Shown here: in pieces, positions 1-54,660 of the stretch
How positions within the stretch are numbered: position 1 is the stretch's first letter
Layout of the letters: every line of letters starts with the position of its first letter
Translations under genes and position numbers: made by a program
NCBI GenBank assembly: GCA_030529505.1
Contig: JAUMWT010000011.1
Location: 1 to 54,660, forward strand
DNA: 54,660 nucleotides
Source of the DNA: Allobrachymonas sp.
GTDB lineage: Bacteria > Pseudomonadota > Gammaproteobacteria > Burkholderiales > Burkholderiaceae_C
Direction: 5' to 3'
Notes under the pieces: generated by a model
What the model was told of the DNA's origin: nothing
Seen by the model: only the letters and a program-made list of their open reading frames with translations
The model's database searches: none

Positions 1-574
1 AGCACCAGGGCCAGGCATCGTTTTTTCAAGGTCTTCACTTTTCCATTCCTTTCAAGGGTTGACTCTTGCCGGACTTGACGATCTGAACAAGCTTTCTTTC
101 CTGCTCACCCCAACAAGCCGATACAAAAGCTACAAACGCCTGCAATCATAAATTAATTTCCCCCTCTCATAAAGGGAATTTCTGTCTGGCCGTGCTTTTC
201 TGTTCATGTTTTTGCTTCCCGCGTTTCCCGCCGACTTGCGCCTCCCTTGGCCCGCTGGCATGGTGCATCCTGTGAACACACACCACCCTCAAGCTGCGCC
301 GAGCCAGCACATCCGCATCCAATACGACTTTTGGCTCAGGCTTGATACACATGCTCAGGGCATATGCGCCCCGCACGCCGCAATAAAGCAAGGTGAAAAG
401 AACCCCCGTACCCACCGCAGGCCAGCAAGCTGCGCCCAACAAATACATATACTCGAAGGAGCCGTTGGCTTTACCGAAAAAAGCCTTTCCCGATTTTTCC
501 AATGGCCGCATGGCCGTGCCCTGGCAGCCCGGCCATGCTTTCTTTCAACGCTCTCTATCAAGGTGTCGTCTCCC
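1..574. other. Intergenic region upstream of pgk
   Basis: No gene could be supported here. The pgk frame stays open upstream to about position 206, but that part reads as arginine-, histidine- and proline-rich sequence with no resemblance to the PGK N-terminus. A short minus-strand frame (511 to 167) has one hydrophobic stretch but no recognisable family and no clear ribosome binding site. A promoter for pgk is expected here; no convincing -35/-10 pair was identified. Confidence 0.5.
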
Positions 575-1771
575 ATGCAATTCATCCGCTTTTCCGATTT
601 GTGCGCCAAGGGTCAGGTTCAAGGCAAACGGGTTTTCATCCGCGCCGATCTCAACGTGCCGCAAGACGATGCCGGCAACATCACTGAAGACACCCGCATC
701 CGTGCTTCGCTGCCCGCGATTCAAATGGCGCTCAAGGCCGGGGCGGCGGTGATGGTCACCTCGCACCTGGGCCGCCCGGTTGAAGGCGAGTTCAACCCCG
801 AAAACTCGCTCGCGCCCGTGGCCAAGCGCCTGGCCGAATTGCTGGGCTGTGAGGTGCCCCTGATCAGCGGCTGGGTGGACGGCGTGGACGTGCAGCCCGG
901 CCAGGTGGTGCTGCTTGAAAACTGCCGCCTGAACGTGGGCGAGAAAAAGAGCAGTGCCGAGCTGACCAGGCAAATGGCCGCGCTGTGCGACATCTTCGTG
1001 CACGATGCCTTTGGCACCGCCCACCGCGCCGAGGGCACCACCTACGGCATTGCCCAATACGCGCCCATTGCCTGTGCGGGCCCCTTGCTCGCGGCCGAGA
1101 TGGACGCCATCTCGCAAGCACTGGCCAACCCCAAGCGCCCGCTGATTGCCATCGTGGCGGGCAGCAAGGTCAGCACCAAGCTCACCATCCTGCAAAGCCT
1201 GGCCGACAAGGTGGACGGCCTGATCGTGGGCGGCGGCATCGCCAACACCTTCATGCTGGCCGAAGGGTTGCACATCGGCCAATCGCTGGCCGAGGCTGAC
1301 CTGGTGGACGAAGCCAAAAAAGTCATCGCCAAGATGAAAGCGCGCAGCGCCGAAGTGCCCATTCCCGTGGACGTGGTGGTGGCCAAATCGTTTGGGGCCG
1401 ATGCCCCCGCCACAGTCAAAGCCGCGCAAGACGTGGCCGAAGACGACATGATTCTCGACATCGGCCCCCAAACCGCCGCCCTGCTGGCCGAAAAGCTCAA
1501 AACCGCAGGCACCATCGTCTGGAACGGCCCCGTGGGCGTGTTCGAATTTGAGCAATTCGCCAAAGGAACCGAAACCATCGCCCACGCCATTGCGGCCAGC
1601 CCCGCCTTCAGCATCGCCGGTGGTGGCGACACACTGGCCGCCATTGCCAAATACGGCATCGACAAAGACGTGAGCTACATCTCGACCGGCGGCGGCGCCT
1701 TCCTGGAAGTGCTGGAAGGCAAAACCCTGCCCGCCTTTGAAATACTGGCCAAACGCGCGGCAGGCGTCTGA
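575..1771 (+). CDS. pgk: Phosphoglycerate kinase
   Basis: This is phosphoglycerate kinase, 398 residues, the normal length for the bacterial enzyme. It transfers phosphate between 1,3-bisphosphoglycerate and ADP in glycolysis and the reverse in gluconeogenesis, in the cytoplasm. Visible family signatures are RADLNVP (residues 23-29), TSHLGRP in the substrate-binding N-domain, the nucleotide-binding stretch [19 protein letters not shown] and [13 protein letters not shown] near the C-terminus. The start at 575 is chosen because MQFIRFSDL is the typical N-terminus and AAGGTG lies about 10 bases upstream; the open frame extends further upstream but is not PGK-like there. A small pilin-like gene starts 22 bases downstream and may be co-transcribed. 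Confidence 0.96.
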
Positions 1772-1793
1772 CAGCGCCGGGCCAGCCCCCGCC

Positions 1794-2381
1794 ATGAAAA
1801 GCAACACCGCACCCATCTGGGTAGTCAGCCTGCTATGCGTGGCGGCAGGGCTGGGCATTTATTACTTGGCGTTTGACCGCCCGGCCCAGCAACGCCTGCT
1901 GGCCGAGCTGGAGGCCAAGCAACAGGCGCTGGCCGCCAAACAGGCCGAAATAGAAACCCGGCAAAAAGCCGCCGTGGAAGAAGCCATTGCCCACACCCGG
2001 CAGGCCATTGAAGACGCCGACCGCGAGCGCCAAGAAAAGTTCAAGCAAAAGGCGCTGATCGCCGAATCGCTGATGGCCGCGCAAAACGCGGCGCAAAGTC
2101 TGAAACTCATCACCGCCGAATACCACGCCAACCATGGCCGGCTGCCCAAAAGCCTGACCGAAATGGATCTGCCCGCCCACTGGACGCCCAGCCCCAAAAT
2201 CCATGCCGTGCTTTTTGAGCAAAACCGCGTGCGCATCGTGCTGGACAACGCGCACATCAAAGGCAGCCTGGTGTATGAAATCCGCCTCCATCAAGACACC
2301 TACCCCGACTGGCAGTGCAGCAGCCCCGACATCGCGGACATAGACGACTTTCTGCCCGCCTGCCGCTACACCGAGGGCTGA
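1794..2381 (+). CDS. Membrane-anchored coiled-coil protein with pilin-like C-terminal domain
   Basis: Hypothetical protein of 195 residues. Three parts can be seen: an N-terminal transmembrane segment (about residues 8-27, WVVSLLCVAAGLGIYYLAF); a charged helical stretch rich in Ala, Glu, Gln and Lys (about 30-90) that should form a coiled coil; and a C-terminal domain (about 95-195) resembling the globular part of type IV pilins, with AEYHANHGRLPKSL followed by a two-cysteine end, WQCSSPD and DFLPACR, like the pilin D-region disulfide loop. It lacks the prepilin peptidase site (Gly before Phe-Thr-x-x-Glu), so it is unlikely to be a processed pilin. The fold assignment is inference from motif resemblance. 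The start is the ATG at 1794, 22 bases after pgk; a longer in-frame start inside pgk is less likely. Confidence 0.7.
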   Translation: MKSNTAPIWVVSLLCVAAGLGIYYLAFDRPAQQRLLAELEAKQQALAAKQAEIETRQKAAVEEAIAHTRQAIEDADRERQEKFKQKALIAESLMAAQNAAQSLKLITAEYHANHGRLPKSLTEMDLPAHWTPSPKIHAVLFEQNRVRIVLDNAHIKGSLVYEIRLHQDTYPDWQCSSPDIADIDDFLPACRYTEG

Positions 2382-2390
2382 CCCGCTGCG

Positions 2391-2420
2391 AAAACACCCA
2401 GGGTTGATACCCGGGTTTAT
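2391..2420 (+). terminator. Possible intrinsic terminator after the pgk unit
   Basis: CCCAGGGT and ACCCGGG pair around a TGAT loop with one bulged base, flanked by AAAC before and GTTTAT after. It lies just past the stop codon of the pilin-like gene. The T tract is short, so efficiency is doubtful. Confidence 0.4.
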
Positions 2421-2586
2421 GCGCCCAAGCCAAGCTCCATCAGCCACCGCGCCAGCGCTCGCAGTCTGCACGGCACTACCTGCAAGCGTTTTTACAAGCA
2501 GGCTTGAGAAAAGCTAAAAGCCCATGATCCGCGCAGTTGCTACACCTTGGGGCGCGCATCACAAACCAAGCGCCAACGATGGCACC

Positions 2587-3711
2587 ATGACGACCTTGCC
2601 CGCATCCACTGCACATCCAGCTCAACAGCCGCAGACCTTTTATTGCTCGTGGATACACAGTCTGCTGCAGTCCGGTCTGCTGACCTTGTGTGGCTACGTC
2701 TCGTCCGTGGCAGTGCTCGTGCTGGCTCAAACATATTTGAACGGCCACTACACGCCTTTTGTGGCCGTTGGCTTGTTTGCGCTGTTGTTTCTGCGTGCAA
2801 CCGAAAGCCTCTGGTTCGGCCTGACTTGCCGCCGCTTTGCCACTATCAGCCACGACGAGCTGATGGTGTACGGCGCATTTGGGCGAACACGCTTGCATTG
2901 CCGCCTGAATGCCGCCCGTTTTTATTACGGCACAGGCACAAGCAAAGACAAAAGACCTGCCACCTTGTTGGTGGAGTTTCCCGGTGGCCGCTTGCAGCGT
3001 TTTTCACTGAGTTTGTGTGTCCAACCTGTAACTTTCAGCAAGGCGCTGGGCGCAGTGCATCGTTTTGCTCAAGAACAACAACATGCCCAGGTAGAAACCG
3101 CACAGCTCAGCCAGCAGCAGCGGCAACTGCGCCACGCTTACGCCCTGCTTGTTTTGGTGCCGGCTGTCGGTATCGCAATCGTTCAAGACATGCTGCACGT
3201 TTTCTGGTCGATGCAATTGCTACCCGCTGCCTGGTATTGGGGGGCTCTTGCGGGGGCAGCCGCCACATGGCCCATAGGTGTTTGGACTGCACGCCCCTTG
3301 CGCCATTTTCGCTTCATGAATTTGCCCGATTACCACCATTGGCGGCGCAGCGCCGGGGGCCACGCGGCAGCAGAAGCCTTGTATTACCTGAAACTGGCGG
3401 CTATTTTGCTGTGCATTGGCGCAGCCTACAGCGCTTTTTTCGCCCACAACATCGCCTGGCTCAGCCTGATGCCGCACACACGCCAGGCCGCCAGCGCCCA
3501 CATCACCGCACGCGGCTACAGCGAAGGGTGCAGCCGTGGCAAGCTCAACTACACATGGAAGCTGCAAGTGCAACTGCCAGCACCTCACACTCACTTCAAT
3601 GGCGACTGGTGCAGCCAGCGATCCGTGCAGTCCGCGCCGCCTGCCGCTGGCCCGCACACCGTGCACCTGCGCGAAAGCCGCTTCGTGCGCGAGTTGACGT
3701 TCGAGCCATAG
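2587..3711 (+). CDS. Multi-pass membrane protein of unknown function
   Basis: This gene is not recognised. The product is about 374 residues from the ATG at 2587 (MTTLPASTAH); an ATG at 2524 would add 21 residues, and neither has a strong ribosome binding site. Two hydrophobic segments lie near the N-terminus (about residues 25-50 and 53-72), followed by a soluble stretch of about 110 residues, a further hydrophobic pair (about 185-240) and one more segment (about 270-292). The C-terminal 75 residues look extracytoplasmic and contain two cysteines, in GYSEGCSRGK and NGDWCSQR. The overall pattern resembles bacterial membrane proteins with PH-like soluble loops, but no family motif supports a function. 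It stands alone between the pgk unit and the convergent mltA. Confidence 0.65.
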   Translation: MTTLPASTAHPAQQPQTFYCSWIHSLLQSGLLTLCGYVSSVAVLVLAQTYLNGHYTPFVAVGLFALLFLRATESLWFGLTCRRFATISHDELMVYGAFGRTRLHCRLNAARFYYGTGTSKDKRPATLLVEFPGGRLQRFSLSLCVQPVTFSKALGAVHRFAQEQQHAQVETAQLSQQQRQLRHAYALLVLVPAVGIAIVQDMLHVFWSMQLLPAAWYWGALAGAAATWPIGVWTARPLRHFRFMNLPDYHHWRRSAGGHAAAEALYYLKLAAILLCIGAAYSAFFAHNIAWLSLMPHTRQAASAHITARGYSEGCSRGKLNYTWKLQVQLPAPHTHFNGDWCSQRSVQSAPPAAGPHTVHLRESRFVRELTFEP

Positions 3712-3802
3712 CGCCCGCCCACTGCATCGTTTGCAGATCTCACTGGATGGCTGCTGCTTCATGCTCGCTTGATGCCCCCAGCACCAGCAAACAAAGATCT
3801 CC

Positions 3803-3834
3803 ATCCAAAAAGAAAGGGCGCTGCATGCGCCCTT
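3803..3834 (-). terminator. Intrinsic terminator of mltA
   Basis: On the minus strand AAGGGCGC pairs with GCGCCCTT around a 5-base loop and is followed by TTTCTTTTTGG. It lies about 75 bases past the mltA stop codon and fits a rho-independent terminator. Confidence 0.8.
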
Positions 3835-3909
3835 GCCTTGCTCGCCACCTGCTCAACCGCTTGCAGCCAATCAACCCCCTTCAAAGCCGCCGCTTCACGC
3901 AGCCTGGTT

Positions 3910-5049
3910 TCACCGCGGCCAGATGGCCCACAGCCACAGCGGCTGCTTCATGCGGTGGGCCAAGGCGGCTGCTTCGGGCGACCAGCCTGCAAAGTAGTCG
4001 GCCCGCACGGCGCCCACAATGGCGTTGCCCGTATCCTGCGCCAGCACCAAGCGGTTGAGGTGGGCCGCCGCCCCTTGGGTGGAAAGCCACACCGGCACGC
4101 CGTAGGGGATGCTGCCGCGATCCACGGCAATCGACCGGCCCGGCGTGAGCGGTACGCCCTGCGCACCGCGCGGGCCACTCACGGCTTCGTTGCTGCTGAT
4201 GGCCTCTTCTCGGAAGAAAACGTAGCGCGGATTGCTCCACATGGCCTCTTGCGCACGGCCGGGGTTTTGCGCCACCCATTGGCGCATGGCTTCCCAGCTG
4301 CCGCCGCGCCCGCCTTGCGACACGACCCAGCTCGACGGGCTGCGGAAAGGATGATTGTTGGTGCCTGCAAAGGCCATGCGCACCATGCGCTGGCTACCGT
4401 CTGGCTCTTGCACCTGCACGCGGCCACTGCCCTGCACGTGCAGGATCATGGCGTCGATGGGGTCGGCCAGATACACCAGCGCCCGCCCTTGCAAGGCGGC
4501 GCGCGCGGCGGGGTCGGTATCGATCTGGCGGCGGGTGTACCAGGCGCTGCGCGGCGCGCCCCCGGCAGGTGGTGCGTACAGCGGCACGTTGTAGCCCGCG
4601 CCGGGTTGACGGCGCGCTTGCAGCACGGGCTCGTAATAACCGGTGAGCAGCCCTTCGATTTGCCCGGCATGGCTTTCGATGCGGTAGGGCTGGAAGCGCT
4701 GCATCAGCCAGCGGCGCTTGTCTTCGTCGCTGGCGTGGGCCATGCGCTGCACCTCGGGGCACACATGCGCAAACACGGGGCCGGGCTTGCGGCAGCTTTG
4801 CAACCAGGCTGGCCAGGCTTCGCCCACGGCATCGGCCGTGATGCCTGGCAGCGTTGACCACGGCACGGGCACCCAGCGGCTTTTTTCGCGCGTGATGGGC
4901 GAACCCAGCGCCGGGGGATCGGCCGGTATTGCGGGTGCTGGCTTGCGGCTGGCGCAACCGGCCAGCACGCTGGCGATAAGCAAGGCGCTGCCCCACAACA
5001 GCCCCTGCCGCTTGGCCAGGCGCTGCCCCCGCTGTTGTTGGGCAGGCAC
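3910..5049 (-). CDS. mltA: Membrane-bound lytic murein transglycosylase A
   Basis: Peptidoglycan lytic transglycosylase A, an outer-membrane lipoprotein that cleaves the MurNAc-GlcNAc bond with formation of 1,6-anhydro-MurNAc. The protein is 379 residues from a GTG start at 5049, which gives MPAQQQRGQRLAKRQG, a hydrophobic stretch and the lipobox LAGC (Cys32). This start is inferred from the signal peptide, since no in-frame ATG lies near it; the frame stays open to an ATG at 5373. MltA signatures are GLLTGYYEP, the central YLADPIDAMILHVQGSGR and the C-terminal 3D-type domain with VDRGSIPYGVPVWL and LAQDTGNAIVGAVRADYFAG, which carries the conserved catalytic-region Asp. Length and domain order are normal for the family. 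It is transcribed alone and converges with the unknown membrane protein gene. Confidence 0.92.
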   Translation of the reverse strand: MPAQQQRGQRLAKRQGLLWGSALLIASVLAGCASRKPAPAIPADPPALGSPITREKSRWVPVPWSTLPGITADAVGEAWPAWLQSCRKPGPVFAHVCPEVQRMAHASDEDKRRWLMQRFQPYRIESHAGQIEGLLTGYYEPVLQARRQPGAGYNVPLYAPPAGGAPRSAWYTRRQIDTDPAARAALQGRALVYLADPIDAMILHVQGSGRVQVQEPDGSQRMVRMAFAGTNNHPFRSPSSWVVSQGGRGGSWEAMRQWVAQNPGRAQEAMWSNPRYVFFREEAISSNEAVSGPRGAQGVPLTPGRSIAVDRGSIPYGVPVWLSTQGAAAHLNRLVLAQDTGNAIVGAVRADYFAGWSPEAAALAHRMKQPLWLWAIWPR

Positions 5050-5244
5050 TGCCCGCAACGCTGCGCCGCGCGCAGCAGGTTCATCGAGGTCAACGGGTTC
5101 AGTTGCTTGAGCAACAGCAGAAAAGCGTTTGACGAGTGACACGGCAGCACCTCGCAATTCATCCAGCAATGCATCCAACACCCCCGGCCCGACCGCCATC
5201 GGCACAGCAACCGGCATCAGCAATCCGCAGCGGGGGCGATCACG

Positions 5245-5258
5245 ATAAGAGCCTGTTC
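5245..5258. repeat. Dispersed repeat end (AGAGCCTGTTC family), half copy
   Basis: ATAAGAGCCTGTTC matches the terminal sequence of the other repeat copies in this window. No inverted mate was recognised close by, so this is a solitary or degraded end. Confidence 0.5.
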
Positions 5259-5501
5259 GGGGTCTTTGCACTTTTTTGAATCGTTGGCGCAACAGGGCAA
5301 GCATGCAGCCAAACGCAGGAGCGCCACAAACAAGTGGAATCAAGACGTCAAACAGACTCTCCAAGCCCCTCAAGGCATGCGGCGCATTCTCTCACCTCAT
5401 CCTCGGTCTGCACGGATATATGCTTTCTCTTACACAATGCCGCGGCGCTGTGTGCCAACGCGCCTTGCTTGATTCCGATCTGATCCAAGCGTCATTGCCC
5501 C

Positions 5502-5580
5502 TAAGAGCCTGTTCCAAAAGGTTGTTCGCGCCTCATCCAGCTTGCCTGAAAGACTCGGCCCAGCCGTCGAAATCGTGAAC
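5502..5580. repeat. Dispersed intergenic repeat (AGAGCCTGTTC family), short copy
   Basis: Starts TAAGAGCCTGTTCC and ends AATCGTGAAC. Its reverse complement begins GTTCACGAT and contains GGATGAGGCG, resembling the copy cut by the right edge of the window (GTTCACGATC and GGTGGATGAAC). It is non-coding and lies upstream of cobU. Confidence 0.5.
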
Positions 5581-5871
5581 AAAGTTTCATCCTCCTCCAT
5601 CCCTGCTCATCTTTGCAGGGGCATTGTTCGCCTGCATTCGTCTTGATACCTCCTGCCCCGATCCTGACTCGGTGCTTCTTGTCCTATGTTTGATTAAGCG
5701 GGCTTTTTCTTGGTGTTTTGCCTGATAGCCAAGACACATGCATGGCGGCAGAATCGCCAGCATTTTCAAGGTCTGCCTTCTTCCTGCAAACGAGATGGGC
5801 CTTGTTTCTTGCCCCGCAGCCACAGCCTTTGCTTGAACTTGAAGCTGCACCGGCCAATCAGGAGGCTCTTC

Positions 5872-6447
5872 ATGCCAGGCACAACAAACACCCCCAGCAA
5901 AGAGCTGATTCTGGGCGGGCAACGCAGCGGCAAATCGGCCCGCGCCGAACAACTCACCGCCCAGTGGCTGGCCCAGCGGCCCACGCACCGCGCCATTTTT
6001 CTGGCCACCGCACAAGCGCATGACGACGAGATGCGCCAACGCATCACACAGCACCAGCAAGACCGCGCCCAACGCCTGCCTGGCATCCAGACCATTGAAA
6101 GCACAGACGTGGCCGCCAAACTGCTGTCGCACAGCCATGCCGACACAGCCATCGTGGTCGATTGCCTCACGCTGTGGCTCACCCATCTGCACATGCCCTG
6201 GCAAGCGGCTCCTGCCAGTGCAGAAGAGCAGGCCCAGCGCACCGACGCCCTGCTGCACGCCATCACCCACTGCCGCGCCAACCTCTTCATCGTCAGCAAC
6301 GAAGTGGGCCTGGGCGTGGTGGCTCCCACGCCCGAAACACGCCGCTTCGTTGATGCGCTGGGTTTGTTGAACCAGCGCGTGGCTGCAGCTTGCAGCCACG
6401 TCACTTTCATGGCTGCGGGCCTGCCCCTGGGCCTGAAACGTCCCTAG
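5872..6447 (+). CDS. cobU: Adenosylcobinamide kinase / adenosylcobinamide-phosphate guanylyltransferase
   Basis: CobU/CobP-type bifunctional enzyme, 191 residues, which phosphorylates adenosylcobinamide with NTP and then attaches GMP, in the late nucleotide-loop assembly of adenosylcobalamin. The P-loop GGQRSGKS is at residues 15-22, followed by the family motifs VDCLTLWLTHL and VSNEVGLGVVAPTPETR, and the C-terminal FVDALGLLNQRVAA. The ATG at 5872 is supported by AGGAGG six bases upstream (5860-5865); the frame is open further upstream but not conserved in character. cobO starts 10 bases after its stop, so the two form an operon. No other cobalamin genes are nearby, which suggests salvage or a pathway split over several loci. 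Confidence 0.94.
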   Translation: MPGTTNTPSKELILGGQRSGKSARAEQLTAQWLAQRPTHRAIFLATAQAHDDEMRQRITQHQQDRAQRLPGIQTIESTDVAAKLLSHSHADTAIVVDCLTLWLTHLHMPWQAAPASAEEQAQRTDALLHAITHCRANLFIVSNEVGLGVVAPTPETRRFVDALGLLNQRVAAACSHVTFMAAGLPLGLKRP

Positions 6448-6457
6448 GAGCCCACCC

Positions 6458-7027
6458 ATGCAAATCACCGCCCCCCCAACCGAGAAGCCCTTCGAAACGC
6501 CCGAGGGCGAACGCCGCGGCATCCTCATCGTCAACACGGGCGACGGCAAAGGCAAGAGCACGGCCGCCTTTGGCCTGGCGCTGCGCGCCACCGGGCGCGG
6601 CAAAGCGGTCAAGATCTACCAGTTCATGAAAGTGCCCTCGGCCCGCTTCGGCGAACACCGCATGTTCGAACAATTAGGCAACCCGATCGAAGGGCTGGGC
6701 GACGGCTTCAGCTGGGACAGCAAAGACCTGGAACGCTCGGCCCAGCTCGCGCGCGACGGCTGGGAAAAAGCCAAGGCCGCCATTCTGGGCGGCGAATATT
6801 TCCTGGTCATCTGCGACGAAATCACCTACCCTCTGGCCTTTGGCTGGCTCGATCTGCAAGACGTAATCAACACCCTGCGCCAACGCCCCAAACACGTGCA
6901 CGTGTGCCTGACCGGCCGCCGCTGTCCGCAAGAAATCATCGACATCGCCGACACCGTGACCGACATGCAGCCGATCAAACACGCCTTTGACGCAGGCATA
7001 CCATCCCAGCGGGGGATCGAAGATTAA
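6458..7027 (+). CDS. cobO: Cob(I)yrinic acid a,c-diamide adenosyltransferase
   Basis: CobO/BtuR-type corrinoid adenosyltransferase, 189 residues. It attaches the 5'-deoxyadenosyl group of ATP to the reduced cobalt of corrinoids. The P-loop VNTGDGKGKST lies at residues 25-35, followed by AAFGLALRATGRG, and further on CDEITYPLAFGW, LTGRRCPQEIIDIADTVT and MQPIKHAFDAGIPSQRGIE, all typical of the BtuR family. The ATG has TAGGAG ten bases upstream. It is the second gene of a cobU-cobO operon; together they would adenosylate an incoming corrinoid and activate it for nucleotide-loop attachment. Confidence 0.95.
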   Translation: MQITAPPTEKPFETPEGERRGILIVNTGDGKGKSTAAFGLALRATGRGKAVKIYQFMKVPSARFGEHRMFEQLGNPIEGLGDGFSWDSKDLERSAQLARDGWEKAKAAILGGEYFLVICDEITYPLAFGWLDLQDVINTLRQRPKHVHVCLTGRRCPQEIIDIADTVTDMQPIKHAFDAGIPSQRGIED

Positions 7028-7391
7028 TTGCGCCAGCCGCCTGCCGGGGCTGCAGCGCCTGCTAACGGCTGCCAGGGCGATGCGATACAGGCATTAACAC
7101 ACTGCGTTTCGGCGCATCGCCCCAACGCCCAGCTTGCCAAGGCCTAGCTGGCCCTATCCCTTGCATGCCGTACCCGTTACACAACGCATGTGAAGTCGGC
7201 AGCATGTGAAGTCGGCAGAGCGATCCGGCCGACTTGCTTCGCTCGCTCTGTGCTCCGTCACAAGAAGTTGTTCAAAATCCCAAGGTGGAGCGACTGGACA
7301 GAAAGCAGGATGGAGTACAAGGCGCTCTGCGAGGCTGCCGACCGCCCGCTTCCATCATTCAAGTGCCCGCGAGGAAATCTGGAACAAATTC
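7028..7391. other. Intergenic region between cobO and ispA
   Basis: About 360 bases without a gene. It contains a 16-base tandem duplication (7187-7218) and one copy of the dispersed repeat family (7265-7396). No clear terminator was found for the convergent cobO and ispA genes. Confidence 0.5.
7187..7218. repeat. Perfect 16-base tandem duplication
   Basis: CATGTGAAGTCGGCAG occurs twice in immediate succession in non-coding sequence next to a dispersed repeat copy. Confidence 0.85.
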
Positions 7392-7396
7392 TCAAC
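7265..7396. repeat. Dispersed intergenic repeat (AGAGCCTGTTC family), diverged copy
   Basis: Begins AAGTTGTTCAAAATCCC and ends near GGAAATCTGGAACAAATTC, an imperfect inverted pair. Its interior shares GCCGACCGCCCGCTTCC with the copies at 13.7 kb and 52.1 kb. The right end runs up to the ispA stop codon. Confidence 0.6.
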
Positions 7397-8354
7397 TGCC
7401 GCGTTGCACCACCTTGTCGGCCAAGGCCCGCAGCAGCGCCGTGCGCGCATCGGGCAAGCCGCTGGCGTGCAGCGCCTGCAGGGCTTCCTGATGCAGGTTG
7501 CGGGCATATTCCTGCGCGGCTTGCAGGCCCAGCAGCGAGACGTAGGTGGGCTTGTCGTTCTCGGCGTCCTTGCCTGCCGTTTTGCCCAAGGTGGCTGAAT
7601 CAGCCACCACGTCGAGAATGTCATCCACCACCTGAAAGGCCAGGCCAATGGCTGCGCCGTATTGGGCCAGGGCGGTGCGCGCGGCGCCTTCGGCCGCGCC
7701 ACAAGCCGCCCCCATGCTGACGCTGGCTTGCAGCAAGGCCCCGGTCTTGAGTTGATGCATGCGCTGCAACTGCTCGCGATCCAGCCGTTTGCCCACGCTG
7801 GCCAGGTCGATGGCCTGGCCACCAGCCATGCCCTCGCCGCCCGCTGCGCGGGCCAGCAAACGGCACAACTCGGCCTGCATCACCGCCGGAATTTGTGTGC
7901 TGTCTTCCGGCACAAGCAGCTCGAAGGCCAGGGCCTGCAAGGCATCGCCCGCGAGCAAGGCATCCGCCTCGCCAAACTGCACGTGCACGGTGGGCTTGCC
8001 GCGGCGCAGCACGTCGTTGTCCATGCAGGGCATGTCGTCGTGCACAAGCGAATAGGCATGAATCAACTCCACCGCGCAAGCCGCACGCAGCGCCGCCGCA
8101 GGATGCCCGCCCACCGCCTCGCAAGCGGCCAGCACCAGCAAGGGGCGCAGGCGCTTGCCGCCATCGAGCACGGCGTAGCGCATGGCCTGCGCCAGCGTTG
8201 GCGGCGCATGCGCGCCCACCCAATCAGACAAGGCCTGTTCCACAACGGCCAGTTGCCGTTCGCTCCACGCCGCAAACCCATCGGCCGCTTCATGGCGCAT
8301 TGCTCCGCCGCTGGCGCTGGCGGCTGCATCCCCCCCCAGTGCTGCCGTGCTCAT
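7392..8354 (-). CDS. ispA: Farnesyl diphosphate synthase (short-chain polyprenyl synthase)
   Basis: IspA-type all-trans prenyltransferase, 320 residues. It condenses isopentenyl diphosphate with dimethylallyl and geranyl diphosphate to farnesyl diphosphate, the precursor for undecaprenyl and quinone side chains. The first Asp-rich motif [10 protein letters not shown] starts at residue 105 and the second, [11 protein letters not shown], is near residue 244; GGKRLRP (65-71) binds the diphosphate of IPP. The ATG at 8354 overlaps the xseB stop codon (ATGA arrangement), which supports this start and points to translational coupling; an internal Met19 start is possible. dxs, which often follows xseB-ispA in Burkholderiales, is not downstream here. 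Confidence 0.95.
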
Positions 8355-8620
8355 GCTTCGCCGTCCTCCCAGGGTTTGGTGATCAAAGCGCCCTGCTGGC
8401 TGGCTTCAAGCAGTTTGATCTGATCCTCTACCGCGGCCAGTTTGTCTTTGCACAGCGCCAGCAAAGCTGCGCCGCGCTGGTAGCCCGCCAGCAACTCATC
8501 CAGCGGCACCTGGCCCGATTCGAGGTTTTGCACCAGGCTTTCCAGCTCTGCAAGGGCTGCTTCATACGTGGCGGGCAATTTGCCGCCCGGTACGGATTTA
8601 TTGGCTTTGCTGGCACTCAT
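8351..8620 (-). CDS. xseB: Exodeoxyribonuclease VII small subunit
   Basis: Small subunit of exonuclease VII, 89 residues, partner of XseA in degrading single-stranded DNA. The core [20 protein letters not shown] followed by [19 protein letters not shown] is the typical XseB helical hairpin. The ATG at 8620 (MSASKANKS) is preceded by an AAAGGGGGGG ribosome-binding tract. It overlaps ispA by four bases, and xseB-ispA is a conserved bacterial pair. xseA is not in the window. Confidence 0.93.
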
Positions 8621-8953
8621 GCAGCCCCCCCCTTTGAACAGTCTTGAAAGTCTTGAAAATCTTGAGCAATGCTGTGGATGATGCGCACGGCCAAACCTGC
8701 ATTGCCGATTTTTTGGGCGAGCGCATGATGCGGTGTGGAATTGTACGGGGGCGCTTTTGTGCAGCTGCGGCACTTGCTGGGCGTGCAATCGGTTTTGCGC
8801 CCTTTTGATGCAGGCGCCTTTGCTGTTTGTGCCGCCACACCCCAAGCATTTGCAGCATTCCGAATGACAGAATGCGACCGCCCCATCTGCCGTGATGGGC
8901 AAAGCTGCCCGACCGCCGCTTGCATCCAGCCGACAGGCTGCATCAGGGCCGCT
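8621..8953. other. Intergenic region between pgeF and xseB
   Basis: About 330 bases. Both flanking genes are on the minus strand. Frames here are low-complexity and Cys/His/Arg-rich with no family resemblance. A short run of imperfect GTCTTGAAA direct repeats (8641-8665) lies just upstream of xseB. No gene is seen. Confidence 0.5.
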
Positions 8954-9841
8954 TCAATCCACCAGCCAAATGCTGGCGGCCATGCGGCCGCTTGCCCCAT
9001 CGCGCCGGTAGGAGAAAAAACGCTGTGCTTGGCTGAAGGTGCACCAATCTGCGCTGCCGTCGTTGCCATACACCGCTGGCACGCCCAGCGCGGCCAAACG
9101 CAGGCGTGCCAAGCCCGCCAGATCAGCCAGCCATTTGCTTGGCTGATCCGCGCTACCCGTTGCAGGCTGCGCAACAAAGCAGGTGGCTGCCTCGGGCTGC
9201 GTTTCAACAAAAGCGGCGCGTACCTCGTTTCCCACTTCAAACGCACGCGGGCCAATGCACGGCCCCAGCCAGGCCAGCCACCCGTCGGCACTGGCAGCAG
9301 GGCACAGCGCGCGCAAATGTTGCAGCAATTGCTCCAGCACGCCCCGCCCCTGCTGCCCGGCCAGGCTGCGCCAGCCCGCATGGGCCGCGCCCACCACGCG
9401 CTGCTGTGCATGGCAGATCAACACCGGCAGGCAATCTGCCACCAGAATGGTGCAGGCCACGCCTGGCGTTTGCGTGCAACTGGCATCGGCCACAAGAGGC
9501 TGCTCGCCTTGAGCAGACGATGCGCTCAACTCGGCCACCTCCACCCCGTGCACCTGCTGCAAAAACACGCTGGGCACGCCCGTGGCCTGCTGCCAGATCT
9601 GCCGGTTGCGAGCCACTGCAGGCGAGTCATCTTGCACATGGTCGCCCAGGTTCATGCTGGCATACGGCGGCAGCGACACGCCCCCTGCCCGGCTGCTGAC
9701 CAGCGCCCGCACCCAGGCAGGCGCTGGCCACTGCGGCACGATCCAGTCCGCTGGAGCGCCTTGATCGTTGGCCACCAGCTCATCTGTGGCCTGTGCAGCC
9801 AAGCCCGCCACTTTCACTTTGTTTGAAGGAGCCATTACCAT
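8954..9841 (-). CDS. pgeF: Peptidoglycan editing factor PgeF (YfiH / laccase-domain family)
   Basis: Member of the YfiH family (formerly DUF152, 'polyphenol oxidase'), 295 residues. Family work links it to removal of misincorporated L-Ser muropeptide precursors; it also has purine-nucleoside activity in some species. The conserved metal site residues are visible: QQVHG (His98), ADCLPVLI (Cys137) and AAHAGWRSL (His154), plus GPCIGPRAFEVG in the C-terminal half. The start at 9841 (MVMAPSNK) follows AAGGAGGGCAAGGGCG; an ATG two codons later (9835) is equally possible. It is divergent from tadA, with about 180 bases between the starts. Confidence 0.9.
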   Translation of the reverse strand: MVMAPSNKVKVAGLAAQATDELVANDQGAPADWIVPQWPAPAWVRALVSSRAGGVSLPPYASMNLGDHVQDDSPAVARNRQIWQQATGVPSVFLQQVHGVEVAELSASSAQGEQPLVADASCTQTPGVACTILVADCLPVLICHAQQRVVGAAHAGWRSLAGQQGRGVLEQLLQHLRALCPAASADGWLAWLGPCIGPRAFEVGNEVRAAFVETQPEAATCFVAQPATGSADQPSKWLADLAGLARLRLAALGVPAVYGNDGSADWCTFSQAQRFFSYRRDGASGRMAASIWLVD

Positions 9842-10017
9842 AAACGCCCTTGCCCTCCTTGCCATTTACGCATGAAACACATGCTGGGCATTGTGCCAAG
9901 GTCGGCCTATTGATGCGCCATTCAGCCATGCAAGCACTGCCGCTTCTTTGGTAAGGGTTGCTGGTAACACAGGGCTGCATCCACACTGCGCCGCCACTGT
10001 TTTTGATAAACCACTCC

Positions 10018-11625
10018 ATGCCTGCCAACGCCTCCGCTCTTTTCGACGATGCGCACTACCTGCAACTGGCACTGGCACAAGCTCAGCTGGCCGCGCAGGC
10101 GGGCGAAGTGCCCGTGGGCGCCGTGGTGGTATCGGCCACTGGCCAGGTGTTGGGGCAAGGGCACAACCGCACCCTTTCCGATCACGACCCCAGCGCCCAT
10201 GCCGAAATCCAGGCCCTGCGCGCAGCGGCGCAAACCACCACCAACCACCGGCTGGAAGGTTGCACGCTCTACGTCACGCTCGAACCCTGCGCCATGTGCA
10301 GCGGCGCGCTGCTGCATGCCCGGCTGGCCCGCGTGGTCTATGCCGTGGCGGATCCCAAAACGGGCGCAGCCGGTTCGGTGCTGAATCTGTTTGCGCACAG
10401 CGCCCTCAACCACCAAACGGTTTGCCTGCCCTTCGCCCCGCAAGACGCTGCAGGCACCGCCCTGCGCGAGCAATGCGCGGCCATTTTGCAAACCTTTTTT
10501 CAGGCCCGCCGCCAAGCGCAAACCGCCCTGCGCCAGCAGCCCCTGCACGCCCCCCTGAGAGAAGACGCCCTGCGCCCGCCGCCCCAGCACTTTGACCACA
10601 TTGCGCCCCTGCAAGCCTTGCAGCGCTGGAGCCAATTCGTTTTGCTGCGCGACCCCGATCAGCCCGCCGGCCCTCCTTGGCGCATGCATGTGTGGGATAC
10701 GGCCCCGCACGACACCACCCGCCCGGCCATACTGCTGCTGCACGGCTATGCCAGCTACGGCCTGCTGTGGGCCGAGCTGATCGCCCCGCTGCATGCAGCA
10801 GGCTGGCGTGTGCTGGCCCCCGATCTGCTGGGGCATGGGCAAAGCGACAAGCCCAAAAAAGTGCAATGCCACAGCTTGAAGTGGCATGCGGCCCTGCTGC
10901 AGCAATGGCTGGCGCAAGCCCACTTTGATCGGCACCACCACCGCGCCGCCGTGCTGCACGATAGCGCCATCGGCCTGTTAAACGCATGGCCCGAACCCGC
11001 CGCCGCGCACGCAAGCAAGCAAGCTGCGCACACCAACCGATCCAATTCGGCTCCTGTGCCTGAGCAAACCAGCGGCTGTTCAACCCCTATCAGCTTCACG
11101 CACGCCCTAGCCTTGCTGCCCGATGCAGATGCTGCGCACACCACGCCTTGGCGCGAAGCCTGCCGCCTGCGCCCGCGCTTTGATCTGGATGCGCACTGGG
11201 CGCTCGGCCCGGCAGAAGCAGCAGGCCGCTACTGGTCAACCCCCTGGCCCGATGCGGGCCACCGCGCCGCTTTGCAATGGCCGCAGTGGGCGCAAGCAAT
11301 GCAAGAAGCGCAAGGCCCAGCCATGCCAGCAGATGATTTGGCATGGCGGCAATCACCATCTGCCAATGCCTCTGTTCACCACACCCGCACCGCGGCCGAG
11401 CCGCCCGCCCCCGATGATGGCGCGCATGGCACAATCGCTGCGGCCGCAGGGGTCGTGCAGCCGCCAGCGCGGATGCAAACCTTCACCGTACCGTCTGGTG
11501 GCGCAGCTTTCAGGCACTGGTTGCAGCAGCACGGCAACGACTTGATTCAGCAATTGCAGGCCCACCGCCCCGGCCCGCAAGCACCATCAACATCCGCGTC
11601 CAAGCAAACCTTGCCCCTGCCTTGA
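10018..11625 (+). CDS. tadA: tRNA adenosine(34) deaminase fused to an alpha/beta-hydrolase-like domain
   Basis: Protein of 535 residues in two parts. Residues 1-165 are TadA, which converts A34 to inosine in tRNA-Arg(ACG); zinc and proton-transfer residues are HAE (61-63) and PCAMC (90-94). TadA alone is usually about 150-180 residues. Residues about 200-450 look like an alpha/beta hydrolase of the haloalkane dehalogenase type: LLHGYASYG (240-248), DLLGHGQSDKP (269-279) and VLHDSAIG, where Asp315 sits at the nucleophile-elbow position. A low-complexity Ala/His/Ser/Pro stretch follows and the expected C-terminal catalytic His was not recognised, so activity of the second part is uncertain. The ATG at 10018 gives MPANASALFDDAHYL, a plausible TadA start. 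The fusion reads through without a frame break. Confidence 0.85.
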   Translation: MPANASALFDDAHYLQLALAQAQLAAQAGEVPVGAVVVSATGQVLGQGHNRTLSDHDPSAHAEIQALRAAAQTTTNHRLEGCTLYVTLEPCAMCSGALLHARLARVVYAVADPKTGAAGSVLNLFAHSALNHQTVCLPFAPQDAAGTALREQCAAILQTFFQARRQAQTALRQQPLHAPLREDALRPPPQHFDHIAPLQALQRWSQFVLLRDPDQPAGPPWRMHVWDTAPHDTTRPAILLLHGYASYGLLWAELIAPLHAAGWRVLAPDLLGHGQSDKPKKVQCHSLKWHAALLQQWLAQAHFDRHHHRAAVLHDSAIGLLNAWPEPAAAHASKQAAHTNRSNSAPVPEQTSGCSTPISFTHALALLPDADAAHTTPWREACRLRPRFDLDAHWALGPAEAAGRYWSTPWPDAGHRAALQWPQWAQAMQEAQGPAMPADDLAWRQSPSANASVHHTRTAAEPPAPDDGAHGTIAAAAGVVQPPARMQTFTVPSGGAAFRHWLQQHGNDLIQQLQAHRPGPQAPSTSASKQTLPLP

Positions 11626-11707
11626 GCCACAGCTTCACCGCCTGACGGCCTGACCCGCACCACCGCATTCGCATCACCCATCTTCACTTTTCACAAGCAA
11701 TCCCATC

Positions 11708-12667
11708 ATGGCGCATCTCTACATCTACTCCCCCTCTGGCGCAGTGCGCGACGTGGCCGGTTTTCGCCGCGCCATCAAACGCTTGCAGCAATGCGGCCAC
11801 ACGGTAGAGATTGATCCCGACGCCCTCAGCACCCATCAGCGCTTCGCCGGTGACGACGCCACGCGCATCGCCGCCATCACGCGCGCGGCAGCAAGCGGCG
11901 CCGACGTGGCCCTGCTCACGCGCGGCGGCTATGGACTCACGCGCATCCTGCCGCAGCTGCCGTGGAAAAAAATCAGCCGCGCCATCGAAAAGGGCACGCA
12001 ATTCGTGGGCTTGAGCGATTTCACTGCCCTGCAAACCGCTCTGCTGGCCCAAACCCTGCCGCAGCCAGCCATCACCTGGGCGGGCAATCTGCTGATTGAC
12101 GACTGGGGCCAAAGCAGCGAACCAGACGAAATCACCGAAGCCTGCTTCAACGACCTGTTGGCGGGCGAAAGCGAAGGCGCGGGCTGGCTCGTGCCCAAAA
12201 ACGAGCTGCCTGCCTTGCAAGCGCAGTTGCAGAAAAGGCCCATCAAAAACGCCATGCTTTGGGGCGGCAACCTGTGCGTGCTCACCAGCCTGCTGGGCAC
12301 GCCTTATTTCCCGGCCATCGACAAAGGCGTGCTTTTTCTGGAAGACGTGGCCGAACACCCCTACCGCATCGAACGCATGCTCACCCAACTGCTGCACGCC
12401 GGTGTGCTCGACAAACAGCAGGCCATTGTGCTGGGGCAATTCACCGAATACGAAAAAAGCCCGCACGACAAGGGCTTCAACCTTGCGGCCGTGGTGCAAT
12501 GGCTGCGCAGCCAAACCCGCACGCCCATCATCACTGGCCTGCCGCACGGCCACGTACCGACCAAGGTGCTGCTCCCCGTAGGCGCCAGCGTTGACCTGCA
12601 ACTGCACGGGCGCGATTGCCTGCTGCTGTGGGGCCATGTGTGCAGCGGGCACTGCCAGCATCACTGA
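11708..12667 (+). CDS. ldcA: LD-carboxypeptidase (peptidase family S66)
   Basis: Muramoyl-tetrapeptide LD-carboxypeptidase, 319 residues, which removes the terminal D-Ala from tetrapeptides during murein recycling in the cytoplasm. The Ser-Glu-His triad of family S66 can be placed: GLSDFTAL (Ser103), FLEDVAEHPYRIERM (Glu212) and GLPHGH (His282). RGGYGLTRILP (72-82) is the glycine-rich loop and GGNLCVL is also conserved. The start ATG at 11708 gives the usual N-terminal strand (LYIYSPSG). It is convergent with truA, with only 47 bases between the stop codons and no clear hairpin. Confidence 0.92.
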   Translation: MAHLYIYSPSGAVRDVAGFRRAIKRLQQCGHTVEIDPDALSTHQRFAGDDATRIAAITRAAASGADVALLTRGGYGLTRILPQLPWKKISRAIEKGTQFVGLSDFTALQTALLAQTLPQPAITWAGNLLIDDWGQSSEPDEITEACFNDLLAGESEGAGWLVPKNELPALQAQLQKRPIKNAMLWGGNLCVLTSLLGTPYFPAIDKGVLFLEDVAEHPYRIERMLTQLLHAGVLDKQQAIVLGQFTEYEKSPHDKGFNLAAVVQWLRSQTRTPIITGLPHGHVPTKVLLPVGASVDLQLHGRDCLLLWGHVCSGHCQHH

Positions 12668-12714
12668 TGCGCCGTATCCGGCATCTGAACGTCAATGCCG
12701 CGTAGCAGTGGGCA

Positions 12715-13521
12715 TCAATCGCTAGCGGCAACGCAGCTGCCGGGCAAAAAATCGAAGGCGGGCGTTTTTTCAGGCAGGCCCCAATGCGGCTCGTACACAG
12801 GCCCGGCAAAGTACAAGCCCTCTGCCGCAAAGGTGGGCGCAGCGGCATCGCGGCTTTTGGCTGCCAGCACTTCATCCATCCACTGCGGCGGGCGCAGCCC
12901 CTGTCCCACTTGCACCAGGCAGCCCATGATGTTGCGAATCATGTGGTGCAAAAAGGCATTGGCCTGAAATTCAAAGCGCCAGTAAGGGCCATGCCGCGCA
13001 ATGGCAATGCGCTGCATGTGCTTGACGGGGCTGAGCGCCTGGCACTGCGCCGCCCGAAAGCTGGAGAAATCATGCTCGCCCAGCAAGCGGCTGGCCGCAT
13101 CGCGCATGGCATCACCCTCCAGCGGACGAAACGTCCAGCCCACCCGGCCCGCTTCCAGGCTGGGGCGCACGGCCGATTGCAGCAGCACGTACACATAACG
13201 GCGCGCCTGGGCGCTGGCCCGGGCATGAAAGGCATCGGGCACGGGCCGCGCCCATTGCACGGCAATGTCAGAGGGCAGATAGGTATTGGTGCCGCGCACC
13301 CAGGCCGTGTCTGTGCGATTGAGCGCGCAATCGAAATGCACCACCTGCATCAGCGCATGCACACCGGCATCGGTGCGCCCGGCGCACAAGGTATGAATGG
13401 GCGCATCCGCAAAGCGGGCCAGCGCCTGCTCCAGCCTGTCTTGCACGGTTTGGCCCGAAGGCTGGCTTTGCCAGCCCTGATAGGCCGAACCCTGATAACT
13501 CACACCCATTGCCCAACGCAT
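12715..13521 (-). CDS. truA: tRNA pseudouridine(38-40) synthase
   Basis: TruA, 268 residues, forms pseudouridine at positions 38-40 of the tRNA anticodon arm. The catalytic Asp is in AGRTDAGVHA (Asp51). Other family motifs are YQGSAYQGWQSQ near the N-terminus, FHARASAQARRYVY, and NAFLHHMIRNIMGCLVQVG in the C-terminal half. It lies downstream of fimV on the same strand, the order fimV-truA seen in many beta- and gammaproteobacteria, but here about 600 bases with a fimV terminator and a dispersed repeat separate the two, so truA probably has its own promoter. Confidence 0.95.
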   Translation of the reverse strand: MRWAMGVSYQGSAYQGWQSQPSGQTVQDRLEQALARFADAPIHTLCAGRTDAGVHALMQVVHFDCALNRTDTAWVRGTNTYLPSDIAVQWARPVPDAFHARASAQARRYVYVLLQSAVRPSLEAGRVGWTFRPLEGDAMRDAASRLLGEHDFSSFRAAQCQALSPVKHMQRIAIARHGPYWRFEFQANAFLHHMIRNIMGCLVQVGQGLRPPQWMDEVLAAKSRDAAAPTFAAEGLYFAGPVYEPHWGLPEKTPAFDFLPGSCVAASD

Positions 13522-14051
13522 TCATCGCTCTCCATTGCTATCGCCCAGCCACTTTTGCGCTTATTGCATTCAAAGGCTCGACCAATTCATGCATCCTGTT
13601 TGCATCGCTTATTGCCGCCCCATGCAACAAGCTGCAACTGCCCAAAAGCAAAGTTTATGGGCGGCGGCCTGTTCACCAAGCCATCACCTAAGAGCCTGTT
13701 CAAAATCTCATCGTGAAGTGATTGGACAAAGTACGGGATGGGATGCCAGGCGCAAATTGCAGTGCACAGCCCGTGCTATGGACAAGATTTGCAACACAGC
13801 AGACCGCCCGCTTCCATTTTCGAGCACCTGCGAGGAGATTTTGAACAGGTTCCAACAACACCAAGCCAGACGACAAGACAGGCATGATCCTTGAACACAA
13901 GCCAAGAAGTCGCTCGCCATTTGATTTTTGCCTGTCTGGCATTCCCAAAAGGGAGCAAACGGCACTCTGGCTACAAGCGCCATCGGCGCAAGCATCACTT
14001 GCGGGCCTGCGCCTGCATGACATCACAGCCCTATCCAGCACCGCGCTCCAT
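13522..14051. other. Intergenic region between fimV and truA
   Basis: About 530 bases without a gene. It contains a full-length dispersed repeat (13689-13853). The remainder shows no family resemblance in any frame. Confidence 0.5.
13689..13853. repeat. Dispersed intergenic repeat (AGAGCCTGTTC family), best-preserved copy
   Basis: Left end TAAGAGCCTGTTCAAAATCT, right end GAGGAGATTTTGAACAGGTT: a near-perfect terminal inverted repeat of about 18 bases enclosing 165 bases. The interior contains AGCAGACCGCCCGCTTCC, shared with copies at 7.3 and 52.1 kb. There is no open reading frame of note, so it resembles a MITE or REP-like element. Confidence 0.75.
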
Positions 14052-14085
14052 AAAAAAACCGCAGCCTTGTGCAAAGCTGCGGTTT
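14052..14085 (-). terminator. Intrinsic terminator of fimV
   Basis: On the minus strand AAACCGCAGC pairs with GCTGCGGTTT (10 bp) around a 10-base loop, followed by a run of T. It lies 45 bases past the fimV stop codon. Confidence 0.9.
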
Positions 14086-14129
14086 CATTGTCTTGCCTGC
14101 GTCTTGTATGCCAGGCAAGGGCCTAGCGC

Positions 14130-16691
14130 TTAGCGCAGGCTTTCCAGCAGGGCTTCGGCTTGCGCCTTCAGGCCGCCGGTGGCGTTTTGCGCCACTTCCT
14201 GCGCCATGATGCGTGCGCCTTCGTTATCGCCAATGCCCATGAACTCGCGCGCCAAGGCCAGTTTGGTGGCCAGAGGATCCGAGCCTTGGGAATCGACAGC
14301 TTCTGCAGGCTGTTCCGAATCCAGCGAAAGGCCGCTCATGCTGAACTCCAGGCCTTGGCTGGATGGCGCCAGCGCCTCGGCAGCGGGCGCAGCGGGCCGT
14401 GCAGGCTCGGACATATCCATATCGAGCGACAAGTCCAGGGCCGGGGCCTGCTCGCTGTCGCGATTGATCAGCGAGGCACGTGTGGCCACCGGCACCGTTG
14501 CGGGCGACAGGTTCTTCAAATCAAAGTCCTGATTCGGCTGCGCAGGCGCAAAAGCAGGCTTGGGCGCTTCAGCAGGTTGTTGCGAAATGGGCGCAACCGT
14601 CGCCGCTTGCATGGCAGAAGCAGCGGCTGCAGTTGCCGCGGCGGCCCCAACAGCAGCAGCTTGGGCGCTTGCAGGCGCAGCGCCTTGGCCGCCAGAGGCC
14701 GACTCGGCATACAGCGCATTGCCCGGGTCGATTTCAGCGCCCTTGGCACGCACGATGTCCCATTCCGTGCCTTCGCCTTGCGTCAGGCGCTTGAATTCGG
14801 TTGCAGCTTGCGCATAGGCTTTCACGTCGCGGCGACGGGCGTACACTTCCAGCAGTTTGGCGTGCACGGAGACATTGTCGGGTTGCTTCAGCAAGGCATC
14901 CTTGAGGATTTCCTCGGCCTGAATGTCTCGCCCATATGCCAGATAAACATCGGCCTCGGCCACGGGATCCACATCGGCATCCGCATCCAGCTGGCTGGGC
15001 GAATACAGCATGGAAGACTGGTTCACGCTGCTGGCACCGCTGGTGGTGGTCGCTTCGGATGTATCGACATCCTTGCCGCCGGAAACGTGGAAGAAGGAAT
15101 CCGGCGCATAGTTGCTTTCGAAGAAGGAGCTACCCGAACCGTCATCCTGCTCCTGGTTCTGTCTGCGGCGGCGCATGAAGGCATAGGCCAAACCGCCCAG
15201 TGCGGCCAAGCCCACGCCACCGAGCAGCAGCGGGTTGCCAGTCAGGCCTTCGAAGAAGCTCGGCTCTTCCACAGGCGGCGGAGGCGGAGGCGGTGCCACC
15301 GGTTTCTTGCTCGGCGTAACAGCTGCCGATTCGGCCTCCGAAGCGGCGCTGGCCGCCTCGGAAGCCACTTGCTCTACCGCTGCTGCCGCATCAGAAGCAG
15401 CCATGACGGCGGCACTGGCGGCCTCACCGGCAGCGGCGGCCGCCTGCGAAGCGGCTGCCTCCACGGGCGCAATGATTGGGGCGACAACGCCCGATGCGCC
15501 CATCGCCGGCGTCTCGGCCGCAGCGGTTGTTGGCGGCACCACGGCAGGAGGCGTGCCCGGCTGGGCGCTGGCTGCCACTTCGGCACTGATGTTCTTCAAA
15601 TCGCTCAGGTTCTTGTTGAGCTCGTCTGCGCGATTGACGTTGTCGCGTTTTTGCAGGGCTTCGGCCATGCGCTGTTCTGTTGCGCTGTTGGGCTTGACTT
15701 CTGCCTTGGAAATCGTCAGCGTATCGGGCGCGGCAGCGGCAGAGGTTTTGCTGTCCTCGATGCGGCTGTGGATCTTGCCGCTGCTTTGCTGGGCGCTGGG
15801 CGCAGCTTGCACCATGGGCGCGCGCGCCAGTTGACCGCGATAGGCGCGGAAATCTTCGCTTTGCGCCACGATGATGGCGCGTGCTTCGGCAGCGGGCACG
15901 GCACGCACTTCGGCCGCGCTGGGCATTTTCAGCACAACGCCCGACTTGAGCAGGTTGACGTTGCCATTGATGAAGGCGTGCGAGTTGGCACGCTGCAAGG
16001 CCACGAGCATCTGGTCCAGCGAAACGCGGGCTGGCCGGTTTCTGGCGGCGATTTGCCCGGCCGTATCGCCACGGCGCACCCTGACGGCACCGGAGCGTGT
16101 GCGCCCGCGCGAAGCCGCAGCCGCTCTTTTTCTGCGAGCAGGCGCTTGTGCTTCAGTGCCTGCTTCACCCTCTGCGGGCGGCAAAGCCATGCGCTCGGCC
16201 CGCCGGACCGGTTTGGCTTCAGCCAGCGCACGCGGTGTGGCTGGCTCGACTACGTTGACCGGCGCTGGCGCGCTGGGCGGATCAAGCAACAAGGAAAAAT
16301 CGCGCGTGACGCTGCCTGTGCCATCGCTGGCCTGCAGCACCACGTCAACAAACGGATCGTTGATGGGCGCATCGCTGCTCAAGACCAGCACGGCACGCCC
16401 ATTGGGCATTTTGCGCACGCTGGCGCGAATGCCCTTGACCGTTTGGCCATACTCCAAGCCTTTTTGAACGTACACCGAAGGCGCTGCCATGCCTGCGCGC
16501 AGATTGCCGGACTTGGCGTCGATCAACTCTATCTCGGCGCGCAGGGGCTGGCCCAAGGCCGATTGAACCTTCATGCGCCCAAAACCCAAAGCCTGCGCTT
16601 CGGTGCCGATGCAGGCCGCCACCAACGCTGCCACCATGGAAAGACGAGGCTGTGCCAAGATACCCTTGGCTGATTTGCTGCGGTTTTTCAT
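14130..16691 (-). CDS. fimV: FimV-like polar landmark / peptidoglycan-binding protein
   Basis: FimV homologue of 853 residues, an inner-membrane protein that organises cell-pole functions such as type IV pilus assembly and twitching motility. A signal sequence (about 1-35) is followed by the FimV N-terminal domain (LGFGRMKVQSALGQPLRAEI), a LysM domain with VRRGDTAGQIAARNRP (about 205-260), a long Ala/Pro/Glu-rich periplasmic linker, a transmembrane segment GGVGLAALGGLAYAFMRRRR (about 490-510), and an acidic cytoplasmic region with a TPR-like part (ADVYLAYGRDIQAEEILKDA) and the FimV C-terminal box (ATKLALAREFMGIGDNEGAR). Position between asd and truA is the conserved one. The coiled Ala-rich linker makes internal residue numbers approximate. 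Confidence 0.93.
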   Translation of the reverse strand: MKNRSKSAKGILAQPRLSMVAALVAACIGTEAQALGFGRMKVQSALGQPLRAEIELIDAKSGNLRAGMAAPSVYVQKGLEYGQTVKGIRASVRKMPNGRAVLVLSSDAPINDPFVDVVLQASDGTGSVTRDFSLLLDPPSAPAPVNVVEPATPRALAEAKPVRRAERMALPPAEGEAGTEAQAPARRKRAAAASRGRTRSGAVRVRRGDTAGQIAARNRPARVSLDQMLVALQRANSHAFINGNVNLLKSGVVLKMPSAAEVRAVPAAEARAIIVAQSEDFRAYRGQLARAPMVQAAPSAQQSSGKIHSRIEDSKTSAAAAPDTLTISKAEVKPNSATEQRMAEALQKRDNVNRADELNKNLSDLKNISAEVAASAQPGTPPAVVPPTTAAAETPAMGASGVVAPIIAPVEAAASQAAAAAGEAASAAVMAASDAAAAVEQVASEAASAASEAESAAVTPSKKPVAPPPPPPPVEEPSFFEGLTGNPLLLGGVGLAALGGLAYAFMRRRRQNQEQDDGSGSSFFESNYAPDSFFHVSGGKDVDTSEATTTSGASSVNQSSMLYSPSQLDADADVDPVAEADVYLAYGRDIQAEEILKDALLKQPDNVSVHAKLLEVYARRRDVKAYAQAATEFKRLTQGEGTEWDIVRAKGAEIDPGNALYAESASGGQGAAPASAQAAAVGAAAATAAAASAMQAATVAPISQQPAEAPKPAFAPAQPNQDFDLKNLSPATVPVATRASLINRDSEQAPALDLSLDMDMSEPARPAAPAAEALAPSSQGLEFSMSGLSLDSEQPAEAVDSQGSDPLATKLALAREFMGIGDNEGARIMAQEVAQNATGGLKAQAEALLESLR

Positions 16692-16942
16692 TGTGGGATC
16701 TATAGTTATTGCGAATACTTAGAACTTAGCATCATGTTATGCAAACCTGATGCCTTGGCATTAAAAACATTTGCTTTCCGTTGTCATTAAACGACACATT
16801 GTGACTGCACCACCCCGGAAAACCGGCATCCCGGCGCCACCGAAAGACCGCCGGAACGCCCGCGCATGAAGCCCTTTTCTCTGCGTGACGAACATGCTTC
16901 ATGCGCGAAAAAGTACACAGCGCATTTTAGCGATCAGCCTTA

Positions 16943-18067
16943 TCAGCCTTGTGCGAGCAAGATGCGCAGCATGCGCCGCAGCGGCTCGGCCGCGCCCCAC
17001 AGCAACTGGTCGCCGATGGTGAAGGCGCCCACGTATTCAGGCCCCATGGCCAGTTTGCGGATGCGGCCCACGGGAATGGTCATGGTGCCGGTCACGGCCA
17101 CGGGCGTCAGGTCTTGCAGGGTGGCCTCGCGCGTGTTGGGCACGACTTTGACCCATTCGTTGTCGGCGGCGATCATGGCTTCGATGTCGGCCAGCGGCAC
17201 GTCTTTCTTGAGCTTGAAGGTCAGCGCCTGACTATGGCAGCGCATGGCCCCCACGCGCACGCAAAAGCCATCAATGGGCACAGCCGGGTCAAAGCCCATG
17301 ATCTTGTTGGTTTCTGCCATGCCCTTCCATTCCTCGCGGCTCATGCCATTGCCCAGGTCCTTGTCGATCCAGGGGATGAGCGAGCCGCCCAGCGGCACGC
17401 CGAAATGGGCCACTTCATCGCCCGACAGCGCGCGCTGCTTGGCGATGACCTGGCGATCAATTTCGAGGATGGCGCTCTTGGGGTCATCGAGCAGGTCTTT
17501 CACCTCGGCATGGAGCGTGCCGTATTGCTTGAGCAGCTCGCGCATGTGCTGCGCGCCGCCGCCGCTGGCGGCCTGGTAGGTCTGCGTGCTCATCCACTCA
17601 ACCAGCCCGGCCTTGTAGAGCGCGCCCACGCCCATCAGCATGCAGCTCACGGTGCAGTTGCCGCCCACCCAGTTGTTGCCGCCCTGGGCCAGCGCGCGTT
17701 CGATCACGGGCATGTTCACGGGGTCGAGCACGATCACCGCGTCCTCATTCATGCGCAGGGTGCTGGCCGCGTCGATCCAGTGGCCCTTCCAGCCGGCAGC
17801 GCGCAGCTTGGGAAAGACTTCGCTCGTGTAATCACCGCCCTGGCAGGTGACGATGACGTCGCACCGCTTCAGCGCGTCGATGTCGTGCGCGTCCTTCAGT
17901 GTTTTTTCGTTCTTCGCCATCGCGGGCGCGGCGCCGCCAGCGTTGCTGGTGGAGAAGAAGATGGGTTCGATCAGATCGAAGTCTTTTTCTTCGATCATGC
18001 GCCCCATCAGCACCGAACCCACCATGCCGCGCCAGCCAACCAGGCCCGTGACATTTCCCGTTTTCAT
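16943..18067 (-). CDS. asd: Aspartate-semialdehyde dehydrogenase
   Basis: Asd, 374 residues, reduces aspartyl phosphate to aspartate semialdehyde with NADPH, the branch point to lysine/diaminopimelate, threonine and methionine. The N-terminal nucleotide-binding motif [17 protein letters not shown] starts at residue 8, the catalytic cysteine is in [10 protein letters not shown] (Cys138), and the substrate-binding stretch [14 protein letters not shown] contains the conserved His. It belongs to the longer gammaproteobacterial-type Asd group. It is transcribed toward fimV, with about 250 bases between them. Confidence 0.96.
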
Positions 18068-18500
18068 GTTTCACACCTCTTTCATTGCAAAGCGCCGGAT
18101 CGCAGCCCGGCTGCTCTCCTGCCTCATATCCTGGCGACAAAGGGGCAGTTTTCCTGGCACGCTCTGGCTTTTTTCAGCTTTTTCATGGGGGCGAGCCCGA
18201 GCAACGCTGTTTCCGAGCCAGACACTTTCACGCCCTCACGCCAGAAAAAACCTTCGATGGCCCTGTTTTTTCGAATGCCCCAAAATCCCGAGCCGAGCCG
18301 CCAAGCCGTGAAAAATTATAGGCAGCAAACTCCCGCACGAGCCGATTGCCCGCCGCCCCAACGCGCCATTCAAAGCCTGCTTCGGCATTTTGTTCACACA
18401 CAATGCATGGGCCTAAAGCGCCCGCCATTACAAGGCGCACGCTAGAATGCCCAACCTGTTGAATAACTGACTTTGCTCCCCGACTCGGGAATCGCCCACC
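18068..18500. other. Intergenic region between asd and fdxA (divergent promoters)
   Basis: About 430 bases between divergent genes. Promoters for both are expected here; TAGAAT at about 18443 is a possible -10 for fdxA, but no good -35 accompanies it. No gene or strong hairpin was seen. Confidence 0.45.
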
Positions 18501-18830
18501 ATGACTCACGTAGTAACCGAAGCCTGTATCCGTTGCAAATACACCGATTGCGTGGACGTTTGCCCGGTGGACTGTTTCCGTGAGGGGCCCAATTTCCTGG
18601 CGATTGACCCGGACGAATGCATCGACTGCGCCGTGTGCGTGCCCGAATGCCCGGTCGGCGCCATCTACGCCGAAGAAGATGTGCCTGCCGATCAGCAGCA
18701 CATGATTGCCCTGAACGGAGAGCTTTCCAAACTGCCCACCTGGAAGACCATCACCCGCCGCAAGCCCTCTCTGCCCGACGCCGAGGAATGGAAAGACAAA
18801 ACCGGCAAGCTGGGTGAGTTGATCCGCTGA
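18501..18830 (+). CDS. fdxA: 7Fe-8S ferredoxin (FdxA family)
   Basis: Ferredoxin of 109 residues of the Azotobacter FdI type, with one 3Fe-4S and one 4Fe-4S cluster. By comparison with that family, Cys9, Cys17 and Cys50 would bind the 3Fe cluster and Cys21, Cys40, Cys43 and Cys46 the 4Fe cluster; motifs are [18 protein letters not shown] and [17 protein letters not shown]. The C-terminal 50 residues ([20 protein letters not shown]) are typical of this class. A ferredoxin-NADP reductase gene follows after a strong terminator, so the two are likely redox partners but separately transcribed. Confidence 0.95.
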
Positions 18831-18947
18831 TGGCATGCCTTGACCAGATCCGTTGATCTTTGGCTGCACGACTGCTGGATGGATGGCAATCCCCACACCC
18901 CCACGCTGATTGCATGCCAAGCTCCCACAGCCATCCAACCTTCTGTC

Positions 18948-18983
18948 CCCTGCGCTTCAGCCACTGAAGGCAGGGCTTTTTTC
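18948..18983 (+). terminator. Intrinsic terminator of fdxA
   Basis: CCCTGC-G-CTTCAG pairs with CTGAAGGCAGGG around a CCA loop (12 bp with one bulge), followed by CTTTTTTCTTT. It is about 120 bases past the stop codon. Confidence 0.85.
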
Positions 18984-19077
18984 TTTCATTGCACTCCTTG
19001 ACCGTTTCTTCTTTCACTGTTTCAACCCGTCGCGGCTCACGCCGCGTTGATTGTTTCTCTTCCTTGTTATTCGGCTT

Positions 19078-20151
19078 ATGACTACCTCACGCGACTTCAC
19101 CCAAGCCATTGAAACCGATGCCGTCATCGTCGGCGCAGGCCCCGTCGGTTTGTTCCAGATTTTTGAACTGGGCCTGCTCGAAGTCAAAGCCCACATCATC
19201 GACTCGCTGCCCTACCCCGGCGGCCAGCCCATCGAGCTGTTCCCCGACAAGCCGATTTACGACATTCCCGCCATCCCTGTCTGCACTGGCAAGGAGCTGA
19301 CCGATGCCCTGCTCAAGCAGACCGAGCCGTTTGGCGCCACCTACCACCTCGGGCAAGAAGTCACCGTGGTTGAGCAGCAGCCTGATGGCCGCTTCTATGT
19401 GGAAACCAGCAAGGGCACGCAGTTTCTGAGCAAAACCATCTTCATCGCTGCGGGCGTGGGCGCTTTCCAGCCGCGTACGCTCAAGGTCGATGGCTTGGAG
19501 CAATTCGAAGGCTCGCAACTCTTTTACCGCGTGAAAAACCCGGCCGACTTTGCCGGCAAAAACCTGGTGATTGTGGGCGGCGGCGATTCGGCGCTGGACT
19601 GGACACTCAATTTCACCGCCGAAGGGCCCAACAAGGCCGAAAGCGTCATCCTCGTGCACCGCCGCGACGGCTTCAGGGCCGCGCCTACGAGCGTGGCCAA
19701 AATGAAGCAGCTGTGCGACGACTACGAAATGCAATTCATGGTCGGCCAAATCACCGGTTACGAAAGCCGCGATGGCAAGCTGGCCGCCGTGAAAGTCACC
19801 GGGGCTGATGGCGTGACGCGCCAAGTGCCGCTGGACGTGCTGCTGGTGTTCTTTGGCCTATCGCCCAAGCTCGGCCCCATTGCCAATTGGGGGCTGGAGA
19901 TCGAACGCAAGCAATTGGTGGTGGACACCGAAAAATTCTCCACCAGCGTGCCAGGCATTTTTGCCGTGGGCGACATCAACACCTACCCCGGCAAGAAAAA
20001 GCTCATCCTCTCGGGCTTTCACGAATGCGCCTTGGCCGCCTTTGCCGCCATGGACATCATCACCCCCGAGAAGAAAGTGTTTTTGCAATACACCACCACC
20101 AGCCCCAAACTGCACAAGGTGCTGGGCGTGGAATCGCCCAATTTCGATTGA
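19078..20151 (+). CDS. Ferredoxin--NADP(+) reductase (thioredoxin-reductase-like type)
   Basis: Flavoprotein of 357 residues of the TrxR-like ferredoxin-NADP reductase family. It should transfer electrons between NADPH and a ferredoxin, plausibly the product of the preceding fdxA. The FAD-binding [14 protein letters not shown] lies near residue 19, followed by [19 protein letters not shown], the NADPH-binding [12 protein letters not shown] near residue 164, and the second FAD motif [18 protein letters not shown] near 300. It lacks a CxxC redox motif, which separates it from true thioredoxin reductase. The ATG at 19078 (MTTSRDFTQ) is preferred over an upstream in-frame ATG at 19051. Confidence 0.92.
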
Positions 20152-20274
20152 GCTTTCGACTGAACCAAGACGCAGCCCGCCGCGTGGCGCGGCTTGAATC
20201 GGTTCGATGGGTTTGAAGGCCCAGCCTTCCCGAACCGTGCAAGTCCGCTTCAGCGCAACTCACACACTGCACAC

Positions 20275-20322
20275 AAGCTGCATGCAACACCATTTGCATG
20301 CAGCTTTTTCTTTTTTGTTCAA
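20275..20322 (+). terminator. Strong intrinsic terminator of the ferredoxin-NADP reductase gene
   Basis: AAGCTGCATGCAA pairs perfectly with TTGCATGCAGCTT (13 bp) around CACCAT, followed by TTTTCTTTTTTG. It ends the fdxA/FNR region on the plus strand. Confidence 0.92.
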
Positions 20323-20500
20323 CGACCTGATTCGCTTATCGCCCCGCTGCTTCATGCTGCACAGGGCTTTAACGCCCACAGCACATGGCTGGCCAAGCGA
20401 ATGCCGCCAACATGAGCAAAAGCTGCACTCCTCCAGCGCACACGATTGCTCCGTCACGCATCACATTCAAACACGCACTTGATGCCAGGCTGCACGCCAG
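20323..20500. other. Short intergenic region
   Basis: The remainder of the 350-base gap between the FNR and acpS stop codons. No gene and no clear acpS terminator were recognised. Confidence 0.4.
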
Positions 20501-20899
20501 TCATTCAGGCAACTGCTCCACCACGCAAAAGCTCGCAGCGTATTCCGACTCGTCACTCAAGGTGATGTGCGCCTGCAAGCGGCGCTGCGCAAACCATTGC
20601 GCCAAGTCATGATGCAACACGATATGCGGCTGCCCGCTGGCGCGGTTGAGGATTTCGCAATGCCGCCACGTCATCGGCAGGTGAATGCCCAGGCCGATGG
20701 CTTTGCTTAACGCCTCTTTGGCCGAGAAGCGCGTGGCCAGATAGCGCACGGCCCGATCCGGCCAGCGCGCTTGCCGCTCGCGGTAAATGGCCAACTCCGC
20801 GTCACCCAGCACCGTTTCTGCAAAACGCTCGCCGCGCCGATCCAGCGCCGCGCGAATGCGGCGAATATCGCAAATATCGGTGCCGATGCCGTAGATCAT
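20501..20899 (-). CDS. acpS: Holo-[acyl-carrier-protein] synthase
   Basis: AcpS, 132 residues, transfers 4'-phosphopantetheine from CoA to apo-ACP. The N-terminal [12 protein letters not shown] carries the Mg-binding Asp8, and [13 protein letters not shown] carries the conserved Glu in the CoA/Mg site; the C-terminal [16 protein letters not shown] is also characteristic. It lies 22 bases after the pdxJ stop on the same strand, and recO-pdxJ-acpS is a conserved proteobacterial order. Confidence 0.95.
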
Positions 20900-20921
20900 G
20901 CTGTGCTTGCCTGGCTGTGTT

Positions 20922-21767
20922 TCAAGCCGCCTGCGTTTCGGCGCTTGCAGCGCCCGCCATGCACGTCAAATAGTTGCGCACGGTGGCGGCGTAACCCGCC
21001 TCCAGCGCATCGGCCATGAAGGCGTGGCCGATGGACACTTCGGCCACGCCCGGCACGGCTTGCAAAAAGGCCGGCAGATTGTCCTGGTTCAAATCGTGCC
21101 CGGCGTTGACTTGCAAGCCCGCAGCCTGCGCGGCTTGGGCTGCAGTGGCATAGCGGGCCAGCTCCATTCGGATGCGGGCGGCATCGCCACTGGCCCAGGC
21201 AGCGGCATAGGGTTCGGTGTAGAGCTCCACGCGGTCAGCGCCCAGTTCGCGCGCCAAGGGCATTTGCTCGGGCAGCGGATCCATGAACAGGCTCACGCGC
21301 ACGCCCAGCGCATGGCATTCATCGATCAAGGGTTGCAGGCGCTGGCAAGTCGCAGCGTCGGCCAAGTCAAAGCCGTGGTCGCTGGTGAATTGGTCTTCGC
21401 TATCGGGCACGAAGGTGGCTTGCTGCGGCGGCATGTGGCGGGCAGCCAGCTCGCGCACAAAGCCCATCAGGTTTTGCAAGGGGTTGCCTTCGATGTTGTA
21501 TTCGCGCCCGGGCCAGCCTTGCATCAGGGCGGCCAGTTCGTACACGTCGTGCGCGCGGATATGGCGCTCGTCTGGCCGAGGGTGCACGGTGATGCCATCG
21601 GCCCCGGCCTGCAAGCAGAGCGTGGCTGCGCGCGTGACGCTGGGGATGCCGATGTGGCGCGTATTGCGCACCAAGGCCACCTTGTTGACGTTGACCGACA
21701 AATGCGTACGCAAAAGGGTGCGCGAAGCATCAGAGAGATGGGACGAATCAGATGGTATGGGCTGCAT
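20922..21767 (-). CDS. pdxJ: Pyridoxine 5'-phosphate synthase
   Basis: PdxJ, 281 residues, condenses 1-deoxyxylulose-5-phosphate with 3-amino-2-oxopropyl phosphate to pyridoxine 5'-phosphate. Typical stretches are [16 protein letters not shown] near the N-terminus, [45 protein letters not shown], and [12 protein letters not shown] and [11 protein letters not shown] near the C-terminus. The N-terminus is about 20 residues longer than in E. coli; a later start is possible but no Met is available nearby. It precedes acpS on the same strand. Confidence 0.96.
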
Positions 21768-22088
21768 GGCAAACCCCCTTTCAGTTCAGATCAAAAGCGC
21801 ATGTTCCAGACATGCCTCGGGGAGATGGGGACTACTGCTGCATGCTGCATCACGCCGCCTTGCAAACTGGCAGCAGATGCATAGGCCTTGCAAAAAGCTG
21901 GGCGGAGTACACGCACGCCATCCAATCAAGCGCCCGAAGCTGCATGCAACCGCCTCCAAGCAACTTGAGTTAAAAACAAGCGATCCTGGCCACAACGCGC
22001 ACGCAGCGCGCTTGAACAAAGGCGGCATCGTTGGCGCCAAGATCGGCGCTGCGCCTTTGCGCACCAAGCAGCAAGCAGCTGCAGAGGT
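21768..22088. other. Intergenic region between recO and pdxJ
   Basis: About 320 bases between two same-strand genes that are usually adjacent. No gene, repeat or clear terminator could be supported here. Confidence 0.45.
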
Positions 22089-22868
22089 TCACAGATTGTG
22101 CAAATCCACCAGCAGTTGCCGCGTGCGCAGGCGCGCGACGCCGCAATGGTAATACAGCAGTTCGCGCAACTGGGGCTTGAGGGCCAGCACCACCTCGCGC
22201 TGCGCCAGGCACATCGACAGCAGCGCGCGCAAGGGCGCGGCATCGTCCATGGCGGCTTGCAGCGCCAGCCAGTGCTGGCCGCTCAGCGTGCGCGCTGGCG
22301 GGGCATGGGCGGGCTCAGATGCCAAGGCAACGGCCAGCAGGCCGCTTTCAGGCGTGAGCGCATAGGCCGCATCGGCTTGCAGGGGCTGGTAGCTCAAGGT
22401 CTGCACATCCAGCGCGGGCAGCAGGCCCGCCTCGCGCAGCAGCACCAGTTCAAAGGCGCGCAGCACGGCTTGCAGGTTTTCACCCTGCCCGGCGTGCGTA
22501 GCCAGCCAGGCCACGGTGGCGGCATAGGCATCGAACAGGGCCGGGTGCGGATCATCGCGCGCGAGCAAGCGAATCATCAGTTCGTTGATGTAGTAACCCG
22601 CCAGCAAGGCATCGCCCGACGGCATGACGTGCCCACCCATCCACTCTGCGCTTTTGAGGGTACGAATTTCCGCATCGCCCGCATAGCTCAGGTGCAGGGG
22701 CTGCAAGGGCAACAACACGGGCCGAAAACCCGAGCTGGGCCGCTTGGCCCCTTTGGCAACCAACGCCGTGCGGCCATGATGGCGCGTGAGCACTTCCAGA
22801 ATCAGGCTGCTCTCGCTCCAGTCGTAGCTGTGCAGCACATAGGCTGGCTCGTGGGTGATGCGCTTCAT
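22089..22868 (-). CDS. recO: DNA repair protein RecO
   Basis: RecO, 259 residues, anneals single strands and works with RecR to load RecA in gap repair. The N-terminal OB-fold begins [20 protein letters not shown], followed by [15 protein letters not shown], typical of the family, then LKSAEWMG and [13 protein letters not shown] at the start of the helical C-domain. No zinc-finger cysteine quartet is visible, as in other proteobacterial RecO. In many relatives rnc-era lies directly upstream; here the upstream neighbour is a small 4-TM protein gene instead. Confidence 0.92.
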
Positions 22869-22882
22869 GTGTTGGCAAGTCG

Positions 22883-22914
22883 AAAAAATACGGGGCCCGC
22901 AATGGCAGGCCCCG
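22883..22914 (-). terminator. Intrinsic terminator between the 4-TM gene and recO
   Basis: On the minus strand CGGGGCC pairs with GGCCCCG around a 10-base loop and is followed by TATTTTTTCG. It separates the upstream 4-TM gene from recO, so recO needs its own promoter or read-through. Confidence 0.8.
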
Positions 22915-22940
22915 CATGCTACACAAAGTACTGCGCCTTA

Positions 22941-23291
22941 TCAGCGAAAAACTTGCTGCATGGCCGAATCGATCAGCATGCTCAAGAAGGAATAGATGAT
23001 GGCCCCAGCCAAGGCCCACCAAAAGCTGTTGACCACGAAGCCCGACAGGATACTGCCCGCCAGCCGGAACATCCAGGCGTTGATGACCAGCAAAAACAAT
23101 CCCAGCGTAATGACCGTTACGGGCAGAGTCAGCACGATCAGCACCGGCCGCACCAGGCTGTTGAGCAAAGCGATGATGGCCGCAGCCAGCAAGGCCGAGC
23201 CAAAACTCTTGACCGCAATGCCCGGCAGCAAATACGCCAGAAACATCAAGGCTACAGCCGACAAACTCCACTTGACCACTATTTGCATCAT
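22941..23291 (-). CDS. Small four-TM membrane protein (YvlD / 'phage holin family' type)
   Basis: Protein of 116 residues with four predicted membrane segments: LSAVALMFLAYLLPGIAV, ALLAAAIIALLNSLV, PVTVITLGLFLLVINAWM and a last one in WWALAGAIIYSFLSML. The motif LLNSLVRPVLIVLTLPVTV plus TLGLFLLVINAWMF is typical of the PF04020 family, often labelled phage holin family or YvlD, whose function is not settled. The start at 23291 or the adjacent ATG at 23288 has AAAGGAG about 11 bases upstream. It is a chromosomal housekeeping-type gene here, with no phage context. Confidence 0.85.
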   Translation of the reverse strand: MMQIVVKWSLSAVALMFLAYLLPGIAVKSFGSALLAAAIIALLNSLVRPVLIVLTLPVTVITLGLFLLVINAWMFRLAGSILSGFVVNSFWWALAGAIIYSFLSMLIDSAMQQVFR

Positions 23292-23706
23292 GGCAATGTC
23301 TACTCCTTTTTGATATTCATGCGCCCCAGTCGAACGAATTGTTGAGCGGGACGTGCAGCCAGCAATCGCTGCAGGGCCGTTTGGGGGCAGCCCACACGGC
23401 CGCGCATCCCAGCCACCAGGCCAAACGCAGCGCAGATGATGGCAAGGGGCCAACTGCACCGCATCAGTGTGCGCCACAAACATGCGCTGTGCAGGCGAAG
23501 CCGCCGTGCCGCTTTTCTGCCTGGCAATTTACCCCCTACACCCCGTTGAATCGGCCCAATCCACGGCTTCAACCTTCCGTCAATTAGGCCGCGTTTTGCA
23601 AAATTCAATATGACAGGCCAACATCTTCGGCCTCTTTCTGGATGCCTTTTGCCTGCTCCCGGCTCCCGGCTTGGATCCACCCCTTGCAGAGCCAGCCCCT
23701 TCTACA
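23292..23706. other. Intergenic region between divergent genes
   Basis: About 415 bases between the 4-TM gene (minus) and ubiA (plus), where promoters for both are expected. TACAAT at 23703-23708 overlaps the ubiA start region and looks like a -10 box without an obvious -35. No gene was found. Confidence 0.4.
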
Positions 23707-24648
23707 ATGCCCGCCATGTCTGCTGCCCGCACACCGCCTCATCGGCCGCCCTGCTCATCCTTCTTGCCCCGCCTGCGCCTGTATCTGGACTTGATCCGTT
23801 GGGACCGGCCCGCCGGTTGGCTCTTGCTGCTGTGGCCCACGCTGGCAGCGCTGTGGCTGGCGGCAGGCGGCTTTCCGGGCTGGCATTTGCTGGCCGTGTT
23901 CACGCTGGGCACCATCCTCATGCGCAGCGCGGGCTGCTGTATTAACGATGTGGCCGACCGCGAGTTTGACCGCCACGTCAAACGCACAGCCAAGCGCCCT
24001 GTGACCAGCGGCCGCATCAGCGTGAAAGAGGCACTGGCCGTAGGCGCAGCCTTGGCTTTTGTTGCATTCTTGCTGGTGCTCAGCACCAACCGGATCACCG
24101 TGCTGTATGCAGTTCCGGCCCTGCTCATCAGCGTGGCCTACCCCTACGCCAAGCGATTTGTTTCCATTCCGCAAGCGGTACTCGGCTTGGCTTTCAGCTG
24201 GGGCATACCGATGGCCTACGCCGCCGTGCAAGCGCGCGTGCCCGCCCAGGCGCTGTGGCTGCTGCTGGGCAATCTGTTCTGGGTGCTGGCGTACGACACC
24301 GAGTACGCCATGGTCGATCGCGACGATGATTTGAGAATCGGCATCAAAACCTCGGCCATTGCCTTTGGCCGCTGGGACGTGGCCGCCGTGGCCATCTGCT
24401 ACGCGCTGTACGTGGGCATTTGGTGGGGCCTGCTTTGGCTGGCTGCGCCCCCCAGCCCCTGGGGGCGCGCTGCCTGGACGGCAGGACTGCTGGCCGTGCT
24501 GGCGCAAGTAGCCTGGCACCTGTGGCTGATTCACAAGCGCGAACGCGCAGCCTGCTTCACCGCCTTCAAGCACAACCACTGGATCGGCTTGGCCGCCCTG
24601 CTCACAACGATCGCGATCACGATTGCACGGCATGCGCCTGCCAACTGA
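23707..24648 (+). CDS. ubiA: 4-hydroxybenzoate octaprenyltransferase
   Basis: UbiA, 313 residues, an inner-membrane prenyltransferase that attaches the polyprenyl chain to 4-hydroxybenzoate in ubiquinone synthesis. Both Asp-rich diphosphate-binding motifs are present: [19 protein letters not shown] near residue 89 and [20 protein letters not shown] near residue 199. About eight membrane segments can be traced. The start is either ATG 23707 or ATG 23716, three codons apart. The Asp motifs, length and [15 protein letters not shown] stretch fit UbiA better than related MenA or heme O synthases. Confidence 0.94.
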
Positions 24649-24801
24649 ACAAGGCGTGCTGTTTGAGCAGCTATCCAGCGCAGGCAAAAGCTGCGGAGCG
24701 AATGGGCGCAGGGCGGATTCAAGCTGGCCCAAGGCCCTGGCTTCTTCATCACCCCACTTGTTTGCACAGCAACAGGGGCAGCAGGCTCGCTCATCCTGCC
24801 C

Positions 24802-25545
24802 CTATTGCACACCCAATCGCAAATGTTTTTTCGCACGCAACATCATGCTGGCAAAGGGGGTGCCTGCGTGCATGGGGTAGACCTCGCAAACAAAGCCAAT
24901 GCCTTCAAGCAGCGCCCGCCACTGCACCACGGTGCGGCAGTACATGGCTACCGATGCGTGCCCGCGCACTTTGAAAACCAGCGCATCCACCCAATTGCTG
25001 AAGCGAAACGGCAAGCCGCCTGCCTTGTCGCCCACGCGCAGCAGCAGCGTGCCACCATCGACCAGGCAAGCGTACACGCGCGACAGCACTTGCTCTTGCG
25101 CAGCGTAGGGAATGTAGTGCAGCACGTCCAGAATCGTGACGATGTCACTTTCGGCAAATTCCGTGCGGGCAATGTCGGCTTGCTCGACCCGTGCACGATC
25201 GGGGTAGGCCGCCAAGGCAGCGCGGGCGCGTTCCACATCACGCGGCATCAGTTCCAGCCCATGCACACGGCAGCCCACTGGGGGCGGCTGCCACTGCACC
25301 GGCCACGCGCCTGCGGCGGCCACTTCGTCCACGGCCAGCAGCAAGCTCGCCAGCAGACCTTGGCCGCAGCCCAAGTCCAACACGCGCGCGTCGGCTGGTA
25401 TCCAGCCATTGGCGAGGATGCCCGCAAACATCGGATCCATGCTCAATTTGCCACGCGCAAAATGCCAGGCAAAGCGCCCCGCCGCCCGATAGGGTTGGGT
25501 GGCTGCAGCGAGCAAGGGCGCGGGCAAGGTGGGACGTGACGACAT
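24802..25545 (-). CDS. Class I SAM-dependent methyltransferase, substrate unknown
   Basis: Protein of 247 residues with a Rossmann-type methyltransferase core: motif I VLDLGCGQGLLASLLL near residue 55, an acidic end of strand 2 in VHGLELMPRDVERAR, and ILDVLHYIP followed by LVDGGTLLLRVGD after strand 4. The N-terminal 40 residues (AAGRFAWHFARGKLSMDPMF) are not part of the core and may bind the substrate. The specific reaction cannot be told from the sequence. It converges with ubiA, so a role in quinone methylation is tempting, but it does not resemble UbiE or UbiG in its motifs. Confidence 0.8.
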   Translation of the reverse strand: MSSRPTLPAPLLAAATQPYRAAGRFAWHFARGKLSMDPMFAGILANGWIPADARVLDLGCGQGLLASLLLAVDEVAAAGAWPVQWQPPPVGCRVHGLELMPRDVERARAALAAYPDRARVEQADIARTEFAESDIVTILDVLHYIPYAAQEQVLSRVYACLVDGGTLLLRVGDKAGGLPFRFSNWVDALVFKVRGHASVAMYCRTVVQWRALLEGIGFVCEVYPMHAGTPFASMMLRAKKHLRLGVQ

Positions 25546-25916
25546 AAGCGATACAAACTAGAAACGAGCTGGAAAGAGCAAATGCAAAAAAAGCGCCCGC
25601 TGTGGCAGGCGCAATTTCTGGGATGATAGCGGCATCTTTTTCGGGGCCCGTACGGCCCTTACGCCTAGGTCAGTTATTTATGAGCTTGGCACGCGGTGAT
25701 CCAATAGAGATTGAAATAGAGGGCAAGGTTCGTCTCCCATCCACAGGGCGTCAGCTGCTTGAATAGCCGCTGCCCGATCGCCTGCGAACACCCAGCACGG
25801 CCTGCAATGCACTCGTCAACTTTTGGCCGCTGCATGTACTGATCGAGCCATCATCCCTCTATCATCGCACCCCTTACCGCCCCTATTTCATGTTCTTGTG
25901 CCATTCGAGTTTTGCC
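25546..25916. other. Intergenic region with possible structured RNA
   Basis: About 370 bases between the methyltransferase gene (minus) and mltB (plus). GATGATAG-GG-AT at 25622-25635 can pair with AT-CC-CTATCATC at 25853-25866, closing a region of about 245 bases, and a minus-strand terminator lies immediately left of it. This could be a non-coding RNA read leftward; no Rfam family was recognised. Confidence 0.3.
25586..25612 (-). terminator. Intrinsic terminator reading leftward, with no known gene upstream
   Basis: On the minus strand GCGCC-T-GC and GC-G-GGCGC pair around CACA, followed by seven T residues. It lies upstream of the methyltransferase start, so it must end a transcript that begins to its right, between 25613 and 25916 or inside mltB. 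Confidence 0.65.
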
Positions 25917-27152
25917 ATGCGTTTTTCCATCCGATCCACCGCCCTGGCCTGCCTGTTTACCTTGGCTGCGGCTTCCGGCCAGGCGCAAGAAGCGCCCCCC
26001 TCCTTAGACCAGGCTGCTTTCGAGTACTGCCTGAGCAGCCTGCGCAGCAGCCCGGCCTTTGCCCACATCAGCCATCACACCTGGCAGCAGCACGTAGCTG
26101 GCCTCACGCCCGACGCCAGCGTATTGCCCTTGCTGAACAAGCAGCCCGAGTTCAGCCTGCCCGCATGGGATTACCTGGCCGTGCTCGTTGACCCGGAGCG
26201 CGTGGCCGACGGGCGCGCCGCCTACCAGCAATGGCTGCCCGTGCTGCGCCAAATCCAGCAACGCTATGGCGTGGAGCCCGCCGTGGTGCTGGGCGTGTGG
26301 GGGGTGGAAAGCAACTTCGGCCGCATCACCGGCGGGCGGCCCCTGCTGCAATCGCTGGGCACACTTTCGTGCTTTGGGCGGCGGCAAACCTACTTCCGCA
26401 CCGAATTTGCCAGCGCCTTGCGCATCGTGCAAGAAGGCAGCATCAGCGCCGACAAGCTCAAGGGATCGTGGGCCGGCGCCTTTGGCCAAACCCAATTCAT
26501 GCCCAGCACCTTTTTGCGCACCGCAGTGGATTTTGACGGCGACGGCCGGCGCGATTTGATCGACAACGTGCCCGATGCACTCGCCTCCACCGCCAACTTT
26601 TTGCGCAAGGCAGGCTATGTGGCGGGCCAACCCTGGGGCTACGAAGTGAAGCTGCCCGCAGGCTTTGACGCCAGCCAGGCCGGCCGCCGCAAACGTCGCA
26701 GCGTGGATGCCTGGGCAGCACAAGGCGTGACCCTGCCCAACGGACAGCCCCTGCCCGGCAGCCCCGCGAGCCTGGGACTGCTGCTGCCCGCAGGCCCGCG
26801 CGGCCCGGCTTTTCTCGTCGGCAAAAACTTCGACACCTTCTACAGCTACAACGCCAGCGAAAACTACGCACTGGCCATTGCCCACCTGTCGAACCTGATC
26901 GTGAGCGGCAGCAAGCATGTCGGCTTTGCCACCCCCTGGCCGACGGACGACCCGGGCCTGTCACGCGCCGAAAACCGCGAACTGCAAACCCTGCTGCTGG
27001 CCCGCGGTCACGACATCGGCCAACCCGACGGCCTGATCGGCGCCAAAACCCGCGCCGCCATCCGCACCGAACAGGCTCGGCTGAACATGCCGGTGAATGG
27101 CCGCGGCGGGCAAAAGTTGCTGCGTGCGCTGCGGGGGCAAAGTGGGCGGTAA
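25917..27152 (+). CDS. mltB: Lytic murein transglycosylase, MltB type (GH103)
   Basis: MltB-family lytic transglycosylase, 411 residues. A signal peptide (about 1-24, MRFSIRSTALACLFTLAAAS) carries it to the periplasm; no lipobox is seen, so it would be soluble. The catalytic Glu is in GVWGVESNFGRITGG (Glu131), and GSWAGAFGQTQFMPSTFL and VDFDGDGRRDLID are typical GH103 motifs. The C-terminal 60 residues (LSRAENRELQTLLLARGHDI) form a PG_binding_1 domain. The ATG at 25917 is chosen because it gives a compact signal peptide; an upstream in-frame ATG at 25890 is less likely. It is the left neighbour of the CRISPR locus. Confidence 0.93.
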   Translation: MRFSIRSTALACLFTLAAASGQAQEAPPSLDQAAFEYCLSSLRSSPAFAHISHHTWQQHVAGLTPDASVLPLLNKQPEFSLPAWDYLAVLVDPERVADGRAAYQQWLPVLRQIQQRYGVEPAVVLGVWGVESNFGRITGGRPLLQSLGTLSCFGRRQTYFRTEFASALRIVQEGSISADKLKGSWAGAFGQTQFMPSTFLRTAVDFDGDGRRDLIDNVPDALASTANFLRKAGYVAGQPWGYEVKLPAGFDASQAGRRKRRSVDAWAAQGVTLPNGQPLPGSPASLGLLLPAGPRGPAFLVGKNFDTFYSYNASENYALAIAHLSNLIVSGSKHVGFATPWPTDDPGLSRAENRELQTLLLARGHDIGQPDGLIGAKTRAAIRTEQARLNMPVNGRGGQKLLRALRGQSGR

Positions 27153-27200
27153 ACGCTCTACTTTCCATTGATGCGTGATGCCTCCTCACCAGCATCACTC

Positions 27201-27311
27201 AAAAAGCGAAAGCCGGGATCCCTTGCAGGTTACCCGGCTTTCCATTTGGTGCATCTAGCTTTAAAGCAATCAGCTTGTTAGCGGCTAGAGCTCATTTCCC
27301 AGTGCTCTGAG
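27201..27311 (-). ncRNA. tracrRNA of the type II-C CRISPR-Cas system
   Basis: The minus strand reads an anti-repeat beginning CAGAGCACTGGGAAATGAG and ending CTCTAGCCGCTAAC, almost identical to the plus-strand CRISPR repeat, so it pairs with crRNA made from the minus strand. Next comes a short nexus-like hairpin AAGC-TGATT-GCTT, then an intrinsic terminator in which GAAAGCCGGG pairs with CCCGGCTTTC followed by GCTTTTTG (27201-27242). The total is about 110 nt. GCACTGnGAAATGAG is shared with the Neisseria-type tracrRNA. Its position upstream of cas9 and opposite to it is common in type II-C loci. The 5' end is estimated from the -10 box at 27319-27324. Confidence 0.9.
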
Positions 27312-27318
27312 TGCGCTC

Positions 27319-27324
27319 ATTGTA
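27319..27324 (-). promoter_or_regulatory. Possible -10 box of the tracrRNA promoter
   Basis: TACAAT on the minus strand, about 8-10 bases upstream of the anti-repeat. No good -35 sits at 17 bases, so the assignment is tentative. Confidence 0.4.
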
Positions 27325-27446
27325 CTCAATTCGTCATGGACTTACTCACTTTTTGCAAAAATTTTCTCATTTCCTCACAACAAGCTATCATGTGAACCAT
27401 TTTGAAATTTTTGCAACAAGATTTAACCAAGGCAAGAGTCAAAAGA

Positions 27447-30400
27447 ATGAGTACCGTCATCAACACCCCAGCACCTTACCGCTTGGCACTTGATCTGGGC
27501 ACAACGTCTCTGGGCTGGGCCGTTTTGCGCCTGAATGCGCACAACGAGCCCACAGCCATCATCAAAGCAGGCGTGCGCATCTTCAGCGATGGCCGCAATC
27601 CCAAGGACGGCTCTTCGCTGGCCGTGACCCGCCGCGCCGCACGCGCCATGCGCCGCCGGCGCGATCGCCTGCTCAAGCGCAAGGCGCGCATGCTGGACAA
27701 GCTGATCGCGCACGGTTTCTTTCCTCAGGATGAGGCCGCGCGCAAAGCGCTCGAATCGCTCAATCCCTACCAGTTGCGCGCCAAGGGCTTGAATCAGGCT
27801 TTGACACCCGGCGAATTCGCCCGCGCGCTGTTCCACATCAACCAACGCCGGGGCTTCAAGAGCAACCGCAAGACCGACAAGAAAGACAACGACAGCGGTG
27901 CTCTCAAAACCGCCATCGGCCAGCTGCGCCAGCAACTGCAAAACGAAAACGCCCGCACGGTAGGCGAATGGTTGTGGCAGCGCCTGCAAGCTGGCCAGGG
28001 CACACGCGCCCGCTACCGCGAAACGCGCATCACCACCGAAGAGGGAAAGAGCAAGATCGACAAGAGCTACGACCTCTACGTTGATCGCCAGATGGTGGCG
28101 GACGAGTTCGATGCGCTATGGGCTGCGCAGGCGGGCTTCAATCCTGCCCTGTTTCATGAGCAGGCGCGCGCCGAGTTGCGCGACACCCTGTTGCACCAAC
28201 GCCCGTTGCGCCCAGTCAAGCCGGGGCGCTGCACCTTGCTGCCCGAGGAAGAGCGCGCCCCGCTGGCGCTACCCAGCACCCAACGCTTCCGCATCCTGCA
28301 AGAAGTGAATCACCTGCGCTTGCCTCAGTCCGGCATGCGCGAAGAACCGCTGACGCTCGCACAGCGCGATGCCATCGTGAACATGCTGGAAAGCAGCGGC
28401 AAGGTCACGTTCAAGGCCATGCGCAAAAAGCTCAAGCTGGGCGATACGGTGCAATTCAACCTGGAAGACACCAAGCGCAGCGAGCTAAAGGGCAACGCCA
28501 CCACGGCGGCGCTGTCGAAAAAAGAGCTGTTCGGCGCCGCATGGCAAGGCTTTGACGAAAGCTTGCAAGACGACATCGTGCTGCGCCTGGTCACTGAAGA
28601 GAGCGAAGCCGCCTTGGTGCAATGGCTGATGGAAAACACTGGCGTGGACGAAGCGCGCGCCACAGCCATTGCCAATGCTGGCCTGCCTGAAGGCTACGGC
28701 AGCCTCAGCCGCAAGGCACTGGCGTGCATCGTGCCCACGCTGCGGGCCGAGGTCATCACCTACGACAAGGCCGTGCAGGCCGCTGGCTTTGCCCACCACA
28801 GCGACCTGTGCTTTGGCTTTGAGCATGACGATGACGAGGTGACGCTAATTGGCGAGCGCATCATTGCATCCACGGGGGAAATCAAGCCGGTACTTGCCTT
28901 CAAGCAACTGCCTTACTACGGCCGTGCCCTGCAACGCCACGTGGCCTTTGGCAGCGGCAATCCCAAAGACCCGGAAGAAAAACGCTACGGCAAAATCGCC
29001 AACCCCACGGTACACATCGGCCTGAACCAGGTGCGCAAAGTCGCCAATGCGTTGGTTCGCCGCTATGGCCGACCAACTGAAATCGTGGTGGAGTTGGCGC
29101 GTGACTTGAAGCAAAGCCGCGAGCAAAAGCTGGAAACGCAACGCAAACAAGCCGACAACCAAAAGCGCAATGCACGCATCCGTGCAGAAATCGTGCCCAT
29201 GCTGGGCATCAGCGAAGATCGGGTAAAGCACGCCGACATCCAGAAATGGATCTTGTGGGAAGAACTGAGCTTTGACGCGGCGGACCGCCGCTGCCCCTAC
29301 AGCGGCGTACAGATCAGCGCGGCCATGCTGTTATCCGAGCAAGTGGAGATTGAGCACATCCTGCCCTTCTCGCAAACGCTGGATGACAGCCTGAACAACA
29401 AAACCGTTTCCATGCGGCAAGCCAACCGTGTCAAAGGCAACCGCACACCTTGGCAGGCGCGGCAGGACTTCGAGGCACAGGGGTGGTCGTACGAAGGCAT
29501 GCTGCAACGCGCCGAACGCATGCCCCGCGCCAAACGCTACCGCTTCGCGCCCGATGGTTACGAACGCTGGCTCAAAGAAGACCAGGATTTTCTGGCCCGC
29601 GCGCTGAACGACACGCGCTATCTCTCGCGCGTGGCCAAAACCTATTTGCAACTGCTGTGCCCGCAGGGCACACGGGTGATACCCGGGCAAATGACGGCTC
29701 TGCTGCGCGGCAAATTCGGCTTGAATGATGTGCTCGGCCTGAATGGCGAAAAAAACCGCAACGACCACCGCCACCATGCCGTGGATGCCTGCGTGATTGG
29801 CGTTACCGATCAAGGCCTGTTGCAACGCTTTGCGCAAGCCAGCGCCACAGCACGCCAACAAGGTCTGGAAAAACTCGTGGACGACATGCCCCTGCCCTGG
29901 GAAAGCTACCGTGCGCATGTAGAGCGCGCCGTACAAAACATCTGGGTCAGCCACAAACCCGATCATGGGCATGAGGGAGAAATGTTTGATGCGACGATCT
30001 ATAACGCATCCGGTCAAAGCCGGATGGCTGCGAAAGACAGGAAAGTTCTACCGTTCCATGCACGATCGGAACATGCACACTTGAGTCGTTATCGTGACAA
30101 AAACAACGCTCCCAAGCCCTACAAAGGCTTGCTGAGCAATAGCAACTACTGTATTGAAATCACACGCAACGAAAAGCGCGACTGGGAAGGAAAAGTTATT
30201 TCAACCTTTGATGCCTACAAGATTGAAAGAGAGCTGCTACGTGCCTATAGAAATAAGCATGGAAAAAATGCCAGCTCACTTCCCTTGCTTGATCTTATCG
30301 GCGATCACGAATCCTCCGACGGCAAACCTTTGGTCATGCGTTTATGCAAGGGAGACTGCATAGCCATTGGTCAAGGAAAAGAAAGAGAAGTGCTGCAAGT

Positions 30401-30647
30401 TCTGAAAATCAACAGTTCCGGCTCAGTCACCTTCATCAAACCCAACGAAACCAATATCAGCGCACGCTATCTGGCAAAACTTGCAGCGCAAAAAGACCAG
30501 AAGGCCGGCAAGTTCTTTGATGAGGCTGCATTGAACGACGTGTTTTTTCAAAAGGCTTTTTCCGCAGGGAGTTTGCTGGAGGCCAAAGCCCGCAGCGTCA
30601 CCATCTCGCCCATCGGCGAACTGCGCGACCCAGGCTTCAAGGGTTAA
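27447..30647 (+). CDS. cas9: CRISPR-associated endonuclease Cas9, type II-C
   Basis: RNA-guided DNA endonuclease of 1066 residues, about the size of NmeCas9 (1082) and typical for II-C. RuvC-I is LALDLGTTSLGW (Asp16); the Arg-rich bridge helix RRAARAMRRRRDRLLKRKAR is near residues 60-80; RuvC-II is IVVELARDL (Glu549); the HNH motif is VEIEHILPFSQTLDDS, with His637 and Asn660 aligned to His588 and Asn611 of NmeCas9; RuvC-III is DHRHHAVDAC (His777, Asp780). The last 200 or so residues are the wedge/PAM-interacting region. All catalytic positions are filled, with Glu636 where NmeCas9 has Asp587. The ATG at 27447 (MSTVINTPAPYRLAL) is chosen over an in-frame ATG at 27402. cas1 starts 12 bases after the stop. 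Confidence 0.97.
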   Translation: MSTVINTPAPYRLALDLGTTSLGWAVLRLNAHNEPTAIIKAGVRIFSDGRNPKDGSSLAVTRRAARAMRRRRDRLLKRKARMLDKLIAHGFFPQDEAARKALESLNPYQLRAKGLNQALTPGEFARALFHINQRRGFKSNRKTDKKDNDSGALKTAIGQLRQQLQNENARTVGEWLWQRLQAGQGTRARYRETRITTEEGKSKIDKSYDLYVDRQMVADEFDALWAAQAGFNPALFHEQARAELRDTLLHQRPLRPVKPGRCTLLPEEERAPLALPSTQRFRILQEVNHLRLPQSGMREEPLTLAQRDAIVNMLESSGKVTFKAMRKKLKLGDTVQFNLEDTKRSELKGNATTAALSKKELFGAAWQGFDESLQDDIVLRLVTEESEAALVQWLMENTGVDEARATAIANAGLPEGYGSLSRKALACIVPTLRAEVITYDKAVQAAGFAHHSDLCFGFEHDDDEVTLIGERIIASTGEIKPVLAFKQLPYYGRALQRHVAFGSGNPKDPEEKRYGKIANPTVHIGLNQVRKVANALVRRYGRPTEIVVELARDLKQSREQKLETQRKQADNQKRNARIRAEIVPMLGISEDRVKHADIQKWILWEELSFDAADRRCPYSGVQISAAMLLSEQVEIEHILPFSQTLDDSLNNKTVSMRQANRVKGNRTPWQARQDFEAQGWSYEGMLQRAERMPRAKRYRFAPDGYERWLKEDQDFLARALNDTRYLSRVAKTYLQLLCPQGTRVIPGQMTALLRGKFGLNDVLGLNGEKNRNDHRHHAVDACVIGVTDQGLLQRFAQASATARQQGLEKLVDDMPLPWESYRAHVERAVQNIWVSHKPDHGHEGEMFDATIYNASGQSRMAAKDRKVLPFHARSEHAHLSRYRDKNNAPKPYKGLLSNSNYCIEITRNEKRDWEGKVISTFDAYKIERELLRAYRNKHGKNASSLPLLDLIGDHESSDGKPLVMRLCKGDCIAIGQGKEREVLQVLKINSSGSVTFIKPNETNISARYLAKLAAQKDQKAGKFFDEAALNDVFFQKAFSAGSLLEAKARSVTISPIGELRDPGFKG

Positions 30648-30659
30648 ACAGGGCGCAGC

Positions 30660-31589
30660 ATGATCGGCCGCATTGTCGAAATCGCAGACGACCGTCGGCA
30701 TCTCTTCGTCAATCGCGGCTTCATGGTGGTGCGCGATACCGAAGGCGAGCGCAAGGAACTGGGCCAGGTGCCGCTGGACGACATCGCCGCCCTCATCGCC
30801 AATGCCCACGGCATCAGCTACACCAACAACCTGCTGGTGGCCCTGGCCGAGCGCGGCGCGCCCTTCGTGCTGTGCGCGGCCAATCACAATGCCGTGGGCA
30901 TGCTGCTGACGCTGGACGGCCACCACGTGCAGGCCAAGCGCATCGAGGCGCAAATCGCCGCCAGCCTGCCCACGCACAAACGGCTGTGGGCGGCCATCGT
31001 CAAATCCAAGCTGGAGCAGCAAGCCGCCGCGCTGGAAGCTGCAGGCGCGCCCACCGCGCCCTTGACTGCATTGGTGCGCAAGGTCAAAAGCGGTGATCCG
31101 GAAAACGTCGAAGGCCAAGGCGCGCGGCGCTACTGGGGCCTGCTGTTCGGCAAGGACTTCCGCCGCGACCAGAACGCCAGCGGCCTCAACGCCCTGCTCA
31201 ACTACGGCTACACCATCCTGCGCTCGGCCACCGCCCGCGCCGTGGTGGCTGCCGGCCTGCATCCCAGCATTGGCCTGCACCACAGCAACGACGGCAATGC
31301 CATGCGCTTGGTCGATGATTTGATGGAACCCTTTCGCCCCATCATCGATTTGAAGGTGTGGCAACTGCAACGCGCGGGCGAAAGCCACATCACGCCCGAT
31401 ACCAAACGTGCCCTTGTACGCACACTCTACGACGATATGCAAAGCAGCGCAGGTGCCACGCCCGTCATGGTTTGCATGCAAAAACTGGCTGTTTCGCTGG
31501 CGCAGGTCTACTTGGGGGAACGCGAGAAACTGGACCTGCCCCTGCCGGGCCTGCCTTTGGCACTGCTCAACGGCTTCGATAGCAATTAG
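30660..31589 (+). CDS. cas1: CRISPR-associated endonuclease Cas1 (type II)
   Basis: Cas1 integrase, 309 residues, forms the Cas1-Cas2 complex that inserts new spacers. Metal ligands by family pattern are Glu151 (ENVEGQGARRYW), His208 (PSIGLHHSN) and Glu223 next to Asp220 (LVDDLMEPFRP). The N-terminal beta domain begins GRIVEIADDRRHLFVNRGF. It is 12 bases downstream of cas9 and 19 bases upstream of cas2, so the three genes form one operon. No csn2 or cas4 is present, which defines subtype II-C. Confidence 0.97.
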   Translation: MIGRIVEIADDRRHLFVNRGFMVVRDTEGERKELGQVPLDDIAALIANAHGISYTNNLLVALAERGAPFVLCAANHNAVGMLLTLDGHHVQAKRIEAQIAASLPTHKRLWAAIVKSKLEQQAAALEAAGAPTAPLTALVRKVKSGDPENVEGQGARRYWGLLFGKDFRRDQNASGLNALLNYGYTILRSATARAVVAAGLHPSIGLHHSNDGNAMRLVDDLMEPFRPIIDLKVWQLQRAGESHITPDTKRALVRTLYDDMQSSAGATPVMVCMQKLAVSLAQVYLGEREKLDLPLPGLPLALLNGFDSN

Positions 31590-31608
31590 ACAGTGTTGGG
31601 CATACGCC

Positions 31609-31935
31609 ATGCTTTCGGGATACAGACTCATGTGGATGCTGGTGATGTTCGACCTGCCCGTTCTGGAAAAAGCCGAGCGCAAAGCCGCTACCGACTTTCG
31701 CAAAGCCCTGCTCGACATGGGGTTCGAGATGAGCCAACTCAGCGTCTACATGCGCTTTTGCACCAGCCAAACTCAGCTGGACACCTATGCCAAATACGTT
31801 GAGGCTGTGCTGCCACCCGGTGGCAAAGTGAACGTGATGCAGTTCACCGACAAGCAGTACGAACGCATCATCACTTTCCACGGCAAGGCCAAGCAACCCG
31901 CCCTGAAAACACCCGATCAGTTCGATCTTTTCTGA
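31609..31935 (+). CDS. cas2: CRISPR-associated protein Cas2
   Basis: Cas2, 108 residues from ATG 31609 (MLSGYRLMWMLVMFDLPV); a start seven codons later (31630) is possible and neither has a strong ribosome binding site. The ferredoxin-like fold begins with the strand LVMFDLPV, with Asp15 at the conserved position, and continues with YMRFC and GKVNVMQFTDKQYERI. It acts as the structural partner of Cas1 in spacer integration. It is the last gene of cas9-cas1-cas2 and is followed after 70 bases by the first repeat. Confidence 0.95.
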   Translation: MLSGYRLMWMLVMFDLPVLEKAERKAATDFRKALLDMGFEMSQLSVYMRFCTSQTQLDTYAKYVEAVLPPGGKVNVMQFTDKQYERIITFHGKAKQPALKTPDQFDLF

Positions 31936-31965
31936 GAAAAATCATGCTTTTTCTTGAGCCCAGAA

Positions 31966-31994
31966 ACGGAAAACCCCTTGAAAATCAAGGGGTT
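31966..31994 (-). terminator. Intrinsic terminator at the cas2 end of the CRISPR array
   Basis: AACCCCTTGA pairs perfectly with TCAAGGGGTT (10 bp, 3-base loop, 31972-31994). On the minus strand the stem is followed by TTTTCC, on the plus strand by GCCGCG, so it suits transcripts coming leftward out of the array rather than the cas operon. Confidence 0.65.
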
Positions 31995-32005
31995 GCCGCG
32001 ATCGG

Positions 32006-35000
32006 ATTTTAGATCACTGGGAAATGAGCTCTAGCCGGAACTGGCGTTCAACTTCCCCGCCTCATCGAGCGATTTTAGATCACTGGGAAATGAGCTCTAG
32101 CCGGAACGCTCCACATCTTGCGGTGCCTCGCCCATATATTTTAGATCACTGGGAAATGAGCTCTAGCCGGAACCAGCACGTCCAACCCCTTCGGCAAGAA
32201 CGTATTTTAGATCACTGGGAAATGAGCTCTAGCCGGAACGCCGTGATTGCTCTGATGATAATAAATGTGATTTTAGATCACTGGGAAATGAGCTCTAGCC
32301 GGAACCCGTCTGCGGCCATCGTTTCAATCAGGGCCATTTTAGATCACTGGGAAATGAGCTCTAGCCGGAACCGCCAGCGCAGCTTTAACCAGCGCCGCGC
32401 CATTTTAGATCACTGGGAAATGAGCTCTAGCCGGAACCGCGGCATACCTGCGCCGCATCCGTTCCCCATTTTAGATCACTGGGAAATGAGCTCTAGCCGG
32501 AACATCGGGGGCTGAATGACCTGCGCCCCTCGCATTTTAGATCACTGGGAAATGAGCTCTAGCCGGAACTCGGCGTCCAGCCCTTTGACCACGCTGCCCA
32601 TTTTAGATCACTGGGAAATGAGCTCTAGCCGGAACCGCGGGCTGCATCCAGATGCGGGCCGGTGTATTTTAGATCACTGGGAAATGAGCTCTAGCCGGAA
32701 CACGAAGCCCCGCTGGTTGATGCTTCTTTTGATTTTAGATCACTGGGAAATGAGCTCTAGCCGGAACCGGATGGCCTCTTTCTGCGCCGTGATCGCGATT
32801 TTAGATCACTGGGAAATGAGCTCTAGCCGGAACCGATGTTGTGTGCGCTTGTCCATATTTAGCATTTTAGATCACTGGGAAATGAGCTCTAGCCGGAACG
32901 GCTGCGTGCCCAGGTCGATCAGCTTGAAATTTTAGATCACTGGGAAATGAGCTCTAGCCGGAACCTACGTCGTCGGTTACGAGCGGCAGAAGCGATTTTA
33001 GATCACTGGGAAATGAGCTCTAGCCGGAACCGAGAGTTGCTTTCATAACAGTTCCTTTCTATTTTAGATCACTGGGAAATGAGCTCTAGCCGGAACCTTA
33101 ACGCCACGCGCTCCATCTTTGGATTAATTTTAGATCACTGGGAAATGAGCTCTAGCCGGAACCGAGATTGGGGTCTTGAAATGTGGTCTGGAATTTTAGA
33201 TCACTGGGAAATGAGCTCTAGCCGGAACTCTGCATGATTATACCTGTTCAGGTAATTTATTTTAGATCACTGGGAAATGAGCTCTAGCCGGAACTCGCGT
33301 TTTTGAGCATGCGACCGTGGCTATATTTTAGATCACTGGGAAATGAGCTCTAGCCGGAACTTCTGGTGTTGGCTTGTTTCTGGCTGATTCATTTTAGATC
33401 ACTGGGAAATGAGCTCTAGCCGGAACGCCGCATCGAAGGCATCGGCCATGCCGCGCATTTTAGATCACTGGGAAATGAGCTCTAGCCGGAACGATCCCCG
33501 TCGGGTTGGCTGCCCGCACGAAATTTTAGATCACTGGGAAATGAGCTCTAGCCGGAACTTATTCGAATACCATTCGTCCATTTTTTTCATTTTAGATCAC
33601 TGGGAAATGAGCTCTAGCCGGAACCCCCTTGCTCGCTTCCAGCTCCCCGGCCAAATTTTAGATCACTGGGAAATGAGCTCTAGCCGGAACACGTTGCGGC
33701 GCTTGTTGTGGTCAATCACGATTTTAGATCACTGGGAAATGAGCTCTAGCCGGAACGGTTCAGGCGCACGCCTGCGGCCATGTTGGATTTTAGATCACTG
33801 GGAAATGAGCTCTAGCCGGAACGGCAGGGTTTAGGCATTCTGTTTGGTGCAGATTTTAGATCACTGGGAAATGAGCTCTAGCCGGAACTGATGTTTTGTT
33901 TATCGACTTAAAGGAGTCATTTTAGATCACTGGGAAATGAGCTCTAGCCGGAACCAGCCTTGCTGCTGGGCGTAGGTTTGTCGTATTTTAGATCACTGGG
34001 AAATGAGCTCTAGCCGGAACCGAGCTTCACGGCAATCGCTCCGGCCATGATATTTTAGATCACTGGGAAATGAGCTCTAGCCGGAACTAAACCGGCGGCC
34101 CTTTATAGGCAGCCGGAATTTTAGATCACTGGGAAATGAGCTCTAGCCGGAACCAGGCGATGGATGACCTGAGCGTCAACAGCATTTTAGATCACTGGGA
34201 AATGAGCTCTAGCCGGAACAGGGTTGTGAGGCAGGTTCACCCGGTAAATATTTTAGATCACTGGGAAATGAGCTCTAGCCGGAACTTGCGCCTGCAACAC
34301 GGCCACTGCGGCCTGATTTTAGATCACTGGGAAATGAGCTCTAGCCGGAACCCCCAGAGCAAGCAAGGTATCTGCATCGCGATTTTAGATCACTGGGAAA
34401 TGAGCTCTAGCCGGAACCTTGGGCCATGAAAGCCGTTGGCCCGTTAGATTTTAGATCACTGGGAAATGAGCTCTAGCCGGAACGCGTGGCAGTTCGGCCA
34501 ACGCCTGGGCGCAATTTTAGATCACTGGGAAATGAGCTCTAGCCGGAACTGAGGTCTGCGGCGCATTGTGGGGCGCAAAATTTTAGATCACTGGGAAATG
34601 AGCTCTAGCCGGAACAGCGTCAAGATGTTCCATTGCCTATGAATGATTTTAGATCACTGGGAAATGAGCTCTAGCCGGAACCTTGGGCCATGAAAGCCGT
34701 TGGCCCGTTAGATTTTAGATCACTGGGAAATGAGCTCTAGCCGGAACCCTCAAACGCGGCAAACGCCGCGCGCACCTATTTTAGATCACTGGGAAATGAG
34801 CTCTAGCCGGAACTATCGACCAAAGGAGTCCATATGTCCACCGATTTTAGATCACTGGGAAATGAGCTCTAGCCGGAACAAAATGGCGCAGGGATACCAA
34901 TTTGGCACAATTTTAGATCACTGGGAAATGAGCTCTAGCCGGAACTAGCCATTTTGCAAAAACTTCCTTCGCGCCATTTTAGATCACTGGGAAATGAGCT

Positions 35001-38000
35001 CTAGCCGGAACCCTCGTCGTAATCATCGGCGGTCTGCTTGTATTTTAGATCACTGGGAAATGAGCTCTAGCCGGAACACGGCCTGCCCGCGGGGTGACGC
35101 AGGCCCGATTTTAGATCACTGGGAAATGAGCTCTAGCCGGAACGGATACCCCTTTGCCATTGGCGAGGCCGTGATTTTAGATCACTGGGAAATGAGCTCT
35201 AGCCGGAACAGGGCGCTTGGACATGTGCAGGGTGAAGAAATTTTAGATCACTGGGAAATGAGCTCTAGCCGGAACGCAAAGCGCCCCATATAAGGAACCT
35301 GAGCCATTTTAGATCACTGGGAAATGAGCTCTAGCCGGAACCGTAGCGACTCCAATTGTCTCGGAACCAATATTTTAGATCACTGGGAAATGAGCTCTAG
35401 CCGGAACAACGGAGAAAGCCATGACTGATAAGCACCTATTTTAGATCACTGGGAAATGAGCTCTAGCCGGAACAGGTGAAGGTGCATACTTGACCCGCCT
35501 AGATTTTAGATCACTGGGAAATGAGCTCTAGCCGGAACCTGCGGCCTGCCTGGCCTACCTGGGGGCTGATTTTAGATCACTGGGAAATGAGCTCTAGCCG
35601 GAACGTAGATTTGCGCTATGACTTACATCCCAGAATTTTAGATCACTGGGAAATGAGCTCTAGCCGGAACCCCAGTTGGCGGGTGGTGAACCCGGCGGGG
35701 ATTTTAGATCACTGGGAAATGAGCTCTAGCCGGAACCATGTCATTAATATTGCCAGTAAAGGTTTTATTTTAGATCACTGGGAAATGAGCTCTAGCCGGA
35801 ACATGTATTTTCAACGCTAGGACAAAGCTTTAATTTTAGATCACTGGGAAATGAGCTCTAGCCGGAACGGGGTTGACGCGCACGGGCACACCGGCCAAAT
35901 TTTAGATCACTGGGAAATGAGCTCTAGCCGGAACGATCGCTTGTAGGCTGTGTGCAGCGCAGGGATTTTAGATCACTGGGAAATGAGCTCTAGCCGGAAC
36001 GACACGCGCGAGGATGCAGCGGGGCGGGTGATTTTAGATCACTGGGAAATGAGCTCTAGCCGGAACCTCAACGGGATCACCAGCCAGGCGGCCTTCATTT
36101 TAGATCACTGGGAAATGAGCTCTAGCCGGAACCGGTTAGAGCAAACCAAGGAACTGATAGCCATTTTAGATCACTGGGAAATGAGCTCTAGCCGGAACCA
36201 ATCGCTGCACGGGCTTGTTCCACATACTATTTTAGATCACTGGGAAATGAGCTCTAGCCGGAACCGTGGTCGGGTCGTACACGTCCAGCGACACATTTTA
36301 GATCACTGGGAAATGAGCTCTAGCCGGAACTACTGGGGCGGTTCTCTTGTCGAGGGCTTGGATTTTAGATCACTGGGAAATGAGCTCTAGCCGGAACGCG
36401 GCCCGAGTGGGAGGCCCGTAAGGGCCTATTTTAGATCACTGGGAAATGAGCTCTAGCCGGAACGATGAAGTGGATCGGATGGAAGAAAACCTCATTTTAG
36501 ATCACTGGGAAATGAGCTCTAGCCGGAACCCGAGGCGTTGAACATATATTCGCCTGTGGATTTTAGATCACTGGGAAATGAGCTCTAGCCGGAACAGCCT
36601 TTTGTCGATAAACAGCGCCACGGACATTTTAGATCACTGGGAAATGAGCTCTAGCCGGAACGGGGTTGCTACTGGGGTGGTATTTCGTAGCATTTTAGAT
36701 CACTGGGAAATGAGCTCTAGCCGGAACACATCATCAAGGCATCCTTTGCCGCATCATATTTTAGATCACTGGGAAATGAGCTCTAGCCGGAACAGCACGA
36801 GAACCCATATCCGCCGCTGAAATATTTTAGATCACTGGGAAATGAGCTCTAGCCGGAACGAGCTTGCCATGTCTATTGCTGGTATTACTATTTTAGATCA
36901 CTGGGAAATGAGCTCTAGCCGGAACGTGGATGAGGTTGGATTTGAACCAACGTATATTTTAGATCACTGGGAAATGAGCTCTAGCCGGAACTGCGGCTGC
37001 TGGGAATCAGTTGCACGTAGAATTTTAGATCACTGGGAAATGAGCTCTAGCCGGAACGTGCACAACCATGACACGAGCGACGGCGATATTTTAGATCACT
37101 GGGAAATGAGCTCTAGCCGGAACTGCTCATCACCCAGCATCCGCAGTTGATTGATTTTAGATCACTGGGAAATGAGCTCTAGCCGGAACAGAAAATGCGA
37201 AGAAAATAAATGCTCTGCAATTTTAGATCACTGGGAAATGAGCTCTAGCCGGAACTGCGCATTCATGTACGAACGCAAAACCGCAATTTTAGATCACTGG
37301 GAAATGAGCTCTAGCCGGAACTTGGGCATTTTCGTGCTCAAAAACATTATAATTTTAGATCACTGGGAAATGAGCTCTAGCCGGAACCCTCTTGCACTGC
37401 GGTTATAGGTTCTTTCGATTTTAGATCACTGGGAAATGAGCTCTAGCCGGAACAGTTCAAGGATGCCAGCGTCATTGATGAGCATTTTAGATCACTGGGA
37501 AATGAGCTCTAGCCGGAACCCCCGCCTGCCCACTGCACTGCGCGGCTTTATTTTAGATCACTGGGAAATGAGCTCTAGCCGGAACTATCGACCAAAGGAG
37601 TCCATATGTCCACAGATTTTAAATCACTGGGAAATGAGCTCTAGCCGGAACACCGTCAAGATGTTCCATTGCCTATGAATGATTTTAGATCACTGGGAAA
37701 TGAGCTCTAGCCGGAACACGGCCTGCCCGCGGGGTGGTGCAGGCCCGATTTTAGATCACTGGGAAATGAGCTCTAGCCGGAACTGCTTGCAGTTTTGAAA
37801 TGCAAGCAGAGCGATTTTAGATCACTGGGAAATGAGCTCTAGCCGGAACGTATGAGCCAAGGTTGGCCTTTGCATCGCGATTTTAGATCACTGGGAAATG
37901 AGCTCTAGCCGGAACCGCTGGGGCATGCCATCGTTGATGCCCAGGATTTTAGATCACTGGGAAATGAGCTCTAGCCGGAACCGCTGCTTGTCTGATGTGC

Positions 38001-39302
38001 TGATTGGGCTGATTTTAGATCACTGGGAAATGAGCTCTAGCCGGAACGTGTGGCAGTCCGGCCAGCGCCTGGGCGCAATTTTAGATCACTGGGAAATGAG
38101 CTCTAGCCGGAACCACGCAAGCCAGGCCCAACATGTGCCCGATATTTTAGATCACTGGGAAATGAGCTCTAGCCGGAACTCTGGGGCTTTTGAATAACGT
38201 TGAGAAAGTATTTTAGATCACTGGGAAATGAGCTCTAGCCGGAACTCAGTCTGACAGCAATTGCAAACCGTGTGGATTTTAGATCACTGGGAAATGAGCT
38301 CTAGCCGGAACAATCTAAAGAAGCGCAAAGTTTCGACACCGATTTTAGATCACTGGGAAATGAGCTCTAGCCGGAACTCGGCGATGGGTAAAGATTACGT
38401 AGGCGCGATTTTAGATCACTGGGAAATGAGCTCTAGCCGGAACTGATCAAATTTCCTTAAAAAGTTTCGACAAATTTTAGATCACTGGGAAATGAGCTCT
38501 AGCCGGAACCAAATTTTTCATCAATAACTTTAGCGATATATTTTAGATCACTGGGAAATGAGCTCTAGCCGGAACCCCACCTTCTTCCTTCTTCAGCATG
38601 AACAAATTTTAGATCACTGGGAAATGAGCTCTAGCCGGAACCATACTGGCATACTCAGCAAATGCCGCATCATTTTAGATCACTGGGAAATGAGCTCTAG
38701 CCGGAACGTAGGGTCATCAGGTGTGACAACCACACTAATTTTAGATCACTGGGAAATGAGCTCTAGCCGGAACAAAAACTTATTGATAGTCACCACAGCA
38801 TCAATTTTAGATCACTGGGAAATGAGCTCTAGCCGGAACGAGTGTGCGACGCAATGGCGCACCTCTGCGATTTTAGATCACTGGGAAATGAGCTCTAGCC
38901 GGAACAAAACGCGTTGACAAGCACAACGAGTTCACATTTTAGATCACTGGGAAATGAGCTCTAGCCGGAACAGCGACGTGGGGCAAACCTTTCCGGGCTT
39001 GATTTTAGATCACTGGGAAATGAGCTCTAGCCGGAACGTGTGGTTGTTGCCAGCGCCCGCCGCCTTGATTTTAGATCACTGGGAAATGAGCTCTAGCCGG
39101 AACATGAATGCGGCGCACTTTCGCTGCCGGCCAATTTTAGATCACTGGGAAATGAGCTCTAGCCGGAACGCCGTCCTCGTGCTCCACCATCACGTTGGGA
39201 TTTTAGATCACTGGGAAATGAGCTCTAGCCGGAACCACACTCTGAAAAGGATTGATGTGGCCTGCGATTTTAGATCACCAGGAAATGAAATTTATCCGGA
39301 AT
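32006..39302 (-). CRISPR. CRISPR array, 111 repeats and about 110 spacers, type II-C
   Basis: A 36-base repeat (plus strand starts ATTTTAGATCACTGGG and ends GCTCTAGCCGGAAC) recurs every 66 bases from 32006. Spacers are 30 bases, with exceptions of 29 (32900-32928) and 31 (34021-34051 and 39236-39266). One repeat has a G-to-A change at position 7 (37616) and the last (39267-39302) is degenerate with seven changes. The anti-repeat fixes the crRNA sense as the minus strand, with the repeat reading GTTCCGGCTAGAGC at its 5' end and ending GATCTAAAAT. Because 66 is a multiple of three, long open frames repeating ILDHWEMSSSRN occur on the plus strand; they are not genes. Confidence 0.99.
39267..39302. 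repeat. Degenerate terminal CRISPR repeat
   Basis: Same length as the repeat unit but with changes at positions 13, 14, 23, 24, 26, 29 and 36 (for example ACCAGG for ACTGGG). It marks the oldest or non-growing end in most arrays, which places spacer acquisition at the cas2 end. Confidence 0.85.
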
Positions 39303-39329
39303 AAAAAACTCCAACCATCATCAATTCAA
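39301..39329 (-). promoter_or_regulatory. Candidate leader promoter of the CRISPR array
   Basis: On the minus strand TTGAAT (39324-39329) and TTTTAT (39301-39306) are 17 bases apart, each matching four of six consensus bases, inside a markedly AT-rich stretch (39303-39410). Transcription would start in the degenerate repeat and run through the array toward cas2. Confidence 0.35.
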
Positions 39330-39404
39330 TATCAAATCACAAAAAATAATTTGCACCAAAAAGAAAATGGATTTATAGTCAAGCAAACGTTATCTTTAAG
39401 TCTT

Positions 39405-39442
39405 ATAAAACAAGGGCCACAACATTTCTGTTGCAGCCCTTG
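39405..39442 (-). terminator. Intrinsic terminator of the RRM protein gene (possibly bidirectional)
   Basis: CAAGGGC pairs with GCCCTTG, with an inner CAACA/TGTTG stem. On the minus strand it is followed by TTGTTTTATAAG; on the plus strand ATCATTTTTCG follows. It insulates the array leader from the RRM gene. Confidence 0.75.
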
Positions 39443-39491
39443 ATCATTTTTCGAGAATTAGTTGCTTATTCGCGCTGATTCAATGCGAGGT

Positions 39492-39884
39492 TCAATACGC
39501 ATCTTCGTCGTAACGACGGGTTGCGCCATCGCGGCGGGCGCTGTTGCCATAAGGGCTGCGGAAGCCTTCACCATTGCCGACACCGCCAAAACCGCCTTCG
39601 CGGCGGCCAAAGCCTCCGGTGCGGGGCGGGCGGGGCTCCATGGGGCGTGCTTCGTTCACGACCAGTGCACGGCCGCCCATGTCTTGACCATGCAGACCAG
39701 CAATGGCCGCTTGCGCTTCGGCATCGCTGCCCATTTCAACGAAGCCGAATCCTTTGGAACGACCGGTGTCGCGTTCCATCATCACTTTGGCACTGCTGAC
39801 GTTGCCGTACTGCGCAAAATGCTGTTGCAGATCGTTGTCTCTGACCGAGTACGGCAAATTGCCGACGTAAAGTTTGTTGCCCAT
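39492..39884 (-). CDS. RRM-domain RNA-binding protein
   Basis: Small RNA-binding protein, 130 residues, of the bacterial glycine-rich RRM class found in cyanobacteria and proteobacteria. RNP2 is LYVGNLPYSV (residues 5-14) and RNP1 is KGFGFVEM, followed by a Gly/Arg-rich tail (GGFGRREGGFGGVGNGEGF). Such proteins are often cold-induced; the role here is not known. The ATG at 39884 has GGAGAAAG upstream; an in-frame ATG at 39914 lies before that site and is less likely. It is the right neighbour of the CRISPR locus but is not a Cas protein. Confidence 0.92.
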   Translation of the reverse strand: MGNKLYVGNLPYSVRDNDLQQHFAQYGNVSSAKVMMERDTGRSKGFGFVEMGSDAEAQAAIAGLHGQDMGGRALVVNEARPMEPRPPRTGGFGRREGGFGGVGNGEGFRSPYGNSARRDGATRRYDEDAY

Positions 39885-40243
39885 GAAAGGACTTTCTCCA
39901 AAAAACAAAACCAAAAGCGATGTCCGTTGGGGATAAAACGCAAAACAAACAACTCATGCCATCACGCAAAGAAGCACCGCATTCCCGCACCCTACGCTTA
40001 CTTGTTGCATAAAGTAAGAAAGAGTACGAGCGCATTATGCTGGATCGCCTCTGTGTTCCACCCCTTGTCGGCCTGGCTGTAGGGGTATTTGCATCAAATG
40101 TTGTCAGGATGATGCATCAGGCACAAAAAGGCCCCTGGCGAGCGCTACGTGCGTGGCGCTGTGCCAAGGGCTAATGGCTGTGGTTTGCGCAGGATCTCCT
40201 CACACGAACTTGGAGACCCTGAACGATTTTCAGCGCATGTGCA
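39885..40243. other. Intergenic region between dsbD and the RRM gene
   Basis: About 360 bases holding the dsbD terminator and presumably the RRM gene promoter and leader. No gene was found. Confidence 0.5.
40125..40171 (-). terminator. Intrinsic terminator of dsbD
   Basis: On the minus strand GCCCTTGGCACAGCGC pairs, with small mismatches, with GCGCTCGCCAGGGGC, followed by CTTTTTG. It lies about 75 bases past the dsbD stop codon. Confidence 0.85.
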
Positions 40244-42496
40244 TCAGAATTTTTTCAGAGCTTGCTCAATCTGTTCCAGCGTGAGCAATTCCGTGAGGAT
40301 TTGCGGCTTGTCAGCCTGGCCGGGGTGATAGATCGCATAAGTCGGCACAGCGGCTCGCCCCAAACTACGCAGCGATTTGGTGATGGCAGGGTCGCTGCGC
40401 GTCCAGTCTGCGCTGAGCAAGGCCACATTGTGCTGGCGTGCCAGTTGCGCAAAGCTTGCCTGCTCGAACACGTTTTTCTTGTTGAACTGGCAAGTGATGC
40501 ACCACGCTGCGTGGTAATTCACCAGCACGGGCTGGCCTGCCTGTAGGGCAGCCTGCGCCCGCTCGGGCGACCAGGGCTGCCAACCCGTTTCTGCAGCAGC
40601 TGCGGTTTCAACGGGTGCGGCCACGGCCAGTTGCTGCCTGTGCAAATTACCCACGCCCAACAGCGCCAGAGCGAAGATGGCCACACTCACACGGCGGGCG
40701 GTGCCTTGCAGCTGCCAAGCCCAGAGCAAACCAGCCAGCAACACCAGCAAACCCAGCAACACGGCCATGCTGCCCACACCGCGCTGTTGGCCCAGCACCC
40801 ACGCCAACCAAACGACGGTGACAAACATCGGGAACGCCATCCACTGACGCAGCACGATCATCCACTGGCCCGGCTTGGGCAACCAGCGCAGCAAGGCAGG
40901 CACAAAGCTGGCAAGCAGCACCGGCAAAGACAGGCCCAGCCCCAGGCAGGCAAACACCGCCAGTGCCTGCCAGGCCGGCAGATTCAGGGCAAAGCCCAAG
41001 GCCGCGCCCACAAACGGAGCCGAGCAAGGCGAAGCCACCAAGACGGAGAGCACACCCGAAGAGAAGGCCTGAATGCCCAGGCTGCGGTTGCTGCCGGAAT
41101 CCTGCCAAGCCGCTGGCAGCCACTGCCCCACTTCAAACAGACCCAGAAAGTTCAGCGCCAGCACAGTGAACAAAATGGCCAGCGCCGCCACCACATACGG
41201 GTTTTGCAGCTGAAAACCCCAGCCCAATTGCTCGCCACCGGCACGCAAGATCAGCAAGGCGCCCGCCAGCACCAAAAAGCTGGCGATACAGCCCACGGCG
41301 TACAGAATGCCGGTCAAGCGCAGTTCGCGCGCACTGTGGGCATGTTGGGAAAAGCCCAGCACCTTGATGCCCAGCACAGGAAAGACGCAAGGCATCAAAT
41401 TCAGCAGCAGGCCACCCAGCAGAGCCGCGCCCATGCTCAGCCACCAACCCAGCCAGCTGCTGCTGGCATTGGCGCTATCTGCACCGGCAGCGGCCAAAGC
41501 GCTATCAACCTGCCCGCCTTGGGCCAAGGCAGCTCCGCTTGCGCTTTCTGCAACTGTGTTTTCTATGGGGTTAGCCGCAGCGGGCCATTGGCCCTGCACC
41601 TGCGTTTGCAGGCGGTAGCTGCTTTGCTCGTGGGCATTGCGCTGTACGGCTTGATTGGCCGTGCCAGCATCCTGCAAAGCCACCACCAGCGCCAAATCGG
41701 CCGGGTTTTGCGTGCGCTGCATATCCAGCGGCAAATCCAGGTGCAGGGTTTGCCCCTGCCAACGCTGCTGGGCGCCCGCTTGCAGGTTGAAGGCGCCTTC
41801 GGCCTCGGGGTAAACATTCAGCGTTTGGCCTTGCCAAGCAGCGGGCAAGCCTTTCACTTCAATGGCGATGCCGGGGCGATCAGCCTGCACACTGGCTTGC
41901 ACGCTGCCATCGGTCAAGGCAGCAGGCACGAGTTTTTGCGTAGCAGTGAACAAAGCGGCGTCACTCACAATCGGCTGACCAAGGGGCAATTGCAGGCCCA
42001 GCTCGCCTTGCTGCGGCAAACATTCGGTGCGGCAGGCCAGCCAGTTGGCTTGCACGCCCACCGTCACCGTATCGCCCTGCGGCACCGATGGAATTTGCAC
42101 CGGCACGGCCAGCAGCACATGGCCGTCGTAACCCAGGTTGACCAAATCACCTACCGGAAACTTCACCGGCGTGGGCCAGGCGATGTTGCCAGCTATCCAG
42201 CCCTCAGGCAGCTTCCACTCAAAATTGGTGGCCATGCCGGCCTGGCCAGGGTTGATCCAGTAAGTGTGCCAATCGGGTGCGTGCTGCAATTGCACGCCCA
42301 GCCACAGCGTTTGCCCGGGCGCAATGCCCTGGGGCGCCCAGGCCAGCAGGCGCGCGGCAACTTCATCCGTGCGCGCCTCTTGTTGAGGTGCGGATATGGG
42401 GTTGGAAGCAGGAGCTTGTGCAAACGCGGTGCCGGCCAAACTCAGGCACAGCAGCAGCATCCACAAGCGTTTGATGAGACGATAAGCTGTATTCAT
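40244..42496 (-). CDS. dsbD: Thiol:disulfide interchange protein DsbD family (cytochrome c biogenesis-type transporter)
   Basis: Inner-membrane protein of 750 residues that moves reducing power from cytoplasmic thioredoxin to the periplasm. A signal peptide (1-26) is followed by a large periplasmic alpha domain with ACRTECLP (Cys155, Cys159), a membrane core of about eight segments (from about residue 350) with the cysteine motifs NLMPCVFPVLGIK and VASPCSAPFVG, and a thioredoxin-like C-terminal domain with HAAWCITCQF (Cys666, Cys669). All three cysteine pairs needed for the relay are present. The long N-terminal domain resembles the ScsB branch of the family as much as classical DsbD, so the exact substrates are open. 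Confidence 0.9.
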   Translation of the reverse strand: MNTAYRLIKRLWMLLLCLSLAGTAFAQAPASNPISAPQQEARTDEVAARLLAWAPQGIAPGQTLWLGVQLQHAPDWHTYWINPGQAGMATNFEWKLPEGWIAGNIAWPTPVKFPVGDLVNLGYDGHVLLAVPVQIPSVPQGDTVTVGVQANWLACRTECLPQQGELGLQLPLGQPIVSDAALFTATQKLVPAALTDGSVQASVQADRPGIAIEVKGLPAAWQGQTLNVYPEAEGAFNLQAGAQQRWQGQTLHLDLPLDMQRTQNPADLALVVALQDAGTANQAVQRNAHEQSSYRLQTQVQGQWPAAANPIENTVAESASGAALAQGGQVDSALAAAGADSANASSSWLGWWLSMGAALLGGLLLNLMPCVFPVLGIKVLGFSQHAHSARELRLTGILYAVGCIASFLVLAGALLILRAGGEQLGWGFQLQNPYVVAALAILFTVLALNFLGLFEVGQWLPAAWQDSGSNRSLGIQAFSSGVLSVLVASPCSAPFVGAALGFALNLPAWQALAVFACLGLGLSLPVLLASFVPALLRWLPKPGQWMIVLRQWMAFPMFVTVVWLAWVLGQQRGVGSMAVLLGLLVLLAGLLWAWQLQGTARRVSVAIFALALLGVGNLHRQQLAVAAPVETAAAAETGWQPWSPERAQAALQAGQPVLVNYHAAWCITCQFNKKNVFEQASFAQLARQHNVALLSADWTRSDPAITKSLRSLGRAAVPTYAIYHPGQADKPQILTELLTLEQIEQALKKF

Positions 42497-42794
42497 TCGG
42501 TTCCTCGCAACATGCGGTCAATGGCTCATATCGGCACGATGCCCGTTCTTGTTGACCAGCTTGCCCATTTCGGCCGTGCACAGCCGTGTTGGCAGCGGAC
42601 CTGCAGGCGCGTGTTGATGATCTGATCGCCAGGCGACGGGACAAGCGCTTTACCAGCATCCGCGCCCACATGAAGAGATCGTCAACAAGCCCTATGATCG
42701 GGTCGTGCTCAATGCCCCCAGTGTCGTTTCAGGCCCACAAAACCTGACACCCACTTTCAGCCAAACGGTTTCTGCTTTTTTACCCGCACCACCC

Positions 42795-43652
42795 ATGCCC
42801 GACCAAGACCTGGCCCGCGCCACTGATGCTGCCTCAGCTGCCTCACATCAAATCCCATCGCGCTACTGGAATGAATGGAGCAGCGCGGAACTGGCCGCGC
42901 TGGACAAAAGCCGCGCCATCGCCGTCTTGCCCGTGGCTGCCACCGAGCAGCACGGCCCGCATCTGCCGCTGAATGTGGACGCCGCCCTGGCCGACGGCAT
43001 GATCGGCGCCTGCCTGCCGCATCTGCCCGCGAGTTTACCGGCCCTGTTCTTGCCCACGCAGGCCATCGGGTATAGCCCCGAACATGCCGCTTTTGCCGGC
43101 ACCTTGACGCTTTCGGCCGAAACGGTGATGCGCGTTTGGACGGAAGCCGCCCAGTGCGTGGCCGCCAGCGGCATCCGCAAGTTGTTGATCTTCAACACCC
43201 ACGGCGGCAACGTCGGCCTGCTGGACGTGGTGGCCCGCGACCTGCGCGCGCGACTGGGCTTGCTGGTGTACACCTGCAGCTGGTTCAATCTGCCACTGGG
43301 CGAAGCAATGGCCCCGTTCGACGCGCACGAGCAACGCTTTGGCATTCACGCCGGCGCCATCGAAACCAGCCTGATGCTAGCCCTGCACCCCGAGCAAGTG
43401 CGTCTGCCCCTGGCGCAAGACTTTGCCAGCAGCGCGCAAACGCGCGCCAGCACTTTTCCCATTCTGGGCAATGGCCGCAGCGCCAAGCTGGCCTGGCAAA
43501 TGCAAGACTACAACCCCCAGGGCGCCGTGGGCAACGCCGCTGCCGCCCGCGCCGATTGGGGCGAGGCGCTGCTGCAAGCCACGGGCCGGGCGCTGGCCGA
43601 TTTGCTGATCGAAATCGACCGCCTGCCGCCCGACACCCTGCGCACATGCTGA
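42795..43652 (+). CDS. Creatininase family protein
   Basis: Creatinine amidohydrolase-like metalloenzyme, 285 residues from ATG 42795 (MPDQDLAR); an in-frame ATG at 42705 would add 30 residues of less typical sequence. The metal-binding motif TEQHGPHLPLNVD provides Glu51, His53 and Asp62; NTHGGNVG and IHAGAIETSLML complete the site. Family members include creatininase, F420-related MptE/FAPy deformylase (ArfB) and mycofactocin MftE, so the substrate cannot be named. It stands alone upstream of argS. Confidence 0.85.
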   Translation: MPDQDLARATDAASAASHQIPSRYWNEWSSAELAALDKSRAIAVLPVAATEQHGPHLPLNVDAALADGMIGACLPHLPASLPALFLPTQAIGYSPEHAAFAGTLTLSAETVMRVWTEAAQCVAASGIRKLLIFNTHGGNVGLLDVVARDLRARLGLLVYTCSWFNLPLGEAMAPFDAHEQRFGIHAGAIETSLMLALHPEQVRLPLAQDFASSAQTRASTFPILGNGRSAKLAWQMQDYNPQGAVGNAAAARADWGEALLQATGRALADLLIEIDRLPPDTLRTC

Positions 43653-43736
43653 GCCTGTCACAACCAAACACAACACCGCCCTGCGCCCCAGCGCCAGAAA
43701 AGACAGGCTTTCGACAGCCTCTTACAATAAACCCCC

Positions 43737-45419
43737 ATGCAACAAATCAAACAGGATTTGCTCGCCGCCTTGGCGGCCGAGCTGGAGAAACTAAGCCTCG
43801 GCGCGGGTGAAAAAGCCGCGTTCGAATCCCCCAAGCAAGCCGCGCATGGCGACTGGGCCACCAACGCCGCCATGCAGCTGGCCAAGCCCCTCAAGCAAAA
43901 CCCGCGCGCCCTAGGCGAGCAGCTCAAGGCCGCGCTGGAGGCGCAACCCGCCTACCAGCAGTGGGTTGACGCCATCGAAATTGCCGGCCCCGGCTTTTTG
44001 AACATTCGCCTCAAGCCCGAGGCCAAGCAGCAAGTCGTGCGCGACGTGCTGGCCGCCGGGCCGCGCTATGGCACACAAGCCAGCACCGGCCAGCAGGTAT
44101 TGGTCGAATTCGTCAGCGCCAACCCCACCGGCCCCCTGCACGTGGGCCACGGCCGCCAGGCGGCGCTGGGTGATGCCATCTGCCATCTGCTGGCCACGCA
44201 GGGCTGGAATGTGAAGCGCGAGTTTTATTACAACGACGCGGGCGTACAGATTGCCACGCTGGCCAACAGCGTGCAGCTGCGGGCCAAGGGCCTCAAACCC
44301 GGCGATGCCGACTGGCCCGAAGCCGCTTACAACGGCGACTACATCGCCGACATTGCAGCCGACTTTCTGGCGAAAAAATCCGTCAAGGCCGACGACCGCG
44401 AATTTGCTGCCAACGGCGACGTGAACGATCTGGACAACATCCGCCAGTTCGCCGTGGCCTATCTGCGCAACGAGCAAGACAAGGATTTGCAGGCCTTCCG
44501 CCTCAAGTTCGACAACTACTACCTCGAAAGCAGCCTCTATACAGACGGGCGCGTGGAACGCACCGTGCAACGCCTGATCGACCAAGGCCACACCTACGAA
44601 GAAGGCGGCGCGCTGTGGCTGCGCACCACCGATTTCGGCGACGACAAAGACCGCGTCATGCGCAAGCAGGACGGCGGCTACACCTACTTCGTGCCCGACG
44701 TGGCCTACCACCAGGCCAAGTGGGAGCGCGGCTTTGCCAAGGCCATCAACATCCAGGGCACCGACCACCACGGCACCATCGCCCGCGTGCGCGCCGGCCT
44801 GCAAGGGCTGGAGGCCGGCATCCCCAAAGGCTACCCCGACTACGTGCTGCACACCATGGTGCGCGTGGTGCGCGGCGGCGAGGAGGTCAAGATCAGCAAG
44901 CGCGCCGGCAGCTACGTCACGCTGCGCGACCTGATCGAGTGGACCAGCGCCGACGCCGTGCGCTTCTTCCTGCTCAGCCGCAAGCCCGATACCGAATACA
45001 CCTTTGACATCGACCTGGCCGTGCAGAAGAACAACGAAAACCCCGTTTACTACGTGCAATATGCGCATGCCCGCATCTGCTCGGTGCTGGCGCAGTGGCA
45101 AGCACAAGGCGGCGACCCCGCTCAACTGGCAAAGGCCGATTTGTCCGCGCTCGACACCCCTGCCGCACAAACCCTGCTGCTCAAACTCGCGCAATACCCC
45201 GACATGCTGCGCGCGGCCGCTGGCGACTTTGCCCCGCACGACGTCACCTTTTACCTGCGCGATCTGGCGTCGGCCTACCACAGCTACTATGATGCCGAAC
45301 GCATTCTGGTGGACGACCCCGCCATCAAGCAGGCGCGCTTGGCCCTGGTGGCAGCCACGGCCCAGGTGCTGCGCAATGGCCTGGCCGTGCTGGGCGTATC
45401 TGCCCCGGAAAAGATGTAA
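43737..45419 (+). CDS. argS: Arginine--tRNA ligase
   Basis: Class I aminoacyl-tRNA synthetase, 560 residues. The N-terminal additional domain (1-115) contains [10 protein letters not shown]; the HIGH motif is [10 protein letters not shown] (HVGH 135-138); the KMSKS equivalent appears as [13 protein letters not shown], as expected for ArgRS, which often lacks the canonical lysines; the C-terminal DALR anticodon-binding domain ends [21 protein letters not shown] 12 bases upstream of the ATG is a plausible -10, with AAGACA 17 bases before it. A SPOR-domain gene follows after 17 bases, as in related genomes. Confidence 0.97.
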
Positions 45420-45436
45420 TTGGTACAAAGGTTGGT

Positions 45437-46360
45437 ATGAGTTCCTTTTTGTCTTCGCATTCCATCGACCCAGCGCCCGCGCAAGGCCACACTTGCAGCC
45501 GCACCGCAGCCCTGCCCCAGCGCCGGCATCAACGCGGCATAGGGTTGCTGGGTTTCATCGTGGGCATCGTCGTGGGTTTGGCCGTGGCCCTGGCCGTGGC
45601 GGTGTACATCACCAAAGTGCCCACGCCCTTCACCGACAAATCCAAGGCCAAAACGGCCGAAGAGCAAGCGGCCGAAGAAGCGCGCCTCAAATCCTGGAAC
45701 CCCAACGGCCCCCTGGCCAGCAAAACCCCCTCACCTTCGGCTAGTGGTCATGTGCAGCCCGCGCCCGGCTCCACGCCGCCCGCTGCAGTGCAGCCGCCAG
45801 CCATAACCAAAGCGCCCAACCAGCCCCTGCCCCCTGCGGCTCAAGGCACGGATGGCGACCAGGGTGTGCTGGGCGACCGCGAACAGGAACTGGCCCGCGC
45901 CAAGGCCGAAGCCGAAGCCAAACTCAAAGCCGATCTGCGCGCGCAAGAATTGGCCCGCGCCAAAGCCAAGGCCGAGGAAGACCGCCGCCGCGACGAAATC
46001 AACGCTTCCAGCGACCCCATTGGCGCCCTGCTGCAAGAGCGTAGCCGCCAGCAAGCAGCGGCCAACACGAACAAGGCCCCTGCGGCCCCCGCTCCGTCCG
46101 GCGGCAGTGGTGGCAGCAACGAAGCCTTTGTGTATTACGTGCAAGTGGGCGCTTTTCGTGATCCCAATGGGGCCGATAGCCAGAAGGCGCGCCTGTCCAT
46201 GCTGGGCCTGAGCGCACGCATCAACGAACGGCAGCAGTCCGGCCGCACGGTGTATCAGGTGCGCCTGGGCCCCTTCCAGAGCAAACGCGAGGCCGACGCC
46301 GCCCGCTCGCGCGTGGAAAATGGCGGCCTGGAAACGGCTTTGGTGCGTGTCCAACGCTGA
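45437..46360 (+). CDS. SPOR-domain membrane protein (FtsN-like)
   Basis: Bitopic inner-membrane protein, 307 residues. A cytoplasmic N-terminus (1-33) is followed by one transmembrane helix (GLLGFIVGIVVGLAVALAVA, about 36-56), a long Pro/Ala-rich linker with a charged Glu/Lys/Arg helix (about 140-195), and a C-terminal SPOR domain (about 228-307; YYVQVGAFRDPNGAD and YQVRLGPFQSKREADAAR). SPOR domains bind denuded glycan strands at the septum, so a role in cell division like FtsN is likely but not proven. It lies 17 bases after argS and was probably co-transcribed with it. Confidence 0.88.
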   Translation: MSSFLSSHSIDPAPAQGHTCSRTAALPQRRHQRGIGLLGFIVGIVVGLAVALAVAVYITKVPTPFTDKSKAKTAEEQAAEEARLKSWNPNGPLASKTPSPSASGHVQPAPGSTPPAAVQPPAITKAPNQPLPPAAQGTDGDQGVLGDREQELARAKAEAEAKLKADLRAQELARAKAKAEEDRRRDEINASSDPIGALLQERSRQQAAANTNKAPAAPAPSGGSGGSNEAFVYYVQVGAFRDPNGADSQKARLSMLGLSARINERQQSGRTVYQVRLGPFQSKREADAARSRVENGGLETALVRVQR

Positions 46361-46438
46361 TCCCGCAACGCTGATTCCAGATTCCCGGCTTTGCCCCTTG
46401 CAATCGGGGGCTTTCCATGCATGACCGAAAGGCCCACC

Positions 46439-47176
46439 ATGTCCCAACAAACCACCATGAATCGCCGCCACTTTGCCCGCCTGCTGGCCGCTGGCTCCGG
46501 CACCGCCCTGCTGGGGGGCTTGGCCGCCTGCTCGCCCAAGACCGCATCTTCCGCATCTTCCGCCGCAACGTCTGCCGCATCGGGCAATAACGCTGCCGCC
46601 ATCGAGCCGGTTGCCGGCATCGACTACAAAGTGCTGGCCAAGCCCGTGGCCAGCGATGTCCCTCAGGGCAAGGCCGAGCTGGCCGAATTCTTCGGCTACT
46701 GGTGCCCGCACTGCGCCACTTTGGCGCCTACGCTGGAAGCCTGGCGCAAGCAGTCTCCGACCGAAATCATCTTCAACATGGTGCCCGTGAACTTTGGTCA
46801 CGCCAGCCACGAACCCTTGCAGCGCCTGTTTTTCGCCTTGCGCGATTTGGACAAGCTCGACGCCCTGCACCTCAAGGTGTTTGACACCATCCACAAACAA
46901 AAAGTCAAGCTCTTCACCGATGATGCCATCCTCGAATGGGCCAAGCAGCAGCCCGAGTTGAAAGACAGCAACTTCGAGCAAGCCTACAAGGGCTTCGGCA
47001 TGGCAGCGGCCATCAGCCAAGCCAATCAACTGACCACCGATTACGAAGTGGACGGCGTGCCCTCCTTCGGCGTGGCCGGCAAATACTATTGCAGCGGCAC
47101 CCTGGCCAAGAGCCTGGATCGCGCCCTGTTGATCGCGGCCAACCTGGCACTGAAAGAGGCCAAGGGCCAAGGCTGA
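46439..47176 (+). CDS. DsbA-type thiol:disulfide oxidoreductase, probable lipoprotein
   Basis: DsbA-family protein of 245 residues that should introduce disulfides into periplasmic proteins. The active site is FFGYWCPHCATL (Cys89-Pro-His-Cys92) and the cis-Pro loop is EVDGVPSFGVAG. The N-terminus MNRRHFARLLAAGSG with GGLAACSPK has a lipobox (Cys31), and the Arg-Arg pair is Tat-like, so the protein may be a lipid-anchored Tat or Sec substrate, whereas classical DsbA is soluble. A Ser/Ala-rich spacer (35-55) follows the anchor. The start at 46439 (MSQQTTMNRR) has AAAGG upstream; the Met at 46457 is an alternative. Confidence 0.88.
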   Translation: MSQQTTMNRRHFARLLAAGSGTALLGGLAACSPKTASSASSAATSAASGNNAAAIEPVAGIDYKVLAKPVASDVPQGKAELAEFFGYWCPHCATLAPTLEAWRKQSPTEIIFNMVPVNFGHASHEPLQRLFFALRDLDKLDALHLKVFDTIHKQKVKLFTDDAILEWAKQQPELKDSNFEQAYKGFGMAAAISQANQLTTDYEVDGVPSFGVAGKYYCSGTLAKSLDRALLIAANLALKEAKGQG

Positions 47177-47476
47177 TCGCCTCAACTGAACCCGCGTTAA
47201 CCCGTGAACCATCCAGGCCCTGTTGCTCTCAAGCAGCGGGGCCTTGTTGCATGGGGCTGCGTCGGCCAATGAGCGGCCACCGTTTGACTTGCAAGCAAGC
47301 ATGCGTGCGGGCCAGCTCAACAACTGAAGCCTCGACATGCGCCCGCACCCGGCCTGCGCCGCGCACCATGCCGTATCGGGCAAAACGCACGATTTCACCA
47401 GCCATGCGCGCCGCTTCAAGGCTGGCTCTGCATACAATGCTCTTATGAGCCAGTTGGCTTGCAGTGGGTAGGTTTT
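47177..47476. other. Intergenic region between dsbA-like gene and lptA
   Basis: About 300 bases with a terminator-like hairpin at its left end. TACAAT at about 47433 may be part of the lptA promoter, without a clear -35. Confidence 0.4.
47215..47250 (+). terminator. Probable terminator after the dsbA-like gene
   Basis: AGGCCCTGTTGCT pairs with AGCAGCGGGGCCT (13 bp including two G-T pairs) around CTCA. The following TTGTTGC is a weak U tract. Confidence 0.55.
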
Positions 47477-48115
47477 ATGAAGAAACGTTTTCTTGTTTTT
47501 TGGGGCGCGTATGCTTTTTTCTGCATGGCCCCAATCCATGCGGAACTGGCAGACCGCACCAAGCCCATGCACATCGAGGCGGATTCGATGCGCTACGACG
47601 ACATCGGCAAAATCACCAATGCCACGGGCCGCGTCATCGCCACCAAGGGCACCCTGCTGCTGCGCGCCGATGCGGTGGAGGTGCGCCAGGACGCGCAGGG
47701 CAACAACTTCATGGTGGCCACGGCCAGTGCTGGCAACCAGGTCTTCATGCGGCAAAAGCGCGAGGGCCTGAACGAGTTTTACGAAGCCCAGGCCAACCGG
47801 GCCGAGCGCAACGAAAAAACGCTCATCACCACGCTGAGCGGCAAAGCATCCCTGCGGCGCCTGGCGGGCAATACCCTGGCCGACGAGGTGCAGGGCGAAA
47901 CCATCGTCTACAACGAAGCCACCGAGGTCTACAACGTCACCAGCGGCGCGGCAGGCCAGACTTCGCCCAGCGGCGTGCCATCCGGCCGAGTGCGCGCCAC
48001 CATTGCGCCGCGCACCCCGTCTGCAACAGCACCTGCGCCTGCAACCGCGCCTTCATCTGCACCCAGGCGCTCAACCACCTTGCAAGCCAGCCCGCAGATC
48101 GGGGGCGGCCAATGA
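47477..48115 (+). CDS. lptA: LPS transport periplasmic protein LptA
   Basis: LptA, 212 residues, the periplasmic bridge that carries lipopolysaccharide from LptC to LptD. A signal peptide (about 1-24, MKKRFLVFWGAYAFFC) is followed by the OstA-like beta-jellyroll: PMHIEADSMRYDDIGKITNA, GTLLLRADAVEVRQDAQGNN, EGLNEFYEAQANRAER and LADEVQGETIVYNEATEVYN. The C-terminal 50 residues are Pro/Ala/Thr-rich and probably disordered. It overlaps lptB by four bases (ATGA), and lptA-lptB-rpoN is a conserved proteobacterial order. Confidence 0.94.
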   Translation: MKKRFLVFWGAYAFFCMAPIHAELADRTKPMHIEADSMRYDDIGKITNATGRVIATKGTLLLRADAVEVRQDAQGNNFMVATASAGNQVFMRQKREGLNEFYEAQANRAERNEKTLITTLSGKASLRRLAGNTLADEVQGETIVYNEATEVYNVTSGAAGQTSPSGVPSGRVRATIAPRTPSATAPAPATAPSSAPRRSTTLQASPQIGGGQ

Positions 48116-48972
48116 GCGAGCCGGCCTTGACCGACACCAAAACAGCCGCGCCAGAGACGGCTGTGCAAACGATGGATGCAAGCTCCACAACATCTGGCAC
48201 AAGCGCAACCACTTCTGCCGTGAACAACCCACGCAGCGAACTGATCGCCAGCCATCTGGAAAAGTCCTACGGCAAGCGCAAGGTGGTAAAGGATGTATCG
48301 CTCACCCTGCGCAACGGCGAGGTGGTGGGGCTGCTCGGTCCCAACGGCGCGGGCAAAACCACTTCGTTCTACATGATCGTGGGCCTGCTGCGGGCCGATG
48401 GCGGCCGTATCACCATCGACGGCCGCCGCGTGGAAGACATGCCCATCCATCAACGCTCGCGCATGGGCCTGAGCTATCTGCCGCAAGAGGCATCGATCTT
48501 TCGCAAGCTCAACGTTTCCGAAAACATCCAGGCCGTGCTGGAGCTGCAACTGGACGAGCACGGCAAGCCCCTTTCGGCCAGCGCCATCCAGGAGCGTCTG
48601 CAACAACTGCTGCAAGACCTGCACATCAGCCACCTGCACGACACGCCCGCCTTGGCCTTGTCGGGCGGCGAGCGCCGCCGGGTGGAAATTGCCCGCGCCC
48701 TGGCCAGCCAGCCGCGCTTCATCCTGCTGGATGAACCCTTTGCCGGCATCGACCCCATTGCCGTGATCGAGATCCAGCGCATCATCAGATTCCTCAAACA
48801 GCGCGGCATCGGCGTGCTCATCACCGATCACAATGTGCGCGAAACCCTGGGCATTTGCGACCATGCCTACATCATCAGCGAAGGCCGCGTGCTGGCCGCC
48901 GGCTCGCCGCAGGAAATCGTCGCCAACGCCGAAGTGCGCCGCGTTTACCTGGGTGAACACTTCCGCATGTAA
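48112..48972 (+). CDS. lptB: LPS export ABC transporter ATP-binding protein LptB
   Basis: LptB, 286 residues, the ATPase of the LptB2FGC complex at the inner membrane. Walker A is GPNGAGKTT (76-84), the signature LSGGERRRVEIARA starts at 183, Walker B is FILLDEPFAGIDP (203-215), and the switch His is in ITDHNVRETL. The first 42 residues are a low-complexity Thr/Ser/Ala extension absent from the 241-residue E. coli protein. The ATG at 48112 overlaps the lptA stop, which supports the long form; an internal start was not found. rpoN follows after 12 bases. Confidence 0.95.
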   Translation: MSEPALTDTKTAAPETAVQTMDASSTTSGTSATTSAVNNPRSELIASHLEKSYGKRKVVKDVSLTLRNGEVVGLLGPNGAGKTTSFYMIVGLLRADGGRITIDGRRVEDMPIHQRSRMGLSYLPQEASIFRKLNVSENIQAVLELQLDEHGKPLSASAIQERLQQLLQDLHISHLHDTPALALSGGERRRVEIARALASQPRFILLDEPFAGIDPIAVIEIQRIIRFLKQRGIGVLITDHNVRETLGICDHAYIISEGRVLAAGSPQEIVANAEVRRVYLGEHFRM

Positions 48973-48984
48973 AGGAAAGCCACG

Positions 48985-50643
48985 GTGAAACCCGGCCTGC
49001 AACTGCGCACCACCACCAGCGTTACGCTTGCGCCGCAATTGCAGCAGGCGATTCGCCTGTTGCAGCTTTCCAGCGCAGAGCTGCAACAGGAATTGCAGCA
49101 GATGCTGCTCGACAACCCTTTTCTGGAGCAAATCGAAGACGGCGCCTACGAAGCCCCCGCCGCTGATGAAACCACGCTGCCCGATACAGCTAGCGACGGC
49201 GCCACAGACGCATCAAGCAACGAAGACGAAGCTTGGCCGCCCGACAGCTATGCGCTGCTGGCTGATGACAAAAACAGCGTGGCCCTCGTCAACGAACACA
49301 GCGACAACTGGAGCGACACCGCCGACCAGGGCAACACCAGCGCGGCTGAAAGCGATGCGGCAGAACCCGACACAGCCGATGCCACCGACCTGGCGCTGGA
49401 ATCGCCCTGGAGCGACGAACCCGCCGCAACTTTTGACGACGCAGGCGACGCCACGCAGGCCAACACCCAGCCGCAAACCCTGTACGACCACCTGCACCAA
49501 CAGGCCCTGGCCCTGCATCTGAACGAAACCGACCAGGCCGCCCTGTATTGCCTGATCGAATCGCTCAATGAGGACGGCTACCTCGAAGACTCGCTGGCCG
49601 AACTGGCCCAGTCGCTGCTGGCCCAGCAAGCGCCTGCATTGCATGATTCGGCCGAAGAAGCCGAAGAGCTTTTTTCCGAAGCCTTGCACCACCTCACCGT
49701 GGCCCTACGCCTGCTGCGCACGCTTGATCCGCCGGGCCTGGGCGCGCGCGATCTGGGCGAATGCCTGCGCCTTCAACTGCAGGCCCTGCCCATTGCCGAC
49801 GACGCCATCCAGCAACTGCTGGCACGCGAAGTGGCGCTGGAGCTGTGCCAGCAGCCGCTGGAATACCTGGCCCGCCGCGACATCCGCCAACTGCAAAAGC
49901 TCACGCCCTTTTCGGCCCCGCAAATCAAGGCGGCCATGCAGCTCATCGCCACGCTAGAACCCAAACCCGGCCGGCGCTTTGCGCAAACCGAGCACAACAT
50001 CGTCGTGCCCGACGTGCTCGTCACGCCCGACCCCGAGGCCCCAAAGAACCAGCCCGCCTGGCGGGTGGACGTCAACCCCGCCGTGCTGCCCAAAGTGCGC
50101 GTGCATGCGCTCTACGCCTCGGCCCTGCGCCAGCACCCGGGCGAAAGCAGCGCCCCGCTCCAGCAACGCCTGCAAGAAGCGCGCTGGATGGTCAAAAGCC
50201 TGCAGCAGCGTTTCGACACGATCCTGCGCGTCTCGCAAATGATCGTGCTCTTGCAGCAAGACTTTTTCGACCAAGGCCCGCAAGCCATGCAACCCCTGGC
50301 CCTGCGCGAAGTGGCCCAGGCGCTGGAACTGCACGAATCCACCATCAGCCGCGTGACCAGCGGCAAATTCATGGCCACGCCTTGGGGAACGTTTGAACTG
50401 AAGTACTTTTTCAGCTCTGCCCTGCCGGGCAAAGGCGGGCACAGCACCAGCGGCACCGCCGTGCGCGCCCTGCTGCAACAACTGATCGCCGAAGAATCGC
50501 CCGAACAACCGCTGAGCGACAACCGCCTGTGCGAGCTGCTGCAGGAACAAGGCATCCAATGCGCACGGCGCACGGTCGCCAAATACCGCGAGGCCCTGCG
50601 CATCCCGCCTGCGCACCTGCGCAAAACGCTGCAAGACAATTAG
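48985..50643 (+). CDS. rpoN: RNA polymerase sigma-54 factor
   Basis: Sigma-54, 552 residues from a GTG start at 48985 with AAAGGAAAG upstream. Region I begins MKPGLQLRTTTSVTLAPQLQ and LLQLSSAELQQELQQ, the part that contacts enhancer-binding ATPases. Residues about 52-160 are a long acidic Asp/Ala/Thr-rich region II insertion. The core-binding domain follows (about 165-370), then the helix-turn-helix (LREVAQALELHESTISRVTS) and the RpoN box ARRTVAKYRE at 527-536. The protein is longer than E. coli RpoN (477) mainly because of region II. The usual downstream hpf/ptsN genes are absent; hslO follows instead. Confidence 0.96.
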   Translation: MKPGLQLRTTTSVTLAPQLQQAIRLLQLSSAELQQELQQMLLDNPFLEQIEDGAYEAPAADETTLPDTASDGATDASSNEDEAWPPDSYALLADDKNSVALVNEHSDNWSDTADQGNTSAAESDAAEPDTADATDLALESPWSDEPAATFDDAGDATQANTQPQTLYDHLHQQALALHLNETDQAALYCLIESLNEDGYLEDSLAELAQSLLAQQAPALHDSAEEAEELFSEALHHLTVALRLLRTLDPPGLGARDLGECLRLQLQALPIADDAIQQLLAREVALELCQQPLEYLARRDIRQLQKLTPFSAPQIKAAMQLIATLEPKPGRRFAQTEHNIVVPDVLVTPDPEAPKNQPAWRVDVNPAVLPKVRVHALYASALRQHPGESSAPLQQRLQEARWMVKSLQQRFDTILRVSQMIVLLQQDFFDQGPQAMQPLALREVAQALELHESTISRVTSGKFMATPWGTFELKYFFSSALPGKGGHSTSGTAVRALLQQLIAEESPEQPLSDNRLCELLQEQGIQCARRTVAKYREALRIPPAHLRKTLQDN

Positions 50644-50811
50644 AGGGTGCATACTCTTCTATCGCCCCAGCCCAAGCCCTTCAAGCAGGCGCAGCTGCAC
50701 GCCAGCCCTTGCAATGCCCTGCCCCGGCCTTATTTAATGAAACATCGATAAACACAGCCCGACCGGCTGCCCGCGCACCCCGCAAGCGCGGCTGTTTCCT
50801 TTCACAAAACC

Positions 50812-51801
50812 ATGTCTCCAATCCAGAAATTCCTTTTCGATGGCTTGCCTGTGCGCGGCTCCATCGTACGTTTGACGGCCCCTTGGCAAGAGGTGCTCAA
50901 GCGCCGCGCCAGCAACCCCGAAAGCGGCGCCTACCCCACAGCGGTGCAGGCCATGCTGGGTGAGATGGTGGCAGGCTCCGTCTTGCTGCAGTCGTCCATC
51001 CGCTTCAACGGCGCACTGGTGCTGCAAATGCAGGGCGATGGCCCCGTGAAAATGGCCGTGGCCGAGGTGCTGCCCGACTTGGGCCTGCGCGCCACGGCCT
51101 CTTGCAGCGGCGAAATTCCCGCAGATGCCGACCTGGCCGCCTTGGTCAACGCCCACGGCAAGGGGCGCTGCGCCATCACGCTGGATCCGCTGGACCGGCA
51201 AAAAGGCCAGCAACCTTACCAGGGCATCGTGCCGTTGGCCGATGCACAGGGCCAGCCTTTGCCCAGCGTGGCGCAAGCGATTGAAAGCTATATGTGCAGC
51301 AGCGAACAGTTGCCCACCACCCTGCTGCTGGCAGCCAACGAGCAAGTGGCTGCGGGCCTGTTGCTGCAGCGCCTGCCGATGGAAGGCAGCGGCAATCTGG
51401 CTGGCACGGCCGCATCAACCGACGACACAGCGGATGAAAGCGAAGAGTCGCACTTTCAGCGCCTGTCGATCCTGGCGCAAAGCCTCAAGCGCGAAGAGCT
51501 GCTGGAGCTGGACATCGACACCATCCTGCATCGCTTGTTCTGGAACGAAAAAATCCTGCGCTTTGCGCCCGAAGCGGGCGACCCCGAGCCGCACTTTCAC
51601 TGCAATTGCAGCGCCGAGCGCGTGATCACTATGCTGCGCGGCCTGGGGCAGGCCGAAGCCGAAAGCATTCTGGCCGAACAAGGCTTTGTGCACGTGGATT
51701 GCAATTTCTGCGGCCAATCCTACCGCTTCGATCCCGTGGAGACCCTGCAGATCTTCACCCCTGCGGTGCAGCAACCACCCAGCAGCCAGCAGGCGCAATG
51801 A
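50812..51801 (+). CDS. hslO: Redox-regulated chaperone Hsp33
   Basis: Hsp33, 329 residues, a holdase switched on by oxidative unfolding. The four zinc cysteines of the C-terminal switch are present as HCNCS (Cys264, Cys266) and CNFCG (Cys297, Cys300). The N-terminal dimerising domain has RGSIVRLTAPWQEVL, MAVAEVLPDLGLRATAS and the conserved YMCSSEQLPTTLLLA. The start ATG at 50812 follows TTTCACAAAACC; no better start is available. It is followed by a clear terminator and transcribed alone. Confidence 0.95.
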   Translation: MSPIQKFLFDGLPVRGSIVRLTAPWQEVLKRRASNPESGAYPTAVQAMLGEMVAGSVLLQSSIRFNGALVLQMQGDGPVKMAVAEVLPDLGLRATASCSGEIPADADLAALVNAHGKGRCAITLDPLDRQKGQQPYQGIVPLADAQGQPLPSVAQAIESYMCSSEQLPTTLLLAANEQVAAGLLLQRLPMEGSGNLAGTAASTDDTADESEESHFQRLSILAQSLKREELLELDIDTILHRLFWNEKILRFAPEAGDPEPHFHCNCSAERVITMLRGLGQAEAESILAEQGFVHVDCNFCGQSYRFDPVETLQIFTPAVQQPPSSQQAQ

Positions 51802-51826
51802 GTCATCTGCTGCTCCCCCTCCCACG

Positions 51827-51855
51827 CAAGCGCCCTTCTGGGCGCTTGTTTCTTG
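51827..51855 (+). terminator. Intrinsic terminator of hslO
   Basis: CAAGCGCCC pairs perfectly with GGGCGCTTG (9 bp, TTCT loop), followed by TTTCTTG. It is 26 bases past the stop codon. Confidence 0.85.
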
Positions 51856-52484
51856 TACTTACAACTTTCACGTGCGGCCCAGATCCGGAATTCATAGAGA
51901 AAACCACTACTCACAAGCTGATACTTCTCGTCATAAAATCTTCGCAGCCTGTTGATGATTTCAGCATGAGGCGATTGAAGATGAGCCGGAATAGAATGGC
52001 CCGGCAGCGGTCACGCTCCCGCCACGGCAAGTTCTGCAAAGATCGCGCCCTGCTCAAGCGTCCATGAAGCAATCCCGGCAGGCCCTTGGAACCTGTTCAA
52101 AATCTCAACGCGAAGCGATTGGATATGGAGCGCAGCGGGATGCAAGGCGCCCATCTTTGTACATGCTGCAGTGCATGGCCCGTGCGACATGTGCAAGATG
52201 CTTGACAAGACTGGCAACGAAGCAGACCGGCCGCCTCCTTTTTCAAGCGCCCGCAAGGAGATATTGGACAGCTCTTACCCCTTTGCCTGGGCAGGTATTG
52301 CACGCAATCGATCGTTTTGCAGGACCGGAGCAAAACTCCACCCCACCTACTTGCCCGCAAGCATGACTTTTTGGCGATTCATCGTTCGCTGCAGGCGCAT
52401 GTCTGCCTTGGAATGATGGCAACCCCCATCTGCACAGGGCCGCGACGCTTTTGCATCGAATCCATACAGAAGAAGAGGCATATC
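51856..52484. other. Intergenic region between hslO and the NSS transporter
   Basis: About 630 bases without a gene. It holds one full copy of the dispersed repeat family (52087-52274). A transporter promoter must lie to the right of that copy, or the repeat supplies it; no clear promoter was found. Confidence 0.45.
52087..52274. repeat. Dispersed intergenic repeat (AGAGCCTGTTC family), diverged full copy
   Basis: Left end GGAACCTGTTCAAAATCTC, right end AAGGAGATATTGGACAGCTC, forming an imperfect terminal inverted repeat of 188 bases overall. Interior GAAGCAGACCGGCCGCCTCC matches the copy at 13.7 kb. Confidence 0.7.
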
Positions 52485-54002
52485 TTGTCTGACTCCAACC
52501 ACACACCGCGCGAGACCTTTTCCAGCCGCCGTGCCTTCATCTTTGCCGCCATTGGCTCGGCCGTGGGCTTGGGCAACATCTGGCGTTTCCCCTACATCAC
52601 CTACGACAACGGCGGTGGCGCATTCATCGTGCCTTATCTGGTGGCCCTGCTGACGGCCGGTATTCCACTGCTGTTTCTGGACTATGCCCTGGGCCACCGC
52701 TACCGCGGCGCAGCGCCTTTGGCTTTTCGCCGCCTGAACAAGGCCTTCGAGCCATTTGGCTGGTGGAACGTGCTGACCAACGTCATCATCTGCATTTACT
52801 ACGCCGTGATTCTGGGCTGGGCCGCCAGCTACACCTACTTCTCGCTCAACAGCGCCTGGGGGCAAGACCCAGCCTCTTTCCTGTTCAAGGATTACCTGCA
52901 AATGGCCGGTGAGGTGAAGCTGGGCTTCGACTTCGTGGGTGGCATCGTCGGTCCGCTGATCGGCGTGTGGCTGCTGACCCTGCTCATCATGGCCCTGGGC
53001 GTGCAAAAAGGCGTGGCCCGCGCCTCGACCATCCTGATGCCGCTGCTGGTCATCATGTTCGTGATGCTGGTGGGCATTTCGCTGACACTGCCCGGCGCGG
53101 CCAAGGGGCTGGATGCGCTATTTACCCCCAACTGGGCCAAGCTGCGCGAACCCGGCGTATGGATTGCCGCTTATGGGCAGATTTTCTTCTCGCTGTCGAT
53201 CTGCTTCGGCATCATGGTGACTTACTCGTCTTACCTGGGCCGCAAAACCGATCTGACCAGCACCGGCATGGTGGTGGGCTTTGCCAACAGCAGCTTCGAG
53301 GTGCTGGCGGGCATCGGCGTGTTTGCCGCACTGGGCTTCATGGCGGCAAATGCCGGGCAAGAGGTGAGCGAAGTCGCCAAAAGCGGCATTGGCCTGGCCT
53401 TCATCGCCTTCCCCACCATCATCAACCAGGCCCCGTTTGGTGGTGCGCTGATCGGCGTGCTGTTCTTCGGTTCGCTGGTGTTTGCCGGCCTGACTTCGCT
53501 CATTTCCGTGGTGGAAGTGGTGATCGCAGCTGTGCAGGACAAATGGAAGCTGGCCCGCCTGCCTGCCACCCTGGCCGTTGGCCTGCCGCTGATGGTGATC
53601 TCCACCATTTTGTTCGGCACCACCACCGGCCTGCCCATACTGGACACGATGGACAAATTCGTGAACACCTACGGCATCGTCGCCGCCGGCATGCTGTACG
53701 TGGCCGTCATCGTGATCAGCAAAAACCTGCCCAAGCTGCGCGACCACCTCAACAGCCGCTCGTCTTTCAAAGTGGGCGCCATCTGGTCGGCCTGCATCAT
53801 GCTGACCATTGCCGTGCTGGCCTATATGCTGCTGCAAGACACCCGTGAGCTGCTGGCCAAGAATTACGAAGGCTACCCCAGCGGCTTCCTGGCCATTTTT
53901 GGCTGGGGCATGTCCATCGGCATGGTCGTGCTGGCCGTGGTGCTCTCGCTGCTGCCCTGGAAGAACGAGGCGCCGTTCGACGAATTCAATGAAAAGGACT
54001 GA
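52485..54002 (+). CDS. Sodium-dependent NSS-family amino-acid transporter (MetP-like)
   Basis: Neurotransmitter:sodium symporter family protein, 505 residues, about 12 membrane segments. The TTG start at 52485 is inferred: it gives [18 protein letters not shown], the usual lead into [18 protein letters not shown], which is the sodium-binding TM1, and AAGAGG lies six bases upstream. Other family stretches are [17 protein letters not shown] and [19 protein letters not shown] (TM6). The following 30-codon gene resembles the MetS subunit of the MetPS methionine/alanine transporter, which supports a methionine or small neutral amino-acid substrate; this is inference. Confidence 0.9.
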
Positions 54003-54007
54003 AGAAC

Positions 54008-54100
54008 ATGAGTACAACCGCCATCGTGATGATGCTGATTGCCCTGATCGTGATCTGGGGCGGCTTCGTTCTTTCCGTGCTGCGCCTGCCTAAGGAGTAA
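54008..54100 (+). CDS. MetS-like small subunit of NSS transporter (30 residues)
   Basis: A 30-codon gene starting six bases after the transporter stop: one hydrophobic helix (AIVMMLIALIVIWGGFVLSV) followed by LRLPKE. This size, the WGG in the helix and the basic-Pro tail fit the MetS / MaAIMP small-subunit family, which accompanies NSS transporters such as Corynebacterium MetP. GAAGAAC upstream is a weak ribosome binding site, and translational coupling to the transporter is likely. It would sit as a single-span peptide in the inner membrane beside the transporter. Confidence 0.85.
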   Translation: MSTTAIVMMLIALIVIWGGFVLSVLRLPKE

Positions 54101-54338
54101 GGCGGGCTTAACCAAGACGTACAAAGTACAAAGGCCACGAATACCTCTGCCTTGGCACCTGCCACGAAACGGCATTCAGGCCAGAAGTGGCTGCGCTTGC
54201 AAGGCGCTTGGCTTGACCGGGATGCCTGGCCTAGCAAAAGGCTGTGCTTGCCAAGCCCCACCGTACCCAGGCAGTTTTTGACTGCGCATCAAAAATCGGG
54301 GGGTGAAAGTCAAACGCTTTCGCCGCCCGTTTCTTTTC
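54101..54338. other. Intergenic region downstream of metS-like gene
   Basis: No gene seen. GGTGAAAG and CTTTCGCC at about 54301-54324 can form an 8-bp hairpin followed, after GCCCG, by TTTCTTTT, a possible terminator of the transporter operon. Confidence 0.4.
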
Positions 54339-54606
54339 AGAGCCTGTTCAAAATCTTCGCATCGTGTGCCTTGCTTGGCAAAGGCAGTAGCTGCAAGGCG
54401 CAAAGCGCAGGCAGCTGTCTGCCCGGCGAGCATTTGCAACGCAGCAGATGCTGACTTTGCCAGGCAACCCTTCGGGCAAGGCAGCAAATGGCCAGGCTCT
54501 TTGTTGCACCCCTTGCCAAGACAGCGAGTCTTGGCTGCGGCGTGCGCCGCGATCCTGGCCATTCAGTTGCACGCCCGCACATGGAAAGACTCTAAACAGG
54601 CTCTTA
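54339..54606. repeat. Dispersed intergenic repeat (AGAGCCTGTTC family), long copy
   Basis: Left end AGAGCCTGTTCAAAATCT, right end AGACTCTAAACAGGCTCTTA, a terminal inverted repeat enclosing 268 bases. The interior differs from that of the 13.7-kb copy except for AACGCAGCAGA. It abuts the next copy, so AACAGGCTC-TTA-GAGCCTGTT forms a perfect palindrome at the junction. Confidence 0.7.
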
Positions 54607-54660
54607 GAGCCTGTTCACGATCTTTTGAGGACAAGAGCCAGGAAAGCGAGGTGGATGAAC
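54606..54660. repeat. Dispersed intergenic repeat, copy cut by the window end
   Basis: Begins AGAGCCTGTTCACGATC and runs off the window. The start resembles the reverse complement of the short copy at 5502-5580. Confidence 0.55.

Follow-up and report, generated by a model that had tools for sequence, protein, structure and literature searches.

The window, the whole 54,660-nt stretch of DNA analysed here, carries at positions 27200-39302 a divergent tracrRNA gene, an intact cas9, cas1, cas2 and an array of 111 repeats. We consider it likely that these parts form a complete type II-C immune system with an NARAA PAM, a swapped PAM domain and spacers taken from a temperate phage lineage. The tracrRNA, divergent from cas9, would pair with crRNAs made from the array's minus strand, which probably start at promoters inside the repeats. 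Cas9 with this dual RNA would cut DNA bearing 5'-NARAA-3', or at least NNRAA, 3' of the protospacer, and Cas1-Cas2 would extend the array with further spacers, the cas2 end being the probable point of insertion. The PAM would be set by the C-terminal domain of Cas9, which is close to that of two relatives and unlike that of other relatives of its backbone. Spacers appear to have been acquired repeatedly from the phage lineage, one member of which sits in tRNA-Arg(CCT) of the metagenome-assembled genome (MAG) that contains the window.

Components and type of the locus

The features of the locus are as follows.

27200..27318 (ends approximate), minus strand: predicted tracrRNA, with anti-repeat, short stem, and terminator-like stem and T run
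27447..30647, plus strand: cas9, type II-C, 1066 aa, ATG start, TAA stop (NCBIfam TIGR01865, PADLOC)
29952..30644, plus strand: C-terminal, PAM-interacting part of cas9, about residues 836-1066 (identity profile and two trees)
30660..31589, plus strand: cas1, 309 aa (TIGR03639 cas1_NMENI, 236.8 bits)
31609..31935, plus strand: cas2, 108 aa (TIGR01573, 64.1 bits; PADLOC Cas2_II)
31936..32005, no strand: interval between cas2 and array, probable leader end (sequence; degenerate repeat at the opposite end; II-C literature)
32006..39302, minus strand (predicted crRNA strand): CRISPR array, 111 repeats of 36 nt and 110 spacers
37616..37651, minus strand: internal repeat with one substitution, adjoining spacers 85, 86 and 87
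39267..39302, minus strand: degenerate terminal repeat with 7 changes

Cas9 scored 626 bits against a curated cut-off of 100 (TIGR01865) and matched PADLOC at 1e-98, and in the NCBIfam/Pfam profile search Cas1 and Cas2 likewise exceeded their cut-offs of 120 and 24.5 bits; these matches are therefore not due to chance. Coordinates and scores thus confirm the sequence-only reading, which had listed a tracrRNA, a 1066-aa cas9, cas1, cas2 and a large array. The locus has what defines type II, a Cas9 with RuvC and HNH residues, a pairing tracrRNA, and cas1 and cas2. That reading had also assigned it to type II-C by the absence of csn2 and cas4, and we agree, as neither gene was recognised beside the array when the ORF list of the window was read by eye. 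A scan of the whole window at Rfam gathering thresholds gave zero matches. The locus is an ordinary type II-C system of a Brachymonas-like betaproteobacterium, and adds one more case to a known kind of system, not a new kind.

One scan yielded 68 related loci, chiefly from betaproteobacteria, and Cas9 was aligned in 66 rows (the window and 65 full-length relatives). With the catalytic columns presumed from SpCas9 and Nme1Cas9, the RuvC positions E549, H776/H777 and D780 and the HNH positions H637 and N650/N651 are filled in every row and D16 in 65, with one gap; cas9 is open to its TAA, so the earlier statement that all catalytic positions are filled and no frameshift occurs stands. All 66 rows have Glu (E636) just before the HNH histidine, where 9ar4 (ThermoCas9), the top-scoring solved chain by sequence, has Asp. 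A TTG start at 27402, giving 1081 aa, was not preferred over the ATG. The Cas9 structure was predicted with moderate confidence (pLDDT 71.9, pTM 0.46; residues 838-900 below 50). The model's nearest solved structures in a fold search, Nme1Cas9, ThermoCas9, HpaCas9 and GeoCas9, are also among the nearest by sequence and share about 21% identity with it in the fold alignment.

The one described close relative that we met in the literature searched is BpsuCas9 of Bordetella pseudohinzii 8-296-03, which is 64% identical. Among these structures and the literature searched, the Cas9 thus shows neither outcome that the sequence-only reading had named as refuting it, identity to a studied enzyme or an inactive closest homologue. 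According to the accessible part of its description, the B. pseudohinzii locus has the same order of divergent tracrRNA, cas9, cas1, cas2 and array, with 36-nt repeats, 29-30-nt spacers and an altered terminal repeat as here, and 22 repeats against 111 (PMC4624362).

The anti-repeat lies on the minus strand at 27281-27304, and its core matches the repeat at 20 of 20 positions; a G+C stem and T run follow near 27200. Anti-repeats are present in 51 of the 54 loci examined, the window included, and in all 51 the locus's own repeat fits better than the average of the other loci's repeats, so that repeat and anti-repeat covary across loci. The predicted tracrRNA folds with z = -7.6 with the repeat attached and -2.5 for the tail alone. 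A consensus scan returned neither promoter nor terminator for it, the loop being longer than that scan permits.

Of the 111 repeats, 109 are exact 36-nt copies, an internal one carries a single change and the terminal one is degenerate; 109 of the 110 spacers are distinct. Four pairs of spacers are nearly identical (38/92, 40/85, 43/86 and 47/87). A block duplication may underlie them: spacers 40/43/47 and 85/86/87 share their order, which 38/92 breaks. The cas2 side is the probable leader end with the newest spacers, given the degenerate repeat at the opposite end and the type II-C literature as far as the available text of PMC8092290 goes. Both the tracrRNA and a flank signal on the 3' side support the predicted minus-strand transcription of the crRNAs, against the direction of the cas genes. 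Repeats were obtained for 54 relatives, 52 of them 35-37 nt long, and 51 of these 52 end in TAnnnT; the remaining one ends in TAGAAT plus one overhanging base. This end fits a -10 box and lies largely outside the repeat:anti-repeat duplex. An extended -10 is absent, in contrast to Neisseria meningitidis, for which one is described in the accessible text of PMC7038990.

Protospacers and the predicted PAM

At least 10 spacers match the MAG itself at 0-1 mismatch, 7 of them perfectly. The searches of the MAG scored the best 2 of 25, 40 of 54 and 40 of 47 candidates, so there may be more self-matches; spacers 85 and 86, near-copies of 40 and 43, and six spacers already found on contig C60 were omitted from its split searches. 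Three sets of shuffled spacers gave zero matches at up to 6 mismatches in the same 192 kb. Spacer 92 was left out of the PAM count, since its site is that of spacer 38.

The flank signal lies on the 3' side of the protospacers, as expected of type II: all ten have A at +5, nine have A at +4, nine have A or G at +3 and eight have A at +2. NARAA follows eight of them (background frequency 0.0065) and NNRAA nine (0.0269). Information reaches 2.34 bits at +5, and the highest 5'-flank position holds 0.75 bits. The computed motif P values (1.5e-16 and 7e-14) are too small, because the motif was picked after seeing the sites. Nine of the ten sites sit on one prophage, and an A-rich local composition or the codon bias of that single element could in principle produce the motif. 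We regard this as highly improbable: the phage stretches are 60.5% G+C with the stated NARAA frequency counted on both strands, the 5' flanks lack such a signal, and the sites lie mostly with the direction of genes on contig C60 and against it on contig C80. The flanks suggest instead a PAM of 5'-NARAA-3', or at least NNRAA, 3' of the protospacer. In the array each spacer is followed by the repeat bases GTTCC, an off-motif flank that would spare the array itself. The sequence-only reading had held that the PAM could not be read from the window; this is true of the window alone, and the rest of the MAG supplies the candidate.

Its proposal to find the PAM in phage and plasmid databases gave little. 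Among 50,697 phage records spacer 75 alone matched, in tRNA or tRNA-like sequence of three records, and 72,556 plasmids gave zero matches. Spacer 75 has 2 mismatches to phage S-BM3 (flank CTTGG) and 2 to BcepSauron (flank CAGAA). The 109 distinct spacers, searched against 399 genomes of the family with the best two candidates per genome scored, found tRNA genes with spacer 75 and weak matches. In the loci fetched from these genomes, spacers 67, 92 (two sites), 47 and 22 (two sites) match with 3-5 mismatches; their flanks do not fit NARAA, that of spacer 67 (CATAA) coming nearest, and these sites were kept out of the PAM inference. Repeating the search with 24 spacers yielded, apart from the array itself, only spacer 35, matched in part (24-25 nt) in five genomes. 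We also gathered 243 viral loci (2.93 Mb) via six phage proteins, five from the prophage and one from contig C70; two of the searches for viral contigs found no relative, and the loci contained a single protospacer, for spacer 75 with 6 mismatches, and none with 5 or fewer. Spacer 53 matches perfectly beside GCTCA, and spacer 16 matches an inovirus-like stretch with 3 mismatches beside CAAAC; neither flank fits the motif.

The predicted PAM differs from those in the titles of solved Cas9 entries (ATATGATT, NNNNCCA). By PAM alone, it resembles the adenine-rich motifs given in the accessible text on the type II-A SmacCas9 (5'-NAAN-3'; PMC7235249) and on L. rhamnosus Cas9 (5'-NGAAA-3'; PMC10541446). 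For BpsuCas9, the part available reports a tentative 5'-WGR-3' from eight protospacers (PMC4624362). With its compact size of 1066 aa and its predicted adenine-rich PAM, this Cas9 could be tested directly as a tool.

A targeted prophage in the same MAG

Two contigs, which represent the opposite ends of a single prophage, hold nine of the ten protospacers at 0-1 mismatch; eight of these nine carry NNRAA, and five of the eight are perfect. The prophage occupies tRNA-Arg(CCT). Its integrase matches phrog_1, the same 16 bases stand at both ends (by eye) as the att core, and the tRNA-Arg site is empty in a relative, all as expected of an integrated prophage. Both junctions were assembled, their contigs reaching about 24 kb and 31 kb into flanking DNA; both contigs stop inside the prophage, and its middle is absent from the recovered sequence. 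In B. hinzii several prophages are matched by BpsuCas9 spacers and are absent from the spacer-bearing genome, as the available text describes (PMC4624362).

The coexistence of array and prophage has three possible readings: inhibition of Cas9 by the prophage, an idle Cas9, or a MAG that mixes strains. The paradox rests on one MAG. A mixture, in which lysogens lack these spacers and array carriers lack the prophage, comes close to an even possibility: the MAG is 83.51% complete and 4.25% contaminated in 100 contigs, the near-identical spacer pairs suggest circulating phage variants, and both contigs break off within the prophage, as assembly of variants would yield. However, both junctions are embedded in long flanks, and a tamB-tRNA query found for this MAG only the occupied site, among the best 40 of 158 candidates; if array and prophage were each in the majority, some cells would hold both. 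Binning may drop minor contigs.

An unrecognised anti-CRISPR, from the prophage or another element of the cell, that blocks Cas9 in lysogens is a serious possibility, though somewhat short of even. The many PAM-bearing protospacers, the intact cas genes and the assembled junctions are what it would predict, and the stretch from integrase to endolysin holds two small genes (C80 25693-25938 and 25928-26167) that lack a Pfam or PHROG match. Self-targeting has led to anti-CRISPRs before, as noted in the accessible part of a review (PMC6990116), and many apparently intact self-targets in one prophage are the standard lead to a new one. Against this, MAGs can combine strains, and no known family was recognised in the recovered prophage parts, by PHROGs on 30 phage ORFs or by NCBIfam, PADLOC and Pfam on 10, 10 and 9, as far as those libraries hold anti-CRISPR models; nor was any Acr or Aca recognised by PDB sequence for three phage ORFs. 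That the system is silent or blocked by the host, through poor expression or defective interference, leaving self-targets free of cost, we think quite unlikely in view of the open reading frames, the conserved catalytic residues and the tracrRNA. The self-matching spacers, moreover, span array positions 6 to 91, so acquisition lasted long.

Exchange of the Cas9 C-terminal part

From about residue 836 onward, two relatives share about 94% identity with the Cas9 and three others, from Vandammella animalimorsus (L007, L009) and Comamonadaceae OH2545_COT-014 (L008), share 46-47%. The first 840 residues of these three are 83-86% identical to it and their Cas1 94.8-95.5%. The drop in identity between the two parts indicates a domain swap, by which the C-terminal, PAM-interacting part is of other origin than in these backbone relatives. 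Such Cas9s, with near-identical bodies and Cas1 and exchanged C-terminal domains, would allow PAM specificity to be assigned to one domain by exchange. A wider scenario, in which the prophage encodes a new type II-C anti-CRISPR family against an NARAA-PAM Cas9, the lysogen tolerates at least 8 PAM-bearing self-targets, and the resulting pressure drove PAM-domain exchange among Comamonadaceae, is tentative and rather doubtful.

The two relatives that share the C-terminal part, Allofranklinella schreckenbergeri NML 97-0147 (L058) and 'Lysobacteraceae bacterium' NML07-0707 (L006), have Cas9s 88% identical overall and 94.7% and 93.8% over residues 841-1066; no characterisation of either was found in the literature searched. 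Among 19 spacers typed for these two, the sole match outside an array is that of an NML07-0707 spacer to its own chromosomal rlmM, with the off-motif flank GCCAG despite the similar C-terminal part. The arrays of both are short and carry other spacers.

The type II-C locus and its array

The window, which is the entire contig C40 of a 2.39-Mb MAG (83.51% complete, 4.25% contamination), carries an ordinary, complete type II-C locus. The parts named by the sequence-only reading (tracrRNA, cas9, cas1, cas2, large array) are all present:

27447-30647, cas9, open
30660-31589, cas1, same direction as cas9, open
31609-31935, cas2, same direction as cas9 and cas1, open
32006-39302, CRISPR array, 109 exact copies of the repeat, a further copy with one change and a degenerate copy at the end

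What adds to the interest of the locus is a PAM that can be predicted, a swapped PAM domain in Cas9 and a prophage in the same MAG that the spacers target.

Numbered from the cas2 end, the array holds 110 spacers, of which 109 are distinct (37 and 41 are identical), and includes near-identical 30-nt pairs (38/92, 3 changes; 40/85, 1; 43/86, 1; 47/87, 2). Passages of two papers describe repeat-encoded promoters in II-C arrays and transcription towards the leader, opposite to the cas genes (PMC8092290, PMC7038990). Together with the degenerate repeat at 39302, this suggests that the old end is probably there and the leader end on the cas2 side. Spacer 38 matches the resident prophage perfectly and spacer 92, farther from cas2, has three mismatches at the same site; this single case is what repeated sampling of a phage that drifts would give, and it agrees with the age order proposed above. 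There is no steady increase in mismatches from one end of the array to the other (spacer 6, one; spacer 23, four; the seven matching spacers from 25 to 54, none).

Upstream of cas9 lies an anti-repeat whose bases complement the repeat core. The window and 53 relatives, 54 loci in all, were searched for the best such match ahead of cas9, and 51 had an anti-repeat with at least 15 of 20 positions. Their mean match was 18.4 to the own repeat versus 16.0 to repeats of other loci, and the own repeat fitted better in all 51; L022, L027 and L064 lacked a good match there. The fold of repeat plus tracrRNA gave z = -7.6, though joining builds the duplex in, and the tail alone gave z = -2.5; a consensus scan for the tracrRNA returned neither promoter nor terminator. 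A repeat was obtained from 54 relatives and was 35-37 nt long in 52; its last six bases read TAnnnT in 51 of these, the remaining one having the box plus one overhanging base. A genome paper on B. chironomi DSM 19884 tabulates 0 CRISPR repeats (PMC4511610); that strain has a cas9 relative (L039), for which the repeat finder lists no array either.

Cas9 and its C-terminal part

One scan of genome contigs yielded 68 loci, with 65 full-length and 3 short proteins. The RuvC and HNH columns are conserved in the 66-row alignment, in agreement with the earlier claim that the catalytic positions are filled, and a Glu precedes the HNH histidine in every row. The AlphaFold model (pLDDT 71.9, pTM 0.46) is nearest to Nme1Cas9, ThermoCas9, HpaCas9 and GeoCas9; across the 50 matches listed, the TM-score runs from 0.25 to 0.49 and the rmsd from 12 to 24, which shows that the model does not match their domain arrangement. 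Among the matches listed for open-licence literature (titles, abstract starts) on Brachymonas CRISPR, II-C Cas9 PAM in Burkholderiales and Cas9 orthologs/Acidovorax, we found no study of this Cas9.

Cas9 is 88% identical overall to those of Allofranklinella schreckenbergeri (L058) and 'Lysobacteraceae bacterium' NML07-0707 (L006), and 94.7% and 93.8% over residues 841-1066. Identity to Vandammella animalimorsus (L007, L009) and Comamonadaceae OH2545_COT-014 (L008) is 83-86% over residues 1-840 and 46-47% beyond, falling near residue 836. A tree of residues 1-830 groups the query with all five (support 1.0), a tree of residues 836-1066 with L058 and L006 only (support 1.0). Between the two trees the distance from the query to L007 rises from 0.24 to 1.87. 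These sequences indicate a swap of the PAM domain in the C-terminal part. Cas1 is nearest to Vandammella (95.5%) and Cas2 to L008 (97.2%), and the flanking ubiA, mltB, RRM and dsbD genes have no match in the stretches of 11 relatives (up to 10 kb per side, some shorter). Hence, the locus is mosaic and placed elsewhere in the relatives, as far as these stretches reach.

The short L058 array (about 14945-15070) is cut within a repeat by unrelated sequence resembling a mobile-element end. The 88% identity of the NML07-0707 protein to this betaproteobacterial Cas9 leaves two readings, transfer of the locus between classes or a misnamed record.

Protospacers and the predicted PAM

All 110 spacers were compared without gaps, position by position, with 192 kb of the MAG that carries the array.

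Spacer matches on contigs of the own MAG
0 mismatches: spacers 53, 25, 46 and 39 on C60; 54 and 38 on C80; 30 on C70
1 mismatch: spacers 6 and 64 on C60; 91 on C80
3-4 mismatches: spacer 16 on C43; 92 at the spacer 38 site; 23 on C80

With shuffled spacers (three sets) there was a single match at 7 mismatches and none lower; three 7-mismatch matches on C43 were taken as chance. In the 3' flanks of the ten best sites, A occupies +2 in 8, +4 in 9 and +5 in all ten, and A or G occupies +3 in 9. The sequence-only reading had held that the PAM could not be read from the window; aligned flanks from the MAG predict NARAA (8/10; NNRAA 9/10). The flank of spacer 53 (GCTCA) is an exception, and that of spacer 39 (TGAAA) departs from NARAA only. 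At weaker sites, GAAAA (spacer 23) fits and CAAAC (spacer 16) does not.

Since the PAM can differ from one II-C locus to another, other loci were kept out of the count. The single L006 match outside its array (L303 1501-1530; G402:C5:58074-58103) is that of a spacer identical to its own rlmM, named by eye, with flank GCCAG, which lacks NARAA. Spacer 75 (36926-36955) is tRNA sequence, comprising the T-arm and acceptor end. It has no match in the own MAG outside the array, 3-4 mismatches to tRNA genes of relatives, and two to sequence of phages BcepSauron (flank CAGAA) and S-BM3 (flank CTTGG) that is tRNA or tRNA-like. Its target may be a phage tRNA or attachment site, and the first two bases of CAGAA may belong to the CCA end of the tRNA itself.

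A targeted prophage alongside the array

On C80, genes for an integrase (phrog_1), an endolysin and tail parts come after tRNA-Arg(CCT) (24157-24231); the phage part of C60 terminates with an excisionase-like gene and 16 bases that, by eye, are those of the tRNA end. G005, a genome of the same genus, shows the empty site, where the tamB end, tRNA-Arg and C60 flank adjoin. Hence, C80 and C60 carry the two ends of one prophage. G006 has a shorter match of this kind, G007 stops short of the deciding point, and the tRNA lies elsewhere in G001-G004 and G008. Other prophage genes encode a BstA relative, an Erf-like annealing protein, SSB, a Gam-like protein, a methyltransferase and a RelB/YafQ pair. 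C70 (primosomal protein, NinB) is phage DNA without placement. Within the prophage, 100 N in a row separate two identical 55-base stretches (L104 3537-3746, C60), which is probably an artefact of scaffolding.

Nine prophage protospacers have 0-1 mismatch, with NNRAA at eight and NARAA at seven; six are perfect, five of them with NNRAA. In F. columnare, one study reports few self-targeting II-C spacers, with the canonical PAM almost always missing or at a shifted distance (PMC8092290), whereas the predicted PAM is present at the self-targets here. Escape routes named in a review are repair, target or PAM mutation, cas loss or silencing, and anti-CRISPR (PMC6990116). Loss of target or PAM is ruled out for the five perfect NNRAA sites and, with the cas genes open, an anti-CRISPR, silence or a mixture of strains remain. 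We lean, tentatively, towards a MAG that mixes strains; an inhibitor comes close behind, and a silent system seems unlikely. The region between the prophage integrase and its lysis genes has two small genes, neither with a Pfam or PHROG family, that come first as anti-CRISPR candidates:

C80 25693-25938 (L285 10693-10935), first small gene; one phage record contains a distant relative (31%), and the PDB gives a weak match by sequence (8vd6, 5e-05, residues 49-78)
C80 25928-26167 (L285 10928-11167), second small gene

An inovirus-like element, named by eye, adjoins tRNA-Ser(GCT) on C43 (about 22300-30600; L283 2315-10622), with a 52-base stretch on either side; the two stretches are 90% alike and may be att sites. 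Spacer 16 matches it with three mismatches and its non-fitting flank, and the element is perhaps an escaped filamentous phage.
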